A stretch of DNA of 63,106 nt from Rhodopseudomonas palustris (GTDB lineage: Bacteria > Pseudomonadota > Alphaproteobacteria > Rhizobiales > Xanthobacteraceae), in assembly GCA_016215605.1 (NCBI GenBank), contig JACRJB010000009.1, forward strand, positions 1 to 63,106, in the 5' to 3' direction. This document shows positions 1 through 63,106 of the stretch, in pieces. How positions within the stretch are numbered: the stretch's first letter is position 1; every line of letters begins with the position of its first letter. A model generated the notes under the pieces. The model saw nothing but the letters and a program-made list of their open reading frames with translations. It had not been told where the DNA came from and did not search any database. The translations under genes and the position numbers were made by a program.

Positions 1-1
1 A

Positions 2-934
2 GAGTCTGACTCAAAACTTGTCGTTATTTTGCGAGCCTTGCGAGACGGTGGGTCAGGAGGCGGAAGTGGGCGATCAGGAGCCAGGCGGTCGCCGAAGCGA
101 TGGATTGCTCGAAGTCTTTGCTGAGGCGACGGCAGCGACCGCACCAAGCGAAGGTTCGTTCGATGACCCATCTGCGGGGGAGGAGCTGGAATCCCTTCAC
201 GCCGGCGGGGCGTTCCACGATGTCGATCGTCCACTGGCCGCAGTGAGCAAGCGCCTGCTTCAGCTTAGGGCCACGGTAGACGCGGTCAGCGAAGATGTGG
301 GTCAGTTTCGGGAACTTGTCACGCAGCCGTTCGAGCAATGGCACGGCGCCATGCACATCTTGGATATTGGCCGGATGCACCAGCACGGCAAGCAACAATC
401 CATTGGTGTCGGTGACGATGTGGCGCTTGCGGCCGTGGACGCGCTTGCCAGCATCAAAGCCCCGTGGGCCGCCACTTTCCGTCGTTGGCGCACTCTGGCT
501 GTCGATGACGGCTGCGTGCGGCGTCGGCCCGCGACCGAGCCGCCGGCGGGCTTTGCGGACCAAGGCCCTAACGGTTCGACGCCACCATCCGGTGTCGCGC
601 CACGTGTAGAAATAGAACTGCACGGTCGAGCGTGGCGGAAACTCTTTGGGCAAGGCGCGCCACTGGCATCCCGTCGACAGGATATACAGGATCGCGTCGA
701 CGACCTGACGCAGATCGGTCGTCCGGGGTCGCCCAATACGACGCCTGCGAGGCAGCAGCCGCACGATCAGCGCCCACTCTGAGTCGGTCAAATCGCTTGC
801 GTAGCGTAGATCGTCACGTCGATACTGTGCACGAGTGGTTTCGGACCAAGTCATTGTGCCCTCCATCGAATCTTTGCAAATCCGACGGAATCACAATCTG
901 CCCGAAATCACTCGCTTAGTTTTCGGCCAGGCTC
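2..934 (-). mobile_element. IS5-family insertion sequence, copy 1 (IS1031-like)
   Basis: A 933-base element with one transposase gene on the minus strand. Its ends form an imperfect inverted repeat: GAGTCTGACTCAAAACT at the left and GAGCCTGGCCGAAAACT when the right end is read on the other strand. The right end is followed by TCA. The identical left end near the window's right edge is preceded by TGA. Both fit the TNA target that I associate with the IS1031 subgroup of IS5. The base at position 1 would be the last base of the left target triplet, so the left flank is missing. The right flank (AGGATGAGG) is half of a palindromic intergenic repeat, so the element landed in a non-coding repeat. 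Confidence 0.9.
24..866 (-). CDS. IS5-family DDE transposase
   Basis: A 280-residue transposase that would cut and paste its own element. The N-terminal part (about residues 20-100) looks like the DUF4096 domain common in the IS5 family: it opens with LTDSEWALI and continues with STGCQWRALP. The DDE catalytic domain follows, with candidate acidic residues in AVIDSQS, IFADRVYRG and RWVIERTFAW, the last being the usual Y/R-x-x-E region. The frame is open throughout and looks intact. The start may be the annotated ATG or a second one four codons in (MTWSE). It fills most of the element and ends 22 bases from the element's left end. Confidence 0.92.
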   Translation of the reverse strand: MEGTMTWSETTRAQYRRDDLRYASDLTDSEWALIVRLLPRRRRIGRPRTTDLRQVVDAILYILSTGCQWRALPKEFPPRSTVQFYFYTWRDTGWWRRTVRALVRKARRRLGRGPTPHAAVIDSQSAPTTESGGPRGFDAGKRVHGRKRHIVTDTNGLLLAVLVHPANIQDVHGAVPLLERLRDKFPKLTHIFADRVYRGPKLKQALAHCGQWTIDIVERPAGVKGFQLLPRRWVIERTFAWCGRCRRLSKDFEQSIASATAWLLIAHFRLLTHRLARLAK

Positions 935-975
935 TCAGGATGAGGTCGGGACGCGCGGAGCGCGCGTGCGGTCAC
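935..975. repeat. half of a palindromic intergenic repeat interrupted by the IS
   Basis: Directly after the IS end comes TCAGGATGAGG and then the GC-rich inverted repeat acgcgcGGAGcgcgcgt. This matches the layout of the repeat at 33700-33804 (ending CTCCTCAGGATGAGG) and the mirror image CCTCATCCTGA just before the second IS copy. The other half should lie to the left of the window. Confidence 0.6.
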
Positions 976-987
976 TTCGAACAGATA

Positions 988-2496
988 CTATCCACCGCCA
1001 TGCGCGGCCTTGACGGCGGCGCGGTCGATCGCGCCTTTGGGGTCCTTCGGCAGGGTGTCGATGAACACGATGTGCTTCGGCTTCTTGTAGCGGGCGATCA
1101 GCCCGGCGACGAAGTCGGCGAGCGTGGCGGCGTCGACGCTCTGGCCCGGCTTGCAGACGCACACCGCCTTGATCGCTTCGCTCCATTGCGGGTCGGGCAC
1201 GCCGATCACCACCGCCTCGGCGATCGCCGGATGCTGCTTCAGCGCGCCTTCGACTTCGGCGGGGTAGACGTTCTCGCCGCCGGTCTTGATCAGCTCCTTC
1301 TCCGGCGCGCGGCCGGCGTAGAACAGATAGCCATCGGCGTCGAACCTGCCCATGTCGCCGGTGTGGTGCCAGCCGCCCCGGAAAGCGTGCTGGGTCGCCG
1401 CCTCGTTGTTCCAGTAGCCTTTGAACACCGTCGGGCCGCGCAGCACGATCTCGCCGACTTCGCCGGCCGGCAGCGGCCTGTCGTCGGCATCGACCACCGC
1501 GACGGTGCGCCAGAACAGCGGCCGCCCCGCCGATCCCGGCCGGTCGCGATACGGCGCGAAGGTCGACAGGCCGGAGGTTTCGGACTGGCCGAACGTGGCC
1601 CAGAACGTCGCCTGCGGACACAGCGTCTCGAACCGCTCGATCGTCTGCGGCGTGTCGAGGCCGGTGACGGCGCGCAGGCTCTGCAATTGGTTCGGCTGGG
1701 CCTGATCGAGGATGTTGCCGAGCATCGGCGCGAACTCGGCCAGCACCGTGACCTGCTCGGCGGCGATGTCGCGCGCCGCCTGCGCCGGATCGAACTTCGC
1801 CGCGATCACGCTGGCGCCGCCGGCCTGCTGCAGTGTCAGCATCAGGCCGAGCCCGGTGACGTGAAACAGCGGCAGCATGCCGAGATTGACGTCGCGCTCG
1901 GTGAGGCGCCACGCCTCGATCAGCGAACTCTGCGCGATCAAGAGATTGCCCTGCGAGATCAGCGCGCCGCGCGGCTTGCCGCCGACCGCCGCGGTGTGGA
2001 TGATGACGAAGCCATCGGCCGCAGCGACATTCGGCGGCGCGAAGGCGCCGTCCGAGGCGAGATCGGCGAACGGCGCGAACGGCCCCGGGTCGGCGCCGAT
2101 CGCATAGGTCCGGCGCACGCTGCCCAGCGACGGCTGCAGCCCGGCGACGATGTCGCGATAGTCGGCGCCCGCGATCAGCACCACCGGCGCGCCGTCGGCG
2201 AGCACGAAGCCGATCTCCTCGGCGTTCAGCCGATAATTCACCGGCAGCAGGATCGCGCCGATCAGCGCCACCGCGCCGATCAGCTCGACCATCTCCGGAC
2301 AGTTTTGCGACAGGATCGCAACACGGTCGCCCGGCTGGACGTTGTCGCGCAGCAGGCCGGCGGCCAGCCGCTCGATCCGGGTCAGATAGTCGCGATGGGT
2401 GACGCGGACGCCGTCGAACACGAAGGCCGTGCGGTCCGGAAACAGCGCCGCGTTGCGGCGATAGACGTCGCCCAGGGTGAAGTCGTGAAGCCCCAT
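988..2496 (-). CDS. AMP-binding fatty acyl-CoA ligase-like protein
   Basis: A 502-residue member of the ANL (acyl-CoA synthetase) superfamily, expected to adenylate a carboxylic acid and pass it to CoA. The start chosen is the ATG at 2496 (MGLHDF), preceded by a GGGGGA ribosome site; the frame runs 45 codons further up without support. Recognisable motifs are GQSETSG, the hinge region HTGDMGRFDADGY and KTGGENVYPAEVE. Two core motifs are unusual. The phosphate loop reads HTAAVGGKPRG (167-177) instead of the usual TSGTTGxPKG. The C-terminal motif reads PKGAIDR, with Ala489 where the catalytic lysine normally sits. It may therefore be weakly active or use a shifted lysine (Lys487). Substrate is unknown; it stands alone next to the IS. 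Confidence 0.85.
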   Translation of the reverse strand: MGLHDFTLGDVYRRNAALFPDRTAFVFDGVRVTHRDYLTRIERLAAGLLRDNVQPGDRVAILSQNCPEMVELIGAVALIGAILLPVNYRLNAEEIGFVLADGAPVVLIAGADYRDIVAGLQPSLGSVRRTYAIGADPGPFAPFADLASDGAFAPPNVAAADGFVIIHTAAVGGKPRGALISQGNLLIAQSSLIEAWRLTERDVNLGMLPLFHVTGLGLMLTLQQAGGASVIAAKFDPAQAARDIAAEQVTVLAEFAPMLGNILDQAQPNQLQSLRAVTGLDTPQTIERFETLCPQATFWATFGQSETSGLSTFAPYRDRPGSAGRPLFWRTVAVVDADDRPLPAGEVGEIVLRGPTVFKGYWNNEAATQHAFRGGWHHTGDMGRFDADGYLFYAGRAPEKELIKTGGENVYPAEVEGALKQHPAIAEAVVIGVPDPQWSEAIKAVCVCKPGQSVDAATLADFVAGLIARYKKPKHIVFIDTLPKDPKGAIDRAAVKAAHGGG

Positions 2497-2815
2497 GGAT
2501 TTCCCCCATTGCAGGGCTGCAGCCGCGGTCGCGGCCGGCCCGATTGTTCTGCCTCCGCGTTGTAGCGAAGTTGGGCCGGGGAGGGACACCTGAAACTTCG
2601 GCCGGGTTGCCCTCCGCATCGAGGCCCGCAAGAATTACCGGATCAAAATGGAAAGGCGTCGGCAGAGGATGTCTAACCATGCGGCAATTTCGTCGTCCCG
2701 GGGGCGGCGGCGTCTTCCCCAGGGCCGGCGGAGGGCCCATTTGAAGAATGTCTTGGCGCTGAGGAACATCGCCAACGGAGGCGAGTTGGACGCTCACAAC
2801 TTTTGGAGGTACCCG
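2497..2815. other. divergent intergenic region, 319 bases
   Basis: This region separates the minus-strand ligase from the plus-strand stress-like cluster and should hold promoters for both. I see no convincing gene in it: the open frame from 2648 into the next gene lacks a ribosome site and reads as arginine-rich, low-complexity sequence. The only site I can name is the EcfG-like promoter at 2763-2787. Confidence 0.5.
2763..2787 (+). promoter_or_regulatory. EcfG-like (general stress) promoter, one mismatch
   Basis: GGAAC (2763-2767) is followed after 16 bases by AGTT (2784-2787), one base off the alphaproteobacterial EcfG consensus GGAAC-N16/17-CGTT. It sits about 30 bases ahead of the ATG at 2816, a natural distance for a promoter of the cluster that follows. 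Confidence 0.45.
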
Positions 2816-4039
2816 ATGGCGCACGACGCTCGAACCCTGGATCAGATCCGACGCGATACCGAACGCGCCCGGGCTGGCCTGACCGAAACCGTCGGCGAGC
2901 TGCGGGCGACCGTGGCCGATACCGCGACCGACCTGCGCGAGCGCTATTCGCCGCAGGCGATCAAGGACGACGTCACCAGCTACATCAAGACCCGCGGCGA
3001 GGAGATCTCCGACAAGGTCAGCGACGCGATCCGCAACAATCCGGTGCAGGCCGTCGCGGTCGGTGCGACGCTGGCCTATCCGCTGTGGAAGCTCGTCCGC
3101 GCGATCCCGACTCCGGTGCTGATGGTCGGCGCCGGCCTGTATCTCGCCGGCACCAAATCCGGCCAGCAGCTGACGCAGCGCGCATCCGATGCCGCGGTCG
3201 ACATCGCCGGCGACGTCGAGCGTCGCGCCCGTGCGTTCGGCGCCGATGCGGCCGACACCGCCGAAGCCGCCAAGCAGTATGCCACTGGCGCGCTGCAGGC
3301 GGCGGGCGAGGCCGCCAGCAGCAAGGCCGATGAATTCCGTCGTGCCGCGGCCTCCACCGCCGCGGAGCTGAAGCACAAGGGCGAGGCGATTAGCCGCTCG
3401 GTGTCGTCGCAGACCGACGAGCTCGGCCGCACGGCGGCGGCGGCCGGCGAAGCCTTCGCCGGTGAAGTCGATGACGCTGCCAACCGCAGCGCCGGCATCG
3501 CCGACGCGGTGGCAGGCACGATCCGCGACACCGCGGCCTCGGTGCGCGATACGGCCGCTTCGGTCCGCGACAATGCGGCGGATGCCGCGGCTCGGCTGCG
3601 TGAGAAAGCCGGCGAAACAGCCGATGCCGGTTTTGAGGCCGCAGCTCGTATGCGCGACCGCGCCACCGAAATGAGCCAGCGCGCCGGCAAGAACTTCACC
3701 GAGACGGTCAGCGCCCACCCGCTGCTGGTCGCCGGTGCGGGCCTCCTGATCGGCGGCCTGATCGCCAGCGCGATCCCGCGGCTGCGCGCCGAGAAGCAGG
3801 TGTTCGGCGGCGCCAGCCGGCGGATGCGCGAGCAGGCCGCGGACACCGTGGCGCGCGGCGTCGAGGCGGTGAAGCAGAAGGGACGCGACGTCTACGACAG
3901 CGCGGTCCAGACCGCCGACGACGAAGGACTGACGACCGACAAGATCGGCGGGCAGGTTCGCGATTTCGGCGACCGCGCCCGCAAGGTCGCCGAAGCCGCG
4001 GTCTCGACCTTCGAGTCGCCGTCGCAGAACAAACATTGA
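2816..4039 (+). CDS. DUF3618 membrane-anchored, alanine-rich amphipathic protein
   Basis: A 407-residue protein. The ATG at 2816 is chosen because GGAGGT stands just ahead of it and the N-terminus (ARTLDQIRRDTERARAGL) then matches the DUF3618 family, which starts this way. After about residue 50 comes a hydrophobic stretch (AVAVGATLAYPLWK and VLMVGAGLYLAG), then a long Ala/Asp/Arg-rich region with short repeated units such as IRDTAASVRD and VRDTAASVRD, resembling apolipoprotein or LEA-like amphipathic helices. A second hydrophobic segment (LLVAGAGLLIGGLIASAI) precedes a charged tail. First gene of a five-gene run. Function is not known; a role in the cell envelope under stress is inferred from the promoter match and neighbours. 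Confidence 0.8.
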   Translation: MAHDARTLDQIRRDTERARAGLTETVGELRATVADTATDLRERYSPQAIKDDVTSYIKTRGEEISDKVSDAIRNNPVQAVAVGATLAYPLWKLVRAIPTPVLMVGAGLYLAGTKSGQQLTQRASDAAVDIAGDVERRARAFGADAADTAEAAKQYATGALQAAGEAASSKADEFRRAAASTAAELKHKGEAISRSVSSQTDELGRTAAAAGEAFAGEVDDAANRSAGIADAVAGTIRDTAASVRDTAASVRDNAADAAARLREKAGETADAGFEAAARMRDRATEMSQRAGKNFTETVSAHPLLVAGAGLLIGGLIASAIPRLRAEKQVFGGASRRMREQAADTVARGVEAVKQKGRDVYDSAVQTADDEGLTTDKIGGQVRDFGDRARKVAEAAVSTFESPSQNKH

Positions 4040-4060
4040 GATAGGGACGGAGAACAGGTC

Positions 4061-4660
4061 ATGGCCGAACAGATCGAGAAGACCGGGAATGGCGTCGGCG
4101 GAGCGCGGACGCAGCCGATCAAGCAGGTGAAGAAGGAAGCCGAGAACATCGCCACCCAGGCGGTTCACGCCGGCCGCGACATCAAGGACCGCGTGCTCGG
4201 CATCGCCGAAGAGTCGGTCGACGCCGCGCGGGCGCAGGCCGAGAATCTGGCCGGAGCCGCACGGGAGTTCGCCTCCGAAGCCGGCGAGACGATCAAGGAG
4301 CGCGCCAACGAGCAACGCGCGGCCGGGGCGGACTACATCGGCGGCATCGCCGATGCGATCCGGCGCGCGTCGCACGAGTTCGACAACGACATCCCGATCG
4401 CCGGCGTCTACATGCGCAAGGCGGCCAGCAAGGTCGAGGAAATCTCCGACACCGTGCAGAGCGGCGACATTTCCGATCTGGTGAAGGGCGTGCAGGATTT
4501 CGCGCGCCGGCAGCCGACCGCGTTTCTCGGTCTCGCCGTGCTCGCCGGCTTCGGCGCGGTCCGCTTCCTGAAGAGTTCGTCGTCCGCAGGCGAGCCGTCG
4601 TATCGCACGGCGTCGCGTGACGAGGACAACCGGAGCACGCGCGATGACTTCGCCAAGTAA
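4061..4660 (+). CDS. alanine-rich helical protein with a C-terminal membrane segment
   Basis: A 199-residue protein, 21 bases after the DUF3618 gene. The first 110 residues are charged and alanine-rich, with helix-forming patterns such as AARAQAENLAGAAREFASEA, again LEA-like. Near the end one short hydrophobic stretch (TAFLGLAVLAGFGAVRFL, about 160-177) could anchor it, followed by a polar tail rich in Ser, Asp and Arg. The last 17 bases overlap the next gene, which supports co-translation. I do not recognise a named family with certainty. The same layout, helix plus one anchor, recurs in the genes on both sides. Confidence 0.75.
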   Translation: MAEQIEKTGNGVGGARTQPIKQVKKEAENIATQAVHAGRDIKDRVLGIAEESVDAARAQAENLAGAAREFASEAGETIKERANEQRAAGADYIGGIADAIRRASHEFDNDIPIAGVYMRKAASKVEEISDTVQSGDISDLVKGVQDFARRQPTAFLGLAVLAGFGAVRFLKSSSSAGEPSYRTASRDEDNRSTRDDFAK

Positions 4661-5036
4661 TCGATCGATCCCGGAGCTGTTTGGCGACGCCTTCAATCAG
4701 TTCGCCAAGCTGATCAGCAACGAGTTCGACCTCGCCCGCGCCGAAATGGCCGACAAGGTCGGTCAGGTCGGCCGCGCGGTGGCGATGATGGGCGCGGGGG
4801 CGGTGATCCTGATCCCCGGCCTCGTCCTGCTGTTGTTCGCGCTCGCCGCCGTGCTGATCGAAAACGGGTTCTCGGCGTCGATCGCCTATCTGATCACGGG
4901 CGGCGGCACCGTGGTGATCGCCGGCGCTCTGATCGCGATCGGGCTCAACCGGCTGTCGCCGGAGGCGCTGACGCCGACCATGACGATCGAGCAGTTGCAG
5001 CGCGACAAGGTCGCGGCAAAGGAGATGGTGCAGTGA
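4644..5036 (+). CDS. phage holin superfamily III-like (DUF1469) membrane protein
   Basis: A 130-residue protein with two strong transmembrane segments (about 45-70, GAGAVILIPGLVLLLFALAA, and 75-100, containing ITGGGTVVIAGALIAIGL) behind an amphipathic N-terminal helix. This is the pattern of the Phage_holin_3_6/DUF1469 group, found in many bacteria with no phage nearby, so the name should not be read as a lysis function. The ATG at 4644 is preferred over an upstream GTG at 4617 because it gives the compact overlap with the preceding gene. Its stop codon overlaps the GTG start of the following gene. Confidence 0.75.
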   Translation: MTSPSNRSIPELFGDAFNQFAKLISNEFDLARAEMADKVGQVGRAVAMMGAGAVILIPGLVLLLFALAAVLIENGFSASIAYLITGGGTVVIAGALIAIGLNRLSPEALTPTMTIEQLQRDKVAAKEMVQ

Positions 5037-5758
5037 ACGATCGATCCGACCAGGGCAAAGTGATGCCCTTCATTCAGGACCTCGGCGACGCGATGCGCCG
5101 CAATCCGGTCTCCACCGCGCTGATCGGCATGGGCGTGTTGTGGCTGTTCACCGGCGGCAAGGCGAAGGCGAGCGCGACCCGGCTGGCGCACAGCGCCGGT
5201 CTCGATCGCGTTCCCGACGCGGCGTCGGGTGCGATCGACGCCGGGCGACGGGTGATGCAGGACGTCGGCGACCGTGTCGGCGAGACCGTTGCGGATGTCG
5301 GCGACCGCGCCGCCAGCGCGATGCACACGGTGCGCGACAGCGGCGCTGCGGCGCTCGACCGCGCCGGCGAGTTCGGCCGGCAGATCCCGGACACCGGCGC
5401 CGAGTTGTTCGGCGCGGCCAAATCGCGTCTCACTGATCTGTTCAACGAACAGCCGCTGATGCTCGGCGCGCTGGGCGTGGCGATCGGCGCCGGGATCGCG
5501 GCCTCGCTGCCGTCCACCACCGTCGAGGCCGAGCTGTTCGGCGACAGCAGCGACGAGTTCAAGGCGCAGGCCCGCGGCCTGGTCGATCGCGCGCAGGAGC
5601 GAGTCAGCACCGCGGCGCGTGATGCCGTCGATGCGGCGAGCGAGGAAGCGCGGCGGCAGGGCCTGACGCCCGAGGGCGTGATGTCGGCGATCGGCGAAGT
5701 GGGGCAGAAGGCCCAGCGCGTTGCCGACGCCGCCGAAGACAATCTGCGGCTGGAGTGA
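5033..5758 (+). CDS. alanine-rich amphipathic membrane-associated protein, DUF3618-cluster type
   Basis: A 241-residue protein starting with GTG that overlaps the previous stop (GTGA). The N-terminus has NPVSTALIGMGVLWLFTGG, which echoes the NNPVQAVAVGATLAY stretch in the first gene of the cluster. A second hydrophobic segment (LMLGALGVAIGAGIAASL) lies near residue 145. The rest is charged and alanine-rich, with repeated DVGDRVGETVADVGDRAA-like units. It ends with a region (about 175-241, ARGLVDRAQERVSTAARDAV) similar in style to the end of the first gene. The two are probably distant paralogues. Biochemical role unknown. Confidence 0.75.
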   Translation: MNDRSDQGKVMPFIQDLGDAMRRNPVSTALIGMGVLWLFTGGKAKASATRLAHSAGLDRVPDAASGAIDAGRRVMQDVGDRVGETVADVGDRAASAMHTVRDSGAAALDRAGEFGRQIPDTGAELFGAAKSRLTDLFNEQPLMLGALGVAIGAGIAASLPSTTVEAELFGDSSDEFKAQARGLVDRAQERVSTAARDAVDAASEEARRQGLTPEGVMSAIGEVGQKAQRVADAAEDNLRLE

Positions 5759-5760
5759 GC

Positions 5761-5925
5761 ATGGCGGACAGCGACGACAAGGCGCCGGAAGACCGGCCGG
5801 GCGACGCGATGAAGAGCGGCACGAGGGAGCCCTGGAAGAAGCCGAACCAGAGTTCGCAGACCACCACCCAGCCGCCGCCCGACAAGCCGGATCTTGAGCG
5901 CTGGCAGGACACCCACACCCACTGA
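5761..5925 (+). CDS. small hydrophilic protein, 54 residues
   Basis: A short frame beginning ATG two bases after the previous stop, encoding MADSDDKAPEDRPGDAMKSG and ending LERWQDTHTH. It is rich in Asp, Pro, Lys and Gln and has no hydrophobic stretch. The position directly behind four co-oriented, overlapping genes, the normal codon use and the hairpin that follows make it a credible last gene of that operon. No family is recognised. Confidence 0.6.
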   Translation: MADSDDKAPEDRPGDAMKSGTREPWKKPNQSSQTTTQPPPDKPDLERWQDTHTH

Positions 5926-5952
5926 CATCGAGCAGCCTCGGAACCCTACATC

Positions 5953-5976
5953 ATGCCCGGCCGTTGTGCCGGGCAT
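5953..5976. terminator. hairpin after the DUF3618 cluster
   Basis: ATGCCCGGC and GCCGGGCAT form a perfect stem around a short loop, 27 bases after the last stop of the cluster. No clear run of T follows. It resembles a core of the palindromic repeats found elsewhere in the window, so it may be a mini-repeat that also ends transcription. Confidence 0.45.
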
Positions 5977-6059
5977 TGACGTCTTCAGCGGCCGGCTGAT
6001 GGCGACTAGTTTGGACATTTTAGCACCAAGGATCAGCGGCTGCTGATGACCGCCGAGCG

Positions 6060-7121
6060 ATGACCAGAACGAAATCCGGATTTGTCGCGTCGCTCGCCCT
6101 GATCGCCGCCGCGAGCGCGGTGGGTTGGGTCACCGGCGCGCGCCGCGGCCAGCGCACCCCACGGCGATCGCCAAGAGCCTCGCGGCCTGTGGCGGAGGTC
6201 GCTGCGCCGGGCGAAGTATCCGAGTCGCAAGACCCCGTCGTCCGCGCGACATCGCCGCTGCCGATCCTGCGACGGCAATGGAAGGCCGTGCTGCGCGGCG
6301 CGTTGAAGCGGATCAACGACGACCGGCTGCTGCTGGTCGCGGCCGGCGTGGTGTTCTACGGGTTGCTGGCGCTGTTTCCGGGCATCACCGCGCTGGTGTC
6401 GTCCTATGCGTTGTTCGCCGACGGCAGCACCATCAACTCGCATCTGCAGCAGCTCGCCGCCGTGGTGCCGGCCGGGACCTATTCGGTGATCGAGGATCAG
6501 GTCGGCCGCGTGCTCGCCAATGGCGACACCAAGCTCGGTCTGGCGTTTCTCTCCAGCCTCGCGCTGGCGCTGTGGAGCGCCAATGGCGGCCTCAAGGCGG
6601 TGATCGACGCCCTCAACGTCGTCTACGACGAGAACGAGAGCCGCGGCTTCATCAAGCTCAATGCGGTGTCGCTCGGCTTCACGCTGGGCGGACTCGGCGC
6701 GGTGCTGTCGGCGATCGGACTGGTGGTCGCGGTGCCGATCGTGCTGTCGATGATCGGCATGGCCGGCAAAGGCGCGCTGCTGATCGCCTATGGCCGCTGG
6801 CCGCTGCTGGCGCTGCTGACGCTCGCCGGCCTCGCCGTGCTGTATCGCCACGCGCCGGACCGGCCGTCGCCGCGCTGGCGCTGGGTGCTGCCGGGCGGCG
6901 TGTTCGCGACGCTGACCTGGATCGCCGGCTCGGCGCTGCTGTCCTACTACCTCGGCCATTTCGCCGATTACGACGCCACCTACGGCTCGCTCGGCGCCGC
7001 GATCGGCCTGATGGTCTGGATGTGGATGAGCGCGATCGTGGTGCTGGTCGGCGGCGAGCTCAATGCCGAGATCGAAGCACTCGCCGGCAGCGGCCGCCTG
7101 CGGCGACCCGGGACGCGCTGA
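6060..7121 (+). CDS. YihY/BrkB family inner-membrane protein
   Basis: A 353-residue protein of the YihY/BrkB family (once misnamed ribonuclease BN). After a variable, basic N-terminal region (1-85, with one early hydrophobic segment) comes the family's conserved core: the first membrane helix in LLLVAAGVVFYGLLALFPG, the soluble loop with SANGGLKAVIDALNVVYDE, and four further helices ending in LMVWMWMSAIVVLVGGELNA. Length fits the family. Its molecular job is unsettled; transport or envelope roles have been suggested. It is separated from the cluster upstream by a hairpin and 134 bases and may be independent. Confidence 0.88.
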   Translation: MTRTKSGFVASLALIAAASAVGWVTGARRGQRTPRRSPRASRPVAEVAAPGEVSESQDPVVRATSPLPILRRQWKAVLRGALKRINDDRLLLVAAGVVFYGLLALFPGITALVSSYALFADGSTINSHLQQLAAVVPAGTYSVIEDQVGRVLANGDTKLGLAFLSSLALALWSANGGLKAVIDALNVVYDENESRGFIKLNAVSLGFTLGGLGAVLSAIGLVVAVPIVLSMIGMAGKGALLIAYGRWPLLALLTLAGLAVLYRHAPDRPSPRWRWVLPGGVFATLTWIAGSALLSYYLGHFADYDATYGSLGAAIGLMVWMWMSAIVVLVGGELNAEIEALAGSGRLRRPGTR

Positions 7122-7152
7122 ATCACAGCGATGTCGCCGGCCCGCGTCTGCG

Positions 7153-8071
<919 letters not shown>

Positions 8072-8082
<11 letters not shown>

Positions 8083-11000
8083 GGCGATACAGCGTGTTCA
8101 GGGTCTTCATGTACTGGTCGAGGTCGAACTGCTCGACCAGAGCGCGCATCTGCGACACGAACACGCCCGACTCCGGATAGTCGGTGTTGATCTGATCGAG
8201 CTTGGACTCGATGCCGCGGATGTAGCCGATCTTGCCGAGCTCGATCAATTCCTCGACGTGCTGCATCGGCGGGCTCAGCACGTCGCCGCTCGCCGCCGGC
8301 GTCTCGGGCGTCTCGCCCTTGTAGATCCATTCCAGTTTGAGCAACTGCCCGATCTGTTCGAGCAGCCGCGGGATGTCGACCGGCTTCATCAGGTAGCCGT
8401 CGTGGAACGGCTGCGCCAGCGGCGCGCCGTGCGCCTCGATCGCGCTCGCCGACACCATCAGGATGCGGGCGTGGTGATGGCCGTTGGTGCGCAGCGTTTC
8501 GGCGACGGTCCAGCCGTCCATCCCGGCCATCGAGATGTCGAGCAGGAACAGATCGGGCTGGCAGTGCTCGGCGAGGCCGACGCAGGTGTGGCCGTCCGGC
8601 GCGCTGAGCACGATGAAGCCGAGCGGCGACAATAGTTCCTGTAGCAAATTCCGTTGGGCGGGATCGTCGTCGGTGATCAGGATGGTCTTGCGCGGACCGT
8701 GATAGCCGAGGATCGGCGCGCGGATCGCGCGGGTGCGGGTCGGGTTGGTGACCTCCGACAGCAGCAGCTTGACGCGGAAGGTCGAGCCCTGGCCGAGCGT
8801 GCTGGTGACGCTGAGGTCGCCGCCCATCACGCCGGCGAGCAGCTTGCTGATCGTCAGCCCGAGGCCGGTGCCGGTGTGCGGCTGCGACACGCCGAGCGCA
8901 CCGCGCTCGAACGGCGCGAAGATCCGCTCCAGATCGTCGGCATGGATGCCCGGGCCGGTGTCGCGCACTTCGAGTTCGGCTACGGGGTTGCGATAATGCA
9001 CGATGAAATGCACGCTGCCGCTCTGGGTGAACTTGATCGCGTTCGACAAGAGATTGATCAGCACCTGACGCAGCCGCTTCTCGTCGGCATAGACCACCGG
9101 CGGCAGATATTGCGGGCGCTTGAACACGAAGTCGACGTCCTTGGCGGCGGCCTGCAGCCGGAACATGCCGACGAGCTGATCGAGGAACTCGCCGAACCGC
9201 ACCTCGTCGCGCGACAGATACAGCCGGCCGGCCTCGATTTTGGAAATGTCCAGCAATCCGTCGATCAGTCCCGAGAGATGATCGGCGCTGCGCCGCATCA
9301 GCCGGATCTGGTCGCGCGGCCGCGGCGGCAGGCTGCCGTCCTGTTCGAGCAGCTGCGCATAGCCGCTGATGGCGTTGAGCGGCGAGCGCAGCTCGTGGCT
9401 GAGGCCGACGACGTAGCGGCTCTTGGCGAGGTTGGCGGACTCGGCGACCTCCTTGGCGCGCTGCAGCTCGGCGTCGGTCTGCCGGTGGGCGTCGATCTCC
9501 TGCATCAGCAGCGTGGTCTGCCGCCGCGTCTCCGCCTCGGCGGCCTGCCGGCTCTGCCGCGCCAGCACGAACAGCCAGGTCACCACGCCGATGATGATGG
9601 TGAGCGCGAAGAACAGCTTCCAGAGGATTTCCGACAGCAGGATCTGCTGCGCTTCTGTGGCGGGCGCGGCCTGCAGATAGATCATCGTGAGCGTCAGCCC
9701 GACCAGCCCGGCCGACACCATGAACACGCTGAGATAGTGCCCGACCTGCGAATTCAGCAGCGCATGGACGCGCTGCGGCAGCACCTTGCCGAGCGTCTCG
9801 GTGAACTGCGCGTCGAACCGCGCGTGCGGCTTGCACAGATCATGGCAGCGCGCGTCGAGCGAACAGCACAGCGAGCAGATCGCGCCCGCATAGGCCGGGC
9901 AATGCGCCATGTCCTCGGGTTCGAACGAATGCTCGCAGATACAGCATTTGATCGCCGGCATGTTCTGCCAGCTGCGCTTCGGCTTGCGCGCGATGTAGAA
10001 CCGGCCGCGCGTCAGGATCGCGATCGCCGGCGCGGTGACGAACGCCGCCAGCAGCGCCACGAACGGCGCCAGCGCCTTGGCGGTCGGCCCGAACACGCCG
10101 TAGAACGCGGTGATCGACATCACCGTCGCGATCGTCATCGAGCCGACGCCGACCGGGTTGATGTCGTACAGATGCGCCCGCTTGAACTCCATCTGCCGCG
10201 GCCGCAGCCCGAGCGGCCGGTTGATCACCAGATCGGCGACCAGCGCGCCGACCCAGGCGATCGCGACGTTGGAATACAGTGCCAGCGTCTGTTCCAGCGC
10301 CTTGTAGACGCCGATCTCCATCAGCAGCAGCGCCACCAGCACGTTGAACACCAGCCAGACGACGCGGCCCGGATGGCTGTGGGTCAGCCGCGAGAAGAAG
10401 TTCGACCAGGCGATCGAGCCGGCATAGGCGTTGGTGACGTTGATCTTGATCTGCGACAGCATCACGAAGGCGCCGGTCAGCGCCAGCGCCAGTTCCGGCT
10501 GCGCCAGCACGTAGCGGAACGCCTCGCGATACATGTGCGACGGCTCGGCGGCGTTGTCGGCCTCGACGCCGTGGCTCAGCGCGAAGTACGCGAGGAACGA
10601 GCCTGCCAGCAGCTTGACCGCGCCCGGCACGATCCAGCCCGGCCCGGCGCTGATCATCGCCGCCCACCACGCCGCCTTCGAGGTGCGGCGGTCGCGCGGC
10701 AGGAAGCGCAGGAAGTCGACCTGCTCGCCGATCTGCGCCACCAGCGAGAACACCACCGAGGCCGCGGTGCCGAACAGCAAGAGATCGAGACGGCCGTCGG
10801 GGCTGCCGTGCGCGCCGGCGAACTTGGTCCAGCCCGCGAAGGATTCCGGACTTTTGATCGCGATCGCCGCGAACGGCAGGATGTGCAGCAGGATCCAGAA
10901 CGGCTGGGTCCACAGCTGGAACCGGCTGATCAGCGTGATGCCGTGCGTCACCAGCGGAATGATCACCACCGCGCTGAACAGATAGCCCAGCGCCAGCGGC

Positions 11001-11470
11001 AGACCGAAGCACATCTCCAGCGCGGTCGCCAGAATAACAGCCTCGATGGCGAAGAAGATGAACGTAAATGAGGCATAGATCAGCGACGTGACCGTCGAGC
11101 CGATGTAGCCGAATCCGGCGCCGCGCGTCAGCAAGTCTATATCGACGCCACATCTGGCTGCATGATAGGCAATCGGCAGGCCGCAGCAGAAGATGATCAG
11201 GCTCACCACCAGGATCGCCGCGGTGGCGTTGGTGACGCCGTAGTTCAGCGTGATGGTGCCGCCGATCGCTTCCAGCGCCAGGAACGAGATCGCGCCGAGC
11301 GCGGTGTTGGCGACCCGCAGCGCCGACCAGCGTCGCGCGCTCTTGGCGGTGAAGCGCAGCGCGTAATCTTCCAGCGTCTGGTTGGCGACCCATTGATTGT
11401 ACTGGCGCCGAACGCGGTCTATGCGTTGCCGCCCAACCACGCGCTTCTCCTTGGTTTTCGTCTCGCTCAC
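8072..11470 (-). CDS. NCS1-permease / hybrid histidine kinase fusion sensor
   Basis: A hybrid sensor kinase of about 1132 residues. In the longest frame (1176 codons, from 11602) the order is: NCS1-type (cytosine/allantoin permease-like) membrane domain, about 93-535; a segment with nine cysteines (553-590, CCIC, CSLCC, CHDLC); two more membrane helices (about 624-680); a kinase core with His736 in SHELRSPLN, N box and GTGLGL; a receiver with Asp1022; and a helical tail. The frame's first ATG overlaps the ATG of the divergent gene and leaves no promoter, so I prefer the GTG at 11470 (VSETKTKEKR), although its ribosome site is weak. It probably senses a substrate through the permease part, as CbrA-type kinases do with a different transporter family. 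Confidence 0.85.
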
Positions 11471-11493
11471 CTGCGAGAAAAAATCTACGTCGC

Positions 11494-11524
11494 GATCTTG
11501 CGATGCAACATACGTGATCTTGCG
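11494..11524. promoter_or_regulatory. direct-repeat operator candidate in the divergent promoter region
   Basis: GATCTTGCG occurs at 11494-11502 and again at 11516-11524, 22 bases apart start to start, about two helical turns. The first copy extends into TTGCGATGCAA. It lies between the kinase gene (if it starts at 11470) and the substrate-binding protein gene at 11601. Tandem sites on one face of the helix suit a dimeric LuxR-type response regulator such as the one at 7153-8082. Confidence 0.4.
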
Positions 11525-11600
11525 TATCGGTACAGCCGGAAATTTCGCCGATCGTTTGCCCCGACTGCACACGCGTCCAAGCAACACGAAGGGGTAGTTC

Positions 11601-12863
11601 ATGGCAGACGAGAAAGACCAGGGCCTTCACTCGCCGTTCCGGCGCAAGCTTCTGATGGGGATGGCCGCGCTTCCGGCGATGACGATGCTGCCGCGCACGT
11701 CGTTCGCCCAGGCGCCGGCGACCGCCGCGGTCAACACCACCGGCCTCGCGGTGACCGACACCGAAGTCACCGTCGGCATCCTGCATTCGATCACCGGCAC
11801 GATGGCGATCTCGGAAACCGGCTCGGTGCAGGCCGAGAAGCTGGCGATCGAGCAGATCAACGCCTCCGGCGGCGTGCTCGGCCGCAAGATCAAGTTCATC
11901 CAGGAAGACGGCGCGTCGGACTGGCCGAACTTCGCCGAGAAGGCCAAGAAGCTCCTCGTCAACGACAAGTGCGCCGCGGTGATGGGCTGCTGGACCTCGG
12001 CCTCGCGCAAGGCGGTGCTGCCGGTGTTCGAGCAGTACAACGGCATGCTGTACTACCCGACCTTCTACGAAGGCCTCGAACAGTCCAAGAACGTCATCTA
12101 CACCGGCCAGGAAGCCACCCAGCAGATCATCGCCGGCCTCGACTGGGTCAACAAGACCAAGGGCGCCAAGAGCTTCTATCTGCTCGGCTCCGACTACATC
12201 TGGCCGCGCACCTCCAACAAGATCGCGCGCAAGCACATCGAAGGCCATCTGCAGGGCTGCAAGGTCGTCGGCGAAGAGTACTTCCCGCTCGGCCACACCC
12301 AGTTCAACTCGGTGATCAACAAGATCAAGCTGACCAAGCCGGACGTGATCTACGCGATCATCGTGGGCGGCTCCAACGTCGCGTTCTACAAGCAGCTCAA
12401 GGCGGCCGGCATCGACCTCTCCAAGCAGACGCTGCTGACGATCTCGGTGACCGAGGACGAAATCGACGGCATCGGCGGCGAGAACATCGCGGGCGCCTAC
12501 GCCTGCATGAAGTACTTCCAGTCGCTCGACAATCCGAACAACAAGGCGTTCGTCGCCGCGTTCAAGAAGATGTGGGGCGAAAAGACGGTGATCGGAGACG
12601 TCACCCAGGCTGCCTATCTCGGCCCGTGGCTGTGGAAATTGACCGTCGAGAAGGCCGGCTCGTTCGACATCGACAAGGTGGCGGCGGCATCGCCGGGGGT
12701 GGAATTCAAGGGCGCGCCGGAGGGCTACGTCCGGGTTCACGAAAACCATCACCTCTGGTCGAAGACCCGCGTCGGCAAAGCCAAGCTCGATGGCCAGTAC
12801 GAACTGGTCTACGAGACCGCCGACCTGGTCGAGCCCGATCCGTTCCCGAAGGGCTATCAGTAA
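11601..12863 (+). CDS. urtA: amide/urea ABC transporter substrate-binding protein
   Basis: A 420-residue periplasmic binding protein of the UrtA/FmdD type (branched-chain amino acid transporter superfamily). The N-terminus has a twin-arginine-like signal (FRRKLLMGMAALPAM) with likely cleavage after TSFAQ. The mature part opens with VTVGILHSITGTMAISE and contains AVMGCWTSASRKAVLPVFE and LLGSDYIWPRTSN, typical of urea/short-chain amide receptors. An AAGGGG ribosome site precedes the ATG. It heads the importer operon, is separated from the permeases by a palindromic repeat, and is divergent from the permease-kinase. The formamidase downstream makes formamide or another short amide as likely a ligand as urea. 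Confidence 0.92.
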   Translation: MADEKDQGLHSPFRRKLLMGMAALPAMTMLPRTSFAQAPATAAVNTTGLAVTDTEVTVGILHSITGTMAISETGSVQAEKLAIEQINASGGVLGRKIKFIQEDGASDWPNFAEKAKKLLVNDKCAAVMGCWTSASRKAVLPVFEQYNGMLYYPTFYEGLEQSKNVIYTGQEATQQIIAGLDWVNKTKGAKSFYLLGSDYIWPRTSNKIARKHIEGHLQGCKVVGEEYFPLGHTQFNSVINKIKLTKPDVIYAIIVGGSNVAFYKQLKAAGIDLSKQTLLTISVTEDEIDGIGGENIAGAYACMKYFQSLDNPNNKAFVAAFKKMWGEKTVIGDVTQAAYLGPWLWKLTVEKAGSFDIDKVAAASPGVEFKGAPEGYVRVHENHHLWSKTRVGKAKLDGQYELVYETADLVEPDPFPKGYQ

Positions 12864-12886
12864 GGAGCGCGCCGGCGCTGCCGCCT

Positions 12887-12969
12887 GCATCATCGTCATC
12901 GCCGGGCTCGACCCGGCGATCCATCCTCTTCGGATGATGGATGCGCGGGTCAAGCCCGCGCATGACGGC
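12887..12969. repeat. palindromic intergenic repeat inside the importer operon
   Basis: Two nested hairpins: GTCATCGCCGGG...CCCGGCGATCCATC and GATGGATGCGCGGG...CCCGCGCATGAC. It belongs to the same family as 18098-18222 and 18737-18825. Sitting between the binding-protein gene and the first permease gene, it could protect the upstream mRNA and so raise binding-protein levels. Confidence 0.75.
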
Positions 12970-13040
12970 GGTGTGAGGAGCGAAGGCGCCGGCGACTTTA
13001 CCGCGTCCGGATCATTTCAACACAGCAGGGGCCAGCCTCC

Positions 13041-13967
13041 ATGTTCGGCGACTATTCCATTGGCGATCTCGGCGCGATCTTCGCGATGCAGGGCTTCGCA
13101 GGTCTGATCCTGTTCTCGGTCTACGTGCTGATGGCGCTCGGGCTGGCGATCATCTTCGGCCAGATGGGCGTCATCAACATGGCCCACGGCGAGTTCATGA
13201 TTCTCGGCGCCTACGTCACCTGGATGACGTCGAACGCGTTTCAGACGTACTTGCCGGCGCTGTTCCCCGGCTACTTCTTCGTCGCGATGATCCTCGCCTT
13301 TCTCGCCTCGGGGGCGCTCGGCATGCTGGTCGAGTGGGGATTGATCCGGCATCTCAACCGGCGACCGCTCGATACGCTGCTCGCGACCTGGGGTCTGTCG
13401 CTGATCCTGCAGCAGGCCTATCGCTCGATCTTCGGCGCCCGCGAAGTCGGCGTCGAACTGCCGCAATGGATGCTCGGCTCCAAGCAGATCACCGACACCA
13501 TCGAGGTGCCGATCAACGGCATCTTCGTGATGTGCCTGACCTTCCTGATCACCGCCGCCGTCGCCTACGTGATGTACAAGTCGCGCTGGGGCCGCCAGGT
13601 CCGCGCCGTGGTGCAGAACCGGGTGATGGCCGGCGCCGTCGGAATCAACACCGAGAAGGTCGACCGCTACACCTTCGGCCTCGGTTGCGGCATCGCCGGC
13701 GTCGCCGGCTCGGCCTTCACCATGATCGGCTCGACCGGGCCGACCTCCGGCCAGCTCTACATCGTCGACACCTTCCTGGTCGTGGTGTTCGGCGGCGCCG
13801 CCAGCCTGTTCGGCACCATCGCTTCGGCCTTCAGCATCTCGCAGGCGCAGTCGACCATGGAGTTCTTCATGTCCGGCTCGATGGCCAAGGTGCTGACGCT
13901 GCTCGCCATCGTCGCGATCCTGATGATGCGCCCGCAAGGCCTGTTCGCCCTCAAGGTCCGCAAGTAA
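13041..13967 (+). CDS. urtB: amide/urea ABC transporter permease, LivH type
   Basis: A 308-residue inner-membrane permease with about eight hydrophobic segments. Family marks include the early GLAIIFGQMGVINMAHGEFM segment, in which the NMAHGE stretch is typical of LivH/UrtB permeases, the loop GREVGVELPQWMLGS-like region and the late GGAASLFGTIASAFSISQAQ. It pairs with the LivM-type permease whose gene begins 16 bases later. Together they should form the channel for the substrate delivered by the binding protein at 11601. The ATG is 71 bases after the intergenic repeat. Confidence 0.92.
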   Translation: MFGDYSIGDLGAIFAMQGFAGLILFSVYVLMALGLAIIFGQMGVINMAHGEFMILGAYVTWMTSNAFQTYLPALFPGYFFVAMILAFLASGALGMLVEWGLIRHLNRRPLDTLLATWGLSLILQQAYRSIFGAREVGVELPQWMLGSKQITDTIEVPINGIFVMCLTFLITAAVAYVMYKSRWGRQVRAVVQNRVMAGAVGINTEKVDRYTFGLGCGIAGVAGSAFTMIGSTGPTSGQLYIVDTFLVVVFGGAASLFGTIASAFSISQAQSTMEFFMSGSMAKVLTLLAIVAILMMRPQGLFALKVRK

Positions 13968-13983
13968 TCGGGGAGACACGACA

Positions 13984-15135
13984 ATGGAAAGCCCGCGCTT
14001 TCTCAGCCGCTCGGACGTCATCGGTCTCGCCGCGCTCGCTCTGCTCCTGGTGGTGATCCTGCCGCTGTCGCTGGACGTGTTTCGGCTCAACCTAGTGGCG
14101 AAATATCTGACCTACGCCTTCGTGGCGCTCGGCCTGGTGCTGTGCTGGGGCTTCGGCGGCATTCTCAGCCTCGGGCAGGGGGTGTTCTTCGGCCTCGGCG
14201 GCTACGGCATGGCGATGTATCTCAAGCTGGAAGCCTCCAGCGTCGAGAACACCAAGATCCAGTCCACCCCTGGCATCCCGGATTTCATGGACTGGAACCA
14301 GATCACGCAACTGCCGCTGTTCTGGCAGCCGTTCCACAGCCTGACGCTGACCATCCTGGCGATCCTGATCATCCCGGCGTTCTTCGCCTATCTGGTCGGC
14401 GCGGCGATGTTCAAGCGGCGGGTCGGCGGCGTGTATTTCGCGATCATCACCCAGGCGATCGCCGCGATCCTGACCATCCTGATCATCGGCCAGCAGGGCT
14501 ACACCGGGGGCATCAACGGCATCACTGATCTGCGCACGCTGAAGGGCTGGGATATCCGTCCCGACCACGCCAAGGTCGTGTTGTACTTCGTCGAGGTCGC
14601 ATTCCTGTTCGGCTGCATCCTGCTGGCGCTGTTCGTGCGGCATTCCAAGCTCGGCCGCATTCTGGTGGCGATGCGCGAGAAGGAGGACCGGGTGCGGTTC
14701 TCCGGCTACAGCGTCGCCAATTTCAAGATCTTCGCGTTCTGTCTGGCGGCGATGTTCGCGGCGATCGGCGGCGCGATGTTCACCCTCAATGTCGGCTTCA
14801 TGTCGCCGTCCTTCGTCGGGATCGTGCCGTCGATCGAGATGGTGATCTACACCGCGGTCGGCGGCCGGCTGTCGATCTTCGGCGCGATCTACGGAACCCT
14901 GCTGGTCAATTTCGCCAAAACCAGCCTGTCGGAATCCTTCCCGCAGCTCTGGCTGTTCGGCCTCGGCGCGCTGTTCATCGCGGTGGTGCTGATCTTCCCC
15001 AACGGCCTCGCCGGCATCTGGCGCGATCACGTCCAGCCGCTGATCGACAGGATGATCAACAAGCGCAAGTCCGGATCGGATCACCACAACGGCAAGTCGT
15101 TCGGCCCGATCGCCGACGGCGCGCCGGCGGAATGA
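13984..15135 (+). CDS. urtC: amide/urea ABC transporter permease, LivM type
   Basis: A 383-residue permease with about ten membrane segments. It shows the LivM/UrtC features GFGGILSLGQGVFFGLGGYG near the start, GYTGGINGIT in the middle (the family's substrate-pathway loop) and TAVGGRLSIFGAIYG near the end. The gene starts 16 bases after its partner permease and stops 10 bases before the first ATPase gene, so the three are one transcription unit. The insert after the third helix (EASSVENTKIQSTPGIP) is also seen in urea-type members as far as I recall. Confidence 0.92.
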   Translation: MESPRFLSRSDVIGLAALALLLVVILPLSLDVFRLNLVAKYLTYAFVALGLVLCWGFGGILSLGQGVFFGLGGYGMAMYLKLEASSVENTKIQSTPGIPDFMDWNQITQLPLFWQPFHSLTLTILAILIIPAFFAYLVGAAMFKRRVGGVYFAIITQAIAAILTILIIGQQGYTGGINGITDLRTLKGWDIRPDHAKVVLYFVEVAFLFGCILLALFVRHSKLGRILVAMREKEDRVRFSGYSVANFKIFAFCLAAMFAAIGGAMFTLNVGFMSPSFVGIVPSIEMVIYTAVGGRLSIFGAIYGTLLVNFAKTSLSESFPQLWLFGLGALFIAVVLIFPNGLAGIWRDHVQPLIDRMINKRKSGSDHHNGKSFGPIADGAPAE

Positions 15136-15145
15136 GGAGGCAGCC

Positions 15146-15901
<756 letters not shown>

Positions 15902-15937
15902 GCGATGCGTACGCACGCCTTTTCACCTCAAGGCTTC

Positions 15938-16080
15938 GTGTCCCGGGCGCGGTGCAGCACGCAGTGCTGCTCCGCAGACCCGGGACCCCGGTTGACGACG
16001 GCCGGTGAACTCACCGAGGCCCCGGCTCTGCAGCGCACCACGCCGCAAGGGCGGCGCGCTGCGCTGCGTCCGGGGCACGC
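15938..16080. repeat. long palindromic repeat between the two ATPase genes
   Basis: A region of paired arms: GTGTCCCGGGCGCGGTGCAGC near the left has its partner CTGCGCTGCGTCCGGGGCAC near the right, with smaller hairpins (GACCCGGGACCCCGG) inside. It matches the general design of the large RNA-forming repeats scattered in Bradyrhizobium/Rhodopseudomonas genomes. It breaks an otherwise tight operon by 217 bases. Confidence 0.65.
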
Positions 16081-16118
16081 GTTCGTGCTGGGCAAGCTGG
16101 CAACATAAGGAGATCCCG

Positions 16119-16808
16119 ATGCTCGCTATCAACGATCTGCACGTCGCCTACGGCCAGAGCGAGGTTCTGCACGGGCTCAACATCAACGTCGCGCCGAACG
16201 AGATCGTCGCCATCATGGGCCGCAACGGCATGGGCAAGACCACGCTGATGAAGTCGCTGATGGGCATCATCCCGCAGCGCAAGGGCTCGATCTCGATGGA
16301 AGGCGCCGAACTCGGCGGGCTGAAGAGCTACGAGCGCGTCGCCAAGGGGCTCGCTTACGTGCCGCAGGGCCGGATGATCTTCTCGACCATGACGGTGAAG
16401 GAGAACATCGAGACCGGCCTCGTCGTCTCCGGTGAAAAGGATGTGCCGGGCGATCTCTACGAGTTGTTTCCGGTGCTGCTCGAGATGAAGAGTCGGCGCG
16501 GCGGCAATCTGTCCGGCGGCCAGCAGCAGCAACTCGCGATCGCCCGCGCGCTCGCCACCAAGCCGAAGGTGCTGCTGCTCGACGAGCCGACCGAGGGCAT
16601 CCAGCCGTCGATCATCAAGGAGATGGGGCGGACGCTGAAGCGCATCCGCGACACCAAGGGTCTGTCGATCATCGTCTCCGAGCAGGTGCTGAGCTTCGCG
16701 CTCGACGTCGCCGACCGGGTGCTGGTGATCGAGAACGGCGAGATCGTCCGCGACGATCCGCGCGCCAGCGTCGATGAGGCGCAGGTCGCCAAGTATCTGT
16801 CCGTCTAA
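16119..16808 (+). CDS. urtE: amide/urea ABC transporter ATP-binding protein, LivF type
   Basis: A 229-residue ATPase, second of the pair. Start taken at the ATG at 16119 (MLAINDLHVAYGQSE) because AAGGAG precedes it and the family begins this way; the frame upstream runs through the repeat. Motifs: Walker A GRNGMGKTT, signature LSGGQQQQLAIARAL, Walker B VLLLDEPTEGIQPSI and switch His region replaced by VSEQVLSFAL, where other ABC ATPases have EHD or EQN. The Q instead of H after the E is typical for LivF/UrtE. It closes the importer and is followed 48 bases later by formamidase. Confidence 0.93.
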   Translation: MLAINDLHVAYGQSEVLHGLNINVAPNEIVAIMGRNGMGKTTLMKSLMGIIPQRKGSISMEGAELGGLKSYERVAKGLAYVPQGRMIFSTMTVKENIETGLVVSGEKDVPGDLYELFPVLLEMKSRRGGNLSGGQQQQLAIARALATKPKVLLLDEPTEGIQPSIIKEMGRTLKRIRDTKGLSIIVSEQVLSFALDVADRVLVIENGEIVRDDPRASVDEAQVAKYLSV

Positions 16809-16856
16809 TTCCGCGTTGTCTTCACGTCCGTCCACTGGTCACAAGGGGAGCTTCCG

Positions 16857-18086
16857 ATGCCAGAGACACTGATCAAGGTCGATCTCACACAGTCCGCCTA
16901 CGACAACGAGATGGTCCACAACCGCTGGCATCCGGACATTCCGATGGCGGCGTGGGTCAATCCCGGCGATGATTTCATCGTCGAGACCTACGACTGGACC
17001 GGCGGCTTCATCAAGAACAACGACTCGGCCGACGACGTCCGCGACATCGACCTGTCGATCGTGCACTTTTTGTCGGGTCCGATCGGCGTCAAGGGCGCGG
17101 AACCGGGCGACCTGCTGGTGGTCGATCTGCTCGACGTCGGGCCGATGAAAGAGAGCCTGTGGGGCTTCAACGGCTTCTTCTCCAAGCAGAACGGCGGCGG
17201 ATTCCTCACTGATCACTTCCCGCTGGCGCAGAAGTCGATCTGGGACTTCAAGGGCATGTACACCTCGTCGCGCCACATCCCGGGCGTGAACTTCGCCGGC
17301 CTGATCCATCCCGGCCTGATCGGCTGTCTGCCCGACCCGAAGCTGCTGGCGACCTGGAACGACCGCGAGACCGCGCTGATCGCGACGAATCCGACCCGCG
17401 TGCCCGGCCTCGCCAACCCGCCGTTCGGCCCGACCGCCCACATGGGCAAGCTGAAGGGCGACGACAAGGCCAAGGCCGCGGCCGAAGGCGCCCGCACCGT
17501 GCCGCCGCGCGAACACGGCGGCAACTGCGACATCAAGGATCTGTCGCGTGGCTCGAAGATCTACTTCCCGGTCTATGTTCCGGGCGGCGGTCTCTCCATG
17601 GGCGATCTGCATTTCAGCCAGGGCGACGGCGAGATCACCTTCTGCGGCGCCATCGAGATGGCCGGCTGGCTGCACATCAAGGTCGACATCATCAAGGACG
17701 GCGTCTCGAAATACGGCATCAAGAATCCGATCTTCAAGCCGTCGCCGGTGACGCCGAACTACAAGGACTATCTGATCTTCGAGGGCATCTCGGTCGACGA
17801 GGCCGGCCAGCAGCACTATCTCGACGTCACCGTCGCGTATCGGCAGGCCTGCCTGAACGCCATCGAGTATCTGAAGAAGTTCGGCTACTCCGGCGCCCAG
17901 GCCTATTCGATCCTCGGCACCGCGCCGGTGCAGGGCCACATCTCCGGCGTCGTCGACGTCCCCAACGCCTGCGCCACGCTGTGGCTGCCGACCGAGATCT
18001 TCGACTTCGACATGATGCCGTCTTCGGCCGGCCCGGTGAAGCACATCAAGGGCGACATCCAGATGCCGATCTCGCAGGATAAGTAA
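16857..18086 (+). CDS. fmdA: formamidase (acetamidase/formamidase family)
   Basis: A 409-residue cytoplasmic amidase of the FmdA_AmdA family, expected to hydrolyse formamide (and perhaps other short amides) to ammonia and the acid. Characteristic stretches are the N-terminal MVHNRWHPDIPMAAWVNPGD, the loop with DWTGGFIKNND, the metal-site-like HFLSGPIGVKGAEPGDLL and REHGGNCDIKDLSRGSKIYFP, and the late DVPNACATLWLP. Length matches FmdA of Methylophilus (about 400). A GGGGAG ribosome site lies ahead of the ATG. Directly behind the importer, it gives the operon its purpose: taking in an amide as nitrogen source. Formate would be the carbon product. Confidence 0.95.
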   Translation: MPETLIKVDLTQSAYDNEMVHNRWHPDIPMAAWVNPGDDFIVETYDWTGGFIKNNDSADDVRDIDLSIVHFLSGPIGVKGAEPGDLLVVDLLDVGPMKESLWGFNGFFSKQNGGGFLTDHFPLAQKSIWDFKGMYTSSRHIPGVNFAGLIHPGLIGCLPDPKLLATWNDRETALIATNPTRVPGLANPPFGPTAHMGKLKGDDKAKAAAEGARTVPPREHGGNCDIKDLSRGSKIYFPVYVPGGGLSMGDLHFSQGDGEITFCGAIEMAGWLHIKVDIIKDGVSKYGIKNPIFKPSPVTPNYKDYLIFEGISVDEAGQQHYLDVTVAYRQACLNAIEYLKKFGYSGAQAYSILGTAPVQGHISGVVDVPNACATLWLPTEIFDFDMMPSSAGPVKHIKGDIQMPISQDK

Positions 18087-18097
18087 CAGCCAACACC

Positions 18098-18222
18098 GTC
18101 ATGGCCGGGCATAGCCGTTCGGAGAACGGCGTTCTAAAGAACGCCTATGTCCCGGCCATCCACGTCTTCGTTGCTGAGCCGCATCAAGGCGTGGATGCCC
18201 GGGTCAAGCCCGGGCATGACGG
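18098..18222. repeat. palindromic intergenic repeat, GTCATGGCCGGGC family
   Basis: Starts GTCATGGCCGGGC and ends GCCCGGGCATGAC, with inner arms CCCGGCCATCCACG and CGTGGATGCCCGGG. The same outer and inner arms recur at 18737-18825. It fills most of the gap between formamidase and FmdB. Confidence 0.8.
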
Positions 18223-18360
18223 AAGTATTGAGGCAGCTGCCGCGCGATCATCATGATGGCAGTTGCCAATCCTTCCCTGCGCGAAGGGAGCGGGACGGTG
18301 CGGTTGATCCGCCCCGCTCCCATCGCCGGGACCAAATCGTCAGCGCAAGGGAAAACGACG

Positions 18361-18705
18361 ATGCCAGTCTACGAATACATGTGCGACGCCTGCGGGCCGT
18401 TCACCGATCTGCGGCCGATGGCGGAATACGAAGCGCCGCAGCCGTGCCCGGTGTGCGAGACCTCGTCGCCGCGGGTGCTGCTCACCGCGCCGAACTTCTC
18501 CTGCATGCCGGCGGCGCAGCGCAGCGCGCACGCCACCAACGAGAAGAGCCGGCACGCGCCGATGAGCGTCGGCGAATACAAGGCCAAGCACGCCCCCGGC
18601 TGTGGTTGCTGCTCCGGCCTGAAGAAACCGGCGCGGCTACAGACCCGCACCAAGAGCGGCGCCAAGGGCTTTCCGACCGCAAGGCCGTGGATGATCAGCC
18701 ACTGA
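18361..18705 (+). CDS. fmdB: FmdB family zinc-ribbon protein
   Basis: A 114-residue protein whose N-terminus (MPVYEYMCDACG, then CPVCET) is the FmdB/CxxC zinc ribbon: two CxxC knuckles about 20 residues apart, usually said to be regulatory in amide clusters of Methylophilus. The C-terminal half has an added cysteine cluster (GCGCCSGLKK) and a basic end. The start at 18361 is fixed by the family; the frame extends 36 codons further up without homology. Its position after formamidase fits the fmd theme, though the intergenic repeat may separate its transcription. What the zinc ribbon binds is unknown. Confidence 0.9.
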   Translation: MPVYEYMCDACGPFTDLRPMAEYEAPQPCPVCETSSPRVLLTAPNFSCMPAAQRSAHATNEKSRHAPMSVGEYKAKHAPGCGCCSGLKKPARLQTRTKSGAKGFPTARPWMISH

Positions 18706-18736
18706 GCCTTAGGTGCCGGACTAACAGTCCAACTCC

Positions 18737-18825
18737 GTCATGGCCGGGCTCGTCCCGGCCATCCACGTCTTTCTTGGGTCGAAGGCTGCATTCGTGGATG
18801 CCCGGGACGAGCCCGGGCATGACGG
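18737..18825. repeat. palindromic intergenic repeat, GTCATGGCCGGGC family
   Basis: Begins GTCATGGCCGGGCTCGTCCC and ends GAGCCCGGGCATGAC, with inner arms CCATCCACG and CGTGGATG. Lies between the convergent fmdB and cobS genes, where its hairpins could act as a terminator for both. Confidence 0.8.
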
Positions 18826-18844
18826 CGGTGATGATTTAGGTGGA

Positions 18845-19645
18845 CTAATTGCCCGCCAGCACCGCGGCCACGCCCAGCAGGAACCCGATCTCGAACATCT
18901 GCTCCACCGCCCCGAGCACGTCGCCGGTGTAGCCGCCGAGCAGGCGTTTGGCCCATGACACCATGACGGCGGCGAGCGTCGCGCCGAGGCCGAGGCCGGC
19001 GATCAGCGCGACCGGCGACACCAGCAGCAGCGGCAGCGCCGCCAGCGCCACGGTGACCAGCACCAGGATCCATTCGTCCTTGCGCATCGCCTCTTCGGCG
19101 TAGCTGACCTTCATCGCCTTGACGTCGCCGGCGTAGCCGAGCTTGCGCTTGACGAAGCCGGGCGTCGCGCGCGCCGCAGCGTGGCAGGCGATCAGGGTGG
19201 CGAGCGCGGCCCACAGCGGCAGTTGCGCCAGCGCGGTGGCGCGCAGCGCGACGTCGAGGCCGAGCGCCAGCCCGCCATAGGTGCCGAGCCGCGAGTCCTT
19301 CATGATCTCCAGCCGCCGCTCGACCGACCAGCCGCCGCCGAAGCTGTCGAAGGTGTCGGCGAGTCCGTCCTCGTGCATCGCGCCGGTGACGACGATCGAG
19401 GCCGCGACCGCCAGCAGCGCGGCGAGGCCGGGGCCGAACAGCGAATTGCCGATCAGCAGCACCAGCGCCGAGATCACGCCGATCCCGACGCCGGTGATCG
19501 GAAAGAACGTCATCGCCCGCGTCAGCCAGTCCGGCTCCGGCGCGCGGTCGGAATCCGGCACCGGCAGGATGGTCAGAAAGCGGATAGCGTCGAGCAATTG
19601 CGCGAGAGCCGGCGTTTGCCGGGGAGGCGGGGAATCGATGGACAT
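18845..19645 (-). CDS. cobS: adenosylcobinamide-GDP ribazoletransferase
   Basis: A 266-residue integral membrane enzyme of the last steps of cobalamin synthesis, joining adenosylcobinamide-GDP and alpha-ribazole. Family signatures are FLTILPVP near the start, the acidic metal-binding stretch HEDGLADTFDSFGGG (about 88-102), MKDSRLGTYGGLALG, and GYTGDVLGAVEQ near the C-terminus. About six hydrophobic segments are seen. Start at the ATG at 19645. Unusually alone: no cobU, cobT or cobC gene is visible next to it, and the 480 bases upstream show no B12 box that I can recognise. Confidence 0.95.
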   Translation of the reverse strand: MSIDSPPPRQTPALAQLLDAIRFLTILPVPDSDRAPEPDWLTRAMTFFPITGVGIGVISALVLLIGNSLFGPGLAALLAVAASIVVTGAMHEDGLADTFDSFGGGWSVERRLEIMKDSRLGTYGGLALGLDVALRATALAQLPLWAALATLIACHAAARATPGFVKRKLGYAGDVKAMKVSYAEEAMRKDEWILVLVTVALAALPLLLVSPVALIAGLGLGATLAAVMVSWAKRLLGGYTGDVLGAVEQMFEIGFLLGVAAVLAGN

Positions 19646-20127
19646 GATGGTCCTTTGCGGGAACTCTCTACTGCGCGCCGCGGCCGGCGATGGTCAACCG
19701 CGACCTTGGCCGAGCGGGCGGCCGCGTCGCCTGTCGTGCAACGAGGAGTGGAACCTTGGGAGAGAACAATTCAGGGTCGGAGGCGCGGCCGCACAGTCGG
19801 TCTGACAGCCGGGCGGTCGGGCAATTTTGATGTCTCAGATATCATTTATACTGATCTAAAATAGATGATTGATAGACCTCCTGCGATTCGGGTAACTAGA
19901 CCGTCGAACGCCGGCGGCCGGGATCAAGGCCGCGGCGACTCCACGCCTGGCCATGCGCGCACGGCGGCGCTGCTGTCCGCCGGCCGGGTGGCGGGCGGAG
20001 CAACTGGTGGAACTGAGGTCGAACCCGATGCGGATGGGGCACGATCGCGAATGATGTCTCCGGCGCCGGATCGCAGGCTGGCTCCTCGCGCGCGTCCCCT
20101 CGCGCGCGCCGCACGGGTGCGCGGCCG
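19646..20127. other. divergent intergenic region between cobS and hyfB, 482 bases
   Basis: Most of it is GC-rich with no credible gene. An AT-rich island at about 19822-19886 (around TGATGTCTCAGATATCATTT) stands out against the local composition and is the likeliest promoter zone. I looked for a cobalamin riboswitch facing cobS and for a TTGAT-N4-ATCAA anaerobic (FNR/FixK) box facing hyfB and found neither. Confidence 0.4.
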
Positions 20128-22146
20128 ATGACCGAACTCGCGGTGCAGCTTGGGTGTGTGGCCGCACTGCTGGCGGTCGCGGTCGTCGCCGCGCCGCTGA
20201 GCCGAACGCCCCGCCTCGCCACTGCGATCATTTACGGCGCGACGCTGATCGTCTGCGCGGTCGCCACCGCCAGTGCGCTGACCTGGCTGCTGCTGCATGC
20301 GGACGCCGCTGCCGAGCGCGTGCTGCCGATCGGGCTGCCCTGGCTCGGCGCACATCTGCGGCTCGATGCGCTGGCGGCGTTCTTCCTCGTCGTGATCAAT
20401 CTCGGCGGCACGCTGGCGAGCCTGTATGCGCTGGGTTACGGCCGCCACGAACACGCGCCGCATCGCGTGCTGCCGTTCTATCCGGCGTTTCTGGCCGGGA
20501 TGAATCTGGTCGTGCTCGCCGCCGATGCGTTCTCCTATCTGCTGAGCTGGGAGTTCATGTCGCTGGCGTCGTGGGCGCTGGTGATGGCGCATCACCGCGA
20601 CGCATCCAATCGCCGCGCCGGTTATGTCTATCTGGTGATGGCGAGCTTCGGCACGCTGATGCTGTTGCTCGCCTTCGGCCTGCTCGCGGGTTCTGCCGGC
20701 AATTACGATTTCGCCGCGATCCGCGCCGCGCAGCACACGCCCTATGTGGCGACGCTGGTGCTGATCCTGCTGCTGCTCGGCGCCGGCTCCAAGGCCGGCC
20801 TCGTTCCGCTGCATGTCTGGCTGCCGCTGGCGCATCCGGCGGCGCCGAGCCACGTCTCGGCGCTGATGAGCGGCGTGATGACCAAGGTGGCAATCTACGG
20901 ATTCATCCGCGTGGTGTTCGACCTGCTCGGCACGCCGGACTGGTCGACCTCGGGCATCGTGCTGGCGCTTGGCGGCGTCACCGCGGCGCTCGGCATTCTC
21001 TATGCGCTGATGGAGAAGGACCTGAAGCGGCTGCTGGCCTATTCGACGATCGAGAATGTCGGCATCATCTTCGTCAGTCTCGGCCTCGCGCTGGCGTTCC
21101 AGACCAATCACCAGCCGATTCCGGCGGCGCTGGCGTTCACCGCGGCGCTGTTTCACGTGCTCAACCATTCGCTGTTCAAGAGCCTATTGTTCTTCGGCGC
21201 CGGCGCGGTGCTGAGCGTCACCGGCGAGCGCGACATGGATCGGCTCGGCGGGCTGATCCACCGCATGCCTTTCACCAGCGTGGTGTTCCTGATCGGCAGC
21301 GTGGCGATCTCGGCGCTGCCGCCGTTCAACGGCTTCGTCTCGGAATGGCTGATCTTCCAGGCGGTGCTGCAGAGCCCGCAGCTGCCGCAATGGGGCCTCA
21401 AGATTCTGGTGCCGGCGGTCGGCGGGCTGATGGCGCTGGCCGCGGCGCTGGCGGCAGCGTGTTTCGTCAAGGCCTATGGCGTCACCTTCCTCGGCCGGCC
21501 GCGCGGCGCGGCGACGCTCGCCGCCAAGGAAGTCGACCGGTTCTCGCTGGCCGCGATGGCGATCCTCGCCGCTTTGTGCCTGCTCGCCGGCGTGCTGCCC
21601 GGCCTGGTGATGGACGCGCTGGCGCCGATCGCGACCGAGATTCTCGGCAGCCGGCTGGCGCCGCAGAGCGGGATGGCGTGGCTGTCGATCGTGCCGATCG
21701 CGCAGAGCCACAGCTCGTACAACGGCCTCTTGGTCGCGGTGTTCATCGCGGTGTCGGCGTCGCTGTCGTTTGGCGCGATCCGGCTGGTCTCGTCCGGCGC
21801 GGTGCGCCGCGGCCCGGCCTGGGGCTGCGGCTTCACCGACCCGGTGCCGCTGGCGCAATATTCGGCGGCCGGCTTCGCGCAGCCGATCCGCCGCGTGTTC
21901 GGCACGCTGATGTTCCGTGCCCGCGATCACGTCACCATGCCGCCGCCCGGCGACATCGCGCCGGCGCGGCTGCGGATCGAACTGCACGACCAGATCTGGG
22001 AGCGGATCTACGCGCCGCTCGCCGGCGGCATCATGGCCGCCTCGGTGCGGCTCAACCGGATGCAGCTGCTCACCATCCGCGGCTATCTCAGCCTGGTCTT
22101 CGTCACCCTCGTCACGCTGCTGCTGGTGCTCGCGATATGGACGTGA
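20128..22146 (+). CDS. hyfB: Hyf/complex I-like proton-pumping subunit (HyfB, NuoL/N type)
   Basis: A 672-residue membrane protein of the antiporter-like Mrp/NuoL family as found in hydrogenase-4 and formate hydrogenlyase. It has about sixteen hydrophobic segments. The conserved core has FSYLLSWEFMSLASWALVM, KAGLVPLHVWLPLAHPAAPS (lysine and histidine of the proton channel), MEKDLKRLLAYSTIENVGII and HVLNHSLFKSLLFFGAGAV. The C-terminal part (DPVPLAQYSAAGFAQPIRRV) matches HyfB rather than NuoL. First gene of a six-gene operon; its end overlaps hyfC by 10 bases. It should drive or use proton movement coupled to the peripheral arm. Confidence 0.9.
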   Translation: MTELAVQLGCVAALLAVAVVAAPLSRTPRLATAIIYGATLIVCAVATASALTWLLLHADAAAERVLPIGLPWLGAHLRLDALAAFFLVVINLGGTLASLYALGYGRHEHAPHRVLPFYPAFLAGMNLVVLAADAFSYLLSWEFMSLASWALVMAHHRDASNRRAGYVYLVMASFGTLMLLLAFGLLAGSAGNYDFAAIRAAQHTPYVATLVLILLLLGAGSKAGLVPLHVWLPLAHPAAPSHVSALMSGVMTKVAIYGFIRVVFDLLGTPDWSTSGIVLALGGVTAALGILYALMEKDLKRLLAYSTIENVGIIFVSLGLALAFQTNHQPIPAALAFTAALFHVLNHSLFKSLLFFGAGAVLSVTGERDMDRLGGLIHRMPFTSVVFLIGSVAISALPPFNGFVSEWLIFQAVLQSPQLPQWGLKILVPAVGGLMALAAALAAACFVKAYGVTFLGRPRGAATLAAKEVDRFSLAAMAILAALCLLAGVLPGLVMDALAPIATEILGSRLAPQSGMAWLSIVPIAQSHSSYNGLLVAVFIAVSASLSFGAIRLVSSGAVRRGPAWGCGFTDPVPLAQYSAAGFAQPIRRVFGTLMFRARDHVTMPPPGDIAPARLRIELHDQIWERIYAPLAGGIMAASVRLNRMQLLTIRGYLSLVFVTLVTLLLVLAIWT

Positions 22147-23093
22147 TCGCCGACATCGCCGTGCAGGGCGTGCAGATGCTGCTGGTGTTCCTGCTGGCTC
22201 CCCTGCTCACCGGCTTCATCCGCAAGGTCAAGGCGCGGCTGCAGCGTCGCCGCGGCCCGTCGCTGCTGCAGCCCTATCGCGATCTGATCCGGCTGCTGCG
22301 CAAGGAAGTGGTGCTCGCCGACAACGCCTCCTGGCTGTTCCGCGCCGTGCCCTACGTCACCTTCGCGGCGATCTGGGTCGCCGCCGCCTTGGTGCCGACC
22401 TTCGCCACCGGCCTGCTGTTCAACTGGACCGCGGATCTGATCGTGATCGTCGCGCTGCTCGGCACCGCGCGGTTCTTCCTCGCGCTCGCCGGCATGGATA
22501 TCGGCACCTCGTTCGGCGGCATCGGCTCGTCGCGCGAGGTGATGATCGCGGCGCTGGCCGAGCCGGCGATGCTGATGATCGTGTTCTGCGTCGCGCTGGT
22601 GGCCGGCTCGACGCATCTGTCGACGGTCGCCAATTACATCGCCTCGACCGCGGTCGGGCTGCGCGTCTCGCTCGGGCTGGCGATGATCGCGCTGGTGATC
22701 GTGGCGCTGGCCGAGAACGCCCGCATCCCGGTCGACAATCCCTCGACCCATCTCGAACTCACCATGGTGCACGAGGCGATGATCCTGGAATATTCCGGCC
22801 GGCATCTGGCGCTGATCGAATACGGCGCGCAGCTCAAGCTGCTGCTGTACGTTTCGCTGATCGTCTGCCTGTTCTATCCCTGGGGCATCGGCGTGTTCGG
22901 CGCCGGGCCCGTCGCCTATCTGGCCGGCGCGGCGCTGTATCTGTTCAAGATCACCATCGCGGGCTTCCTGCTGGCGATGTTCGAGACCGCCACCGCCAAG
23001 ATGCGGGTGTTCCGCGTGCCGCAGTTCCTCGGCGCCGCGCTGATGCTGGGTCTGCTCGGCACGCTTCTCCTCTTTGTGTCGAAGGGGCTGTGA
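22137..23093 (+). CDS. hyfC: Hyf/complex I-like membrane subunit (HyfC, NuoH type)
   Basis: A 318-residue subunit of the HyfC/HycD/NuoH family that links the membrane arm to the catalytic arm. About eight hydrophobic segments. The ATG at 22137 overlaps the end of hyfB. Family marks are RRGPSLLQPYRDLIRLLRKE (the conserved quinone-site-region loop), FALAGMDIGTSFGGIGSSRE-like residues, ENARIPVDNPSTHLELTMVH and the late ETATAKMRVFRVP. These are the expected loops in group 4 hydrogenases and related complexes. Nothing looks damaged. Confidence 0.92.
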   Translation: MDVIADIAVQGVQMLLVFLLAPLLTGFIRKVKARLQRRRGPSLLQPYRDLIRLLRKEVVLADNASWLFRAVPYVTFAAIWVAAALVPTFATGLLFNWTADLIVIVALLGTARFFLALAGMDIGTSFGGIGSSREVMIAALAEPAMLMIVFCVALVAGSTHLSTVANYIASTAVGLRVSLGLAMIALVIVALAENARIPVDNPSTHLELTMVHEAMILEYSGRHLALIEYGAQLKLLLYVSLIVCLFYPWGIGVFGAGPVAYLAGAALYLFKITIAGFLLAMFETATAKMRVFRVPQFLGAALMLGLLGTLLLFVSKGL

Positions 23094-23095
23094 CG

Positions 23096-23758
23096 ATGCA
23101 CGGGCTCGCCTTCGACATCTCGCATTCGCTGGCCGGCGGCCTGGTGCTGGTGTCGTTCATGATGCTGTATCAGGACCGGCTGACCTCGCTGCTCAACGTG
23201 TTCGCGCTGCACGCGGTGATGCTGTCGCTGTCGGTGGCGTGGCAGGCGCTGATCCAGGATGCGCCGCATCTCTACGTCACCGCGGCGATCGCGCTGCTGT
23301 TCAAGGCGATCATCATTCCGGTGGCGCTGCGCCGGATCGTCTACAAGCTCGGCATCCACCGCGACATCGAGACCGTGGTCGGGATCGGCCCGACCATGCT
23401 GGCCGGCATGGGGCTGGTGGCGCTGTCGCTGGCCCTGATGCTGCGCGTCACCGCCGACGCCGACGCGCTGGCGCGCGAGGACCTTGCGTTTGCGCTGTCC
23501 GTCGTGCTGCTCGGCCTGCTGTTCATGGTGACGCGGCGCAACGCCGTCAGCCAGGTGGTCGGCTTCATGTCGCTGGAGAACGGCCTGATCCTCGCCGCCA
23601 CCGGCGCCAAGGGCATGCCGCTGGTGGTCGAGATCAGCGTCGCGTTCTCGGTGCTGATCGCCTTCATCGTCATCGGCATCGTGCTGTTCCGGATCCGCGA
23701 GCGGTTCGACTCGGTCGACGTGTCGCAGCTCGACGTCTCGCGCGGAGAGCGGACATGA
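23096..23758 (+). CDS. hyfE: Hyf membrane subunit HyfE (NuoK-like plus extra helices)
   Basis: A 220-residue membrane protein of the HyfE family, with six to seven hydrophobic segments. Part of it resembles NuoK: AVSQVVGFMSLENGLILAA carries the conserved glutamate that NuoK-type subunits use. The last 20 residues are charged. The ATG is three bases after the hyfC stop; a GTG two codons earlier is an alternative. Its own stop overlaps the hyfF start (ATGA). HyfE is absent from hydrogenase-3, so this complex follows the hydrogenase-4 plan. Confidence 0.9.
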   Translation: MHGLAFDISHSLAGGLVLVSFMMLYQDRLTSLLNVFALHAVMLSLSVAWQALIQDAPHLYVTAAIALLFKAIIIPVALRRIVYKLGIHRDIETVVGIGPTMLAGMGLVALSLALMLRVTADADALAREDLAFALSVVLLGLLFMVTRRNAVSQVVGFMSLENGLILAATGAKGMPLVVEISVAFSVLIAFIVIGIVLFRIRERFDSVDVSQLDVSRGERT

Positions 23759-25206
23759 CGCTGTCCGGCATCGATCCGGTGGTGGGGGTGCTGCTGATCC
23801 CGGTCTGCGCCGCGGTCGTGCTGGCGCTGCTGCCGGGCTACAAACTCACCGCACAGCTCAACGTGCTGGCGAGCCTCGGCAGTTTCCTGTGCGCGGCCTC
23901 GCTGCTGGTGCTGCCGCGCCCGGCGCCGGGGCCCTACATCCTGGTCGACGATCTCAACATCGTCTTCATCGTGCTCAACACCTTCGTCGGCTTCACCACC
24001 AGCCTGTTCAGCGCCAGCTACATCGCCCACGAGCTCGAGACCGGCAAGCTGACGCCGACCTATCTGCGGTTCTACCACGCGATGTATCAGATCATGATGT
24101 TCGGCATGAATCTCGCGTTCATGTCGAACAATATCGGGCTGATGTGGGTGGCGGTGGAACTGGCGACGCTGACCACGGTGCTGATGGTCGGCATCTATCG
24201 CACGCCGGCGGCGCTGGAAGCCGCGTGGAAATACTTCATCCTCGGCAGCGTCGGCATCGCGCTGGCGCTGTTCGGCACCATCCTGGTCTACATGGCGGCG
24301 CGGCCGGTGATCGGCGAGGGCCAGGAGGGCATGATCTGGACCGTGCTGGTGGCGCGCGCCGCCGGCTTCGACGCGCCGCTGCTCAACGTCGCCTTCGTGT
24401 TCCTGTTCCTCGGCTACGGCACCAAGGTCGGCCTCGCGCCGTTGCACGCCTGGCTGCCGGACGCCCACGCCGAAGGCCCGACGCCGATCTCGGCGGTGCT
24501 GTCCGGCCTGCTGCTCAACGTCGCGCTGTATGCGCTGCTGCGCTTCAAGATGCTGCTCGCCGCCAACGGCGATGCGATGCCGCCCGGCGTGCTGATGATC
24601 GTGATGGGGCTGGCGTCGCTGCTGTTCGCCGCCTTCATGCTGTATCGCCGCCGCGACATCAAACGGCTGTTCGCCTATTCGTCGATCGAGCACATGGGCA
24701 TCATCGTGTTCGCGTTCGGCATGGGCGGGCCGCTGGCGAATTTCGCCGGGCTCTTGCACATGGTGATGCACAGCCTGACCAAATCGGCGATCTTCTACGC
24801 GGTCGGCCACATCACCCAGGTCAAGGGCACGCAGTCGCTGGCGAAGATCCGCGGCATCACCGAGACCCATCCGGTGCTCGGCTGGGGCCTCGTCGTCGGC
24901 GTGGTGGCGATCGCCGGGCTGCCGCCGCTCGGCATCTTCATGAGCGAATTCCTGCTGGTGTCGTCGACCTTCGCGCGCTCGCCGTGGCTGGCGCTGCTGC
25001 TGGTGTTCGGCATTCTGGTGGCGTTCGGCGCGTTGACGCTGCGGCTGACCGGGATCGCCTTCGGCCGGCCGCGCGGCAGCCGCGCGCCGGTGCAGGCGTC
25101 CTACGTGCCGATGTTCGCGCATCTGGCGCTGGTGCTGATCGCCGGCGTCTATCTGCCGGCGCCGGTGGTGGCGTGGTTCCAGCACGTCGCCAAGCTGCTG
25201 GGCTAG
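23755..25206 (+). CDS. hyfF: Hyf/complex I-like proton-pumping subunit (HyfF, NuoN/M type)
   Basis: A 483-residue second antiporter-like subunit with about fourteen hydrophobic segments. It has WVAVELATLTTVLMVG (channel glutamate), GYGTKVGLAPLHAWLPDAHA (lysine/histidine motif), YRRRDIKRLFAYSSIEHMGI and LLHMVMHSLTKSAIFYAVGH. The ATGA overlap with hyfE implies translational coupling. With hyfB, this gives two candidate proton or sodium pathways. HyfD is not present, so the membrane arm is B-C-E-F. Confidence 0.92.
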   Translation: MTLSGIDPVVGVLLIPVCAAVVLALLPGYKLTAQLNVLASLGSFLCAASLLVLPRPAPGPYILVDDLNIVFIVLNTFVGFTTSLFSASYIAHELETGKLTPTYLRFYHAMYQIMMFGMNLAFMSNNIGLMWVAVELATLTTVLMVGIYRTPAALEAAWKYFILGSVGIALALFGTILVYMAARPVIGEGQEGMIWTVLVARAAGFDAPLLNVAFVFLFLGYGTKVGLAPLHAWLPDAHAEGPTPISAVLSGLLLNVALYALLRFKMLLAANGDAMPPGVLMIVMGLASLLFAAFMLYRRRDIKRLFAYSSIEHMGIIVFAFGMGGPLANFAGLLHMVMHSLTKSAIFYAVGHITQVKGTQSLAKIRGITETHPVLGWGLVVGVVAIAGLPPLGIFMSEFLLVSSTFARSPWLALLLVFGILVAFGALTLRLTGIAFGRPRGSRAPVQASYVPMFAHLALVLIAGVYLPAPVVAWFQHVAKLLG

Positions 25207-25221
25207 GGAGTATTCGCGCCG

Positions 25222-26733
25222 ATGCCGTCGCTGATCGATCTCAACCTCGAAGGCCTGCAGGTGGCGCGGCATCGGCCGTGGCCCCGCACGGTGGTCGACA
25301 GCGCGGTGTGGAGTTTCGCGGCGCGGATGCTGAGCGAGCGGCAGTGGCAATTGCTGTCGCTGTGGGGCGAGCCTGCGAGCGTGCACATGGCGCTGTTCGA
25401 TCCGCGCAGCGGCGAGGTCGGGATCGTCAGTCTGGATTGCCCGCATGGCTCGTTTCCCTCAGTGGCGGCGAAGCATCTGCCGGCGCTGCGGCTGGAGCGC
25501 ACCATCACCGATCTGTTCGGGCTGAAGCCCGACGGCGCGATCGACGATCGGCCGTGGCTCGATCACGGCCAATGGGGCGTGCATACGCCGCTGGGCGCAA
25601 AGACGGACGCCTCGTCACCGTCGCCGGCCTATCGCTTTCTGCCGGTCGAGGGCGACGGCACGCATCAGGTCGCGGTCGGCCCGGTGCATGCCGGCATCAT
25701 CGAGCCCGGCCATTTCCGCTTCACGGTGAGCGGCGAGACCGTGGTGCGGCTGGAGCAGCGGCTCGGCTACGTCCACAAGGGCATCGACGGACTGATCGCC
25801 GGCGCCGATCTCGCCCGCGCCGCGCAACTTGCTGGCCGCGTCTCCGGCGATTCGACGGTGGCCTATGCGCTGGCGTTTGCGCGCGCGGTCGAGACCGCCG
25901 CGGAGATCGCGGTGCCGGCACGCGCGGTGTGGCTGCGGGCGCTGTGCGCCGAACTCGAGCGCCTCGCCAATCACCTCGGCGACATCGGCGCGATCTGCAA
26001 CGACGCGGCGTTCGCGATCATGCTCGCGCAGTTCGGTGTGCTACGCGAGAGCGTGCTGCGCGCCGCTGATGCCGCATTCGGTCATCGCCTGATGCGCGAC
26101 GTGGTGACGCCGGGCGGCGTCGCGCGCGATCTCGACGACGCGGGCACGGCCGCGATCCGCAAGGCGCTGGCCGTGGTGCGGAGCAAGTTGCCCGAGCTGA
26201 TCGAGCTGTACGACAGCACGGCGTCGCTGCAGGACCGCACCGTCGCCACCGGCACCCTGAAGCCGGCGCTGGCCGAGCAATACGCCGCCGGCGGCTTCGT
26301 CGGCCGTGCCTCCGGTCGCGGCTTCGATGCGCGGCGCACGCTGGCCTACGCGCCCTACGACGAGCTGCGTTTCGATATCCCGGTGCTGACCGAGGGCGAC
26401 GTCGACGCCCGCATCTGGATTCGGATTCGCGAGGTCGAGCAGAGCCTGTCGCTGGTCGATCAGATTCTCGACCGGCTGCCGCGCGGCGACATTTTCATCG
26501 CGCCGACGCTGCCGGCGGAGGTCTGCGAAGGCCTGGCGCTGGTCGAAGGCTTCCGCGGCGACATTCTGGTCTGGCTGCGGCTGCAGGGCGGCGTCGTCGA
26601 GCGCTGCCATCTGCGCGATCCGTCGTGGTTCCAATGGCCGCTGCTGGAGGCGGTGATCGAGGGCAACATCATCGCCGACTTCCCGCTGTGCAACAAGTCG
26701 TTCAACTGCTCCTATTCGGGCGTGGATCTGTAG
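25222..26733 (+). CDS. hyfG: Hyf-type large subunit lacking most NiFe ligands (Ehr-like, NuoCD type)
   Basis: A 503-residue subunit combining a NuoC-like N-terminal part (about 1-150) with a NuoD/HycE-like part. True group 4 hydrogenases bind NiFe through two CxxC pairs. Here the first pair, expected after GYVHKGIDGL, reads RVSGDS (206-211), with serines at both cysteine positions. The second, at the C-terminus, reads NCSYSGVDL (495-503): one cysteine (496) remains and the other is Ser499. The active site therefore probably cannot hold NiFe. This is the defining trait of the energy-converting hydrogenase-related (Ehr) complexes. Electron donor or acceptor is unknown. No C-terminal extension for maturation cleavage is seen, in line with a cofactor-free subunit. 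Confidence 0.88.
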   Translation: MPSLIDLNLEGLQVARHRPWPRTVVDSAVWSFAARMLSERQWQLLSLWGEPASVHMALFDPRSGEVGIVSLDCPHGSFPSVAAKHLPALRLERTITDLFGLKPDGAIDDRPWLDHGQWGVHTPLGAKTDASSPSPAYRFLPVEGDGTHQVAVGPVHAGIIEPGHFRFTVSGETVVRLEQRLGYVHKGIDGLIAGADLARAAQLAGRVSGDSTVAYALAFARAVETAAEIAVPARAVWLRALCAELERLANHLGDIGAICNDAAFAIMLAQFGVLRESVLRAADAAFGHRLMRDVVTPGGVARDLDDAGTAAIRKALAVVRSKLPELIELYDSTASLQDRTVATGTLKPALAEQYAAGGFVGRASGRGFDARRTLAYAPYDELRFDIPVLTEGDVDARIWIRIREVEQSLSLVDQILDRLPRGDIFIAPTLPAEVCEGLALVEGFRGDILVWLRLQGGVVERCHLRDPSWFQWPLLEAVIEGNIIADFPLCNKSFNCSYSGVDL

Positions 26734-26735
26734 CG

Positions 26736-27269
26736 ATGCGCAAGCTGCTGTTCGAAAGCCTGTTCGCCAAGCCGCTGACGGAAGCCGCGCCGGCCCCCGA
26801 CGACGCCGCCACGGCCGAACTCGCCGCGCTGGTCGAGGCGACGGCGCGGCGCAAGCTCGGCCGCAGCCTCGCGATCCGCGAGGTCGATGCCGGCTCCTGC
26901 AACGGCTGCGAGCTGGAAATCCACGCGCTGAACAACGCGTATTACGACGTCGAACGGTTCGGCCTGCGTTTCGTCGCCTCGCCGCGCCATGCCGACGTGC
27001 TGATGGTCACCGGGCCGGTGACCCACAACATGCGCGAGGCGCTGCGGCTCACCTACGACGCGGTGCCCGGGCCGAAATGGGTGGTTGCGGTCGGCGATTG
27101 CGCCAGGGATGGCGGCTGCTTCGCCGGCAGCTACGCGATCGCCGGCGGCGTCTCCGCGGTGATCCCGGTCGACGTCCACATCCCCGGCTGCCCACCGCCG
27201 CCGTTGCAGATCCTGCGCGGCCTGCTGGCGCTGCTCGAAGGCGTCGCGGGACACAAGCCCGCGCGTTGA
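26736..27269 (+). CDS. hyfI: Hyf/complex I-like small subunit (HyfI, NuoB type)
   Basis: A 177-residue iron-sulfur subunit of the NuoB/HycG/HyfI family. The four ligands of the proximal 4Fe-4S cluster are present: the pair in GSCNGCELE, one in VGDCARDGG (with another Cys four residues on, as in this family) and one in IPGCPPPPLQILRG. Starts two bases after the hyfG stop. Its intact cluster site contrasts with the lost NiFe site in the large subunit, which argues that electrons still pass through this arm. No ferredoxin-like (HyfH/NuoI) or HyfA gene follows, so the partner carrying electrons in is not encoded here. Confidence 0.92.
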   Translation: MRKLLFESLFAKPLTEAAPAPDDAATAELAALVEATARRKLGRSLAIREVDAGSCNGCELEIHALNNAYYDVERFGLRFVASPRHADVLMVTGPVTHNMREALRLTYDAVPGPKWVVAVGDCARDGGCFAGSYAIAGGVSAVIPVDVHIPGCPPPPLQILRGLLALLEGVAGHKPAR

Positions 27270-27320
27270 TCGGCGAGAGCCAGCAACTCATCTTCTGCCG
27301 GCGAGTCATCCCTCTCGTTC

Positions 27321-27470
27321 GTCATTCCGGGGCGCGAGCGCAGCTCGCGAACCCGGAATCCATAACCACCGCGTCGAGTTGTTGTAGTCCGACCCTCCAC
27401 GGCCGTGCGTTTGCCGCGAGTCCAGGGAGTATGGATTCCGGGTTCGCGCTTCGCGCGCCCCGGAATGACG
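27321..27470. repeat. palindromic intergenic repeat, GTCATTCCGGGGCGC family
   Basis: Outer arms GTCATTCCGGGGCGCG and CGCGCCCCGGAATGAC, inner arms CGAACCCGGAATCCATA and TATGGATTCCGGGTTCG. Members of the same family lie at 39719, 49251, 50259 and 50432. It occupies most of the 359-base gap after hyfI; I see no gene in the remainder (27471-27628). Confidence 0.85.
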
Positions 27471-27628
27471 AACGTGGTGGTCGTGCAACGTCGAGATGCT
27501 TTGCTGCTCGCCGCGCCGCGCGCCGTCTCACTACGCGCTGTCGCACAACGCCGCGACCAGCGGCCGCAGTGGTGGCTTGATCCGGCTCAATGTTGGGCTG
27601 GTAGGATGCGGCCTAGCCTGACGTGTTG

Positions 27629-28009
27629 ATGATGACAGAGCGTCTGGAGACGATGCGGCGCGATCGGAACAGCGACACGGCACGGACGACCGCATTGCAG
27701 CTCTGGCTCAAGGCGGCGATCTGTCTGTGCGCGCTGGCCGTGATCGTGCTCGGCACCGCCTCGGTCGCATCGGCGCACGACGCGCCGCGCGATCAGCTTG
27801 CATTCGTCAAGACCCTACCTCCGGTTCCTGCGCCGAACGTCAGCGACGAGCCCGAGATCTGTACGCCGGAAGCTAGCGCCACTGTTCTCGACGCCGCGTC
27901 GCTGCGCGGCGCGGTCTGCGATCAGTCGACCCGGCTGCGCCTGCCGCTGGCCGAAATGATGCTCGATCGCAGCGAGCGCCCGCTGCTACGTCCGCCGATC
28001 GCGGCGTAA
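27629..28009 (+). CDS. small exported protein of unknown function
   Basis: A 126-residue protein (ATG at 27629; GTG at 27623 and ATG at 27632 are alternatives). Residues about 20-46 form a hydrophobic segment (WLKAAICLCALAVIVLGTAS) followed by SVASAHDAP, a plausible signal peptidase I site after ASA. The mature part of about 75 residues is rich in Pro, Leu and Arg, with two cysteines (EICTPEA and GAVCDQS) that could form one disulfide. No family is recognised. It stands alone between the repeat and the ATPase gene. Confidence 0.55.
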   Translation: MMTERLETMRRDRNSDTARTTALQLWLKAAICLCALAVIVLGTASVASAHDAPRDQLAFVKTLPPVPAPNVSDEPEICTPEASATVLDAASLRGAVCDQSTRLRLPLAEMMLDRSERPLLRPPIAA

Positions 28010-28251
28010 GCGTCGCCGACCTCCTCATCCGCTGCCGCTGATCGATCCGATCGAACCGCCGTCTGGTGACGGTGGCGGGGCTCGCTTTGTCGCGAGTCGC
28101 CGCGCGCAAGCGCCGGGAGTCCGGCTTCGTCCTCCATCTGTCGCGCTGCACCGTCGATCCCTCGGGATTGGGCGGCGTCGAGGCCGTCGTTTCTGACGCC
28201 CATCGAGCCTCCGCAGCGCGCTTTCCACAATTCCAACTGTCGAGACACCGC

Positions 28252-30993
28252 ATGACCATGCCGATGGACGCCGCGATCAAGGGCCCGAACGACGAAGCGT
28301 CGGAGGAGATGTGGCATGCCGTCGATGCCGACCGGGTTCTGGCACTTCTCTCGACCGAACGCGGCGGCCTGAGCAGCGCCGAGGCAGCGCGGCGGCTTTC
28401 GACCTACGGGCCGAACGCGCTGCCGGAAGCCGCCCGCCGGCACCCACTGCTGCGGTTTCTCGCGCAGTTTCACAACACGCTGATCTACTTCCTGCTGGCG
28501 GCGGCGGTCGCGGCCGCGATCCTCGGCCATCGCATCGACGCCGCGGTGATCGTCGCGGTGGTGACGATCAATGCGATCGTCGGCTTCATTCAGGAGGACA
28601 AGGCCGAGAAGGCGCTCGCCGCGATCAAGAAGATGATCTCGCCGCGCGCCCACGCCTGGCGCGACGGTCACCGCATCGTCGTTCCGGCCGAGGACCTCGT
28701 GCCCGGCGACGTGGTGATGATCGAGGCCGGCGATCGCGTGCCCGCCGATCTGCGCCTCACCCGCGCCCGTGGCCTGTTGATCGACGAGGCGATGCTGACC
28801 GGCGAGTCCGTCGCCTCGGAGAAGCACGACCAGCCCGCGGCGCCGAACGCGCCGCTCGGCGACCGGCTGTGCATGGCGTTTTCCGGCACGCTGGTGTCGG
28901 CCGGGCAGGGCTTCGGCGTCGTGGTCGCGACCGGCGAGCGCACCGAGATCGGCCGCATCTCGACGCTGATCCAGGGCGTCGAGCAACTCACCACGCCGCT
29001 GCTCGGGCAGATCAACCAGTTCGGCCAGCGCTTCACCTGGGTGGCGATCACGGCGGCCGCCGCGATCTTCGCATTCGCCACGCTGGTGCGCGGCTATGAC
29101 TGGCCGGATGCGCTGATCGTGGTGGTTGCGATGGCGGTCGGCGTCGTGCCGGAAGGCCTGCCGGCGGTGATCACCATCACCCTGGCGATCGGCGTGCAGC
29201 GGATGGCCAAGCGCAACGCCATCATTCGCAGCCTGCCGGCGGTCGAGACGCTCGGCGCCACCTCGGTGATCTGTTCCGACAAGACCGGCACGCTGACCCG
29301 CAACGAGATGACCGCGCGGCGCGTCGTCACCGCCGACCACACCGTGATGGTCGGCGGCGCCGGCTACGTGCCGGTGGGCAAGCTGACCAGCGCAGGCCAC
29401 GAGGATGCCGCGGCGATCACCGCTTCGCTCCAGCTCGTCCGCGCCGGCCTGTTGTGCAACGACGCCCAGTTGCGCCAGACCGGCGACAACTACGTCGTCG
29501 ACGGCGATCCGATGGAGGGCGCGCTGGTCGCGCTCGCGATCAAGGCCGGGCTCGATCCCGCACGCGAGCGCACCGACTGGAAGCGCTCCGACGAAATCCC
29601 GTTCGACGCCCAGCATCGCTTCATGGCGACCCGCCATGCCGCGGCGGCGGGCGGTCAGGTGATCTTCGTCAAGGGCGCGCCCGAGCGGCTGCTGGCGATG
29701 TGCCAGAGCCAGACCGGCCGCGGCGGCCTGCGGCCGCTCGACGCCGCGTTCTGGACCGATCAGATCGGGCGCGCGGCGGCCGAGGGCGAGCGGGTGCTCG
29801 GCTTCGCGGTGAAATCGCCGGCGCGGTCCAGCGATCAGCTCGGCTTCGCCGATCTCGACGAGGGCTTCGCCTTCATGGGGCTGGTCGGCTTCATCGATCC
29901 GCCGCGCGACGAGGTGATCCAGGCGATCGCCGAATGCCGCTCGGCCGGCATCGTGGTCAAGATGATCACCGGCGACCACGCCGCCACCGCCGATGCGATC
30001 GCGCGGCAGCTGAAGCTGACCGACAGCCCCGACGTCGTCAGCGGCGCCGATCTCGACCGCACGCCGGAGGCGGCCTTCATCGGCCTCGCCACCCACACCG
30101 ACGTGTTCGCGCGCACCAATCCCGAGCACAAGCTGCGCATCGTCCGCGCGCTGCAGTCGACCGGCGCCGTGGTGGCGATGACCGGCGACGGCGTCAACGA
30201 CGCGCCGGCCCTGAAGCAGGCCGATGTCGGCATCGCGATGGGCCACAAGGGCACCGAGACCGCCAAGGAAGCCTCCGAGATCGTGCTGCTCGACGACAAT
30301 TTCGTTTCGATCGTCGCGGCGGTGCAGGAAGGCCGCACCGTCTACGACAACATCCGCAAGGTGATCGCCTGGACGATCCCGACCAATGGCGGCGAGGTGT
30401 TCGTCGTCATCCTCGCCATCCTGTTCGGCTTCACGCTGCCGATGACGCCGGTGCAGATTCTGTGGATCAATTTGATCCTCACCGTCACGCTCGGCCTCGT
30501 GCTGGCGTTCGAGCCGCCGGAGCCGGGGGTGATGAAACGGCCGCCGCGCCCGGCGCATGCGCCGCTGCTGTCGCCGTTCCTGGTCTGGCGCATCGTCTTC
30601 GTATCGTTGCTGTTCACCGTCGGCTCGCTCGGGATCTTCTTCTACGCGCTCGGCCGGGGGCTGCCGGTCGAAACGGCGCGGACGATGGTCGTCAATGCGC
30701 TGGTGGTGTTCGAGATCTTCTATCTGTTCAACGTCCGCTATCTGCACACCAGCTCGTTCTTCTTCCGTGGCGCGCTCGGCACGCCGGCGGTGCTGGCGGC
30801 GCTGATCGTGGTGATCGCGGCGCAGCTCGCCTTCACCTACGCGCCGTTCATGCACAGGCTGTTCGAGACCACGCCGCTGTCGCCGGCCGAGGGTCTGGTG
30901 ATCATCGGCGCCGGCGTCGTGATGATGGTCGTGCTCGAGCTGGAGAAGCTGCTGATGCGCCGGATCGGCGCGCTGCGCAGCCTCGAACCGTAG
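28252..30993 (+). CDS. P-type cation-transporting ATPase (P2/PacL-CtpF like)
   Basis: A 913-residue cation pump. Domains: N-terminal cation-ATPase domain (about 15-85), actuator with TGESVASEKH, phosphorylation site DKTGTLTRNE with Asp343, nucleotide domain with KGAPERLLAM, hinge TGDGVNDAPALKQADVGIAM and a C-terminal set of membrane helices. The fourth membrane helix has VPEGLPAVITITLAI as in calcium-type pumps. The sixth reads NLILTVTLGLVLAFEP, lacking the Asp of the classical NxxTD calcium site, so the ion could be something other than calcium. I chose the ATG at 28252; the frame runs 62 codons further without a ribosome site. A universal stress protein follows 40 bases on. Confidence 0.9.
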   Translation: MTMPMDAAIKGPNDEASEEMWHAVDADRVLALLSTERGGLSSAEAARRLSTYGPNALPEAARRHPLLRFLAQFHNTLIYFLLAAAVAAAILGHRIDAAVIVAVVTINAIVGFIQEDKAEKALAAIKKMISPRAHAWRDGHRIVVPAEDLVPGDVVMIEAGDRVPADLRLTRARGLLIDEAMLTGESVASEKHDQPAAPNAPLGDRLCMAFSGTLVSAGQGFGVVVATGERTEIGRISTLIQGVEQLTTPLLGQINQFGQRFTWVAITAAAAIFAFATLVRGYDWPDALIVVVAMAVGVVPEGLPAVITITLAIGVQRMAKRNAIIRSLPAVETLGATSVICSDKTGTLTRNEMTARRVVTADHTVMVGGAGYVPVGKLTSAGHEDAAAITASLQLVRAGLLCNDAQLRQTGDNYVVDGDPMEGALVALAIKAGLDPARERTDWKRSDEIPFDAQHRFMATRHAAAAGGQVIFVKGAPERLLAMCQSQTGRGGLRPLDAAFWTDQIGRAAAEGERVLGFAVKSPARSSDQLGFADLDEGFAFMGLVGFIDPPRDEVIQAIAECRSAGIVVKMITGDHAATADAIARQLKLTDSPDVVSGADLDRTPEAAFIGLATHTDVFARTNPEHKLRIVRALQSTGAVVAMTGDGVNDAPALKQADVGIAMGHKGTETAKEASEIVLLDDNFVSIVAAVQEGRTVYDNIRKVIAWTIPTNGGEVFVVILAILFGFTLPMTPVQILWINLILTVTLGLVLAFEPPEPGVMKRPPRPAHAPLLSPFLVWRIVFVSLLFTVGSLGIFFYALGRGLPVETARTMVVNALVVFEIFYLFNVRYLHTSSFFFRGALGTPAVLAALIVVIAAQLAFTYAPFMHRLFETTPLSPAEGLVIIGAGVVMMVVLELEKLLMRRIGALRSLEP

Positions 30994-31033
30994 CAACCGC
31001 AACAAGCGCGTTCATTCAACAAGGAGAGTTGCC

Positions 31034-31930
31034 ATGGATCAGAGCACACGCGAGACGATGCATCCCGGTCTCGGAGTTGTGGCCGTCGCCACGGATTTCT
31101 CGGCGCGGTCCGATCGCGCGGTGCGTCGCGCCGCCCTGATCGCCAGGGACGCCGGCGCGCGGCTGGTGCTGGTTCACGTCGTCGACGACGACCAGCCCGA
31201 GCACATCGTCGCGGCGGAATGCGAGATCGCCGAAACCGCGCTGGCGGACGCGATCCGCGAACACGCCCACCTGGCCGGGCTGCGCTGCGTTCCGCTGGTG
31301 GTGTGCGGCACGCCGTTCGACGGCATCCTGCAGGCCGCGCGGCAGCAGGGCGCCGATCTGTGCGTGATCGGCAGCCATCGCCGGGCGTTTCTCAAGGACA
31401 TCTTCGTCGGCACCACCGCCGAACGCGTGATCCGCAACAGTCCGATCCCGGTGCTGATGGCGAACATCGACCCGGCGCTGCGCTACGCGACGGGGCTCGC
31501 CCCGGTCGAGCTGTCGGACGTCTCGGTGCAGGCGCTGAGCGTCGCGCGCCAGCTCGGCCTGCTGCCGCGCAGCCGGGTCTCGATCCTGCACGTCTACGAC
31601 GCCGCCGCGGCCGGCATGCTGAGCTACGCCGGCGTGCGCAAGTCGAACGTCGACGACTATCTGGTCGAGATACGGGTCGAGGCGGTGCGGGAGCTGGTGC
31701 GCTTCCTCGATCCGATCGATCTCGGCGATCTCGATTATTCCACGATCGTCAAGGAGGGCATCGCGCCGGCGGTGATCGTCGATGTCGCCGGCGAACTGCG
31801 TCCCGATCTCGTGGTGATCGGCACCCATGGCCGGCAGGGTGCCATCCGGCTGCTGCTCGGCAGCGTCACCGAAGAGGTATTGCGGCGGCTGCGCCAGGAC
31901 ATTCTCGTGGTACCGGTGCGCGACGCGTAG
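31034..31930 (+). CDS. universal stress protein with two UspA domains
   Basis: A 298-residue protein made of two tandem UspA folds (about 12-145 and 155-297). The first begins VVAVATDFSARSDRAVRRAA and has GSHRRAFLKDIFVGTTAERV; the second ends with the complete ATP-binding motif GTHGRQGAIRLLLGSVTEEV and VVPV. The ribosome site AAGGAGAG precedes the ATG. Close behind the P-type ATPase, so they are probably co-transcribed. Usp-ATPase pairs are common in oxygen- or acid-stress regulons of this class; no FixK-type box was found here to prove that. Confidence 0.9.
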   Translation: MDQSTRETMHPGLGVVAVATDFSARSDRAVRRAALIARDAGARLVLVHVVDDDQPEHIVAAECEIAETALADAIREHAHLAGLRCVPLVVCGTPFDGILQAARQQGADLCVIGSHRRAFLKDIFVGTTAERVIRNSPIPVLMANIDPALRYATGLAPVELSDVSVQALSVARQLGLLPRSRVSILHVYDAAAAGMLSYAGVRKSNVDDYLVEIRVEAVRELVRFLDPIDLGDLDYSTIVKEGIAPAVIVDVAGELRPDLVVIGTHGRQGAIRLLLGSVTEEVLRRLRQDILVVPVRDA

Positions 31931-32038
31931 CAAGCTGCGCTGCAGCACACGCGGCGCTTGCGAGCGCCGCCGTCCCGCATCAGACTGACCGCGACATCGG
32001 CGCGCCGTGAATCGTCGCCGAACCAACGGGAGGTCACG

Positions 32039-33637
32039 ATGGGCAGCGCGCGGCTGAAGCATTACGGCTGGGGACGGGAAGGCGAGGGCATGACCGAGGC
32101 CGAGCAGGCCTTCGTGCTCGGCCGCTACCGGCAGAAATTCGGCCGCGAGTCGTTCGACACGATCGCGGTGCCCAAGCTCGACGAATTGCGGCTGCACGAG
32201 CCGCGGATCGTGCCGCCGCGCGCGCTCGCCGAGATCTGTTCGATCGACGTCTACAATCGCGCCGCCCACGCCTACGGCAAATCCTATCCCGACTACGTCC
32301 GCGGCATGCTCGGCGATTACGACGCGGCGCCGGACATCGTCGCTTATCCGCGCAATGAAGCCGAGATCGCCGCGGTGATGGATTGGGCCGGCGGCGCCGG
32401 CGCGGCGCTGACGCCGTTCGGCGGCGGCTCCTCGGTGTGCGGCGGCGTCGAGTGCCGCGCCGACGGCACACGCTACAAGGCCGCGATCTCGCTCGACCTG
32501 CGCTATCTCGGCAAGGTGGTCGAGGTCGACACTGCCTCGCGCGCGGCGCTGATCGAAGCCGGCGCTTACGGTCCGGCGCTTGAGGCGCAGCTCAAGCCGC
32601 ACGGCATGACGCTGCGGCATTTCCCGCAGAGCTTCGAATATTCGACGCTCGGCGGCTGGATCGCGACGCGCTCCGGCGGCCACTTCGCCAGCCTCACCAC
32701 CCATATCGACGACTTCGTCGAAAGCCTGCGCGTGGTGACGCCGCGCGGCGTGCTGGAGACGCGGCGGCTGCCGGGCTCCGGCGCCGGGCCGAGCCCGGAC
32801 CGAATGTTCATCGGCTCCGAAGGCATTCTCGGCGTGATCTCGCAGGCCTGGATGCGGTTGCCGGCGCGGCCGACGTTTCGCGCCGGCGCGTCGGTGCGGT
32901 TCGCCGATTTCTTCGCGGCGGCGCGCGCGGTCCGCGCGGTCGCGCAGGCGGGTCTGTATCCGTCGAACTGCCGCATCCTCGATTCCGCCGAGGCGTTCAA
33001 CACCGGCGCCGCCGACGGCAGCGTCGCCATCATGGTGCTGGCGTTCGAGTCCGGCGATCATGCGGTCGACGCGTGGATGGCGCGGGCGCTGGAATGCTGC
33101 GCCGATCACGGCGGCGCGCCGGAGAAGGCCGATGCCGCCGCCGCGCATCTCGAAGGCGCCGCCGGCCTGTGGCGCAACGCCTTCATCCGGATGCCCTATG
33201 CGCGCGAATTCCTGACGCCCGCGGCGCTAATCAACGACACGTTCGAAACCGCGATCACCTGGGACCGCTTCGAGAGCTTTCACGACCGCGTCAAGGCCGC
33301 GACCGAGCGTGCGATCCTGGATGCCACTGGTATCAAGGGCGAAGTCACCTGCCGCTTCACCCATGTCTATCCCGACGGGCCGGCACCGTATTTCTCGTTT
33401 CATGCGCTCGGCCGCCACGGCGCGCTGCTCGAACAATGGCAGGCGATCAAGGACGCCGCGAGCGACGCGCTGATCGAGGCCGGCGGCACCATCACGCATC
33501 ACCACGCGGTCGGCCGCGATCACCGCAAGTGGTACGACCGCCAGCGTCCGGAGCTGTTCGCCGCCGCGCTCCGCGCCGCCAAACGCGAGCTCGATCCGAT
33601 GGCGATGCTCAATCCGGGCGTGTTGATCGATCCTTAG
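32039..33637 (+). CDS. FAD-linked oxidase, alkyldihydroxyacetonephosphate synthase-like
   Basis: A 532-residue flavoprotein of the FAD_binding_4 (VAO) family. Start at the ATG at 32039, supported by GGGAGGT. FAD domain: the segment LTPFGGGSSVCGG (pyrophosphate-binding), then EYSTLGGWIATRSGGHFAS and FIGSEGILGVISQAWMRL. The cap domain follows, and near the end the sequence GTITHHHAVGRDH, with its row of histidines, resembles the active-site motif of alkyl-DHAP synthases (HHHGxG). Bacteria with this protein are mostly not known to make ether lipids, so the substrate may be a different hydroxy acid. It follows the stress protein by 108 bases. Confidence 0.85.
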   Translation: MGSARLKHYGWGREGEGMTEAEQAFVLGRYRQKFGRESFDTIAVPKLDELRLHEPRIVPPRALAEICSIDVYNRAAHAYGKSYPDYVRGMLGDYDAAPDIVAYPRNEAEIAAVMDWAGGAGAALTPFGGGSSVCGGVECRADGTRYKAAISLDLRYLGKVVEVDTASRAALIEAGAYGPALEAQLKPHGMTLRHFPQSFEYSTLGGWIATRSGGHFASLTTHIDDFVESLRVVTPRGVLETRRLPGSGAGPSPDRMFIGSEGILGVISQAWMRLPARPTFRAGASVRFADFFAAARAVRAVAQAGLYPSNCRILDSAEAFNTGAADGSVAIMVLAFESGDHAVDAWMARALECCADHGGAPEKADAAAAHLEGAAGLWRNAFIRMPYAREFLTPAALINDTFETAITWDRFESFHDRVKAATERAILDATGIKGEVTCRFTHVYPDGPAPYFSFHALGRHGALLEQWQAIKDAASDALIEAGGTITHHHAVGRDHRKWYDRQRPELFAAALRAAKRELDPMAMLNPGVLIDP

Positions 33638-33699
33638 AGCGGTTCTGATTCTGCTGAAATCGGAATAGGCGCGCCGGGACGCGCGCCACAAGTAACACG

Positions 33700-33804
33700 T
33701 CATGGTGAGGCGGCGCGCAGCGCCGTCTCGAACCATGCGCCGCAGCCGAATGCGTCGCCCCATCCTTCGAGACGCCCGGCTTCGCCGGGCTCCTCAGGAT
33801 GAGG
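33700..33804. repeat. palindromic intergenic repeat, CATCCTTCGAGACG...CTCCTCAGGATGAGG family
   Basis: Arms CATGGTGAGGCGGCGCGCAG and CTCGAACCATG at the left, then CCATCCTTCGAGACGCCCGG and CCGGGCTCCTCAGGATGAGG at the right. The half-sites bordering both IS copies belong to this family. It lies in a 496-base gap (33638-34133). The rest of that gap becomes AT-richer towards sciP (34000-34133) and probably contains its promoter; I see no gene there. Confidence 0.75.
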
Positions 33805-34133
33805 ATTCAGTGCATCTCGCAAGGCCGTGTCGCTTCAATCAAAACGATGAACCGCCCTGGAGGCGGCGCGATCACGCGCGATCAATTCGCTTCACCAGCG
33901 TGGTTCGAGGAAAGCAACGTCGCGCGTCGGACGTGTGTGTGTGGCGCTGAAACCGGCCGCATTTGCCGTCGTATCTCGCTCGCCGGGCGGCATCGCAGGA
34001 TCTCGGTTACCAATCTTACGACTTTACTAATTTCACGCATCACATTGCGGCGCTTGGCTTAGTCAAATTTTAAGCCGGGCGGCCTAGGTTACGTCACACA
34101 GTATGTTGAGTGCTTGAGAGTTGTGAGTACGCC

Positions 34134-34409
34134 ATGACAGAACCGCACCGCCCGCGGGTTAAATACGTCATAGGGCCCGATGGAAGTCCGTTAACGATTG
34201 CGGACCTGCCCGCCCCGGGGACCAAGCGCTGGGTGATCCGCCGCAAGGCCGAGGTCGTCGCGGCGGTCCGAGGTGGCCTGCTCTCTCTGGAAGAGGCCTG
34301 CAGCCGTTACACCCTGACCGTGGACGAGTTCCTGTCCTGGCAGTTCTCGATCGACCAGCACGGCCTGGCCGGCTTGCGGACCACCCGAATCCAGCAATAT
34401 CGCCAGTAA
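34134..34409 (+). CDS. sciP: SciP family regulator (DUF1153), CtrA inhibitor
   Basis: A 91-residue protein that is almost a textbook DUF1153/SciP sequence: RVKYVIGPDGSPLTIADLP, KRWVIRRKAEVVAAVRGGLL, SLEEACSRYTLTVDEFLSWQ and the end HGLAGLRTTRIQQYR. In Caulobacter SciP binds CtrA and blocks its activation of target genes in G1-phase cells. The helix-turn-helix-like core is intact. Start at the ATG at 34134; the frame runs eight codons further. It sits just ahead of the flagellar basal-body genes, which are CtrA-dependent in related bacteria, and a terminator hairpin separates it from them. Confidence 0.95.
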   Translation: MTEPHRPRVKYVIGPDGSPLTIADLPAPGTKRWVIRRKAEVVAAVRGGLLSLEEACSRYTLTVDEFLSWQFSIDQHGLAGLRTTRIQQYRQ

Positions 34410-34416
34410 GCTTCCT

Positions 34417-34432
34417 TACCAACATCTTAACG
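34417..34432. promoter_or_regulatory. CtrA-like site
   Basis: TTAC-CAACATC-TTAAC, one base off the CtrA consensus TTAA-N7-TTAAC. It lies between the sciP stop and the hairpin, about 150 bases ahead of fliF. A site this degenerate occurs by chance at moderate rate, so the neighbourhood is the main support. Confidence 0.35.
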
Positions 34433-34439
34433 AATTCAT

Positions 34440-34472
34440 GAAAGCCGGCCCCGTCTCGGGAAGCCGGCTTTC
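34440..34472. terminator. terminator-like hairpin between sciP and fliF
   Basis: GAAAGCCGGC and GCCGGCTTTC pair perfectly around a 13-base loop. It lies 31 bases after the sciP stop. The right arm ends in TTTC and no long U run follows. Confidence 0.6.
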
Positions 34473-34497
34473 AACGTATCTGCAGCAATTCGCGTCC

Positions 34498-34515
34498 GGT
34501 TAAGATTCGTTAACC
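34498..34515. promoter_or_regulatory. perfect inverted repeat GGTTAA-N6-TTAACC ahead of fliF
   Basis: Two TTAACC half sites face each other with six bases between. TTAACC is the better half of the CtrA box in alphaproteobacteria, but the six-base spacing differs from the usual seven between TTAA units. It is about 70 bases ahead of the fliF start. Confidence 0.45.
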
Positions 34516-34532
34516 TTATGGAAACCATCCCA

Positions 34533-34549
34533 TAGGCAAAGTTTGCCTA
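34533..34549. promoter_or_regulatory. perfect palindrome TAGGCAAA-G-TTTGCCTA ahead of fliF
   Basis: An eight-base inverted repeat around one base, 35 bases ahead of the TTG start of fliF. It overlaps where RNA polymerase would bind. In Caulobacter FlbD represses fliF from a site near the start, and flbD closes this operon, so this is a candidate FlbD operator. The sequence itself does not identify the binder. Confidence 0.4.
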
Positions 34550-34583
34550 GTCGGCTTGTCGTGCCGAATCCGAGGGGCTGGTC

Positions 34584-36185
34584 TTGCAGAGTTTGCTGGG
34601 TTTCCTGAAAGGCTTGGGCGCAGCCCGGGTGATGGCCATGATCGCCGTCACGGTTGCGCTGCTCGGATTCTTCGCCTTCGTCATCATGCGGGTGTCGCAG
34701 CCGCAGATGACGACCCTCTATACCGACCTCAGCGTCGAGGACTCCTCCAGCATCATCAAGGAGCTGGAGCGCCAGGCGATTCCGTTCGAAATGCGCAACG
34801 ACGGCGCGATTCTGATGGTGCCGAAGGACAAGGTCACCCGGCTGCGGATGAAGCTCGCCGAAGGCGGCCTGCCCAAGGGCGGCGGCGTCGGCTACGAGAT
34901 CTTCGACAAGTCCGACGCGCTCGGCACCACCAGCTTCGTCCAGAACATCAACCATCTGCGCGCGCTGGAAGGCGAACTGTCGCGCACCATCCGGGCGATC
35001 GACCGCGTCCAGGCGGCGCGGGTGCATCTGGTGCTGCCGGAGCGGCCGCTGTTCTCGCGGGAGACGCCGGAGCCGTCGGCCTCGATCGTGCTGCGGGTGC
35101 GCGGCGCGCTGGAGCCGCAGCAGGTCCGCGCCATCCGCCATCTGGTCGCCTCGGCGGTCAACGGGCTGAAGCCGCAGCGGGTGTCGATCGTCGATGAAGG
35201 CGGCCAGTTGCTCGCCGACGGCTCGGCCACCGCCAGCTCGGCGGACGGCACCGCCGGCGACGAACGCCGCACCGCCTTCGAAAAGCGGATGCGGGGCGAG
35301 ATCGAGGCGATCGTGTCGTCGGTGGTCGGCTCGGGCCGCGCCCGCGTCCAGGTCACCGCCGATTTCGACTACAACAAGATCACCCAGACCTCCGACAAGT
35401 TCGACCCCGAAGGCCGGGTGCTGCGCTCCAGCCAGACCCGCGAGGAGCAGTCGCAGACCTCGGCGGCCGACGGCCAGGTGACGGTCAACAACGAGCTGCC
35501 GGGCAATCAGGCGCCGGGCGGCGCCGGCGCCCGCGACCAGAGCAAGAAGTCGGAAGAGACCAACAATTACGAGATCTCCCGCGTCACCAAGACCGAGGTG
35601 ACCGAGGCCGGCCGGGTCAACCGGCTGTCGGTCGCGGTGCTGGTCGACGGCACCTACACCAAGAACGAGAAGGGCGAACTGGTCTATGCCGAGCGGCCGA
35701 AGGAGCAGCTCGACCGGATCGCCGCGCTGGTGCGCTCGGCGATCGGCTTCGACCAGAAGCGCGGCGACCAGATCGAAGTCGTCAATCTGAAATTCGCCGA
35801 AGCGCCGCAGGTCGAGAAGCTGCCGGAGCCGGCCGGCCTGCTCGGGATGTTTCAATTCACCAAGGACGACATCATGAACATGATTCAGCTCGGCGTGATG
35901 TTCGTGCTCGGCCTGGTGGTGGTGTTCATGGTGATCCGCCCGCTGGTGAAGCGCGTGCTCGCCTCCGACCCGTCGTCCGAAGCGCCCGGCCTGCCGGCGC
36001 TGGCCGACGGCAGCGTGCCGCAGATCGGCGCCGACGGGCAGCCGACCGGCACCAGCATGATCGACATCGCCCAGGTGCAGGGCCAGGTCCACGCCCAGTC
36101 GGTGCATCGCGTCGGCGAGCTCGCCGAGCGCAACCCCAATGAAACCGCTGCCATTGTCCGTCAATGGCTGGCCGAGCCGGCGTAA
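34584..36185 (+). CDS. fliF: flagellar M-ring protein FliF
   Basis: A 533-residue MS-ring protein. The first membrane segment (about 15-35, VMAMIAVTVALLGFFAFVIM) is followed by the YscJ/FliF domain (TLYTDLSVEDSSSIIKELE, NHLRALEGELSRTIRAIDRV, ARVHLVLPERPLFSRE), the periplasmic ring region with QTREEQSQTS, and the second membrane segment (LGVMFVLGLVVVFMVIRPLV, near 430). The C-terminal FliG-binding tail ends ERNPNETAAIVRQWL. The start is a TTG with GAGGGG nine bases ahead; no ATG in a good place exists. First gene of the fliF-G-H-N-flbD operon. Confidence 0.95.
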   Translation: MQSLLGFLKGLGAARVMAMIAVTVALLGFFAFVIMRVSQPQMTTLYTDLSVEDSSSIIKELERQAIPFEMRNDGAILMVPKDKVTRLRMKLAEGGLPKGGGVGYEIFDKSDALGTTSFVQNINHLRALEGELSRTIRAIDRVQAARVHLVLPERPLFSRETPEPSASIVLRVRGALEPQQVRAIRHLVASAVNGLKPQRVSIVDEGGQLLADGSATASSADGTAGDERRTAFEKRMRGEIEAIVSSVVGSGRARVQVTADFDYNKITQTSDKFDPEGRVLRSSQTREEQSQTSAADGQVTVNNELPGNQAPGGAGARDQSKKSEETNNYEISRVTKTEVTEAGRVNRLSVAVLVDGTYTKNEKGELVYAERPKEQLDRIAALVRSAIGFDQKRGDQIEVVNLKFAEAPQVEKLPEPAGLLGMFQFTKDDIMNMIQLGVMFVLGLVVVFMVIRPLVKRVLASDPSSEAPGLPALADGSVPQIGADGQPTGTSMIDIAQVQGQVHAQSVHRVGELAERNPNETAAIVRQWLAEPA

Positions 36186-36191
36186 TCCGTC

Positions 36192-37280
36192 ATGGCCGAA
36201 ACTCCCGCCACCACCTCGGGTGCCGAAGACATCGCCAGCGTCGTCGCGACGCTGGCGCAGCGTCAGAGCGGCCGTCCCGCGTCGAAGCCGCTGCCCGGCC
36301 CGAAGCGCGCCGCGATCCTGATGCTGGCGCTCGGCGAGCAATATGGCGGCAAGATCTGGAGCCTGCTCGACGACGACGAAGTGCGTGAATTGTCCTCGGT
36401 GATGTCGACGCTCGGCACCATCGAGCCGGAGACCGTCGAGGACCTGCTGCTCGAATTCGTGTCGCGGATGTCGGCGTCCGGCGCGCTGATGGGCAATTAC
36501 GACGCCACCGAGCGGCTGCTGCAGCGCTACCTGCCGGCCGATCGCGTCACCGGCATCATGGAAGAAATCCGCGGCCCGGCCGGCCGCAACATGTGGGAGA
36601 AGCTCTCCAACGTTCAGGAAGAGGTTCTCGCCAACTATCTGAAGAACGAATATCCGCAGACCACCGCGGTGGTGCTGTCGAAGCTCAAGCCGGAACACGC
36701 CGCCAAGGTGCTGGCGATCCTGCCCGAGGACATGGCGCTCGACGTCATCAACCGCATGCTGCGGATGGAATCGGTGCAGAAGGAAGTGGTCGAGAGCCTG
36801 GAGCGGACGCTGCGCTCGGAATTCATGTCCAATCTGTCGCAGACCCGCCGCCGCGACGCCCACGAGGTGATGGCGGAAATCTTCAACAATTTCGACCGCC
36901 AGACCGAGACCCGGTTCATCACCTCGCTGGAAGAAGACAACCGCGAGGCGGCCGAGCGCATCAAGGCGCTGATGTTCACCTTCGACGATCTGGTCAAGCT
37001 CGACGCCGGCTCGGCGCAGACGCTGATGCGCAACATCGACCGCGACAAGCTGGCGATCGCACTGAAGAGCGCCAACGAGGACGTCCGCGGCTTCTTCCTC
37101 GGCAACATGTCGTCGCGCGCCGGCAAGATGCTGCTCGACGACATGGCCGCGCTCGGCCCAGTCCGGCTGCGCGACGTCGACGAGGCGCAGGCGCTGCTCG
37201 TCAATCTCGCCAAGGATCTCGCCGCCAAGGGCGAGATCGTGCTCACCAAGAACCGCGCCGACGACGAACTGGTGTATTGA
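36192..37280 (+). CDS. fliG: flagellar motor switch protein FliG
   Basis: A 362-residue switch protein, slightly long for FliG because of an N-terminal extension rich in Ala, Ser and Thr (1-35). The N domain ([17 protein letters not shown]) docks to FliF; the middle domain has [20 protein letters not shown] and [18 protein letters not shown]. The C domain contains [20 protein letters not shown] and the charged torque helix region ([20 protein letters not shown]). Six bases after fliF; its stop overlaps the start of fliH. Confidence 0.95.
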
Positions 37281-37897
37281 TGGCCGCTCCCGCGCAGAAA
37301 TTCCTGTTCGACAACGATTTCGGGGCCCCCGACAAGGCCCGCGAAAAGGCCGCGGCCGCCGCCGAACTGGCGCAGGCGGTCGCCGCCGCCGAACAGCGCG
37401 GCTATCAGACCGGCTTCGCCCAGGCGCAGCGCGAGATCCAGGCCGAGGCCGAGCGGCGCAGCGCCGAGGCGTTGGAGCAGATCGCCCAGTCGATCCAGAG
37501 CATCGCCGCCTGCATCGGCACGGTCGAGACGCGGATGGAGACCGAGGCGGTCGAGGTCGCGCTGGCGGTGGCGCGCAAGCTGTGCGCCGAACTGGTCGCT
37601 GCCGAGCCGCTGGCGGAAATCACCGCGCTGGTCGGCGAATGCTTCCATCAATTGGTGTCGACGCCGCATCTGGTGGTGCGGATCAGCGACTCTCTTTACG
37701 AGGCCGCGCGCGAACGCATCGAGCTGCTCGCCAAGCAGAGCGGCTTCTCCGGGCGGCTGGTGCTGTTGGCCGATCCGGAGATCGCCGGCGGCGACTGCAA
37801 GATCGAATGGGCCGACGGCGGCGTGGTGCTGGAGCGCGCCGCGATCGAAGCCAAGATCGGTGAACTGGTCGGACGCTACATGGCGTCGCGCAATTAA
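37280..37897 (+). CDS. fliH: flagellar assembly protein FliH
   Basis: A 205-residue protein in the FliH position. Its ATG overlaps the fliG stop (TGATG). The N-terminal region (FLFDNDFG, then an Ala/Glu/Gln-rich helix with AAAELAQAVAAAEQRGYQTG and GFAQAQREIQAEAERRSAEA) is the expected FliH coiled coil, with AxxxGxxxG-like spacing. The C-terminal globular part has EVALAVARKLCAELVAAEPL and ends IGELVGRYMASRN. FliH binds and restrains the FliI export ATPase. fliI is not in this operon, an arrangement also seen in relatives. Confidence 0.85.
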   Translation: MAAPAQKFLFDNDFGAPDKAREKAAAAAELAQAVAAAEQRGYQTGFAQAQREIQAEAERRSAEALEQIAQSIQSIAACIGTVETRMETEAVEVALAVARKLCAELVAAEPLAEITALVGECFHQLVSTPHLVVRISDSLYEAARERIELLAKQSGFSGRLVLLADPEIAGGDCKIEWADGGVVLERAAIEAKIGELVGRYMASRN

Positions 37898-37915
37898 CGG
37901 GATCGAGGACTGAAC

Positions 37916-38266
37916 ATGGGCGACAATGACGGCCAGGTGCCGCTTCCCGATCTCAACGGCGCCGACGCGCCGCCGCTGGTGGATGTCGGCTACAACGAGG
38001 AAGAACAAACCTCGCGCGTCGCCGCCGATCTCGAAGCGGTGTTCGACGTGCCGGTGCAGGTCTCGGCCGTGCTCGGCCGCTCCAAGATGGACGTCGGCGA
38101 GCTGCTCAAGCTCGGCCCCGGCGCGGTGCTGGAGCTCGACCGCAGGGTCGGCGAGGCGATCGACATCTACGTCAACAATCGCCTGGTGGCGCGTGGCGAA
38201 GTGGTGCTGGTGGAAGACAAGCTCGGCGTCACCATGACCGAAATCATCAAGGCGGAACGCAGCTAA
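37916..38266 (+). CDS. fliN: flagellar motor switch protein FliN
   Basis: A 116-residue switch component with a SpoA/FliMN C-terminal domain (about 38-112): LEAVFDVPVQVSAVLGRSKM, then VGELLKLGPGAVLELDRRVG and IYVNNRLVARGEVVLVEDKL, the hallmarks of FliN. The first 35 residues are acidic and variable. Starts 18 bases after fliH with a GAGGA ribosome site. FliN forms the base of the C-ring with FliG and FliM; fliM lies elsewhere. Confidence 0.95.
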   Translation: MGDNDGQVPLPDLNGADAPPLVDVGYNEEEQTSRVAADLEAVFDVPVQVSAVLGRSKMDVGELLKLGPGAVLELDRRVGEAIDIYVNNRLVARGEVVLVEDKLGVTMTEIIKAERS

Positions 38267-38316
38267 TTCGACAGCCCGCGCGCGGCGCGGCGGACACGGG
38301 ATCATAGGAGCAAACC

Positions 38317-39696
<1,380 letters not shown>

Positions 39697-39718
39697 GGGC
39701 GCCGCCAACAAACACACT

Positions 39719-39861
39719 GTCATTCCGGGGCGCTCACGAAGTGAGCGAACCCGGAATCCATACGCCGCAGCTTCGCTATCGGAGCACGGTGGTCGTCTCG
39801 CTTCACATCAAGGTCAGGGGTTATAGATTCCGGGTTCGCGCTTCGCGCGCCCCGGAATGAC
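39719..39861. repeat. palindromic intergenic repeat, GTCATTCCGGGGCGC family
   Basis: Outer arms GTCATTCCGGGGCGC and GCGCCCCGGAATGAC, inner arms GCGAACCCGGAATCCATA and TAGATTCCGGGTTCGC. It lies between the convergent flbD and the small membrane protein gene and could end both transcripts. Confidence 0.85.
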
Positions 39862-39872
39862 AAACGCCTATT

Positions 39873-40028
39873 TCAAGAATATTTCGGGGCGTCCGGATTG
39901 CGGAAGATCTTGATCGGCTCGCCCGGGGTGAGCTTCGGTGCGGTCAGCATCGCATAGGCGTACAGCGCCAGATAGGCGCAGGCGAGCGCGCCGACGCCGT
40001 ACAACAGCCAGGTCGCCACACGCTTCAT
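39873..40028 (-). CDS. small membrane protein, 51 residues
   Basis: A short minus-strand frame encoding MKRVATWLLYGVGALACAYL and, further on, TPGEPIKIFRNPDAPKYS at the end. Residues 5-30 are one hydrophobic segment with a basic start, so it is an inner-membrane protein with a short exported or cytosolic tail, or a signal peptide with Cys17 inside. The ordered tail (pattern PIKIFRNPDAPKY) and normal codon use make it look like a real gene although it is below usual length limits. No named family. Confidence 0.6.
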   Translation of the reverse strand: MKRVATWLLYGVGALACAYLALYAYAMLTAPKLTPGEPIKIFRNPDAPKYS

Positions 40029-40080
40029 GCCGCCGCTCCTCCATCCGCGCAGATGGCGACGTCATAGCGGAAATCGGGCG

Positions 40081-40356
40081 CTAGCGAAAATCGATGCTGC
40101 GCAGGATGATTCCGGCGGGTTTGCCTTCGAGTTCCGACTTGGCGAATTTGTCCTCGGCGCGCTGTTCGATGCTGGCACGCAGCCGCATGAACTGCCCTTC
40201 ACGCTGCGACGGCGCGGTGCGCCTTGCGCCGTCGAGAAGATCCATCGCGTCGGAGCTGATCGCGCACGGCACTTCTGTGAAGTCGTCGATCATCGAGAAC
40301 AACACCACCGAACGATCGATGTCGTAGCCGCGATATTCGCCACTGGTGAAAGCCAT
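40081..40356 (-). CDS. DUF1488-like protein
   Basis: A 91-residue soluble protein. The opening (YRGYDIDRSVVLFSMIDDF) followed by TEVPCAISSDAMDLLDG and the ending QRAEDKFAKSELEGKPAGII, LRSIDF has the form of the DUF1488 family: a strand-rich start, a helix with EDKF-type residues and a last strand. Function unknown. Another small protein gene lies 40 bases upstream in the same direction, so the two may form a pair. Confidence 0.7.
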   Translation of the reverse strand: MAFTSGEYRGYDIDRSVVLFSMIDDFTEVPCAISSDAMDLLDGARRTAPSQREGQFMRLRASIEQRAEDKFAKSELEGKPAGIILRSIDFR

Positions 40357-40396
40357 TGCGGTTGATCCTTGGGTTGGGCCGACGGTCGCTGCAGAA

Positions 40397-40660
40397 TTAC
40401 TGCAGACCGGCGTCGGCCTGGCGCGCGTCGCGCACCGCTTCGGGGTCGATCGCCACCATCTCCACGGCGCTGTGATGCGGCGGCGCGCAGGGCAGCGTGA
40501 TCATCGTCGCGACGCGGCGGAACACCGGGAACGACAGACCTTCGATCAGTTCTTCGTCGGTGACGACGTCGTAGGCGCCGGCCGGTAATTCGCGATCGAT
40601 GCCGCGAAGCCGGAACGGCCGATGAAAGACGATGGTTTCGCGGCGCGTGCGCATGGTCAT
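40397..40660 (-). CDS. conserved hypothetical protein, 87 residues
   Basis: The start MTMRTRRETIVFHRPFRLRG and the segment LPAGAYDVVTDEELIEGLSF followed by RRVATMITLP suggest a small all-beta fold with a conserved PAG-Y-V-TDEE pattern often seen in Bradyrhizobium genomes. No membrane or signal segment. It shares direction and spacing (40 bases) with the DUF1488-like gene downstream. I cannot assign a function. Confidence 0.6.
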   Translation of the reverse strand: MTMRTRRETIVFHRPFRLRGIDRELPAGAYDVVTDEELIEGLSFPVFRRVATMITLPCAPPHHSAVEMVAIDPEAVRDARQADAGLQ

Positions 40661-40873
40661 GGATGATGTCCTGCATGACCTGCGTCACCGGCAGCGCGGC
40701 GCGATCGCTGCGGATGGTGCGCTCTTTCGCCCGCAATAGCCACCGAATTCGCCGCCGCCGCGCGCGGCCGGTCACGACATCTTGCTTTTTCGATCGCGAT
40801 CACCATTTGGAGAGCAGCTGCCGGCGATCACTCCCGATCATGCCCAACGGCGGGATTGCGGAGAACCAACGTC

Positions 40874-41701
40874 ATGAAGCTGCGTGTCGGCTACGAAATC
40901 GTCTACGACTTTCCGCAGCCGACGCCGATGCTGATCGTGCTGGGAACGCACTTCACGCGCGCGTCCGACGTCATCGTCCCCGACTATCTCACCGTCGATC
41001 CGGCGGTTCCGATCACGCCCTATCGCGACATGTTCGGCAATTGGTGCAGCCGCCTGGTGGCGCCGGCCGGCCGGATGCGGCTGTCCGCCGACGGCGTGGT
41101 GCGCGATCTCGGCGTGCCCGATCCGGTGGTGCCGACGGCGATCCAGCACGCGGTCGAGGATCTGCCCGCCGAGGCCATCGTCTATCTGCTCGGCAGCCGC
41201 TATTGCGAGACCGATCTTTTGTCGGACACGGCGTGGAAGATGTTCGAGACCACGCCGCCCGGCTGGGCGCGGGTGCAGGCGATCTGCGATTTCGTCCACA
41301 ACCACATCAAGTTCGACTATCAGCACGCCCGCGCCACCCGCACCGCGCACGAGGCCTTCGACGAGGGCCGCGGCGTTTGCCGCGACTACGCGCATCTGGC
41401 GATCGCGCTGTGCCGCTGCATGAACATTCCGGCGCGTTACTGCACCGGCTATCTCGGCGACATGGGCACGCCGAAGCCGTGGGCGGCCGGCGATTTCGCC
41501 GGCTGGTTCGAGGCCTATCTGGGCGGCCATTGGCACACCTTCGATCCGCGCAACAACGAGCCGCGGCTCGGCCGCGTGCTGATCGCGCAGGGCCGCGACG
41601 CCGCCGACGTGCCGATCACCCAGACCTTCGGCCCCAACACCCTGGTCAGCTTCAAGGTCTGGACCGACGAAATCGAGGAGACCGCGGGCGCTTCGCGCTG
41701 A
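40874..41701 (+). CDS. transglutaminase-like protein
   Basis: A 275-residue protein with a bacterial transglutaminase-like N-terminal region (KLRVGYEIVYDFPQPTPMLI) and a transglutaminase core. The catalytic cysteine is Cys169 in GRGVCRDYAHLAIALCRCMN, and the aspartate is in HTFDPRNNEP. The histidine that normally stands in an HAW-type motif is not there: the segment reads DFAGWFEAYLGGHW (207-220). Either His219/His221 replaces it or the protein is not a standard peptidase. This form is found in a whole subgroup, so it is not a recent mutation. Start at the ATG at 40874. Confidence 0.85.
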   Translation: MKLRVGYEIVYDFPQPTPMLIVLGTHFTRASDVIVPDYLTVDPAVPITPYRDMFGNWCSRLVAPAGRMRLSADGVVRDLGVPDPVVPTAIQHAVEDLPAEAIVYLLGSRYCETDLLSDTAWKMFETTPPGWARVQAICDFVHNHIKFDYQHARATRTAHEAFDEGRGVCRDYAHLAIALCRCMNIPARYCTGYLGDMGTPKPWAAGDFAGWFEAYLGGHWHTFDPRNNEPRLGRVLIAQGRDAADVPITQTFGPNTLVSFKVWTDEIEETAGASR

Positions 41702-41796
41702 CGCCGAAGCCGGCTTGCGCTGAGCGCGCCAAGCGCTAGCTTGCCGGCATCGAGTCGCCGCGGGACGGGCCCGCGCCTGTTCGCCCGCGAGATTGC

Positions 41797-42906
41797 ATGA
41801 CCACTTTCACCCCAGTCCAGGACGCCGCGCTGAAAGCCGTCGGCGAATGGCTGAAAGCCAAGCCCGGCCGCGGCGGCACGCCGCTGGTGTTCCGGCTGTT
41901 CGGCTATGCCGGCACCGGCAAGACCACGCTGGCGCGCGAGATCGCCGAGGGCGTCACCGGCGAGGTGAAGTTCGCCGCCTTCACCGGCAAGGCGGCGCTG
42001 GTGATGCGCAACAAGGGCTGCGACGACGCCTCCACCATCCATTCGCTGATCTATCGCACCAAGGAGAGCGGCGTCGAACAGCCGAGCTTCGAGCTGTGGG
42101 ACGACGCACCGGCCTCGAAGGCCAAGCTGATCGTGATCGACGAATGCTCGATGGTCGACGAGGAACTCGGCCGCGACCTGATGTCGTTCGATTGTCCGCT
42201 CTTGGTGCTCGGCGATCCGGCGCAGTTGCCGCCGATCCAGGGCGGCGGCTTCTTCACCAATGCCGAGCCCGACGTGATGCTGACCGAGGTGCATCGCCAG
42301 GCGCAAGACGATCCGATCGTGCGGCTGTCGATGGACGTCCGCGAGGGCCGGGCGCTGGAGCGCGGCCGCTACGGCGACACCGAGGTCGTGACCCGCGACC
42401 AGCTCGATCCGCAGCGGGTGATGGACGCCGACCAGGTGCTGGTCGGCCGCAACAACACCCGCCGCGCCTACAACGCCCGCTTCCGCCAGCGGCTCAACAT
42501 CGAAGACCCGTTCCCGGTCGGCGGCGACAAGCTGGTGTGCCTGCGCAACAACCGCAAGAAGGCGCTGTTCAACGGCGGCCTGTGGCGGGTCAAGTCGCGC
42601 TCGCCGATCAAGACCAAGATCATCACCCTGCGGGTGACGCCCGACGAGGATTTCGGCGGCCGGCTGACCAAGGTCTCGGTCCGCAACGAATGCTTCGCCG
42701 GCGGCATCGAGGACATCTCGTGGGATCAGCGCAAACCCTACGACGAGTTCGACTACGGCTACGTGCTCACCGTGCACAAGTCGCAGGGCTCGCAATGGGA
42801 CGACGTCGTGCTGTTCGACGAAAGCTTCGCGTTCCAGGACAGCCGCGCCCGCTGGCTCTACACCGGCATCACCCGCGCCGCGAAGCGGCTCAGCATCGTG
42901 GTGTGA
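41797..42906 (+). CDS. RecD/Dda-like superfamily 1 DNA helicase
   Basis: A 369-residue ATP-dependent helicase resembling the short RecD2/phage Dda group. Motif I GYAGTGKTTLA (about 39-49), motif Ia FAAFTGKAALVMRNKG, motif II IVIDECSMVDEELGRDLM, motif III LVLGDPAQLPPIQGGGF, and motifs V/VI in the UvrD_C_2 part: YVLTVHKSQGSQWDDVVLFD and RWLYTGITRAAKRL. The SH3-like insert is the region around 230-290. No recB or recC partner and no phage genes nearby, so a stand-alone repair or replication helper is likely. Confidence 0.9.
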   Translation: MTTFTPVQDAALKAVGEWLKAKPGRGGTPLVFRLFGYAGTGKTTLAREIAEGVTGEVKFAAFTGKAALVMRNKGCDDASTIHSLIYRTKESGVEQPSFELWDDAPASKAKLIVIDECSMVDEELGRDLMSFDCPLLVLGDPAQLPPIQGGGFFTNAEPDVMLTEVHRQAQDDPIVRLSMDVREGRALERGRYGDTEVVTRDQLDPQRVMDADQVLVGRNNTRRAYNARFRQRLNIEDPFPVGGDKLVCLRNNRKKALFNGGLWRVKSRSPIKTKIITLRVTPDEDFGGRLTKVSVRNECFAGGIEDISWDQRKPYDEFDYGYVLTVHKSQGSQWDDVVLFDESFAFQDSRARWLYTGITRAAKRLSIVV

Positions 42907-42924
42907 GCCCGCGGCGCGCCGGCG

Positions 42925-43407
42925 TCAGCGCGCCGAGCAGCTCGCCGCGGTGATCTGCGGCTTCTCGCAGGTGGCGAGGCCGAACGAGGTCTGGAACGTG
43001 TAGTCGCGCTTGCCCGGCTTGAGCCGATGCGCGACCTTGATCTGGCAGCCGCTGCCGACGACCTTGAGATCGATCGTCATGATGTTGTTCGGATACTCGC
43101 GGATCGCCCGCAGGCTGCGGCGGCCGGCGACGCGCAGCGACGCGGTTCCGCCTTCGACCTCGGTGCGTTGGCGGCCGAGCTTGACCGCGTAGTTGGTGTT
43201 CTCGACATTGCCGGTCACCGCCAGATCGGCGGTGCGGTCCGGCCGCAGCGTGCCGGAGCCTTCGATGTGGATCGGATAGTTGCGGATGTAGGGGCGGCTG
43301 CAATTGGCGAGGCCGTCGACCACGAATTTGGCCAGCACCTGGGCCTGCGCGGACGCGGTCATGATGGTCAAGGCGGTGAGGGTGGCTGGAATGAGCTTGA
43401 TCGACAT
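42925..43407 (-). CDS. exported protein of unknown function
   Basis: A 160-residue protein with a clear signal peptide (MSIKLIPATLTALTIMTASA, cleavage after AQA). The mature part has four cysteines (NCSRPYIRN, GSGCQIKV, LATCEKPQ, AASCSAR), enough for two disulfides, and alternating strand-like segments, suggesting a small beta-sandwich in the periplasm. The start is the ATG at 43405-43407; the frame continues upstream without a ribosome site. No family recognised. It follows the orthocaspase gene in the same direction at 61 bases. Confidence 0.65.
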   Translation of the reverse strand: MSIKLIPATLTALTIMTASAQAQVLAKFVVDGLANCSRPYIRNYPIHIEGSGTLRPDRTADLAVTGNVENTNYAVKLGRQRTEVEGGTASLRVAGRRSLRAIREYPNNIMTIDLKVVGSGCQIKVAHRLKPGKRDYTFQTSFGLATCEKPQITAASCSAR

Positions 43408-43468
43408 GCGTTGCCTTCCCGGTCTTGGTTTTTTGAGGTGATGGTTCGGTGCGGAGATTGGTCGGGGC

Positions 43469-45001
43469 CTACTCGCAATAGCTTTGTCCGCTAACGACGA
43501 AACAGTTGCGCCGCGGCGCCGGGGCGCGGCGCGGCGTCGGCGATGACGGCCGGCTCGATGCCGCCTTGGCCTGGACGCAGACCTGCAGGCGCTCGCCCTC
43601 GACGCCGGCGAGGGTCGCGGCCGTCGCGGCGTCGGCCGCCAAGTGCGCTCCGGTCCGCTTGTTGAAGGTCTCGACCGCCTTCCGGGTCGCACCGGTCCAG
43701 GTGCCGTCGGGGTCGCCGGCGAAACATCCGAGCCGCTTCAGCTCGGTTTCGATCTTCTTGGTCAGCTCCGGCCCGGCGGCAGCGTCCGCGCCGCCCCGCG
43801 AGGCGGATTCCGGCGCCGGCGCGAGGGCGGCGATCTTCTCCGGTTTGTCCGGTTTGTCCTGCGCCGCAGGCTGCGCCGGCTTCGGCGCCGCGGCCGCGAC
43901 GGGCGGTGGGATGGGTTCGGCAGGCGCGGCGGCTTTCTCGACCGCAGGCGGCGGCGGTTGCGGCGTCGCCGGCCGGTCGGGTGCCGGCAGGCTCGGAGCC
44001 GCGGCCTGCACCGGGCTCTGCGCAGGCTCGGGACGTGGGGCGGACGGCGGCCCCGCCTGGTCGAGCTTGTTGACGTGGCCGCGCGCGAGCAGCGCGTAGT
44101 ATCCGTCGGGATATTGGCTCAGGAAGGCCTGATAGCCTTCCTTGGTGTTGAGCTGCACCGCGAGTTCGTAGTCGCGGCGAATGTCGAGCTGCGGCCGCGG
44201 CTCCGGCACGGCGACGATCTTCAGCGGCACCAGCGGCAGATCGTCTCCGCCGAGCGAGCCGTAGACATAGGGCTCCTGCTTGTTCTGCGTGGCTTTCAGC
44301 ACGTCGTCACGGACGTAGCCGAAGGCGCGGCGCAGATCGAGGCCAGGCCGCGGCAGATGCTTGAGCACCGCCAGCGTGAACGGGCTGTGCTCGCTGTCGC
44401 CGTCGGAGGCGGTCGACCCGGCCTTCGCCGCATAGGCGATCAGGGTGTTCGCCGTGGTCGGCTCCACCTTGGCCAGGCCGCGGCCGATCGAGCGCGACGC
44501 GAGCGTCCGCTTCATCGTCTTGGCGAACGGATTGTCGCGGCAGGCGTCGAGGATCACGAGGTGCAGCCGCTTCGCCGGCTCGATCATGGTCAGCACGCGA
44601 TCCAGCGAGAACGCCTCGTCGAACACGTCGAGGTCGCGCTCCAGCGCGGCGTCGACCGGCACCAGATAGTTGGTGCCGTCGATCTCGACGCCGTGCCCGG
44701 CGTAGTAGACCACGGCCTCGTCGGCGTGCTGCACCACGTCGGAGAATCGGCGCAGCACGCGCCGGGTCTCGGTGATCGTCAGATTCTCGTGCGCATCGAC
44801 GCGGTCGAAGCCGGCGTCGCGCAGCATCTTGGCGATCGCGCCGGCGTCGCGCGCGGGGTTGTCGAGTGGAGCGACGTTCTTGTAGGCGGAATTGCCGATC
44901 ACCAGCGCGACCCGCGATGCGGCGACGGCATGGTCGGCCCAACCGACCAGCGTCATGGCAATCAACAAGCGGCCGATGGCGCGCGCAAACATCCTGGCCA
45001 A
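43469..45001 (-). CDS. exported caspase-like (orthocaspase, C14) protein with peptidoglycan-binding tail
   Basis: A 510-residue protein. A signal peptide (1-28, ending HAVAAS) precedes a p20 caspase-like domain: RVALVIGNSAYKNVAPLDNP, the catalytic histidine His103 in YYAGHGVEIDG and cysteine Cys154 in ILDACRDNPF. Both catalytic residues are present. After residue 270 comes a region with YPDGYYALLARGHVNKL, then a long Pro/Ala-rich linker (about 320-400) and a C-terminal domain (about 405-480, KKIETELKRLGCFAGDPDGT, WTGATRKAVETFNKRTG) of the peptidoglycan-binding_1 type. So it is likely a periplasmic, wall-attached protease specific for Arg/Lys. Role unknown. A palindrome at 45054 lies 53 bases upstream. 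Confidence 0.88.
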   Translation of the reverse strand: MARMFARAIGRLLIAMTLVGWADHAVAASRVALVIGNSAYKNVAPLDNPARDAGAIAKMLRDAGFDRVDAHENLTITETRRVLRRFSDVVQHADEAVVYYAGHGVEIDGTNYLVPVDAALERDLDVFDEAFSLDRVLTMIEPAKRLHLVILDACRDNPFAKTMKRTLASRSIGRGLAKVEPTTANTLIAYAAKAGSTASDGDSEHSPFTLAVLKHLPRPGLDLRRAFGYVRDDVLKATQNKQEPYVYGSLGGDDLPLVPLKIVAVPEPRPQLDIRRDYELAVQLNTKEGYQAFLSQYPDGYYALLARGHVNKLDQAGPPSAPRPEPAQSPVQAAAPSLPAPDRPATPQPPPPAVEKAAAPAEPIPPPVAAAAPKPAQPAAQDKPDKPEKIAALAPAPESASRGGADAAAGPELTKKIETELKRLGCFAGDPDGTWTGATRKAVETFNKRTGAHLAADAATAATLAGVEGERLQVCVQAKAASSRPSSPTPRRAPAPRRNCFVVSGQSYCE

Positions 45002-45053
45002 ACCAATTTTTCAAAATCGCGGTGCTTGGACAAAAAGCGTAATCCAGCAACGC

Positions 45054-45072
45054 GTTGATCGGTGTGATCAAC
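45054..45072. promoter_or_regulatory. perfect palindrome GTTGATC-GGTGT-GATCAAC
   Basis: Seven-base inverted arms around five bases, 53 bases ahead of the orthocaspase start. Its shape is that of a dimeric repressor site. The 226-base gap around it (45002-45227) holds the orthocaspase promoter region; a 25-codon frame at 45135-45212 is the only other thing I see. Confidence 0.45.
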
Positions 45073-45227
45073 CTCACAATCAATGGGCGCCGACAGCTCC
45101 GCCCAGCGGATCTGCGACGCGTAGGCAGTTGCAACTATTGCGACAAGCCCAGCAGCTTGTCCAGAGCTTCGGCCTCGCGGAACGTTGGTTCCGGCGCGAT
45201 GCAACGCAGCATCGATGGGGAGACGCT

Positions 45228-45923
45228 TCAGCCCGTTGGCCGCGCCACGAAGGTCATGCGCCAAGGGTTGTGGCCGATATTGCTGTCGGCGCGGATCGCC
45301 GCGAAGCCGGCGGCGGTGAGCTTGCCGAGCATCTCGGCCTCGCTGTAGCGCTGCAGGCCGATCTTGGTGCGAAGCTGGCGATAGTCGGACAGCGCCGTCC
45401 GCGCCAGCCCCCACAGCGCGTCCTGCAGGAAGCCGTGGGTCGCGGCGAGCTTGAGCAGCGCGACCACGTCGCGGGCCATGCCGACTTCGGGCCGCAGGAT
45501 GTCGCCGAGCACCAGTTTGCCGGAGCGCCGCAGCAGGCGGCGGATCAGCGCCAGCGCACGGTCGAGTTCGTCCGGCGTCATGTATTGGGCGACCGAATTC
45601 ATCACTACGAGGTCGAGCGAGCCGTTCGGCATCGCCGGCAGATCGTCGAGCGAACGCACCTTGATGTTCGGGTGGTGCGCGAAACGGGCGCTGAGCCGGC
45701 CGCGGACGCCGGGCGCCGGCTCGGCCAGGATCAGCGTGCCGCAGGCCTCCGCCACTTTGGGCGCCGACAGCGCCTCGCCGCAGGAATAATCCAGCACGAC
45801 CGCGTCCGGCGCGCCGATATAGCCGGCGATATCGCGGGCGATCTCGTCGAAATGCACATCCCGATGCAGCTTGCTGACATAAATCGTGTGGGTGGAGTCG
45901 TAATAGTCGATCCAGTCGTCCAT
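45228..45923 (-). CDS. class I SAM-dependent methyltransferase
   Basis: A 231-residue methyltransferase. The ATG at 45923 (MDDWIDYYDSTHTIYVSKLH) is preferred over an upstream start that would add a low-complexity leader. Motif I is VLDYSCGEALSAPKVAEACG, where the normal GxGxG is YSCGEA, a known variant in a branch of Methyltransf_11/12 proteins. Motif II-like LILAEPAPGVRGRL and the post-motif SLDLVVMNSVAQYMTP follow. Substrate unknown; small molecules with a hydroxyl or amine are typical. It is divergent from dps, and the stress promoter at 46019 points away from it. Confidence 0.85.
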   Translation of the reverse strand: MDDWIDYYDSTHTIYVSKLHRDVHFDEIARDIAGYIGAPDAVVLDYSCGEALSAPKVAEACGTLILAEPAPGVRGRLSARFAHHPNIKVRSLDDLPAMPNGSLDLVVMNSVAQYMTPDELDRALALIRRLLRRSGKLVLGDILRPEVGMARDVVALLKLAATHGFLQDALWGLARTALSDYRQLRTKIGLQRYSEAEMLGKLTAAGFAAIRADSNIGHNPWRMTFVARPTG

Positions 45924-46018
45924 CGATGCCTCGAAACCGGCGGGCGCGGAAGGCGTTCGCGGAAGCGACGCCGAAATCCGTACAGAGCGGGAGCCCGCCG
46001 CGATTTTGTTCCAACATG

Positions 46019-46043
46019 GGAACGCGGCCGAATTTGGCGCGTT
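46019..46043 (+). promoter_or_regulatory. EcfG (general stress sigma factor) promoter, perfect consensus
   Basis: GGAAC at 46019-46023, sixteen bases, then CGTT at 46040-46043: an exact match to the EcfG consensus. It faces dps, whose start is 166 bases further, leaving a fairly long leader. Dps is a classic member of the EcfG regulon in alphaproteobacteria. Confidence 0.7.
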
Positions 46044-46209
46044 GAAGCGTGGTCTATCGCGTTTCGCGGGGATGACCAACGGATCCAGCCGAAACATCCA
46101 AGAAATCGCTGCCGCGACCCGCTTGGATTTGGCCGGACCTCGCCGATCGTCTCAGCCAGACCGATCGTTTGCCCACCGGGCCCACCTTCATCATTGCAGG
46201 ATCACCGCC

Positions 46210-46737
46210 GTGACCAAAGTCAAATCCGCCTCGATCGCACCCGAACTCGACACCCCGACCGACCTGCCGCAGCAGTCCGTCGACAAGATTTCGGCCGCGC
46301 TGAACACGCTGCTGGCCGACGCCTTCGCGCTGTATCTGAAGACCAAGAATTTCCACTGGCACATCAGCGGCCGGCATTTCCGCGACTATCATCTGCTGCT
46401 CGACGAGCAGTCCGACCAGATCTTCGCCACCACCGACGCGCTGGCCGAGCGGGTGCGCAAGGTCGGCGGCGTGACGCTGCGCTCGATCGGCCATATCGCC
46501 AAGCTGCAGACGATCGAGGACAACAACGAGGACTACGTCCCGCCGCGCGAGATGCTGCGCGAGCTGATGAACGACAACAAGAAGATGGCGGCGGCGATGC
46601 GCAAGGCGCACAAGATCGTCGACGATTGCGACGATGCCGCCAGCGCCGGCCTGCTCGAGAATTTCATCGACGAGACCGAACGGCGCACCTGGTTCCTGTT
46701 CGAAGCCAGCCGCCAGGAAGGCGGCAACGAGGCGTAA
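46210..46737 (+). CDS. dps: DNA-binding ferritin-like protein Dps
   Basis: A 175-residue Dps. The start is a GTG (MTKVKSASIAPELDTPTDLP) with AGGA about ten bases ahead; an open frame continues upstream but has no ribosome site. Ferroxidase residues are seen in KTKNFHWHISGRHFRDYHLL and LDEQSDQIFATTDALAERVR, arranged as in other Dps proteins. The last helix contains ENFIDETERRTWFLFEASRQ. It stores iron and protects DNA in starvation or oxidative stress. The lysine-containing N-terminal tail could contact DNA. Driven by the perfect EcfG-type promoter upstream. Confidence 0.93.
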   Translation: MTKVKSASIAPELDTPTDLPQQSVDKISAALNTLLADAFALYLKTKNFHWHISGRHFRDYHLLLDEQSDQIFATTDALAERVRKVGGVTLRSIGHIAKLQTIEDNNEDYVPPREMLRELMNDNKKMAAAMRKAHKIVDDCDDAASAGLLENFIDETERRTWFLFEASRQEGGNEA

Positions 46738-46850
46738 CGGCATCCGCGATTGAACACCGAACCTGCGCCGCGAATGACAGAACCCTCGCCGCGCTCGTGC
46801 GGCGAGGGGCGGCGCATGGATCAAACGTTCAACCCCTGCCTCCACAACGA

Positions 46851-46969
46851 GTCGTCCCCGCGCAGGCGGGGACCCATATCCCCTTGCTTCTCGAGTGAAG
46901 GAAGGCCTCTGCCGCAGCGCTCCAATCGAGATGCCGCGGCGTATGGATCCCCGCCGGCGCGGGGACGAC
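46851..46969. repeat. palindromic intergenic repeat, GTCGTCCCCGCG family
   Basis: Outer arms GTCGTCCCCGCGCAGGCGGGGA and TCCCCGCCGGCGCGGGGACGAC, with shorter pairs inside. It lies in the 342-base gap between convergent dps and the cupin gene (46738-47079). A smaller hairpin (CCCTCGCCGC...GCGGCGAGGG) stands just before it at about 46785-46807. Confidence 0.75.
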
Positions 46970-47079
46970 ATGTTGATGAGCAGGGAAAAATCGCGCGTCA
47001 CGAACGCGCGAAGGTCGATATGCAATAGTCGACCGTACGCGAGATCGGTTGGACGTCGTCCGTGTCGGCTGATGCAGGC

Positions 47080-47604
47080 CTATCGCGTCCACAGCCTCAG
47101 CAAAGGCCCGTCCCTGCCGGCGACCGGATCGGTGTCCGGCAGCGGCACCTGCGGGATTGTCTCCAGCGCGCGGCGATAATTGAACGGCGTCGGCCGCATG
47201 ATCTGCATTTCCGGGCCGGGCGGATAGGCGCCGACCACCTGAAAGTCGTGCGTCGCGAACAGCCGCTTGTGGCCGGTGCCGGCCGGCAGCACCGCGACGT
47301 CGCCGGGCTTCAGCTCGATCGCCTCGCCCTGTTCGCCGCCGAACAGCACCAGCGCGTGGCCGCGCGCGACGCCGAGCGCCTCGTGCACCGTGGCGTGATA
47401 ATGCGCGTAGTCGAAAATGCCGTTGCGCCACATCTGGCCCCAGCCATTGCCGCCGAACCGCTGCTCGATCGCCTGCGCCGGATCCGCTTGCGCGACGTCG
47501 ATCGCGCGCTTGTAGATCAAGAGCGGCAGCGGGCTGTTCGGGATCAGCCCGTCATCCTCGAAATGATGGGCGTGCGGCATGAGCTGGTCGCGGGCGACCG
47601 ACAT
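47080..47604 (-). CDS. cupin-domain protein, YjlB-like
   Basis: A 174-residue single-domain cupin. Motif 1 is FDYAHYHATVHEALGVARGH (two histidines and a glutamate in the metal site) and motif 2 is LKPGDVAVLPAGTGHKRLFA with the final histidine. The N-terminal part (IPNSPLPLLIYKRAI) and the ending with PDTDPVAGRDGPLLRLW match the YjlB group, whose role is unknown. ATG at 47604 or 47580 (MPHAHHFEDDG) could be the start; the second fits the family better. Same direction as the thioesterase gene 39 bases upstream, perhaps one operon. Confidence 0.85.
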   Translation of the reverse strand: MSVARDQLMPHAHHFEDDGLIPNSPLPLLIYKRAIDVAQADPAQAIEQRFGGNGWGQMWRNGIFDYAHYHATVHEALGVARGHALVLFGGEQGEAIELKPGDVAVLPAGTGHKRLFATHDFQVVGAYPPGPEMQIMRPTPFNYRRALETIPQVPLPDTDPVAGRDGPLLRLWTR

Positions 47605-47643
47605 GATGTCTCCGGCAATGACGTTGATGTGCCGGGGACAACG

Positions 47644-48153
47644 TCAGGACGCCGGACCGGTTCCGGTCGGCAGGTCGAACACCAGGCAGGTCGTGGTGGC
47701 GTGCGACAACAACCTGCCCTTGCTGTCGGTGATCCGCGCCTCTGCGGTCGCGGCGCGGCGGCCGACATTGAAGACGCGGCCCTCGGTGCGGATCACGCCG
47801 GTGTCGGCGCTCATGCCGCGGACGAAGCTGATCTTGAATTCCAGCGTGGTGTAGCCCTGGCCCGGCTGCAGCATGCTCTGCACCGCGAGGCCCATCGCCG
47901 AATCCAGCAGCGTCGCCGCATAGCCGCCATGCACCGAGCCGATCGGATTGTAGTGCCGCAAGGCCGGCACCGCATGCATCACGATCAGGCCCGGCTCGGC
48001 GGTGCAATCGAACGGCTCGATCGTCTGCATGATCGGCGGCTGCGGCAGCCGGCCGTCGAAGATCGCGCGGACGAAGTCGAGGCCCGACATCGACGCCATG
48101 GTCTCGACCGGCGTCACGCCGTAGTCGGTCGATTGTCCGCTCCGCGCATCCAT
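47644..48153 (-). CDS. PaaI-type hotdog thioesterase
   Basis: A 169-residue hotdog-fold protein of the PaaI/4HBT family, which hydrolyses acyl- or aryl-CoA thioesters. The signature HYNPIGSVHGGYAATLLDSA includes the HGG motif and the catalytic Asp in LLDSAMG. The end (LLSHATTTCLVF) is also family-like. The N-terminal 30 residues (SGQSTDYGVTPVETMASMSG) form the usual leader helix. A small palindrome (48171-48186) lies 17-33 bases upstream. Confidence 0.88.
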   Translation of the reverse strand: MDARSGQSTDYGVTPVETMASMSGLDFVRAIFDGRLPQPPIMQTIEPFDCTAEPGLIVMHAVPALRHYNPIGSVHGGYAATLLDSAMGLAVQSMLQPGQGYTTLEFKISFVRGMSADTGVIRTEGRVFNVGRRAATAEARITDSKGRLLSHATTTCLVFDLPTGTGPAS

Positions 48154-48170
48154 GCCGCTCTCCCTTTTGA

Positions 48171-48186
48171 TATGACGCGTATCATA
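48171..48186. promoter_or_regulatory. inverted repeat TATGA-N6-TCATA ahead of the thioesterase gene
   Basis: Five-base arms around six bases, centred about 25 bases ahead of the thioesterase start. Suggests a TetR-like operator in position but is short enough to occur by chance. Confidence 0.3.
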
Positions 48187-48258
48187 CCAAAGTCGGAAGC
48201 GGGATGCCAGAGGGGGCTGCGCGCCGGCGGTGCGTCGTCGCGGCGCCGGAGTCGTGGC

Positions 48259-48948
48259 TCAGGCCACCGCCGGCGACGGCACGAATCGTCCGCGCTGCCG
48301 CAGCGTCGCCAGCACCGCGTGCAGATCCGGCAGCACCGCGGCGCATTTCTCTCGCGTGTCGGCGTCCGGCTGCAGCAGATCGGGCACCATCAGCGTGATC
48401 GCGCCGGCGGTGAACGCGGCAGCGACGCCGACGCTGGAATCCTCCACCGCCACGCAATTCCGCGGCGCGCTGCCGATCCGCTGCGCGGCGAGCAGATACA
48501 GGTCGGGCGCCGGCTTGCCGTGGGCGACGTCGTCGCGGGTGAGGATGGTGCCGAACCTGTCGCGGATGCCGGCCAGAGTCAGATGCAGATCCGCGGTCTT
48601 GCGCGACGACGACGTCACCACCGCCACCGGACAGCGCGCGTCGCGCAGCGTGTCGAGCAGTTCGAGCGTGCCGGCCTTGACCGGCAGGCCGTGCGCGAAC
48701 CGGGCGTCGCGCTTGGCGACGAAGGCGCGGTTGATGTCGGCGAGCGGCAGCGCGTCGCCGTAGCGCGCGACCAGCAGCGCCTGGCATTCCGGGCCGGGCA
48801 GGCCGATCATGCTGTGGCAGGTGGCGAGCGCGTCGGGCAGGCCGAACGCGGTCAGCACCTCGGTCAGGCTCTCGATATAGACGCGCTCGGTGTCGACCAG
48901 CGTGCCGTCCATGTCGAGCAGCACCGCTTCGATCTGCCAGTCGGTCAC
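48259..48948 (-). CDS. HAD-superfamily phosphatase (beta-phosphoglucomutase-like)
   Basis: A 229-residue HAD hydrolase, subfamily IA. Start is most likely the GTG at 48948 (VTDWQIEAVLLDMDG), four bases after the preceding stop. Motif I DMDGTLVDTE has the nucleophile and acid aspartates, motif II VVTSSSRKT the serine/threonine, motif III KPAPDLYLLAA the lysine, and motif IV VAVEDSSVGVAAAFTAG the final acids. The cap helix region is about 15-80. Phosphosugar or phosphoglycolate substrates are typical. Tightly linked to the small CWC protein gene. Confidence 0.9.
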   Translation of the reverse strand: MTDWQIEAVLLDMDGTLVDTERVYIESLTEVLTAFGLPDALATCHSMIGLPGPECQALLVARYGDALPLADINRAFVAKRDARFAHGLPVKAGTLELLDTLRDARCPVAVVTSSSRKTADLHLTLAGIRDRFGTILTRDDVAHGKPAPDLYLLAAQRIGSAPRNCVAVEDSSVGVAAAFTAGAITLMVPDLLQPDADTREKCAAVLPDLHAVLATLRQRGRFVPSPAVA

Positions 48949-48952
48949 GCGC

Positions 48953-49162
48953 TCATGCCCCGTCTCCTGTCGGACGGCTCGCCTTCGCCGCCTCGCGCAG
49001 GCACTCCGGGCACAAACAGTCCACCGCATCCGACGGCATCGGCAAGCTCACCGGCTCCGCCGCACACCAGCAATCGCCATCCATCGTGCAGCCGAACTCC
49101 GCCCCGCAGCCGGCACAGATCAGGCGGCGTGGCTGGGGAGGGGAGGAGGGCAACGCGATCAT
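48953..49162 (-). CDS. cysteine-rich CWC family protein
   Basis: A 69-residue protein with eight cysteines: ICAGCGAEFGCTMDG, DCWCAAEPV and VDCLCPECL. This spacing, including the CWC triplet, is the cysteine-rich CWC family (PF14375 as I recall), probably zinc-binding. It ends in a TGA four bases before the HAD phosphatase start, so the two are translationally linked. The role is unknown. Confidence 0.8.
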   Translation of the reverse strand: MIALPSSPPQPRRLICAGCGAEFGCTMDGDCWCAAEPVSLPMPSDAVDCLCPECLREAAKASRPTGDGA

Positions 49163-49250
49163 GACTGCAGTCTAGCGCCGCGCATGCGGGAGCGTAAGGG
49201 GATTGCGCAATCGGCTCACGCAACAGCCGCCTCGCTCCGCCCCACCCCCC

Positions 49251-49365
49251 GTCATTCCGGGGCGCGCGCAGCGCGAACCCGGAATCTCGATGTTGGGGCG
49301 AAAGCCGGTGCCGCAGAACGCCTCGGGACTCAGAGTCGCCGCTGGCGCGAGCCCTCCGGAATGAC
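49251..49365. repeat. palindromic intergenic repeat, GTCATTCCGGGGCGC family
   Basis: Starts GTCATTCCGGGGCGCGCGCA and ends CCTCCGGAATGAC. The right arm is degenerate: GGAC TCAGAG replaces the usual GATTCCGGGTTC. It occupies the middle of a 368-base gap (49163-49530) with no gene recognised in the remainder. Confidence 0.75.
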
Positions 49366-49530
49366 GGGGAAGGCCGACTCACGTTATGATTTCGCGCAGG
49401 CGCGGCCCACGCCTCCCCCCTCCAACGGGAAAGTATCCGTCATACCGGGCCGAATGATCATCGAACCGACTGTTCGGGCGCGAGCATAAGGAGGGATTGC
49501 AGACATGGCCCGCACCAGGAGGTTCTCGAG

Positions 49531-50241
49531 ATGCCACTATCTGCTCCTCTTCATCGGCTGAAGCGCGAAGCCAAACTGCTGTCGCGCGATCAGAAAATCC
49601 CGCTGCATGCGGCGCTCGACCGCATCGCCGCGCAGCAGGGCTTCGCGCGCTGGAGTCTGTTGGCGAGCACCCACGCGCAAGGCCGGTCGGCACGCCTGTT
49701 CGCGCAGTTGCTGCCGGGCGACATGGTGTTGATCGGCGCGCGGCCGGGGCAGGGCAAGACACTGCTCAGCGTCGAACTCGCCGTGGAGGCGATGAAAGCG
49801 GGGCAGCGCGCCGCGTTCTTCACGCTGGAATACACCGAGGCCGAAGTCGAAGGTCGCTTCAAGGCGGCCGGCGTCGACCCGGCGGGATTCGCTAGTTTGC
49901 TCGACCTCGATACGTCGGAGACGATCTGCGCCGACCACATCGTCGCGCGTCTGGCGACGGCGCCGCGCGGCACGCTGGCGGTGATCGATTATCTCCAATT
50001 GCTCGATCGCCGCCGCGACACGCCGGACCTCGCCACGCAGGTCCGCACGCTGCGCGGCTTCGCCCGCGCGCGCGGACTCGTGTTCGTCGTCATCTCGCAG
50101 ATCCACCGCTCGTTCGATCCGTCGACCAAGAGCTGCCCCGATCTCGCCGACGTCCGCCTGATCAACGATCTCGATCTGAAGCTGTTCTCGAAGGCCTGCT
50201 TCCTCCACAATGGCGAAGTCACCTTCGCCCATGTGAACTAA
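49531..50241 (+). CDS. orphan DnaB-like RecA-fold ATPase
   Basis: A 236-residue protein whose main part (about 55-236) is a DnaB C-terminal-type RecA fold: LLPGDMVLIGARPGQGKTLL (Walker A), AAFFTLEYTEAEVEGRF, LAVIDYLQLLDRRRDTP (Walker B) and VFVVISQIHRSFD. Absent are the DnaB N-terminal and linker domains. In their place is a 45-residue segment (LKREAKLLSRDQKIPLHAAL, DRIAAQQGFARWSLL) that also occurs in other Rhizobiales proteins of unknown role. The ribosome site AGGAGG precedes the ATG. Flanked by repeats on both sides, no partner gene. Confidence 0.75.
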   Translation: MPLSAPLHRLKREAKLLSRDQKIPLHAALDRIAAQQGFARWSLLASTHAQGRSARLFAQLLPGDMVLIGARPGQGKTLLSVELAVEAMKAGQRAAFFTLEYTEAEVEGRFKAAGVDPAGFASLLDLDTSETICADHIVARLATAPRGTLAVIDYLQLLDRRRDTPDLATQVRTLRGFARARGLVFVVISQIHRSFDPSTKSCPDLADVRLINDLDLKLFSKACFLHNGEVTFAHVN

Positions 50242-50258
50242 GCGCCGCCCCACGCACC

Positions 50259-50377
50259 GTCATTCCGGGGCGCGCCGTCAGGCGCGAACCCGGAATCTCG
50301 ATGTTGGGGCGAAGGTCGGGGTCGCAGAACGTTGCGAGATTCCGGGTTCGCTCGCTGCGCGAGCGCCCCGGAATGAC
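50259..50377. repeat. palindromic intergenic repeat, GTCATTCCGGGGCGC family, tandem copy 1
   Basis: Outer arms GTCATTCCGGGGCGC and GCGCCCCGGAATGAC; inner arms CGAACCCGGAATCTCGA and GAGATTCCGGGTTCGC. A near-identical second copy begins 173 bases later; the leading CCGCCCCACGCACC is shared too, so this was a tandem duplication rather than two insertions. Confidence 0.85.
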
Positions 50378-50431
50378 GGCGGAGTTGGCGTCAAGGAGCA
50401 GCAGAGGCGAGTCTGCCCCGCCCCACGCACC

Positions 50432-50551
50432 GTCATTCCGGGGCGCGCCTCTTGGCGCGAACCCGGAATCTCGATGTTGGGGCGAAGGTCGGGGTCGCAG
50501 AACACTTCGAGATTCCGGGTTCGCTCGCTTGCACGAGCGCCCCGGAATGAC
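50432..50551. repeat. palindromic intergenic repeat, tandem copy 2
   Basis: Differs from the copy at 50259 only at a few bases, mostly in the loop next to the outer arms (CCTCTTGGCGC for CCGTCAGGCGC). Together the copies fill the 386-base gap between the DnaB-like gene and the aldo/keto reductase gene, which converge. The short tail before the reductase stop has simple repeats of the type GCTGCGATGA. Confidence 0.85.
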
Positions 50552-50627
50552 GGTGCTTGGGGCGATGATCGGCGCCGCGAGGCCGGGTGCTGCGATGACG
50601 GGTGCTGCGATGATGGGCGCTGCGGTG

Positions 50628-51569
<942 letters not shown>

Positions 51570-51662
51570 GATGGGTCCTGTGCGAGACGCGGGAGCGGCC
51601 ATTGTGGCGCGCGCGCCTGGCGGCGGCAAGGCGGCCGCGTTCACAACAGCGATGCAGCGAAC

Positions 51663-52508
51663 TCAGGCCGGCTCGAACTGCGGCTCGCTCTGCGGCGCGG
51701 CGGCGGTCTCGGGACGCGGCGCGAGGGCGCCCTGCATGCCGGCGCGCCGCGCCGCTTCGCACATCCGCCGCACCGAGCTCTCGGCGTCGCGCGTGATCGC
51801 CTTGCGGCCGGTCGCGGCCGGGATCGGCTCGCCCCAGCTCACGGTGACGTCGATCGCGCCGGCCGACAGCAGGCCGACGAAATGCGGGATCAGATCGGCG
51901 TCGCCGTACCACGCCACGCGCTCGCGCAGCTCGCGGCCGATCGGCAGGCCGCCGAAGCCGGTGTAGGTCACGGCCATCGGCTGTACGCCGATCGCAGCCT
52001 GCGCGTCGTCGCCGAGCGCGTGATGCACCGCGCCGACCAGCGCCGAGCGGAACGGCAGCACGCGGCTGCCGTCGCTGGAGGTGCCTTCGGCGAACAGCAC
52101 CACGGCGTCGCCGTCGGCGAGCCGGGCGCCGATTTCGGCAGTCGCCTCGCCGGTGCGATGCCGCGCCTGGCGGTCGATGAAGATGGTGCGCTGGAGCTTG
52201 GCCAGCGCGCCGAACAGCGGCCAGCTCGCGACCTCGCTCTTGGCCACGAACGCCACCGGCGTCAGCGCCGAGATCACGCAGATGTCGAGCCAGGACACGT
52301 GATTGGACAGAATCAGCACCGGCCCGTGGCCGTCGCGGCGGCCGACCTGGCGGATGCGCACGCCGATCAGCCGGCACACAATGCGGTGATACAACTGCGG
52401 GATGGTGCGCTGGATACGCCACCCGTAACGCAGCGCCAGCAGTTGCAGGGGAAGCAGCGCCAGCGTCAGCGGCACCACGCAGGCAATCACCAATGCAAAT
52501 CGGATCAT
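51663..52508 (-). CDS. 1-acyl-glycerol-3-phosphate acyltransferase-like protein
   Basis: A 281-residue PlsC-family acyltransferase with an N-terminal membrane helix (FALVIACVVPLTLALLPLQL). Motifs: catalytic NHVSWLD (NHxxxxD), FIDRQARHRTG, and FAEGTSSDGSRVLPFRSALV (EGTxS). The final 35 residues are Ala/Pro/Glu-rich and variable. It could complete phosphatidic acid synthesis or, as in OlsA-type proteins of rhizobia, acylate lyso-ornithine lipid; the sequence does not decide. Divergent from the DUF486 gene. Confidence 0.9.
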   Translation of the reverse strand: MIRFALVIACVVPLTLALLPLQLLALRYGWRIQRTIPQLYHRIVCRLIGVRIRQVGRRDGHGPVLILSNHVSWLDICVISALTPVAFVAKSEVASWPLFGALAKLQRTIFIDRQARHRTGEATAEIGARLADGDAVVLFAEGTSSDGSRVLPFRSALVGAVHHALGDDAQAAIGVQPMAVTYTGFGGLPIGRELRERVAWYGDADLIPHFVGLLSAGAIDVTVSWGEPIPAATGRKAITRDAESSVRRMCEAARRAGMQGALAPRPETAAAPQSEPQFEPA

Positions 52509-52810
52509 CGCAATATTGCCCGTTCAAAAAGGTGCGGCCCCTGTCAGACGCGGCGACTGACGGGGACCGCTGGGGACGCTGATCGGCGACGGGGGGCCTC
52601 GATCAAACGCGAGGACAAACTAGCGGTACATTGTTACATGGAGGTGACGTATCAACGATATTCGCGCGTCGCCGCGCCGGGCGTTCACCCGCCTGGCATC
52701 GGCCGTGCATCACTCTCGCTCCCTGCCGCATCAGGCCGTTCGCGTCACGGCTTCGTGCGGAACCGCGCAGCCCGCGCGGTGTTACCACTCGGTTTTTCGA
52801 AAGGCTCCCG
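52509..52810. other. divergent intergenic region, 302 bases
   Basis: Holds a hairpin made by CCCCTGTCA and TGACGGGG (about 52538-52566), some AT-richer sequence near 52620-52640, and the EcfG-like promoter at 52759. The open frame that spans it has no ribosome site and no recognisable protein. Confidence 0.45.
52759..52783 (+). promoter_or_regulatory. EcfG-like promoter, one mismatch
   Basis: GGAAC (52759-52763), sixteen bases, then TGTT (52780-52783); consensus is CGTT. It is 27 bases ahead of the DUF486 start, a suitable distance. Spacing equals that of the perfect site before dps. Confidence 0.35.
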
Positions 52811-53170
52811 ATGCCCCCCAGCTTCATCTCGCCCTATCTGCTGCCGATCCTGCTGCTGCTCGGCTCCAACGTCTTCATGACCTTCGCCTGGTACGGGCAT
52901 CTGAAGCACAAATCGGCGGCGCTGCCGCTGGTGATCATGATCAGCTGGGGCATCGCGCTGTTCGAATACTGGCTGGCGGTGCCGGCCAATCGCTGGGGCA
53001 GCGAGGTGTATTCGGCGGCGCAGCTCAAGACCATGCAGGAAGTGATCACGCTGGTCGTGTTCGCCGGCTTCTCGGTGTTCTATCTGAAGGAGCCGCTGTC
53101 GTGGAATCACGCGCTCGGCTTCGCCTTCATCGCGCTCGGCGCGTATTTCATCTTCCACAAATGGGGATAG
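52811..53170 (+). CDS. DUF486 (DMT superfamily) membrane protein
   Basis: A 119-residue protein with four transmembrane segments, half of a typical drug/metabolite transporter. It shows the DUF486 pattern: FMTFAWYGHLKHK after the first helix, IALFEYWLAVPANRWG in the middle (the conserved FEY and PANR) and VFYLKEPLSWNHALGFAFIA near the end. Such short DMT proteins usually act as dimers. Substrate unknown. Convergent with the sugar dehydrogenase gene. Confidence 0.9.
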   Translation: MPPSFISPYLLPILLLLGSNVFMTFAWYGHLKHKSAALPLVIMISWGIALFEYWLAVPANRWGSEVYSAAQLKTMQEVITLVVFAGFSVFYLKEPLSWNHALGFAFIALGAYFIFHKWG

Positions 53171-53236
53171 GCGGAGCGCCCGCGCCGAGGCGGAGCGAAG
53201 CCCCGTCTCGAGGTCATGGCGTGGACATGATCGACG

Positions 53237-54412
53237 TCACTCGTCCGCCGGCGTGACGCGCAGGATGCGGCCGGCGGCGTTGTCGGTCAGCAGCCACAGC
53301 GCGCCGTCGGGGCCCTGGCGGACGTCGCGGATGCGTTCGTTCAGCGCCTGCAGCAGCCGCTCTTCGCCGGTGACCTTGTCGCCGGCGAGCGACAGCCGCA
53401 CCAGCATCTGGCCGCCGAGCGCGCCGGCAAACAGGCTGCCGTCCCATTTCGGAAACAGCTTGGCGGTGTAGAACGCCATGCCGGACGGGGCGATCGACGG
53501 CACCCAATATTTGACCGGCTGCTCCATGCCGGGCTTCGCCGTCGCGTCGTGAATCTTCGCGCCGCTGTAGTCGATGCCGAAGCCGATCACGGGCCAGCCG
53601 TAGTTCTTGCCGGCGCCGATGATGTTGACCTCGTCGCCGCCGCGCGGGCCGTGCTCGATCTCCCACAGCGCGCCGTTCGCCGGATTGAAGGCGAGCGCCT
53701 GCGGGTTGCGGTGGCCCCAGCTCCAGATCTCCGGCCTGGCGCCGTCGCGGCCGATCAATGGATTGCCCTGCGGCACGCTGCCGTCCGGCGCGATGCGGAT
53801 GATCTTGCCGAGATGATTGCCGAGGTTCTGCGCCTCGTCGCGCGGCGCGAAATGCTCGCCGAGGGTGACGAACAAATGGCCGTCGGCGGCCTGCGCGATC
53901 CGGCAGCCGTAGTGATTGCCGCTCGACAGCGAGCCGTCCTGCCGGAAGATCACCTTGACGGCGTCGAGCCGCGGCGCGTCGCCGTCGACCAGCGCCGCCC
54001 GCGCCACCGCGGTGCGGCCGCCGTTGCGGCCGCCCTGGCTGGTTCGCTCGGCGTAGCAGAAATAGATCGTCCGGTTGGCGGCGAAATCCTTGTCGGTGAC
54101 GACGTCGAGCAGGCCGCCCTGGCCCGCGGCCCAGACCTCGGGCACGCCCGGCAGCGGCGGCGACAGCGCGCCCTGCGCCGAGACCACGCGCATCCGGCCC
54201 GGCCGCTCGGTCACCAGCACGCGGCCTTCCGGCAGAAACGCCAGTCCCCACGGATTGACCAGCCCTTGCGCGAAGGTCTTCACCGCCAGCGGCCCGGCGG
54301 AGGAATTGAACGAGGTCGGCTCGCCGCTGCTCTTGGTCGCAATCAGGAACGAGGCGATGATCACCGTCGCCGCGGTCAGCGTGCCGGAAACCCAGACCAG
54401 GAGCGTCTTCAT
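53237..54412 (-). CDS. PQQ-dependent sugar dehydrogenase-type protein (GSDH family)
   Basis: A 391-residue exported beta-propeller of the soluble glucose/aldose sugar dehydrogenase family. Start at the ATG at 54412, chosen for its GGAGG site; the first 30 residues (MKTLLVWVSGTLTAATVIIA) are a signal or anchor. Blade motifs include NPWGLAFLPEGRVLVTERPG, QGGLLDVVTD, HLFVTLGEHF, WSWGHRNPQALAFNP (the conserved HRNPQG-type loop), HGPRGGDEVN and PSIAPSGMAFYT. These are the YliI-like residues binding PQQ and calcium. It would oxidise sugars in the periplasm. Confidence 0.9.
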   Translation of the reverse strand: MKTLLVWVSGTLTAATVIIASFLIATKSSGEPTSFNSSAGPLAVKTFAQGLVNPWGLAFLPEGRVLVTERPGRMRVVSAQGALSPPLPGVPEVWAAGQGGLLDVVTDKDFAANRTIYFCYAERTSQGGRNGGRTAVARAALVDGDAPRLDAVKVIFRQDGSLSSGNHYGCRIAQAADGHLFVTLGEHFAPRDEAQNLGNHLGKIIRIAPDGSVPQGNPLIGRDGARPEIWSWGHRNPQALAFNPANGALWEIEHGPRGGDEVNIIGAGKNYGWPVIGFGIDYSGAKIHDATAKPGMEQPVKYWVPSIAPSGMAFYTAKLFPKWDGSLFAGALGGQMLVRLSLAGDKVTGEERLLQALNERIRDVRQGPDGALWLLTDNAAGRILRVTPADE

Positions 54413-54493
54413 CGCAAGGCCTCCAAGCTTCGGCTGCAGCACAATGCCGGTCAGCGCCGGCGCGGCGGTGGCGCGTTCGATCGGAGCGACGGG

Positions 54494-54673
54494 TCAGTTG
54501 GCAAACGGCATCGCCATGCTGGTCTGGGTCGAGGCGACGGCGAGCGTCAGGATGACGCTGAGCAGCACGACGGCGACCACCAGCGATGCCGCGACGGCGC
54601 GGATCAGCCGGAGTGAGCCATAAGGCGTGGAACGCTGGACGAATCCGGCCTCAGGGCCGGGCGACCGGGTCAT
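54494..54673 (-). CDS. small single-span membrane protein, 59 residues
   Basis: Starts MTRSPGPEAGFVQRSTPYGS at the ATG at 54673 and carries one long hydrophobic segment (AVAASLVVAVVLLSVILTLA, about 27-50) with a short tail. Located 81 bases upstream of the dehydrogenase gene in the same direction. Codon use is normal and the topology is coherent, but I recognise no family. Confidence 0.45.
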   Translation of the reverse strand: MTRSPGPEAGFVQRSTPYGSLRLIRAVAASLVVAVVLLSVILTLAVASTQTSMAMPFAN

Positions 54674-54802
54674 GACCAAATCCTCAGTTGCGTCGGCGAA
54701 TCACCGCGCGAACGGAATCTCCCTGTAATCGCAGGCATTTATGGGGCACGGCAGGGCCGATCATGGCGAAATGACGGCAGAATCGGCCCGAAACGACCGA
54801 TT

Positions 54803-55456
54803 TCACGCCTCGGCGGCGAAATCGACGTGGTCGTGCGGCGCCGAGTCCGGGGTCCAGTCCATGGTGATGAATCCCGGCGTCTGCTCGACCCGGCGCAGCC
54901 AGGCGTTGACGGCCGGGAAGGTCGTCAGGTCGAAGTCGCACTGGTCGGCGACGTGGGTGTAGCCGTACAGCGCGATGTCGGCGATGGTGAGTTGGCCGGC
55001 GGCGACGAAGTCGTGGGTCCGGAGATGATTCTCCATCACCTGCAGCGCCGCGTAGCCGCGCTCCAGCCAGTCTTCCAGCGCATGCGTCTGCAGATCGCGG
55101 CCGCCCTTGACCAGGCACAGCCAGAAGTAAGCCGAGCCGATATTCGGCTCGAGCGCGTGCTGCTCGAAGAACATCCATTGCAGCGCTTCGGCGCGGTCCA
55201 TCCGCGTATCCGGCGCCAGCGAGGTGCCGACGGCGAGATACCAGAGAATGGCGTTGGACTCGGCCAGATAGCGGCCCTGCGCGACTTCCAGCAGCGGCAC
55301 CTGGCCGCTCGGATTCTTGGCGAGGAAGTCCGGCGTGCGGCTCTCGCCGCGCAGGATGTCGACTTCGATGGCGCGATACGGCGCACCGAGGAACGCCAGC
55401 GCAAGGCGGACCTTGTAGCTGTTGCCGGATCGCTGCATCGAATAGAGCTTGTACAT
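54803..55456 (-). CDS. glutathione S-transferase
   Basis: A 217-residue GST. Start at the ATG at 55456 (MYKLYSMQRSGNSYKVRLAL); the thioredoxin-like N domain has the active-site serine region RSGNSYKVRL and the cis-proline stretch SGQVPLLEVAQGRYLAESNA, where the Glu-Ser pair binds glutathione. The C domain contains WMFFEQHALEPNIG and FVAAGQLTIADIALYGY with the conserved N-cap Asp. Substrate unknown. Alone; divergent from the aminotransferase gene. Confidence 0.92.
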   Translation of the reverse strand: MYKLYSMQRSGNSYKVRLALAFLGAPYRAIEVDILRGESRTPDFLAKNPSGQVPLLEVAQGRYLAESNAILWYLAVGTSLAPDTRMDRAEALQWMFFEQHALEPNIGSAYFWLCLVKGGRDLQTHALEDWLERGYAALQVMENHLRTHDFVAAGQLTIADIALYGYTHVADQCDFDLTTFPAVNAWLRRVEQTPGFITMDWTPDSAPHDHVDFAAEA

Positions 55457-57140
<1,684 letters not shown>

Positions 57141-57200
57141 CGCCTCAACCTGCCGTTCATTAAAAATCGGCAAGGTTCGGTGGAATTCATCCACTGTCGT

Positions 57201-57231
57201 GGAAGCGCCTTGTTTTGGACAAGACGCTTCC
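57201..57231. terminator. terminator-like hairpin after aspC
   Basis: GGAAGCG-CC-TTGT and ACAA-GA-CGCTTCC form a stem with one internal mismatch pair and a short TTTGG-type loop, 61 bases after the aspC stop. It is followed by TTCTTGT. It could also be in the leader of the next gene. Confidence 0.5.
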
Positions 57232-57241
57232 TTCTTGTCGC

Positions 57242-57269
57242 CTCCGCATCCTAATCCTGAAATGCGGAG
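57242..57269 (+). promoter_or_regulatory. leader hairpin that covers the ribosome site of the first DUF992 gene
   Basis: CTCCGCAT (57242-57249) pairs perfectly with ATGCGGAG (57262-57269). The right arm contains GGAG, the only Shine-Dalgarno sequence ahead of the ATG at 57279 (nine bases away). When folded, the stem hides it, so translation could be controlled by temperature, a small RNA or a protein. Confidence 0.5.
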
Positions 57270-57278
57270 TTCTTTTCA

Positions 57279-57806
57279 ATGTCCATCTCTAGACTGTTCG
57301 GTGTCGCCACGGTTGCGCTGGTCGCTTCGTTCGCGAACGCAAACGCGCAGCAGCGGCTGCAGATCGGTGTGCTCGAGTGCGCCGGCGGCCCGAACGTCGG
57401 CTACGTCGTCGGCTCGACCACCGAACTGGAATGCGTGTTCAAGACCGACGGCCGCCGGCCCGAGCCCTACGTGGCCCGCCTGCAGCGCATCGGCCTCGAT
57501 CTCGGCTTCACCCAGAACACCGGTGTCGCCTGGGCGGTCTATGCGCCGACCCAGCGGCTCGGCCGCGGCGATCTGGCCGGCAGCTACGGCGGCGTCGGCG
57601 CCAATGCGTCGTTCGGCGTCGGCGTCGGCAGCAACCTGCTGGTCGGCGGCTCGGCGAATTCGTTCGCGCTGCAGCCCCTCAGCTTCCAGGGCCAGACCGG
57701 CCTGAACGCCACCGCCGGCATCGTCGACGTGCAGCTCCGCCCGGCCGATCTCGGCCCGCAGCGGAAGTATCGCAAGCACAAGCGTCATCATCGCCATCAC
57801 CGCTGA
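57279..57806 (+). CDS. exported DUF992 protein, paralogue 1
   Basis: A 175-residue DUF992 protein. Signal peptide MSISRLFGVATVALVASFAN with cleavage after NAQ. The family's core follows: RLQIGVLECAGGPNVGYVVG, TELECVFKTDG, DLGFTQNTGVAWAVYAPTQR and VGVGSNLLVGGSANSFALQP, ending in a strand-rich part. The final 20 residues (KYRKHKRHHRHHR) are very basic and histidine-rich, absent from the second paralogue, and could bind metal or nucleic acid. A strong terminator follows. DUF992 proteins are periplasmic and of unknown role. Confidence 0.88.
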   Translation: MSISRLFGVATVALVASFANANAQQRLQIGVLECAGGPNVGYVVGSTTELECVFKTDGRRPEPYVARLQRIGLDLGFTQNTGVAWAVYAPTQRLGRGDLAGSYGGVGANASFGVGVGSNLLVGGSANSFALQPLSFQGQTGLNATAGIVDVQLRPADLGPQRKYRKHKRHHRHHR

Positions 57807-57834
57807 TCGCTTCGGCGAGACGCAATCGTGACGG

Positions 57835-57861
57835 AAGGGCCCGCGCATCGCGGGCCCTTTT
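57835..57861 (+). terminator. rho-independent terminator of the first DUF992 gene
   Basis: AAGGGCCCGCG and CGCGGGCCCTT pair around the loop CAT and are followed by TTTTGTTTT, a classical intrinsic terminator, 28 bases after the stop. Confidence 0.85.
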
Positions 57862-58051
57862 GTTTTGGGGGCTGCGGCGGTCGGTCGCCGGCCTGTCATT
57901 GAAGATTCGCCGATGCTGTGACTAGATGCCGGCAGGCGTGCTTCTGCGTTGTGCGCTTGGCTGATCCGCGCCGGCCGCATTACCGGCACCAACCGCCTCG
58001 ACTGTCTGCACCGACCCGTCTGCATCCCATCGTTGAATCGGAGACTTTCTC

Positions 58052-58522
58052 ATGCGCCGCTTTTCGCTTCTGCTCGGTATCGCCGCTTCGCTGGTCGTCA
58101 GCATTGCCCATGCGCAGCAGTCACGCGTGCAGATCGGCGTGCTGGAGTGCCGCGGCGGCGCCAGCACCGGCTTCATCGTCGGCTCGGTGACCAATCTCGG
58201 CTGCGTGCTGCGCTCCGACGGTCGCCCCGATACGCCCTACGTCGCCACCATCCGCAAGGTCGGCCTCGACCTTGGTATCACCCAGGAGACCGCGCTGGCC
58301 TGGGGCGTGTTCGCGCCGGTCGAACGCTTCGGCCCCGGCGACCTCGCCGGTAACTACGCCGGGGCGCAGGGCTCGGCGTCGGTCGGCGTCGGCCTCGGCG
58401 CCAACGTGCTGGTCGGCGGATCGGCCAACTCGATCGCGCTGCAGCCGCTCAGCCTGCAGGGCCAGACCGGCCTCAACGTCGCGGTCGGCCTGCAGGAGCT
58501 CGAGCTGCGTCCGGGCCGCTAA
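58052..58522 (+). CDS. exported DUF992 protein, paralogue 2
   Basis: A 156-residue DUF992 protein with signal peptide MRRFSLLLGIAASLVVSIAH, cleavage after HAQ. The mature sequence follows the first paralogue closely: RVQIGVLECRGGASTGFIVG, NLGCVLRSDG, DLGITQETALAWGVFAPVER and VGLGANVLVGGSANSIALQP. It lacks the basic, histidine-rich tail. Cysteines match in position between the two. An independent terminator separates them, so the duplicate has its own promoter and probably its own regulation. Confidence 0.88.
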   Translation: MRRFSLLLGIAASLVVSIAHAQQSRVQIGVLECRGGASTGFIVGSVTNLGCVLRSDGRPDTPYVATIRKVGLDLGITQETALAWGVFAPVERFGPGDLAGNYAGAQGSASVGVGLGANVLVGGSANSIALQPLSLQGQTGLNVAVGLQELELRPGR

Positions 58523-58534
58523 CTAACCGTGTGC

Positions 58535-58559
58535 TGCGACGCAATGCGCGTGCGTCGCA
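58535..58559. terminator. hairpin after the second DUF992 gene
   Basis: TGCGACGCA and TGCGTCGCA pair perfectly around a seven-base loop, 12 bases after the stop. No clear U tract follows. Confidence 0.55.
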
Positions 58560-58702
58560 ATGACGATTTGTCGCTGTCCTTGATCCTGCTCAAGGGCGGC
58601 GTGGAAGCTTCGTAATTTTTCGCGCTTGCCAAGCGGCGAGGCTGCTGAAAGCATTGCCTCGCCGACCCAATCAAGGGCCGAGCTCCAGAGAAGGAGGCGG
58701 CG

Positions 58703-60754
58703 ATGGGACAAGACCTCAGAAGTCCCCGCGGTCCCCGGTGCATCGCACTGGTGGGCCCATTCCAAAGCGGAAAAACCACACTACTCGAAGCGATCCTCGC
58801 GCGCACCGGCGCGGTGCCGCGCGCCGGTTCGGTCGACGCCGGCACCTCGTTTGGTGACTCCAGCGCCGAGGCGCGTCACCACAAGATGGGGCTCAGCCTC
58901 ACCGCGGCGACCACGCAGTTCATGGGAGAGACCTACACGTTCCTCGATTGTCCGGGCTCCGTCGAGTTCGCGCACGACATGCGCGCCGCGCTGCCCGCCG
59001 TCGATGCCGCCGTCGTGGTGTGCGAGGCCGACGAGCGCAAGCTGCCGCAGCTGCAGCTGATCCTGCGCGAACTCGAAGACCTCGGGATTCCCCGCTTCCT
59101 GTTCCTCAACAAGATCGACCGCGCCAGCAAGCGCATTCGCGAAGTGCTCGACAGTCTGCAGCCGGCCTCGCGGATTCCGCTGGTGCTGCGCCAGATTCCG
59201 ATCTGGAACGGCGAACTGATCGCCGGCTATGTCGATCTCGCGCTGGAACGCGCCTTCGTCTATCGCGAGCACAAACCCTCCGAAGTGATCGAACTCGAGG
59301 GCGGCGATCTCGATCGCGAGAAGGAAGCCCGCTTCTCGATGCTGGAGAAGCTCGCCGATCACGACGACGCGCTGATGGAGCAGTTGCTCGAAGACATCCC
59401 GCCGCCGCGCGATGCGGTGTTCGACGATCTCGCGCGCGAACTCCGCGAAGGCGTGATCTGCCCGGTGCTGCTCGGCTCGGCCTTGCGCGAGAACGGCGTG
59501 ATGCGGCTGTTGAAGGCGCTGCGCCACGAAGCCCCCGACGTCGCCGAAACCGCGTCGCGGCTCGGCGTCACCTCGTCCAAGGAGGCGGTAGGCTACGTGC
59601 TGAAGACCACGCATCTGCAGCACGGCGGCAAGCTGTCGCTGGCCCGGGTGTTCGCCGGCACGCTCAGTGACGGCGACACCGTGCACGCCTCGTCCGGCGA
59701 GGCGGCGCGGGTGTCGGGCATCCACACCGCCAATGGCGGGCCCGACAGCAAGCGGTCGTCGGCCGTGGCCGGTGACGTCGTCGCGCTCGGCAAGCTCGAC
59801 GCCATCAAGACCGGCGACACCTTCGGCAACGGCAAGGCCGCGCCGTCGGCGCTGGTCGCAATCGCCGCGACGCCGCCGGTGCTGGCGATGGCGCTCGCCG
59901 CCGCGGACCGCAAGGACGACGTCAAGCTCGGCCAGTCGCTGCAGCGACTGTCCGAGGAAGACCCGTCGCTGACCGTGATCCACGATCCGCAGACCCACGA
60001 CATCGTGCTGTGGGGCCAGGGCGAGATGCATCTGCGCGTCGCGCTGGAGCGGCTCAAGGACCGCTACGGCGTCAGCGTGAAGTCGCATCCGCCGGCGATC
60101 GGCTATCGCGAGACCATCCGCAAGGCGGTCACCCAGCGCGGCCGGCACAAGAAGCAGTCGGGCGGCCACGGCCAGTTCGGCGACGTGGTGCTGGAGGTGA
60201 AGCCGCTGCCGCGCGGCGAGGGCTTCGTCTTCGCCGAGACCGTGGTCGGCGGCGCGGTGCCGCGCAACTACATCGGCGCGGTCGAGGAGGGGGCGGCCGA
60301 CGGCCTGCGTGCGGGCCCGCTCGGCTTCCCGGTGGTCGACGTCCACGTCACCCTGACCGACGGCTCGTATCACAGCGTCGATTCCTCGGATCAGGCGTTC
60401 CGCACCGCGGCGCGGATCGGCATCACCGAGGCGCTGCCGCAGTGCCAGCCGGTGCTGCTGGAGCCGATCCACAATGTCGAGATCGTCTGCCCGACCGAGG
60501 CCACCGCCAAGGTCAACGCCATCCTGTCCGGACGGCGCGGCCAGATCCTCGGCTTCGACACCCGCGAAGGCTGGACCGGCTGGGACGTGGTTCGCGCCAC
60601 CATGCCGGAGGCGGAGATCGGCGACCTGATCGTCGAGCTGCGCTCGGCCACCGCCGGCGCCGGCGGCTTCACCCGGACCTTCGACCACATGGCCGAAGTC
60701 ACCGGCCGCACCGCCGACCAGATCATCGCCGCGCATCGCCAGGTCGCGGCCTGA
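58703..60754 (+). CDS. elongation factor G-like GTPase
   Basis: A 683-residue EF-G paralogue with the full domain order: G domain, domain II (about 285-370), III, IV (QSGGHGQFGDVVLEVKPLPR) and V. The G domain is changed at key points: G1 reads GPFQSGKTT (18-26) where EF-G has AHxDAGKTT, and G3 reads DCPGSVEF (81-88) where EF-G has DTPGHVDF, with Ser85 in place of the catalytic histidine. G4 NKID (135-138) is kept. The usual switch I threonine region is short. So GTP binding is likely but hydrolysis is probably slow or uses another residue. Proteins like this (called FusA2 or EF-G-like) have unclear jobs in stress or ribosome rescue. Confidence 0.9.
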   Translation: MGQDLRSPRGPRCIALVGPFQSGKTTLLEAILARTGAVPRAGSVDAGTSFGDSSAEARHHKMGLSLTAATTQFMGETYTFLDCPGSVEFAHDMRAALPAVDAAVVVCEADERKLPQLQLILRELEDLGIPRFLFLNKIDRASKRIREVLDSLQPASRIPLVLRQIPIWNGELIAGYVDLALERAFVYREHKPSEVIELEGGDLDREKEARFSMLEKLADHDDALMEQLLEDIPPPRDAVFDDLARELREGVICPVLLGSALRENGVMRLLKALRHEAPDVAETASRLGVTSSKEAVGYVLKTTHLQHGGKLSLARVFAGTLSDGDTVHASSGEAARVSGIHTANGGPDSKRSSAVAGDVVALGKLDAIKTGDTFGNGKAAPSALVAIAATPPVLAMALAAADRKDDVKLGQSLQRLSEEDPSLTVIHDPQTHDIVLWGQGEMHLRVALERLKDRYGVSVKSHPPAIGYRETIRKAVTQRGRHKKQSGGHGQFGDVVLEVKPLPRGEGFVFAETVVGGAVPRNYIGAVEEGAADGLRAGPLGFPVVDVHVTLTDGSYHSVDSSDQAFRTAARIGITEALPQCQPVLLEPIHNVEIVCPTEATAKVNAILSGRRGQILGFDTREGWTGWDVVRATMPEAEIGDLIVELRSATAGAGGFTRTFDHMAEVTGRTADQIIAAHRQVAA

Positions 60755-60771
60755 TCGGCACCTGCTGCCAA

Positions 60772-60977
60772 CCTCTCCCCGCATTGCGGGGAGAGGTCGG
60801 AAATCGCGCGGAGCGCGAATTCCGGGTGAGGGGCATGGCACTGCGCCGCGTTGTCCGCGGCGCATCGGGTCGCGCTGATCCTGCCGAGCACTCATTCCCC
60901 TCGCGCGTTTCGCCCTGCGCAAAGCCGTGCCCGGCCCCTCACCCCGACCCTCTCCCCGCAAAAGGGCGGGGAGAGGG
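60772..60977. repeat. palindromic intergenic repeat, CCTCTCCCCGC family
   Basis: CCTCTCCCCGCATTGCGGGGAGAGG forms a hairpin at the left, and CCCTCTCCCCGC...GCGGGGAGAGGG one at the right; between them GGTGAGGGGCATGGC and GTGCCCGGCCCCTCACC pair. It takes up most of the 362-base gap before the XRE gene (60755-61116). Confidence 0.8.
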
Positions 60978-61027
60978 AGTGCTGCCACCGCTTTGCCGAC
61001 CAGCACGCGTCGACGGTCGTTAGAGAC

Positions 61028-61070
61028 AAAACGGCTTCAATGATGTTCCATGCATCATTGAAGCCGTTTT
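61028..61070. terminator. 18-base-pair perfect hairpin with A and T tracts
   Basis: AAAACGGCTTCAATGATG (61028-61045) is fully complementary to 61053-61070, with a seven-base loop. AAAA at one side and TTTT at the other make it a two-way intrinsic terminator. It is AT-rich against its surroundings. It lies 46 bases ahead of the XRE regulator gene and could instead be that regulator's own operator. Confidence 0.6.
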
Positions 61071-61116
61071 ATATTTGCGGTAGCCGATAGGGCGAACCTC
61101 GAGACGGGAAGCTCGC

Positions 61117-61395
61117 TTGATCACCTCCGCTCAGATGCGCGCCGCGCGGGCGCTGCTCGGCATCGACCAGCGCACCCTGGCGAAACTCGCCGGGGTGTCG
61201 GTGCCGACCATCCAGCGGATGGAGGCGAGCGGCGGCAATGTCCGCGGCATCGTCGAGTCGCTGACGCGGGTGGTCGACGCACTCAACCGCGCCGGCGTCG
61301 AGCTGATCGGCGAGAACGCCCGCAGCGACGATGGCGGACGCGGGGTTCGGCTGAGACAGCCGACGCCGCCGCCCAGCGAGAGGGCCGAGCCGTGA
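61117..61395 (+). CDS. XRE-family transcriptional regulator
   Basis: A 92-residue DNA-binding protein with one helix-turn-helix: MRAARALLGIDQRTLAKLAG, then VSVPTIQRMEASGGNVRGIV. This form, with a short second part (VDALNRAGVELIGENARSDD), is common in Rhizobiales and does not come with a toxin in the usual way. The TTG at 61117 is preferred as start because family members begin six residues before MRAAR; an ATG at 61135 is the alternative. Its end overlaps the GTG of aroE (GTGA), so it may be co-expressed with it. Confidence 0.85.
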   Translation: MITSAQMRAARALLGIDQRTLAKLAGVSVPTIQRMEASGGNVRGIVESLTRVVDALNRAGVELIGENARSDDGGRGVRLRQPTPPPSERAEP

Positions 61396-62249
61396 CCCAG
61401 CACCCGCCCCGCAGCGAAGCCCACATCGCCGCCTGTCTGATCGGCTGGCCGGCGGCGCATTCGCGCTCTCCGCTGATCCATCATTACTGGCTGCGCAAGC
61501 TCGGCATCGAGGGCGGCTATTCGATCGAGTCGGTGCCGCCGGAAGGCTTCGCCGAATTCGTCCTGAACCTGCGGACGCACGGCTACAGCGGCGCCAACGT
61601 CACCATCCCGCACAAGGAACGCGCGCTGCAGCTGACGCAGCCGGACGAACGCGCTCGCGCGGTCGGCGCCGCCAACACGCTGTACTACGACGGCGACGTG
61701 CTGCGCTCGACCAACACCGACGTCGAAGGCTTCATCGACAATCTCGACGCCAGCGCGCCGGGCTGGGATCGCACGCCGCACGCCGTGGTGCTCGGCGCCG
61801 GCGGATCGTCGCGCGCGGTGGTGTTCGGCCTGCTGGAGCGCGGCATCCAGCGCATCGCGTTGGCCAACCGCTCGATCGAGCGCGCCCGCGCGCTCGCCGA
61901 TCTGTTCGGCGAACGGGTGGTGCCGATCGCCTGGACCGATGCGCCGGCGGCGCTGCCGGGCGCCGGGCTGCTGGTCAACACCACCTCGCTCGGCATGAAG
62001 GGCCAGCCGTCGCTCGATCTCGACCTCGAGCCGCTGCCGGCCGACGCCGTCGTCGCCGATCTGGTCTATGTGCCGCTGCAGACCGAGCTGCTCGCCGAGG
62101 CGCGCGGCCGCGGCCTGCGCACCGCGGACGGCCTCGGCATGCTGCTGCATCAGGCGGTGCGCGGCTTCGAATTGTGGTTCGGCGCGCGGCCCCACGTCAC
62201 CGCCGAGCTGCGCGAACTGGTCGAGGCTGACCTGCTCGCGCATACGTGA
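61392..62249 (+). CDS. aroE: shikimate dehydrogenase
   Basis: A 285-residue enzyme reducing 3-dehydroshikimate to shikimate with NADPH, in aromatic amino acid synthesis. The shikimate site has LIGWPAAHSRSPLIHHYWLR, SGANVTIPHKERAL (catalytic lysine) and NTDVEGFI (catalytic aspartate); the NADPH loop is VLGAGGSSRAVVFGL with NRSIERARAL. The end has TADGLGMLLHQAVRGFELWF. Start is a GTG overlapping the regulator's stop. Length is normal. Coupling to an XRE gene is unusual, as aroE commonly sits with coaE and maf in this class. Confidence 0.94.
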   Translation: MTQHPPRSEAHIAACLIGWPAAHSRSPLIHHYWLRKLGIEGGYSIESVPPEGFAEFVLNLRTHGYSGANVTIPHKERALQLTQPDERARAVGAANTLYYDGDVLRSTNTDVEGFIDNLDASAPGWDRTPHAVVLGAGGSSRAVVFGLLERGIQRIALANRSIERARALADLFGERVVPIAWTDAPAALPGAGLLVNTTSLGMKGQPSLDLDLEPLPADAVVADLVYVPLQTELLAEARGRGLRTADGLGMLLHQAVRGFELWFGARPHVTAELRELVEADLLAHT

Positions 62250-62308
62250 AGGTAACGAGACGGCGTTCTCGGCGTAGACCCGACGGGGCCTCGCTGGAGA
62301 ACTTGCCG

Positions 62309-62932
62309 ATGTCGTTTCGTTTTTCTGTCACCCGTCCGCTCGCCGTCGCTGTCGCGCTCGGTCTGTCGATCTCAGCCGCCGCCGCGCAGCAATCGCCGAC
62401 GCCCACCAAGGTGCGCGGCGAGATCGAGCGGGTCGACGGCGACAGCCTCGCGGTGAAGTCGCGCAGCGGGCAGGACGTCAGGCTGCAGCTCGCGCCCGAC
62501 GCCAAGGTCGCCGGCATCGCGCCGATCGCGCTGTCCGAGGTCAAGCCGGGCTCGTTCATCGGCGCCACCACCGTTCCGGGACCGAACGGCGCGCACAACG
62601 CCGTCGAAATTCACATCTTCCCCGAAGCGATGCGCGGCACCGGCGAAGGCTCGCGCGCCTGGGACCTCGGCCCCAACAGCACGATGACCAACGCCACCGT
62701 CGATCAGTCGGTCGCCAGCAACGACGGCAGAACGGTGACGGTGAAGTACAAGGGCGGCGAGAAGGTCATCACCGTGACGCCGAAGACCCAGGTGGTGACC
62801 TACGTGCCGGCCGACAAGTCGGATCTGAAGCAGGGCGCCAAGATCATCGCCTTCGGCAAGACGCTGCCCGACGGCTCGTTCCAGACCAGCCGCATCGCCG
62901 TCGGCCGCGACGGAATCACGCCGCCGATGTGA
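62309..62932 (+). CDS. exported protein with DUF5666-like repeats
   Basis: A 207-residue protein. Signal peptide MSFRFSVTRPLAVAVALGLS with cleavage after AAAA/AQQ. The mature part has two similar OB-like halves: VRGEIERVDGDSLAVKSRSG with VKPGSFIGATTV, and NDGRTVTVKYKGGEKVITVT with LKQGAKIIAFGKTLPDG. Such repeated beta-units are seen in DUF5666 proteins. The ATG at 62309 follows GGAGAA; the frame's first part is basic low-complexity. A metal-binding or periplasmic sensing role is possible, not shown. Confidence 0.75.
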   Translation: MSFRFSVTRPLAVAVALGLSISAAAAQQSPTPTKVRGEIERVDGDSLAVKSRSGQDVRLQLAPDAKVAGIAPIALSEVKPGSFIGATTVPGPNGAHNAVEIHIFPEAMRGTGEGSRAWDLGPNSTMTNATVDQSVASNDGRTVTVKYKGGEKVITVTPKTQVVTYVPADKSDLKQGAKIIAFGKTLPDGSFQTSRIAVGRDGITPPM

Positions 62933-62979
62933 CGGGCGTTGCATCATCCTGTCGACATCGTACTGAGTCCTCATCCTGA

Positions 62980-63106
62980 GAGTCTGACTCAAAACTTGTC
63001 GTTATTTTGCGAGCCTTGCGAGACGGTGGGTCAGGAGGCGGAAGTGGGCGATCAGGAGCCAGGCGGTCGCCGAAGCGATGGATTGCTCGAAGTCTTTGCT
63101 GAGGCG
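62980..63106 (-). mobile_element. IS5-family insertion sequence, copy 2, left end only
   Basis: The 127 bases from GAGTCTGACT to the window edge equal bases 2-128, in the same orientation. The element is preceded by CCTCATCCTGA, giving target triplet TGA, within a half palindrome (62966-62979) of the CTCAGGATGAGG family. The rest of the copy is outside the window, or does not exist separately if the identity reflects a contig end. Confidence 0.85.
63002..63106 (-). CDS. IS5-family transposase, C-terminal part cut by the window edge
   Basis: The last 34 codons and stop of a transposase identical to the one at 24-866 (from RLSKDFEQSIASATAW to RLARLAK). The upstream portion, with the catalytic residues, lies beyond the window. 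Confidence 0.85.
   Translation of the reverse strand, partial: RLSKDFEQSIASATAWLLIAHFRLLTHRLARLAK

Follow-up and report, generated by a model that had tools for sequence, protein, structure and literature searches.

The window analysed here, a stretch of 63,106 nucleotides from a Rhodopseudomonas palustris genome, carries six intact open reading frames on the + strand that together span positions 20128-27269. The genes are hyfB, C, E, F, G and I, and neighbours either overlap or are separated by gaps of no more than 15 bases, in agreement with the initial annotation, which had described them as intact and tightly packed. The second name given to each gene below is that of its published ortholog in Azorhizobium caulinodans.

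20128..22146, + strand: hyfB/hyqB, antiporter-like membrane subunit (NuoL/M type), 672 aa (NCBIfam PRK06521)
22137..23093, + strand: hyfC/hyqC, NuoH-like membrane subunit, 318 aa (Pfam NADHdh, 5e-42)
23096..23758, + strand: hyfE/hyqE, membrane subunit, 220 aa (NCBIfam match under cut-off)
23755..25206, + strand: hyfF/hyqF, antiporter-like membrane subunit, 483 aa (NCBIfam PRK06458.1-3)
25222..26733, + strand: hyfG/hyqG, large subunit, NuoC::NuoD fusion without NiFe ligands, 503 aa (Pfam Complex1_49kDa)
26736..27269, + strand: hyfI/hyqI, small Fe-S subunit (NuoB/HycG-like), 177 aa (Pfam Oxidored_q6, 3e-33)

NCBIfam scored HyfB at 902 bits as 'hydrogenase 4 subunit B', against a cut-off of 667, and HyfF at 922 bits as 'hydrogenase 4 subunit F', against a cut-off of 533; HyfE scored 79.8 bits against the hydrogenase 4 membrane subunit, below the cut-off of 136. 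The predicted structure of HyfG has a mean pLDDT of 90.4, and its best solved fold is that of HycE (7z0s_E, TM 0.91).

HyfG was aligned to the same HycE chain (E 5e-54), with the C-terminal part ungapped. HycE Cys241 and Cys244 fall opposite Ser208 and Ser211, Cys531 opposite Ser497 and Cys534 opposite Gly500, leaving HyfG with 0/4 of the NiFe-binding cysteines. These positions lie in two short segments of the gene:

25843..25854, + strand: codons for Ser208-Gly-Asp210-Ser211, where the first CxxC pair would be (alignment, 64 orthologs)
26689..26730, + strand: C-terminal signature CNKSFNCSYSGVDL, in which Asn495 replaces HycE Asp529 next to the Ser497 and Gly500 replacements (alignment, 64 orthologs)

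The substitutions are not a product of chance, since Ser208 is Ser in 62/64 orthologs, Ser211 in 57/64 and Ser497 in 59/64, and Gly500 is Gly in 64/64; Asp210 is also found in all 64. No ortholog row has more than one cysteine across the four ligand positions, and neither a conserved shifted cysteine pair nor an invariant cysteine site was found among the 64 HyfG sequences. The initial annotation had called the NiFe site lost, with Ser208, Ser211 and Ser499 at cysteine positions and only Cys496 kept, and had named the four cysteines at shifted positions as a refuting result. The loss is supported and is larger than claimed, extending to all four ligands. Ser208 and Ser211 were placed correctly, but Ser499 is not a ligand position, and Cys496 aligns with HycE Pro530, the neighbour of a ligand position, and is not conserved. 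In a group 4 NiFe hydrogenase, maturation of the large subunit includes the cutting off of a C-terminal peptide by a protease. The chains of HycE and E. coli HyfG run on beyond the C-terminal motif, unlike those of the hyq orthologs, where no residue lies past position 503 in 64/64 rows. HyfG has neither the four cysteines nor the C-terminal peptide of a group 4 NiFe hydrogenase.

The vacated pocket has been rebuilt rather than decayed, and has near-invariant residues of its own. Asp210, His251, Asp254, Arg362, Glu404, Arg445, Asp466, Asn495 and Gly500 of the pocket region are present in 64/64 orthologs, Glu161, His288 and Lys492 in 63/64, and Ser208, Asn260 and Asp293 in 62/64. For FHL, proton-path and canopy residues have been described as His284, Glu437, Arg395 and Arg478, with Asp529 'strictly conserved' (PMC9474812). 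The first four are retained in hyq HyfG, and the Asp529 position is Asn in 64/64. Where NuoD of complex I has the His and Tyr that bind the quinone head, HyfG has Ile160 and Gly209, so that it does not conserve these quinone residues. The operon could also be read as a decayed formate hydrogenlyase relic, as it is without HyfA, D and H and all NiFe ligands. This is hardly credible given the conservation: one scan gave at least 581 stretches with a gene for a relative, the six genes recur in the same order, the pocket residues are invariant, and the hyq HyfG group is separate from true HycE/HyfG, including those from the same bacterial family.

In HyfI, the four ligands of the proximal [4Fe-4S] site are kept, as the initial annotation had stated.

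26898..26909, + strand: HyfI Cys55 and Cys58 (CxxC), proximal [4Fe-4S] site (105/105 rows; aligned with NuoB and HycG)
27099..27101, + strand: HyfI Cys122, proximal [4Fe-4S] site (105/105 rows)
27189..27191, + strand: HyfI Cys152, proximal [4Fe-4S] site (104/105 rows)

Most of the ion-channel residues checked in the membrane arm are also conserved. HyfB Glu142, Lys222, Lys351 and Glu406 are identical in 105/105 rows, HyfC Glu142, Asp200, Glu207 and Glu218 in 82/82, and HyfF Glu135 in 108/108 (Lys224 and Glu398 in 107/108). The position of NuoH E216 in the E-channel, where HycD and E. coli HyfC also have Glu, is Ser203 in the window's HyfC and Ala, Ser, Thr or Gly in 81/82 rows.

HycF, HyfH, NuoI, HypA, HypB, HypD, HycI protease and NuoE/F/G were all absent from the 20-kb stretch around the operon, which bears out the earlier observation that neither a ferredoxin-like subunit nor maturation genes lie beside it. 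Over 121 hyq loci, tblastn gave one match each for HycF-like, HycB-like and HyfA proteins and none for HyfH or NuoI; NuoE, NuoF and NuoG were found in 0/121, and no redox partner genes were seen to recur beside the operon. Together with the strict conservation of most channel residues, this would suit a redox-free ion transporter, or a DAB-like CO2-hydrating pump, in which the scaffold was merely kept. We consider that unlikely, as HyfI cluster cysteines present in 104-105 of 105 rows would be difficult to account for if no electrons were transferred.

HypD lies near the operon in 2/121 loci (L184 and L202), and in the window's own genome it is on the contig of a Hup-type hydrogenase. It is missing from 29/56 good-quality hyq-bearing genomes of the family and, at any assembly quality, from 18/23 hyq-bearing genomes in the class set and 40/62 in the phylum set. 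NifH over its cut-off is missing from 32/56 good-quality hyq-bearing genomes of the family. Among family genomes, with relatedness ignored, hyq co-occurs above chance with hypD (odds ratio 7.8) and nifH (odds ratio 3.75), which an H2 role would explain. Annotations of the operon's genes include 'hydrogenase 4', 'HypE' and 'nickel-dependent hydrogenase large subunit', and the 2009 and 2010 A. caulinodans papers call Hyq group 4 NiFe. These labels, the link to hypD and the two loci with HypD nearby would favour a NiFe hydrogenase whose metals are held by non-cysteine residues or shifted cysteines. Such an enzyme is very improbable in view of the Ser and Gly at the ligand positions, the lack of a conserved shifted pair in 64 orthologs, the 29/56 owners without HypD and the missing maturation peptide.

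In two nifH-bearing Rhodopseudomonas genomes hyq is the sole hydrogenase-like gene set. NifA-type TGT-N10-ACA sites were found before 6/24 operons of nifH-bearing genomes and 0/8 of others (6% in shuffles). The regulator gene hyqR was not found directly upstream of hyfB in the window; it leads the operon in 14/32 loci of the promoter scan and is present in 55/121 loci. We do not treat hyqR as defining the six-gene complex, because R. centenaria and BisB5 hyq are printed with six tags.

The ortholog has a published name, the hyq 'endo-hydrogenase' operon hyqRBCEFGI of A. caulinodans (PMC2650096, PMC2930871, PMC3357923), which, with its experiments, was missed when the operon was initially treated as a probable Ehr complex of unassigned role. 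These three papers, all by the same laboratory, report that H2 recycling is supported by hyq even with hup/hyp deleted. Nodule H2 evolution was 0.32 umol per g per h in a Hup-negative strain and 27 in a hup hyq double mutant (PMC2930871), and a hyq+ strain without nifK or hupSL evolved 56,600 pmol H2 per 10^9 cells per min at <1 uM O2 (PMC3357923). H2 uptake at 20 uM O2 depended on hyq, as did about 80% of the H2 evolved at <1 uM O2, and full H2 recycling was claimed for strains with the whole hup/hyp cluster deleted (PMC2930871, PMC3357923); the same was claimed for R. centenaria, which is without hup/hyp, with data not presented in print. The loss of hydrogen activity on deletion that the initial annotation named as a refuting result for hyfG is therefore in print for the ortholog, although for the whole operon and in vivo only.

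In the genome that we identified as A. caulinodans ORS571 (G013), whose HyqG has 504 aa and Cys258/491/497, one 12-kb stretch holds a HupL-type gene, a HupV-type gene and a third, weak match; apart from these and hyqG, no NiFe and no FeFe hydrogenase was found there. Its single HypD lies 8 kb from the HupL-type gene, so a strain with the hup/hyp cluster deleted should be unable to mature NiFe enzymes. In the 2010 table, the H2 of the double mutant (27) is as large as its acetylene reduction (25) (PMC2930871), which by our own reading is more than would be expected from nitrogenase that is reducing N2.

These genetics, the absence of a second HypD or an FeFe hydrogenase from ORS571 and the strictly conserved polar residues of the HyfG pocket argue that Hyq could be a true reversible H2:quinone oxidoreductase, Hyp-independent, with a non-NiFe H2 site that uses the HyfI cluster and the rebuilt pocket. 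We regard this as possible but on balance improbable. The mutants are deletions of all seven genes, regulator included. The 2012 paper (PMC3357923) says of a cell-free assay for uptake that it 'is not at hand', contains no complementation, membrane fraction, nickel or in vitro terms and mentions purification only of complex I; the 2009 paper uses complementation only of primer sequences, and the 2010 paper nowhere. PMC3357923 reports HyqG without either CxxC and HyqI with four Fe-S cysteines for A. caulinodans and others. The three HyqG cysteines published as 'completely conserved' (Cys258/491/497 in the 504-aa ORS571 protein) are all present in 45/64 orthologs, and we identified no residue set in HyfG able to hold an H2-splitting metal. 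The hyq owners without NifH and the H2 value of the 2010 double mutant also speak against it. In one form of this reading, Hyq would be an ion-pumping hydrogenase without NiFe, FeFe or Hyp, reversibly coupling H2 to quinone, with H2 activated in a Ser/Asn/Asp-lined pocket beside the single [4Fe-4S]; this is compatible with the published genetics and the conservation jointly, and we think it doubtful.

The reading that we favour, at even confidence, is that Hyq is a one-cluster, ion-pumping oxidoreductase of a substrate other than H2, without NiFe chemistry. By sequence, it is a predicted six-subunit complex with four cluster ligands, most channel residues, complete loss of the NiFe ligands and an ordered group of polar residues in the pocket, from which we infer a redox-driven, reversible ion pump. 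Hyq belongs to the complex I superfamily, and its six subunits provide a largely intact membrane arm for ion pumping, one [4Fe-4S] site in HyfI and a different conserved pocket in place of the NiFe site. Because there is no NuoI/HycF-like subunit, we propose that a soluble low-potential carrier (ferredoxin or flavodoxin) exchanges electrons directly with the HyfI cluster, while the HyfG pocket would bind the other partner, perhaps a differently posed quinone or some other small molecule that is oxidised or reduced. In that case the H2 phenotypes of A. caulinodans hyq mutants would arise indirectly, by way of electron supply to nitrogenase or redox balance. The carrier and substrate are proposals, and several observations count against this pump: the A. 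caulinodans H2 genetics, including uptake without hup/hyp; the co-occurrence with hypD and nifH and the NifA-type sites at 6/24 operons; the complex I quinone residues, which are not conserved; and, for ion pumping, the replacement of the NuoH E216 glutamate in 81/82 HyfC rows.

While the hyq family was already known, the cysteine, HypD and NifH counts and the hyq-only, nifH-bearing genomes are new here. There is a contradiction between a large subunit with 0/4 NiFe ligands, in copies that are nevertheless annotated as hydrogenase, and three papers that claim H2 uptake and evolution for the ortholog, even without hyp. Either hydrogenase is a misnomer for a widespread ion pump acting on another substrate, or H2 chemistry occurs without known metal sites, and the two hyq-only Rhodopseudomonas genomes make this testable.

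The closest known system is Hyq of A. caulinodans ORS571 (AZC_4361-4355), which shares all six structural genes and their order with the window, has a HyqG 62% identical to that of the window with the same CxxC loss, and keeps the same Fe-S cysteines; it has hyqR, which the window lacks directly upstream. The window shows the BCEFGI order, a NuoC::D fusion of ~504 aa, a HyqG without CxxC and a HyqI with four Fe-S cysteines, and the hyq authors already name R. palustris among the owners. Ehr complexes are defined in print as group 4 hydrogenase relatives lacking Ni/Fe-coordinating residues (PMC6349859, PMC10284858), and in that sense the earlier Ehr label was right, given the group 4 homology and 0/4 ligands. 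Those of Geobacter, Riflemargulisbacteria, comammox Nitrospira and ammonia-oxidising archaea resemble the window by description; those Ehr complexes that lie with formate dehydrogenase and nuoE/F-like genes have a candidate electron-input module (PMC6349859), whereas 0/121 hyq loci have NuoE, F or G. The hyfBCEFGI clusters of Cupriavidus metallidurans and C. eutrophus and AFE2149-54 of Acidithiobacillus ferrooxidans have the same six-gene make-up by printed description, and are there regarded as a Hyf operon that is incomplete or as a group 4 enzyme that evolves H2 (PMC2864759, PMC2621215). E. coli hydrogenase-4 and FHL (HyfA-J, HycB-G) have homologous B, C, E, F, G and I subunits, with HycE/HyfG 28-29% identical to the window's HyfG, but the window is without HyfA/D/H, the NiFe ligands and the C-terminal peptide. 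Respiratory complex I shares the NuoB, C/D, H and L/M core and several proton-path residues with Hyq, which is without NADH or NuoI modules and has Ile160 and Gly209 at the quinone positions. MBS/MBX of Pyrococcus furiosus, mentioned in PMC9474812, is related to complex I, lacks a functional NiFe site and reduces a different substrate, and it (6u8y_L, E 2e-25) is more distant from HyfG than HycE or MbhL.

The operon is part of contig C45 of a 5.79-Mb genome, and the initial annotation's description of six intact, tightly packed hyf genes was confirmed, with uninterrupted reading frames and overlaps or gaps of no more than 15 bases:

20128–27269, + strand: hyfB, hyfC, hyfE, hyfF, hyfG and hyfI, in that order
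16857–19645 and 28066–33637: flanking genes for acetamidase/formamidase, CobS (opposite strand), P-type cation ATPase, universal stress protein and FAD-linked oxidase

Against family profiles, hyfB and hyfF are antiporter-like and match full-length 'hydrogenase 4' models, hyfC is NuoH-like, hyfG is a NuoC::NuoD fusion, hyfI is NuoB/HycG-like, and hyfE has a HyfE-like match under the model cut-off. A scan of named genomes found at least 581 stretches encoding relatives, the best 80 of which are in the main from Alphaproteobacteria, with a few carrying other labels. Matches also occur in 78 plasmid records, 43 of them at 60–80% identity. Plasmid hyfG orthologs are annotated as 'hydrogenase expression protein HypE' (matches H22 and H23) or 'nickel-dependent hydrogenase large subunit' (H29 and H39), and on the Methylovirgula sp. 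HY1 plasmid (locus L215, 1–6273) a divergent F-type ATP synthase operon adjoins an HTH gene and hyfBCEFGI. This operon is already known as Hyq, with hyqRBCEFGI of Azorhizobium caulinodans ORS571 described in PMC2650096 (2009), PMC2930871 (2010) and PMC3357923 (2012). The earlier assignment to Ehr stands insofar as the printed use of that term fits a complex with no NiFe ligands, but the complex had already been named.

For the large subunit, 77 HyfG references were extracted and 63 were aligned with the window protein (64 orthologs, 39–89% identical to window HyfG); the 14 excluded were chiefly close relatives of retained rows. When HyfG is aligned to HycE, for which a structure is solved, the ligand positions are Ser208, Ser211, Ser497 and Gly500, and none of the four HycE ligand cysteines is kept. 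The main point of the initial annotation, loss of the NiFe site, is therefore upheld. Its C-terminal assignment, which took Cys496 as a kept ligand and Ser499 as a ligand position, is one residue off, as these align with HycE Pro530 and Ser533, respectively. Four cysteines at shifted positions are absent, and that reading was rejected because no gap interrupts the C-terminal alignment as far as the shared Asp502 and because residues 496 and 499 are variable across the family. No residues follow the end motif in any of the 64 orthologs; HycE and E. coli HyfG extend beyond it. As a control, true group 4 large subunits recovered by the same search in the same bacterial family do have RVCGIC and DPCYSC; they come from G046, G050 and G053, each of which also carries the six-gene operon. 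The sole ortholog noted with a cysteine at position 208 (L021, genome G057) has non-cysteine residues at the other three ligand positions. The C-terminal CxxC is also absent from the large subunits of six further loci, L217 and L220 (G021, G097), L218 and L219 (G049, G146), and L227 and L228 (G174, G306), which represent at least three further kinds with end motifs ASFGLSNAECDR, ASFGLTIAGCDR and SSFGILSTGVDL/ASFGHLVTGVDL; L218 and L219 have a HycF-like match nearby.

The pocket region appears to have been rebuilt rather than to have decayed, judging by its own fixed residues across the orthologs. Asp210, His251, Asp254, Arg362, Glu404, Arg445, Asp466, Asn495 and Gly500 are invariant (64/64), and Glu161, His288 and Lys492 (63/64) and Ser208, Asn260 and Asp293 (62/64) nearly so. 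From the HycE alignment, we infer that the conserved residues line a single pocket. The quinone-binding residues of complex I NuoD are absent from HyfG in the alignment. The AlphaFold model of HyfG has a mean pLDDT of 90.4, and HycE is its closest solved structure. The formate hydrogenlyase structure paper (PMC9474812) lists a proton path and canopy, of which His284, Glu437, Arg395 and Arg478 are retained in the HyfG family, while Asp529, strictly conserved there, is Asn in 64/64. A tree of 59 rows (35 of the 64 plus 24 others) places the six-gene large subunits in one well supported group (99/95), separate from HycE/HyfG and NuoD. The divergent L227 and L228, from small alphaproteobacterial genomes, nest within it on a very long branch.

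The small subunit was said to keep its Fe-S ligands, and each of the four HyfI cysteines is indeed present in 104–105 of the 105 rows. For the membrane arm, the E. coli positions compared come from the complex I literature. In HyfB (105/105) and HyfF (107–108 of 108) the antiporter residues are conserved, as are four acidic residues in all 82 HyfC rows. The NuoH E216 position holds Ala, Ser, Thr or Gly in 81/82 rows and Glu in HycD and E. coli HyfC. The NuoM K265 and NuoL D400 positions are not conserved, and E. coli HyfF and HyfB also depart from Nuo there. Our leading reading, held at about even confidence, is that Hyq is an ion-pumping oxidoreductase with one cluster and a substrate other than H2: a soluble carrier would deliver electrons to the single cluster, and turnover of that substrate would drive ion pumping.

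The neighbourhood set comprised 121 loci, all with hyfG and with 121 distinct sequences. Per-gene counts (at least 113 for hyfG, 111 for hyfF, 109 for hyfB, 105 for hyfI and 84 each for hyfE and hyfC) are minimum values, since genes at contig ends or within overlapping frames can be missed. A small HTH gene is a recurrent companion (55/121), mostly immediately upstream; none precedes hyfB in the window. Apart from hyqR and the operon genes themselves, the biggest neighbour clusters by eye were ABC ATPases (14/121), a methyltransferase-like gene (11/121) and a short-chain dehydrogenase (8/121), and one cluster of 16/121 loci was an antisense artefact. The first four flanking genes of the window, acetamidase/formamidase to universal stress protein, lie beside hyq in just 3–5 loci. 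We ran tblastn (E 1e-6) over the 121 loci using E. coli queries and the HypD of the window's own genome. Matches were found for HycF, HycB and HyfA (one locus each) and HypD (two), and none for HycI, HycH, HypA, HypB, HyfH, FocB, NuoE, NuoF, NuoG or NuoI. Across the set there is no recurring gene for a ferredoxin, a NuoI-like protein, the NADH module or a Hyp protein, in line with the initial annotation's observation that no ferredoxin-like or maturation genes are adjacent. The two HypD matches are in L184 (Oryzibacter oryziterrae, 1280–2305) and L202 (Pleomorphomonas sp., 1441–2466).

The family set of 149 genomes gave 67 hyq-positive genomes, including 5 with partial genes, and 56 good-quality owners. 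One partial gene is included in the class count and one in the phylum count, while G745 (a partial match of 36% identity) is excluded; the phylum set has genomes in common with the family and class sets. HypD was missing from 29/56 good-quality family owners, and from 18/23 and 40/62 owners of any quality in the class and phylum sets. According to the A. caulinodans hyq work, non-diazotrophs have no hyq. This does not hold in the family set, on which NifH was run: 24/56 owners exceeded the cut-off and 32/56 did not, or 27/56 and 29/56 when contig-end fragments (G114, G130 and G145) are counted. What speaks against a substrate other than H2 is that hyq co-occurs above chance with hypD (odds ratio 7.8) and nifH (3.75), values that ignore relatedness, and that NifA-type sites alone precede 6/24 operons from nifH owners and 0/8 from others (shuffles 6%). 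Three of the 24 NifH-positive owners are without HypD. G079 has an FeFe hydrogenase; a genome search of the two Rhodopseudomonas genomes G108 and G067 found neither an FeFe hydrogenase nor a NiFe hydrogenase other than hyq. PMC12016538 describes uptake hydrogenase genes in all Rhodopseudomonas, at odds with G108 and G067, and PMC9973337 states that its own R. palustris strains encode no other hydrogenases. The window's own genome has five NifH-like matches of at least 370 bits on contigs C52 and C64, three over the cut-off, which suggests several nitrogenases besides Hup and hyq.

PMC2650096 claims NifA/sigma-54 control of the A. caulinodans operon and names a NifA box. A strict scan found no sigma-54 and NifA pair in the window or 31 other upstream regions, but as it also missed the pair claimed for A. 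caulinodans it says little against such control; a relaxed sigma-54 scan gave 1/32. The element called the NifA box is a palindrome like ATGATGTTTTAAACATCAT about 90 bases before A. caulinodans hyqR (L235). Similar palindromes occur in L099, L240, L241, L242 and L095 (about 144 bases before hyfB), and neither scan placed a sigma-54 site alongside. It may instead be the operator to which HyqR, the small HTH regulator, binds.

Taken at face value, the A. caulinodans genetics mean H2 chemistry without NiFe. The hyq papers report that hyq deletion in a hup-negative strain raised H2 release by N2-fixing cultures from 16 to 540, and that strains with the entire hup/hyp cluster deleted recycle H2 fully, as does R. 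centenaria lacking hup/hyp (for which the papers show no data). PMC2930871 gives a rise from 0.32 to 27 in hup-negative nodules, with hyq deletion alone at 0.36 versus 0.30, and PMC3357923 reports 56,600 pmol H2 per 10^9 cells per min at very low O2 from a hyq+ strain that lacks both nifK and hupSL. The genome taken as ORS571 (G013) has a single HypD, 8 kb from a HupL-type gene, and no NiFe or FeFe hydrogenase besides the HupL-type, the HupV-type, a weak further match near these and hyqG itself. We nevertheless consider it unlikely that Hyq is a NiFe-free hydrogenase. The evidence comes from one laboratory and from whole-operon deletions, the authors themselves state in PMC3357923 that there was no cell-free assay, and a term search of the three papers found no genetic complementation. 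Moreover, the double mutant's H2 rate is as large as its acetylene reduction (PMC2930871). In Table 1 of that paper, double-mutant nodules show H2 at 27 versus acetylene reduction at 25, so that little electron flow would remain for N2; the printed scale must be wrong, or else nitrogenase forms almost nothing but H2. A literature search at the level of titles and abstract openings returned no purified Hyq and no metal content. Since the other-substrate and NiFe-free hydrogenase readings predict opposite outcomes in a single deletion strain, a bench test is worthwhile.

The G013 operon encodes a HyqG of 504 residues with cysteines 258, 491 and 497, equal to the printed values, and was therefore taken as ORS571 hyq. 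PMC3357923 describes HyqG as being without both CxxC motifs, with a NiFe site 'uncertain, if not unlikely', and its alignment legend names R. palustris HaA2, BisA53, BisB18 and BisB5. We considered these three cysteines, printed as 'completely conserved', as an alternative site; they occur jointly in only 45/64 orthologs and therefore do not form a general H2 site. Cys259 of HyfG also aligns with a HycE cysteine. Overall, A. caulinodans HyqG and window HyfG are 62% identical.
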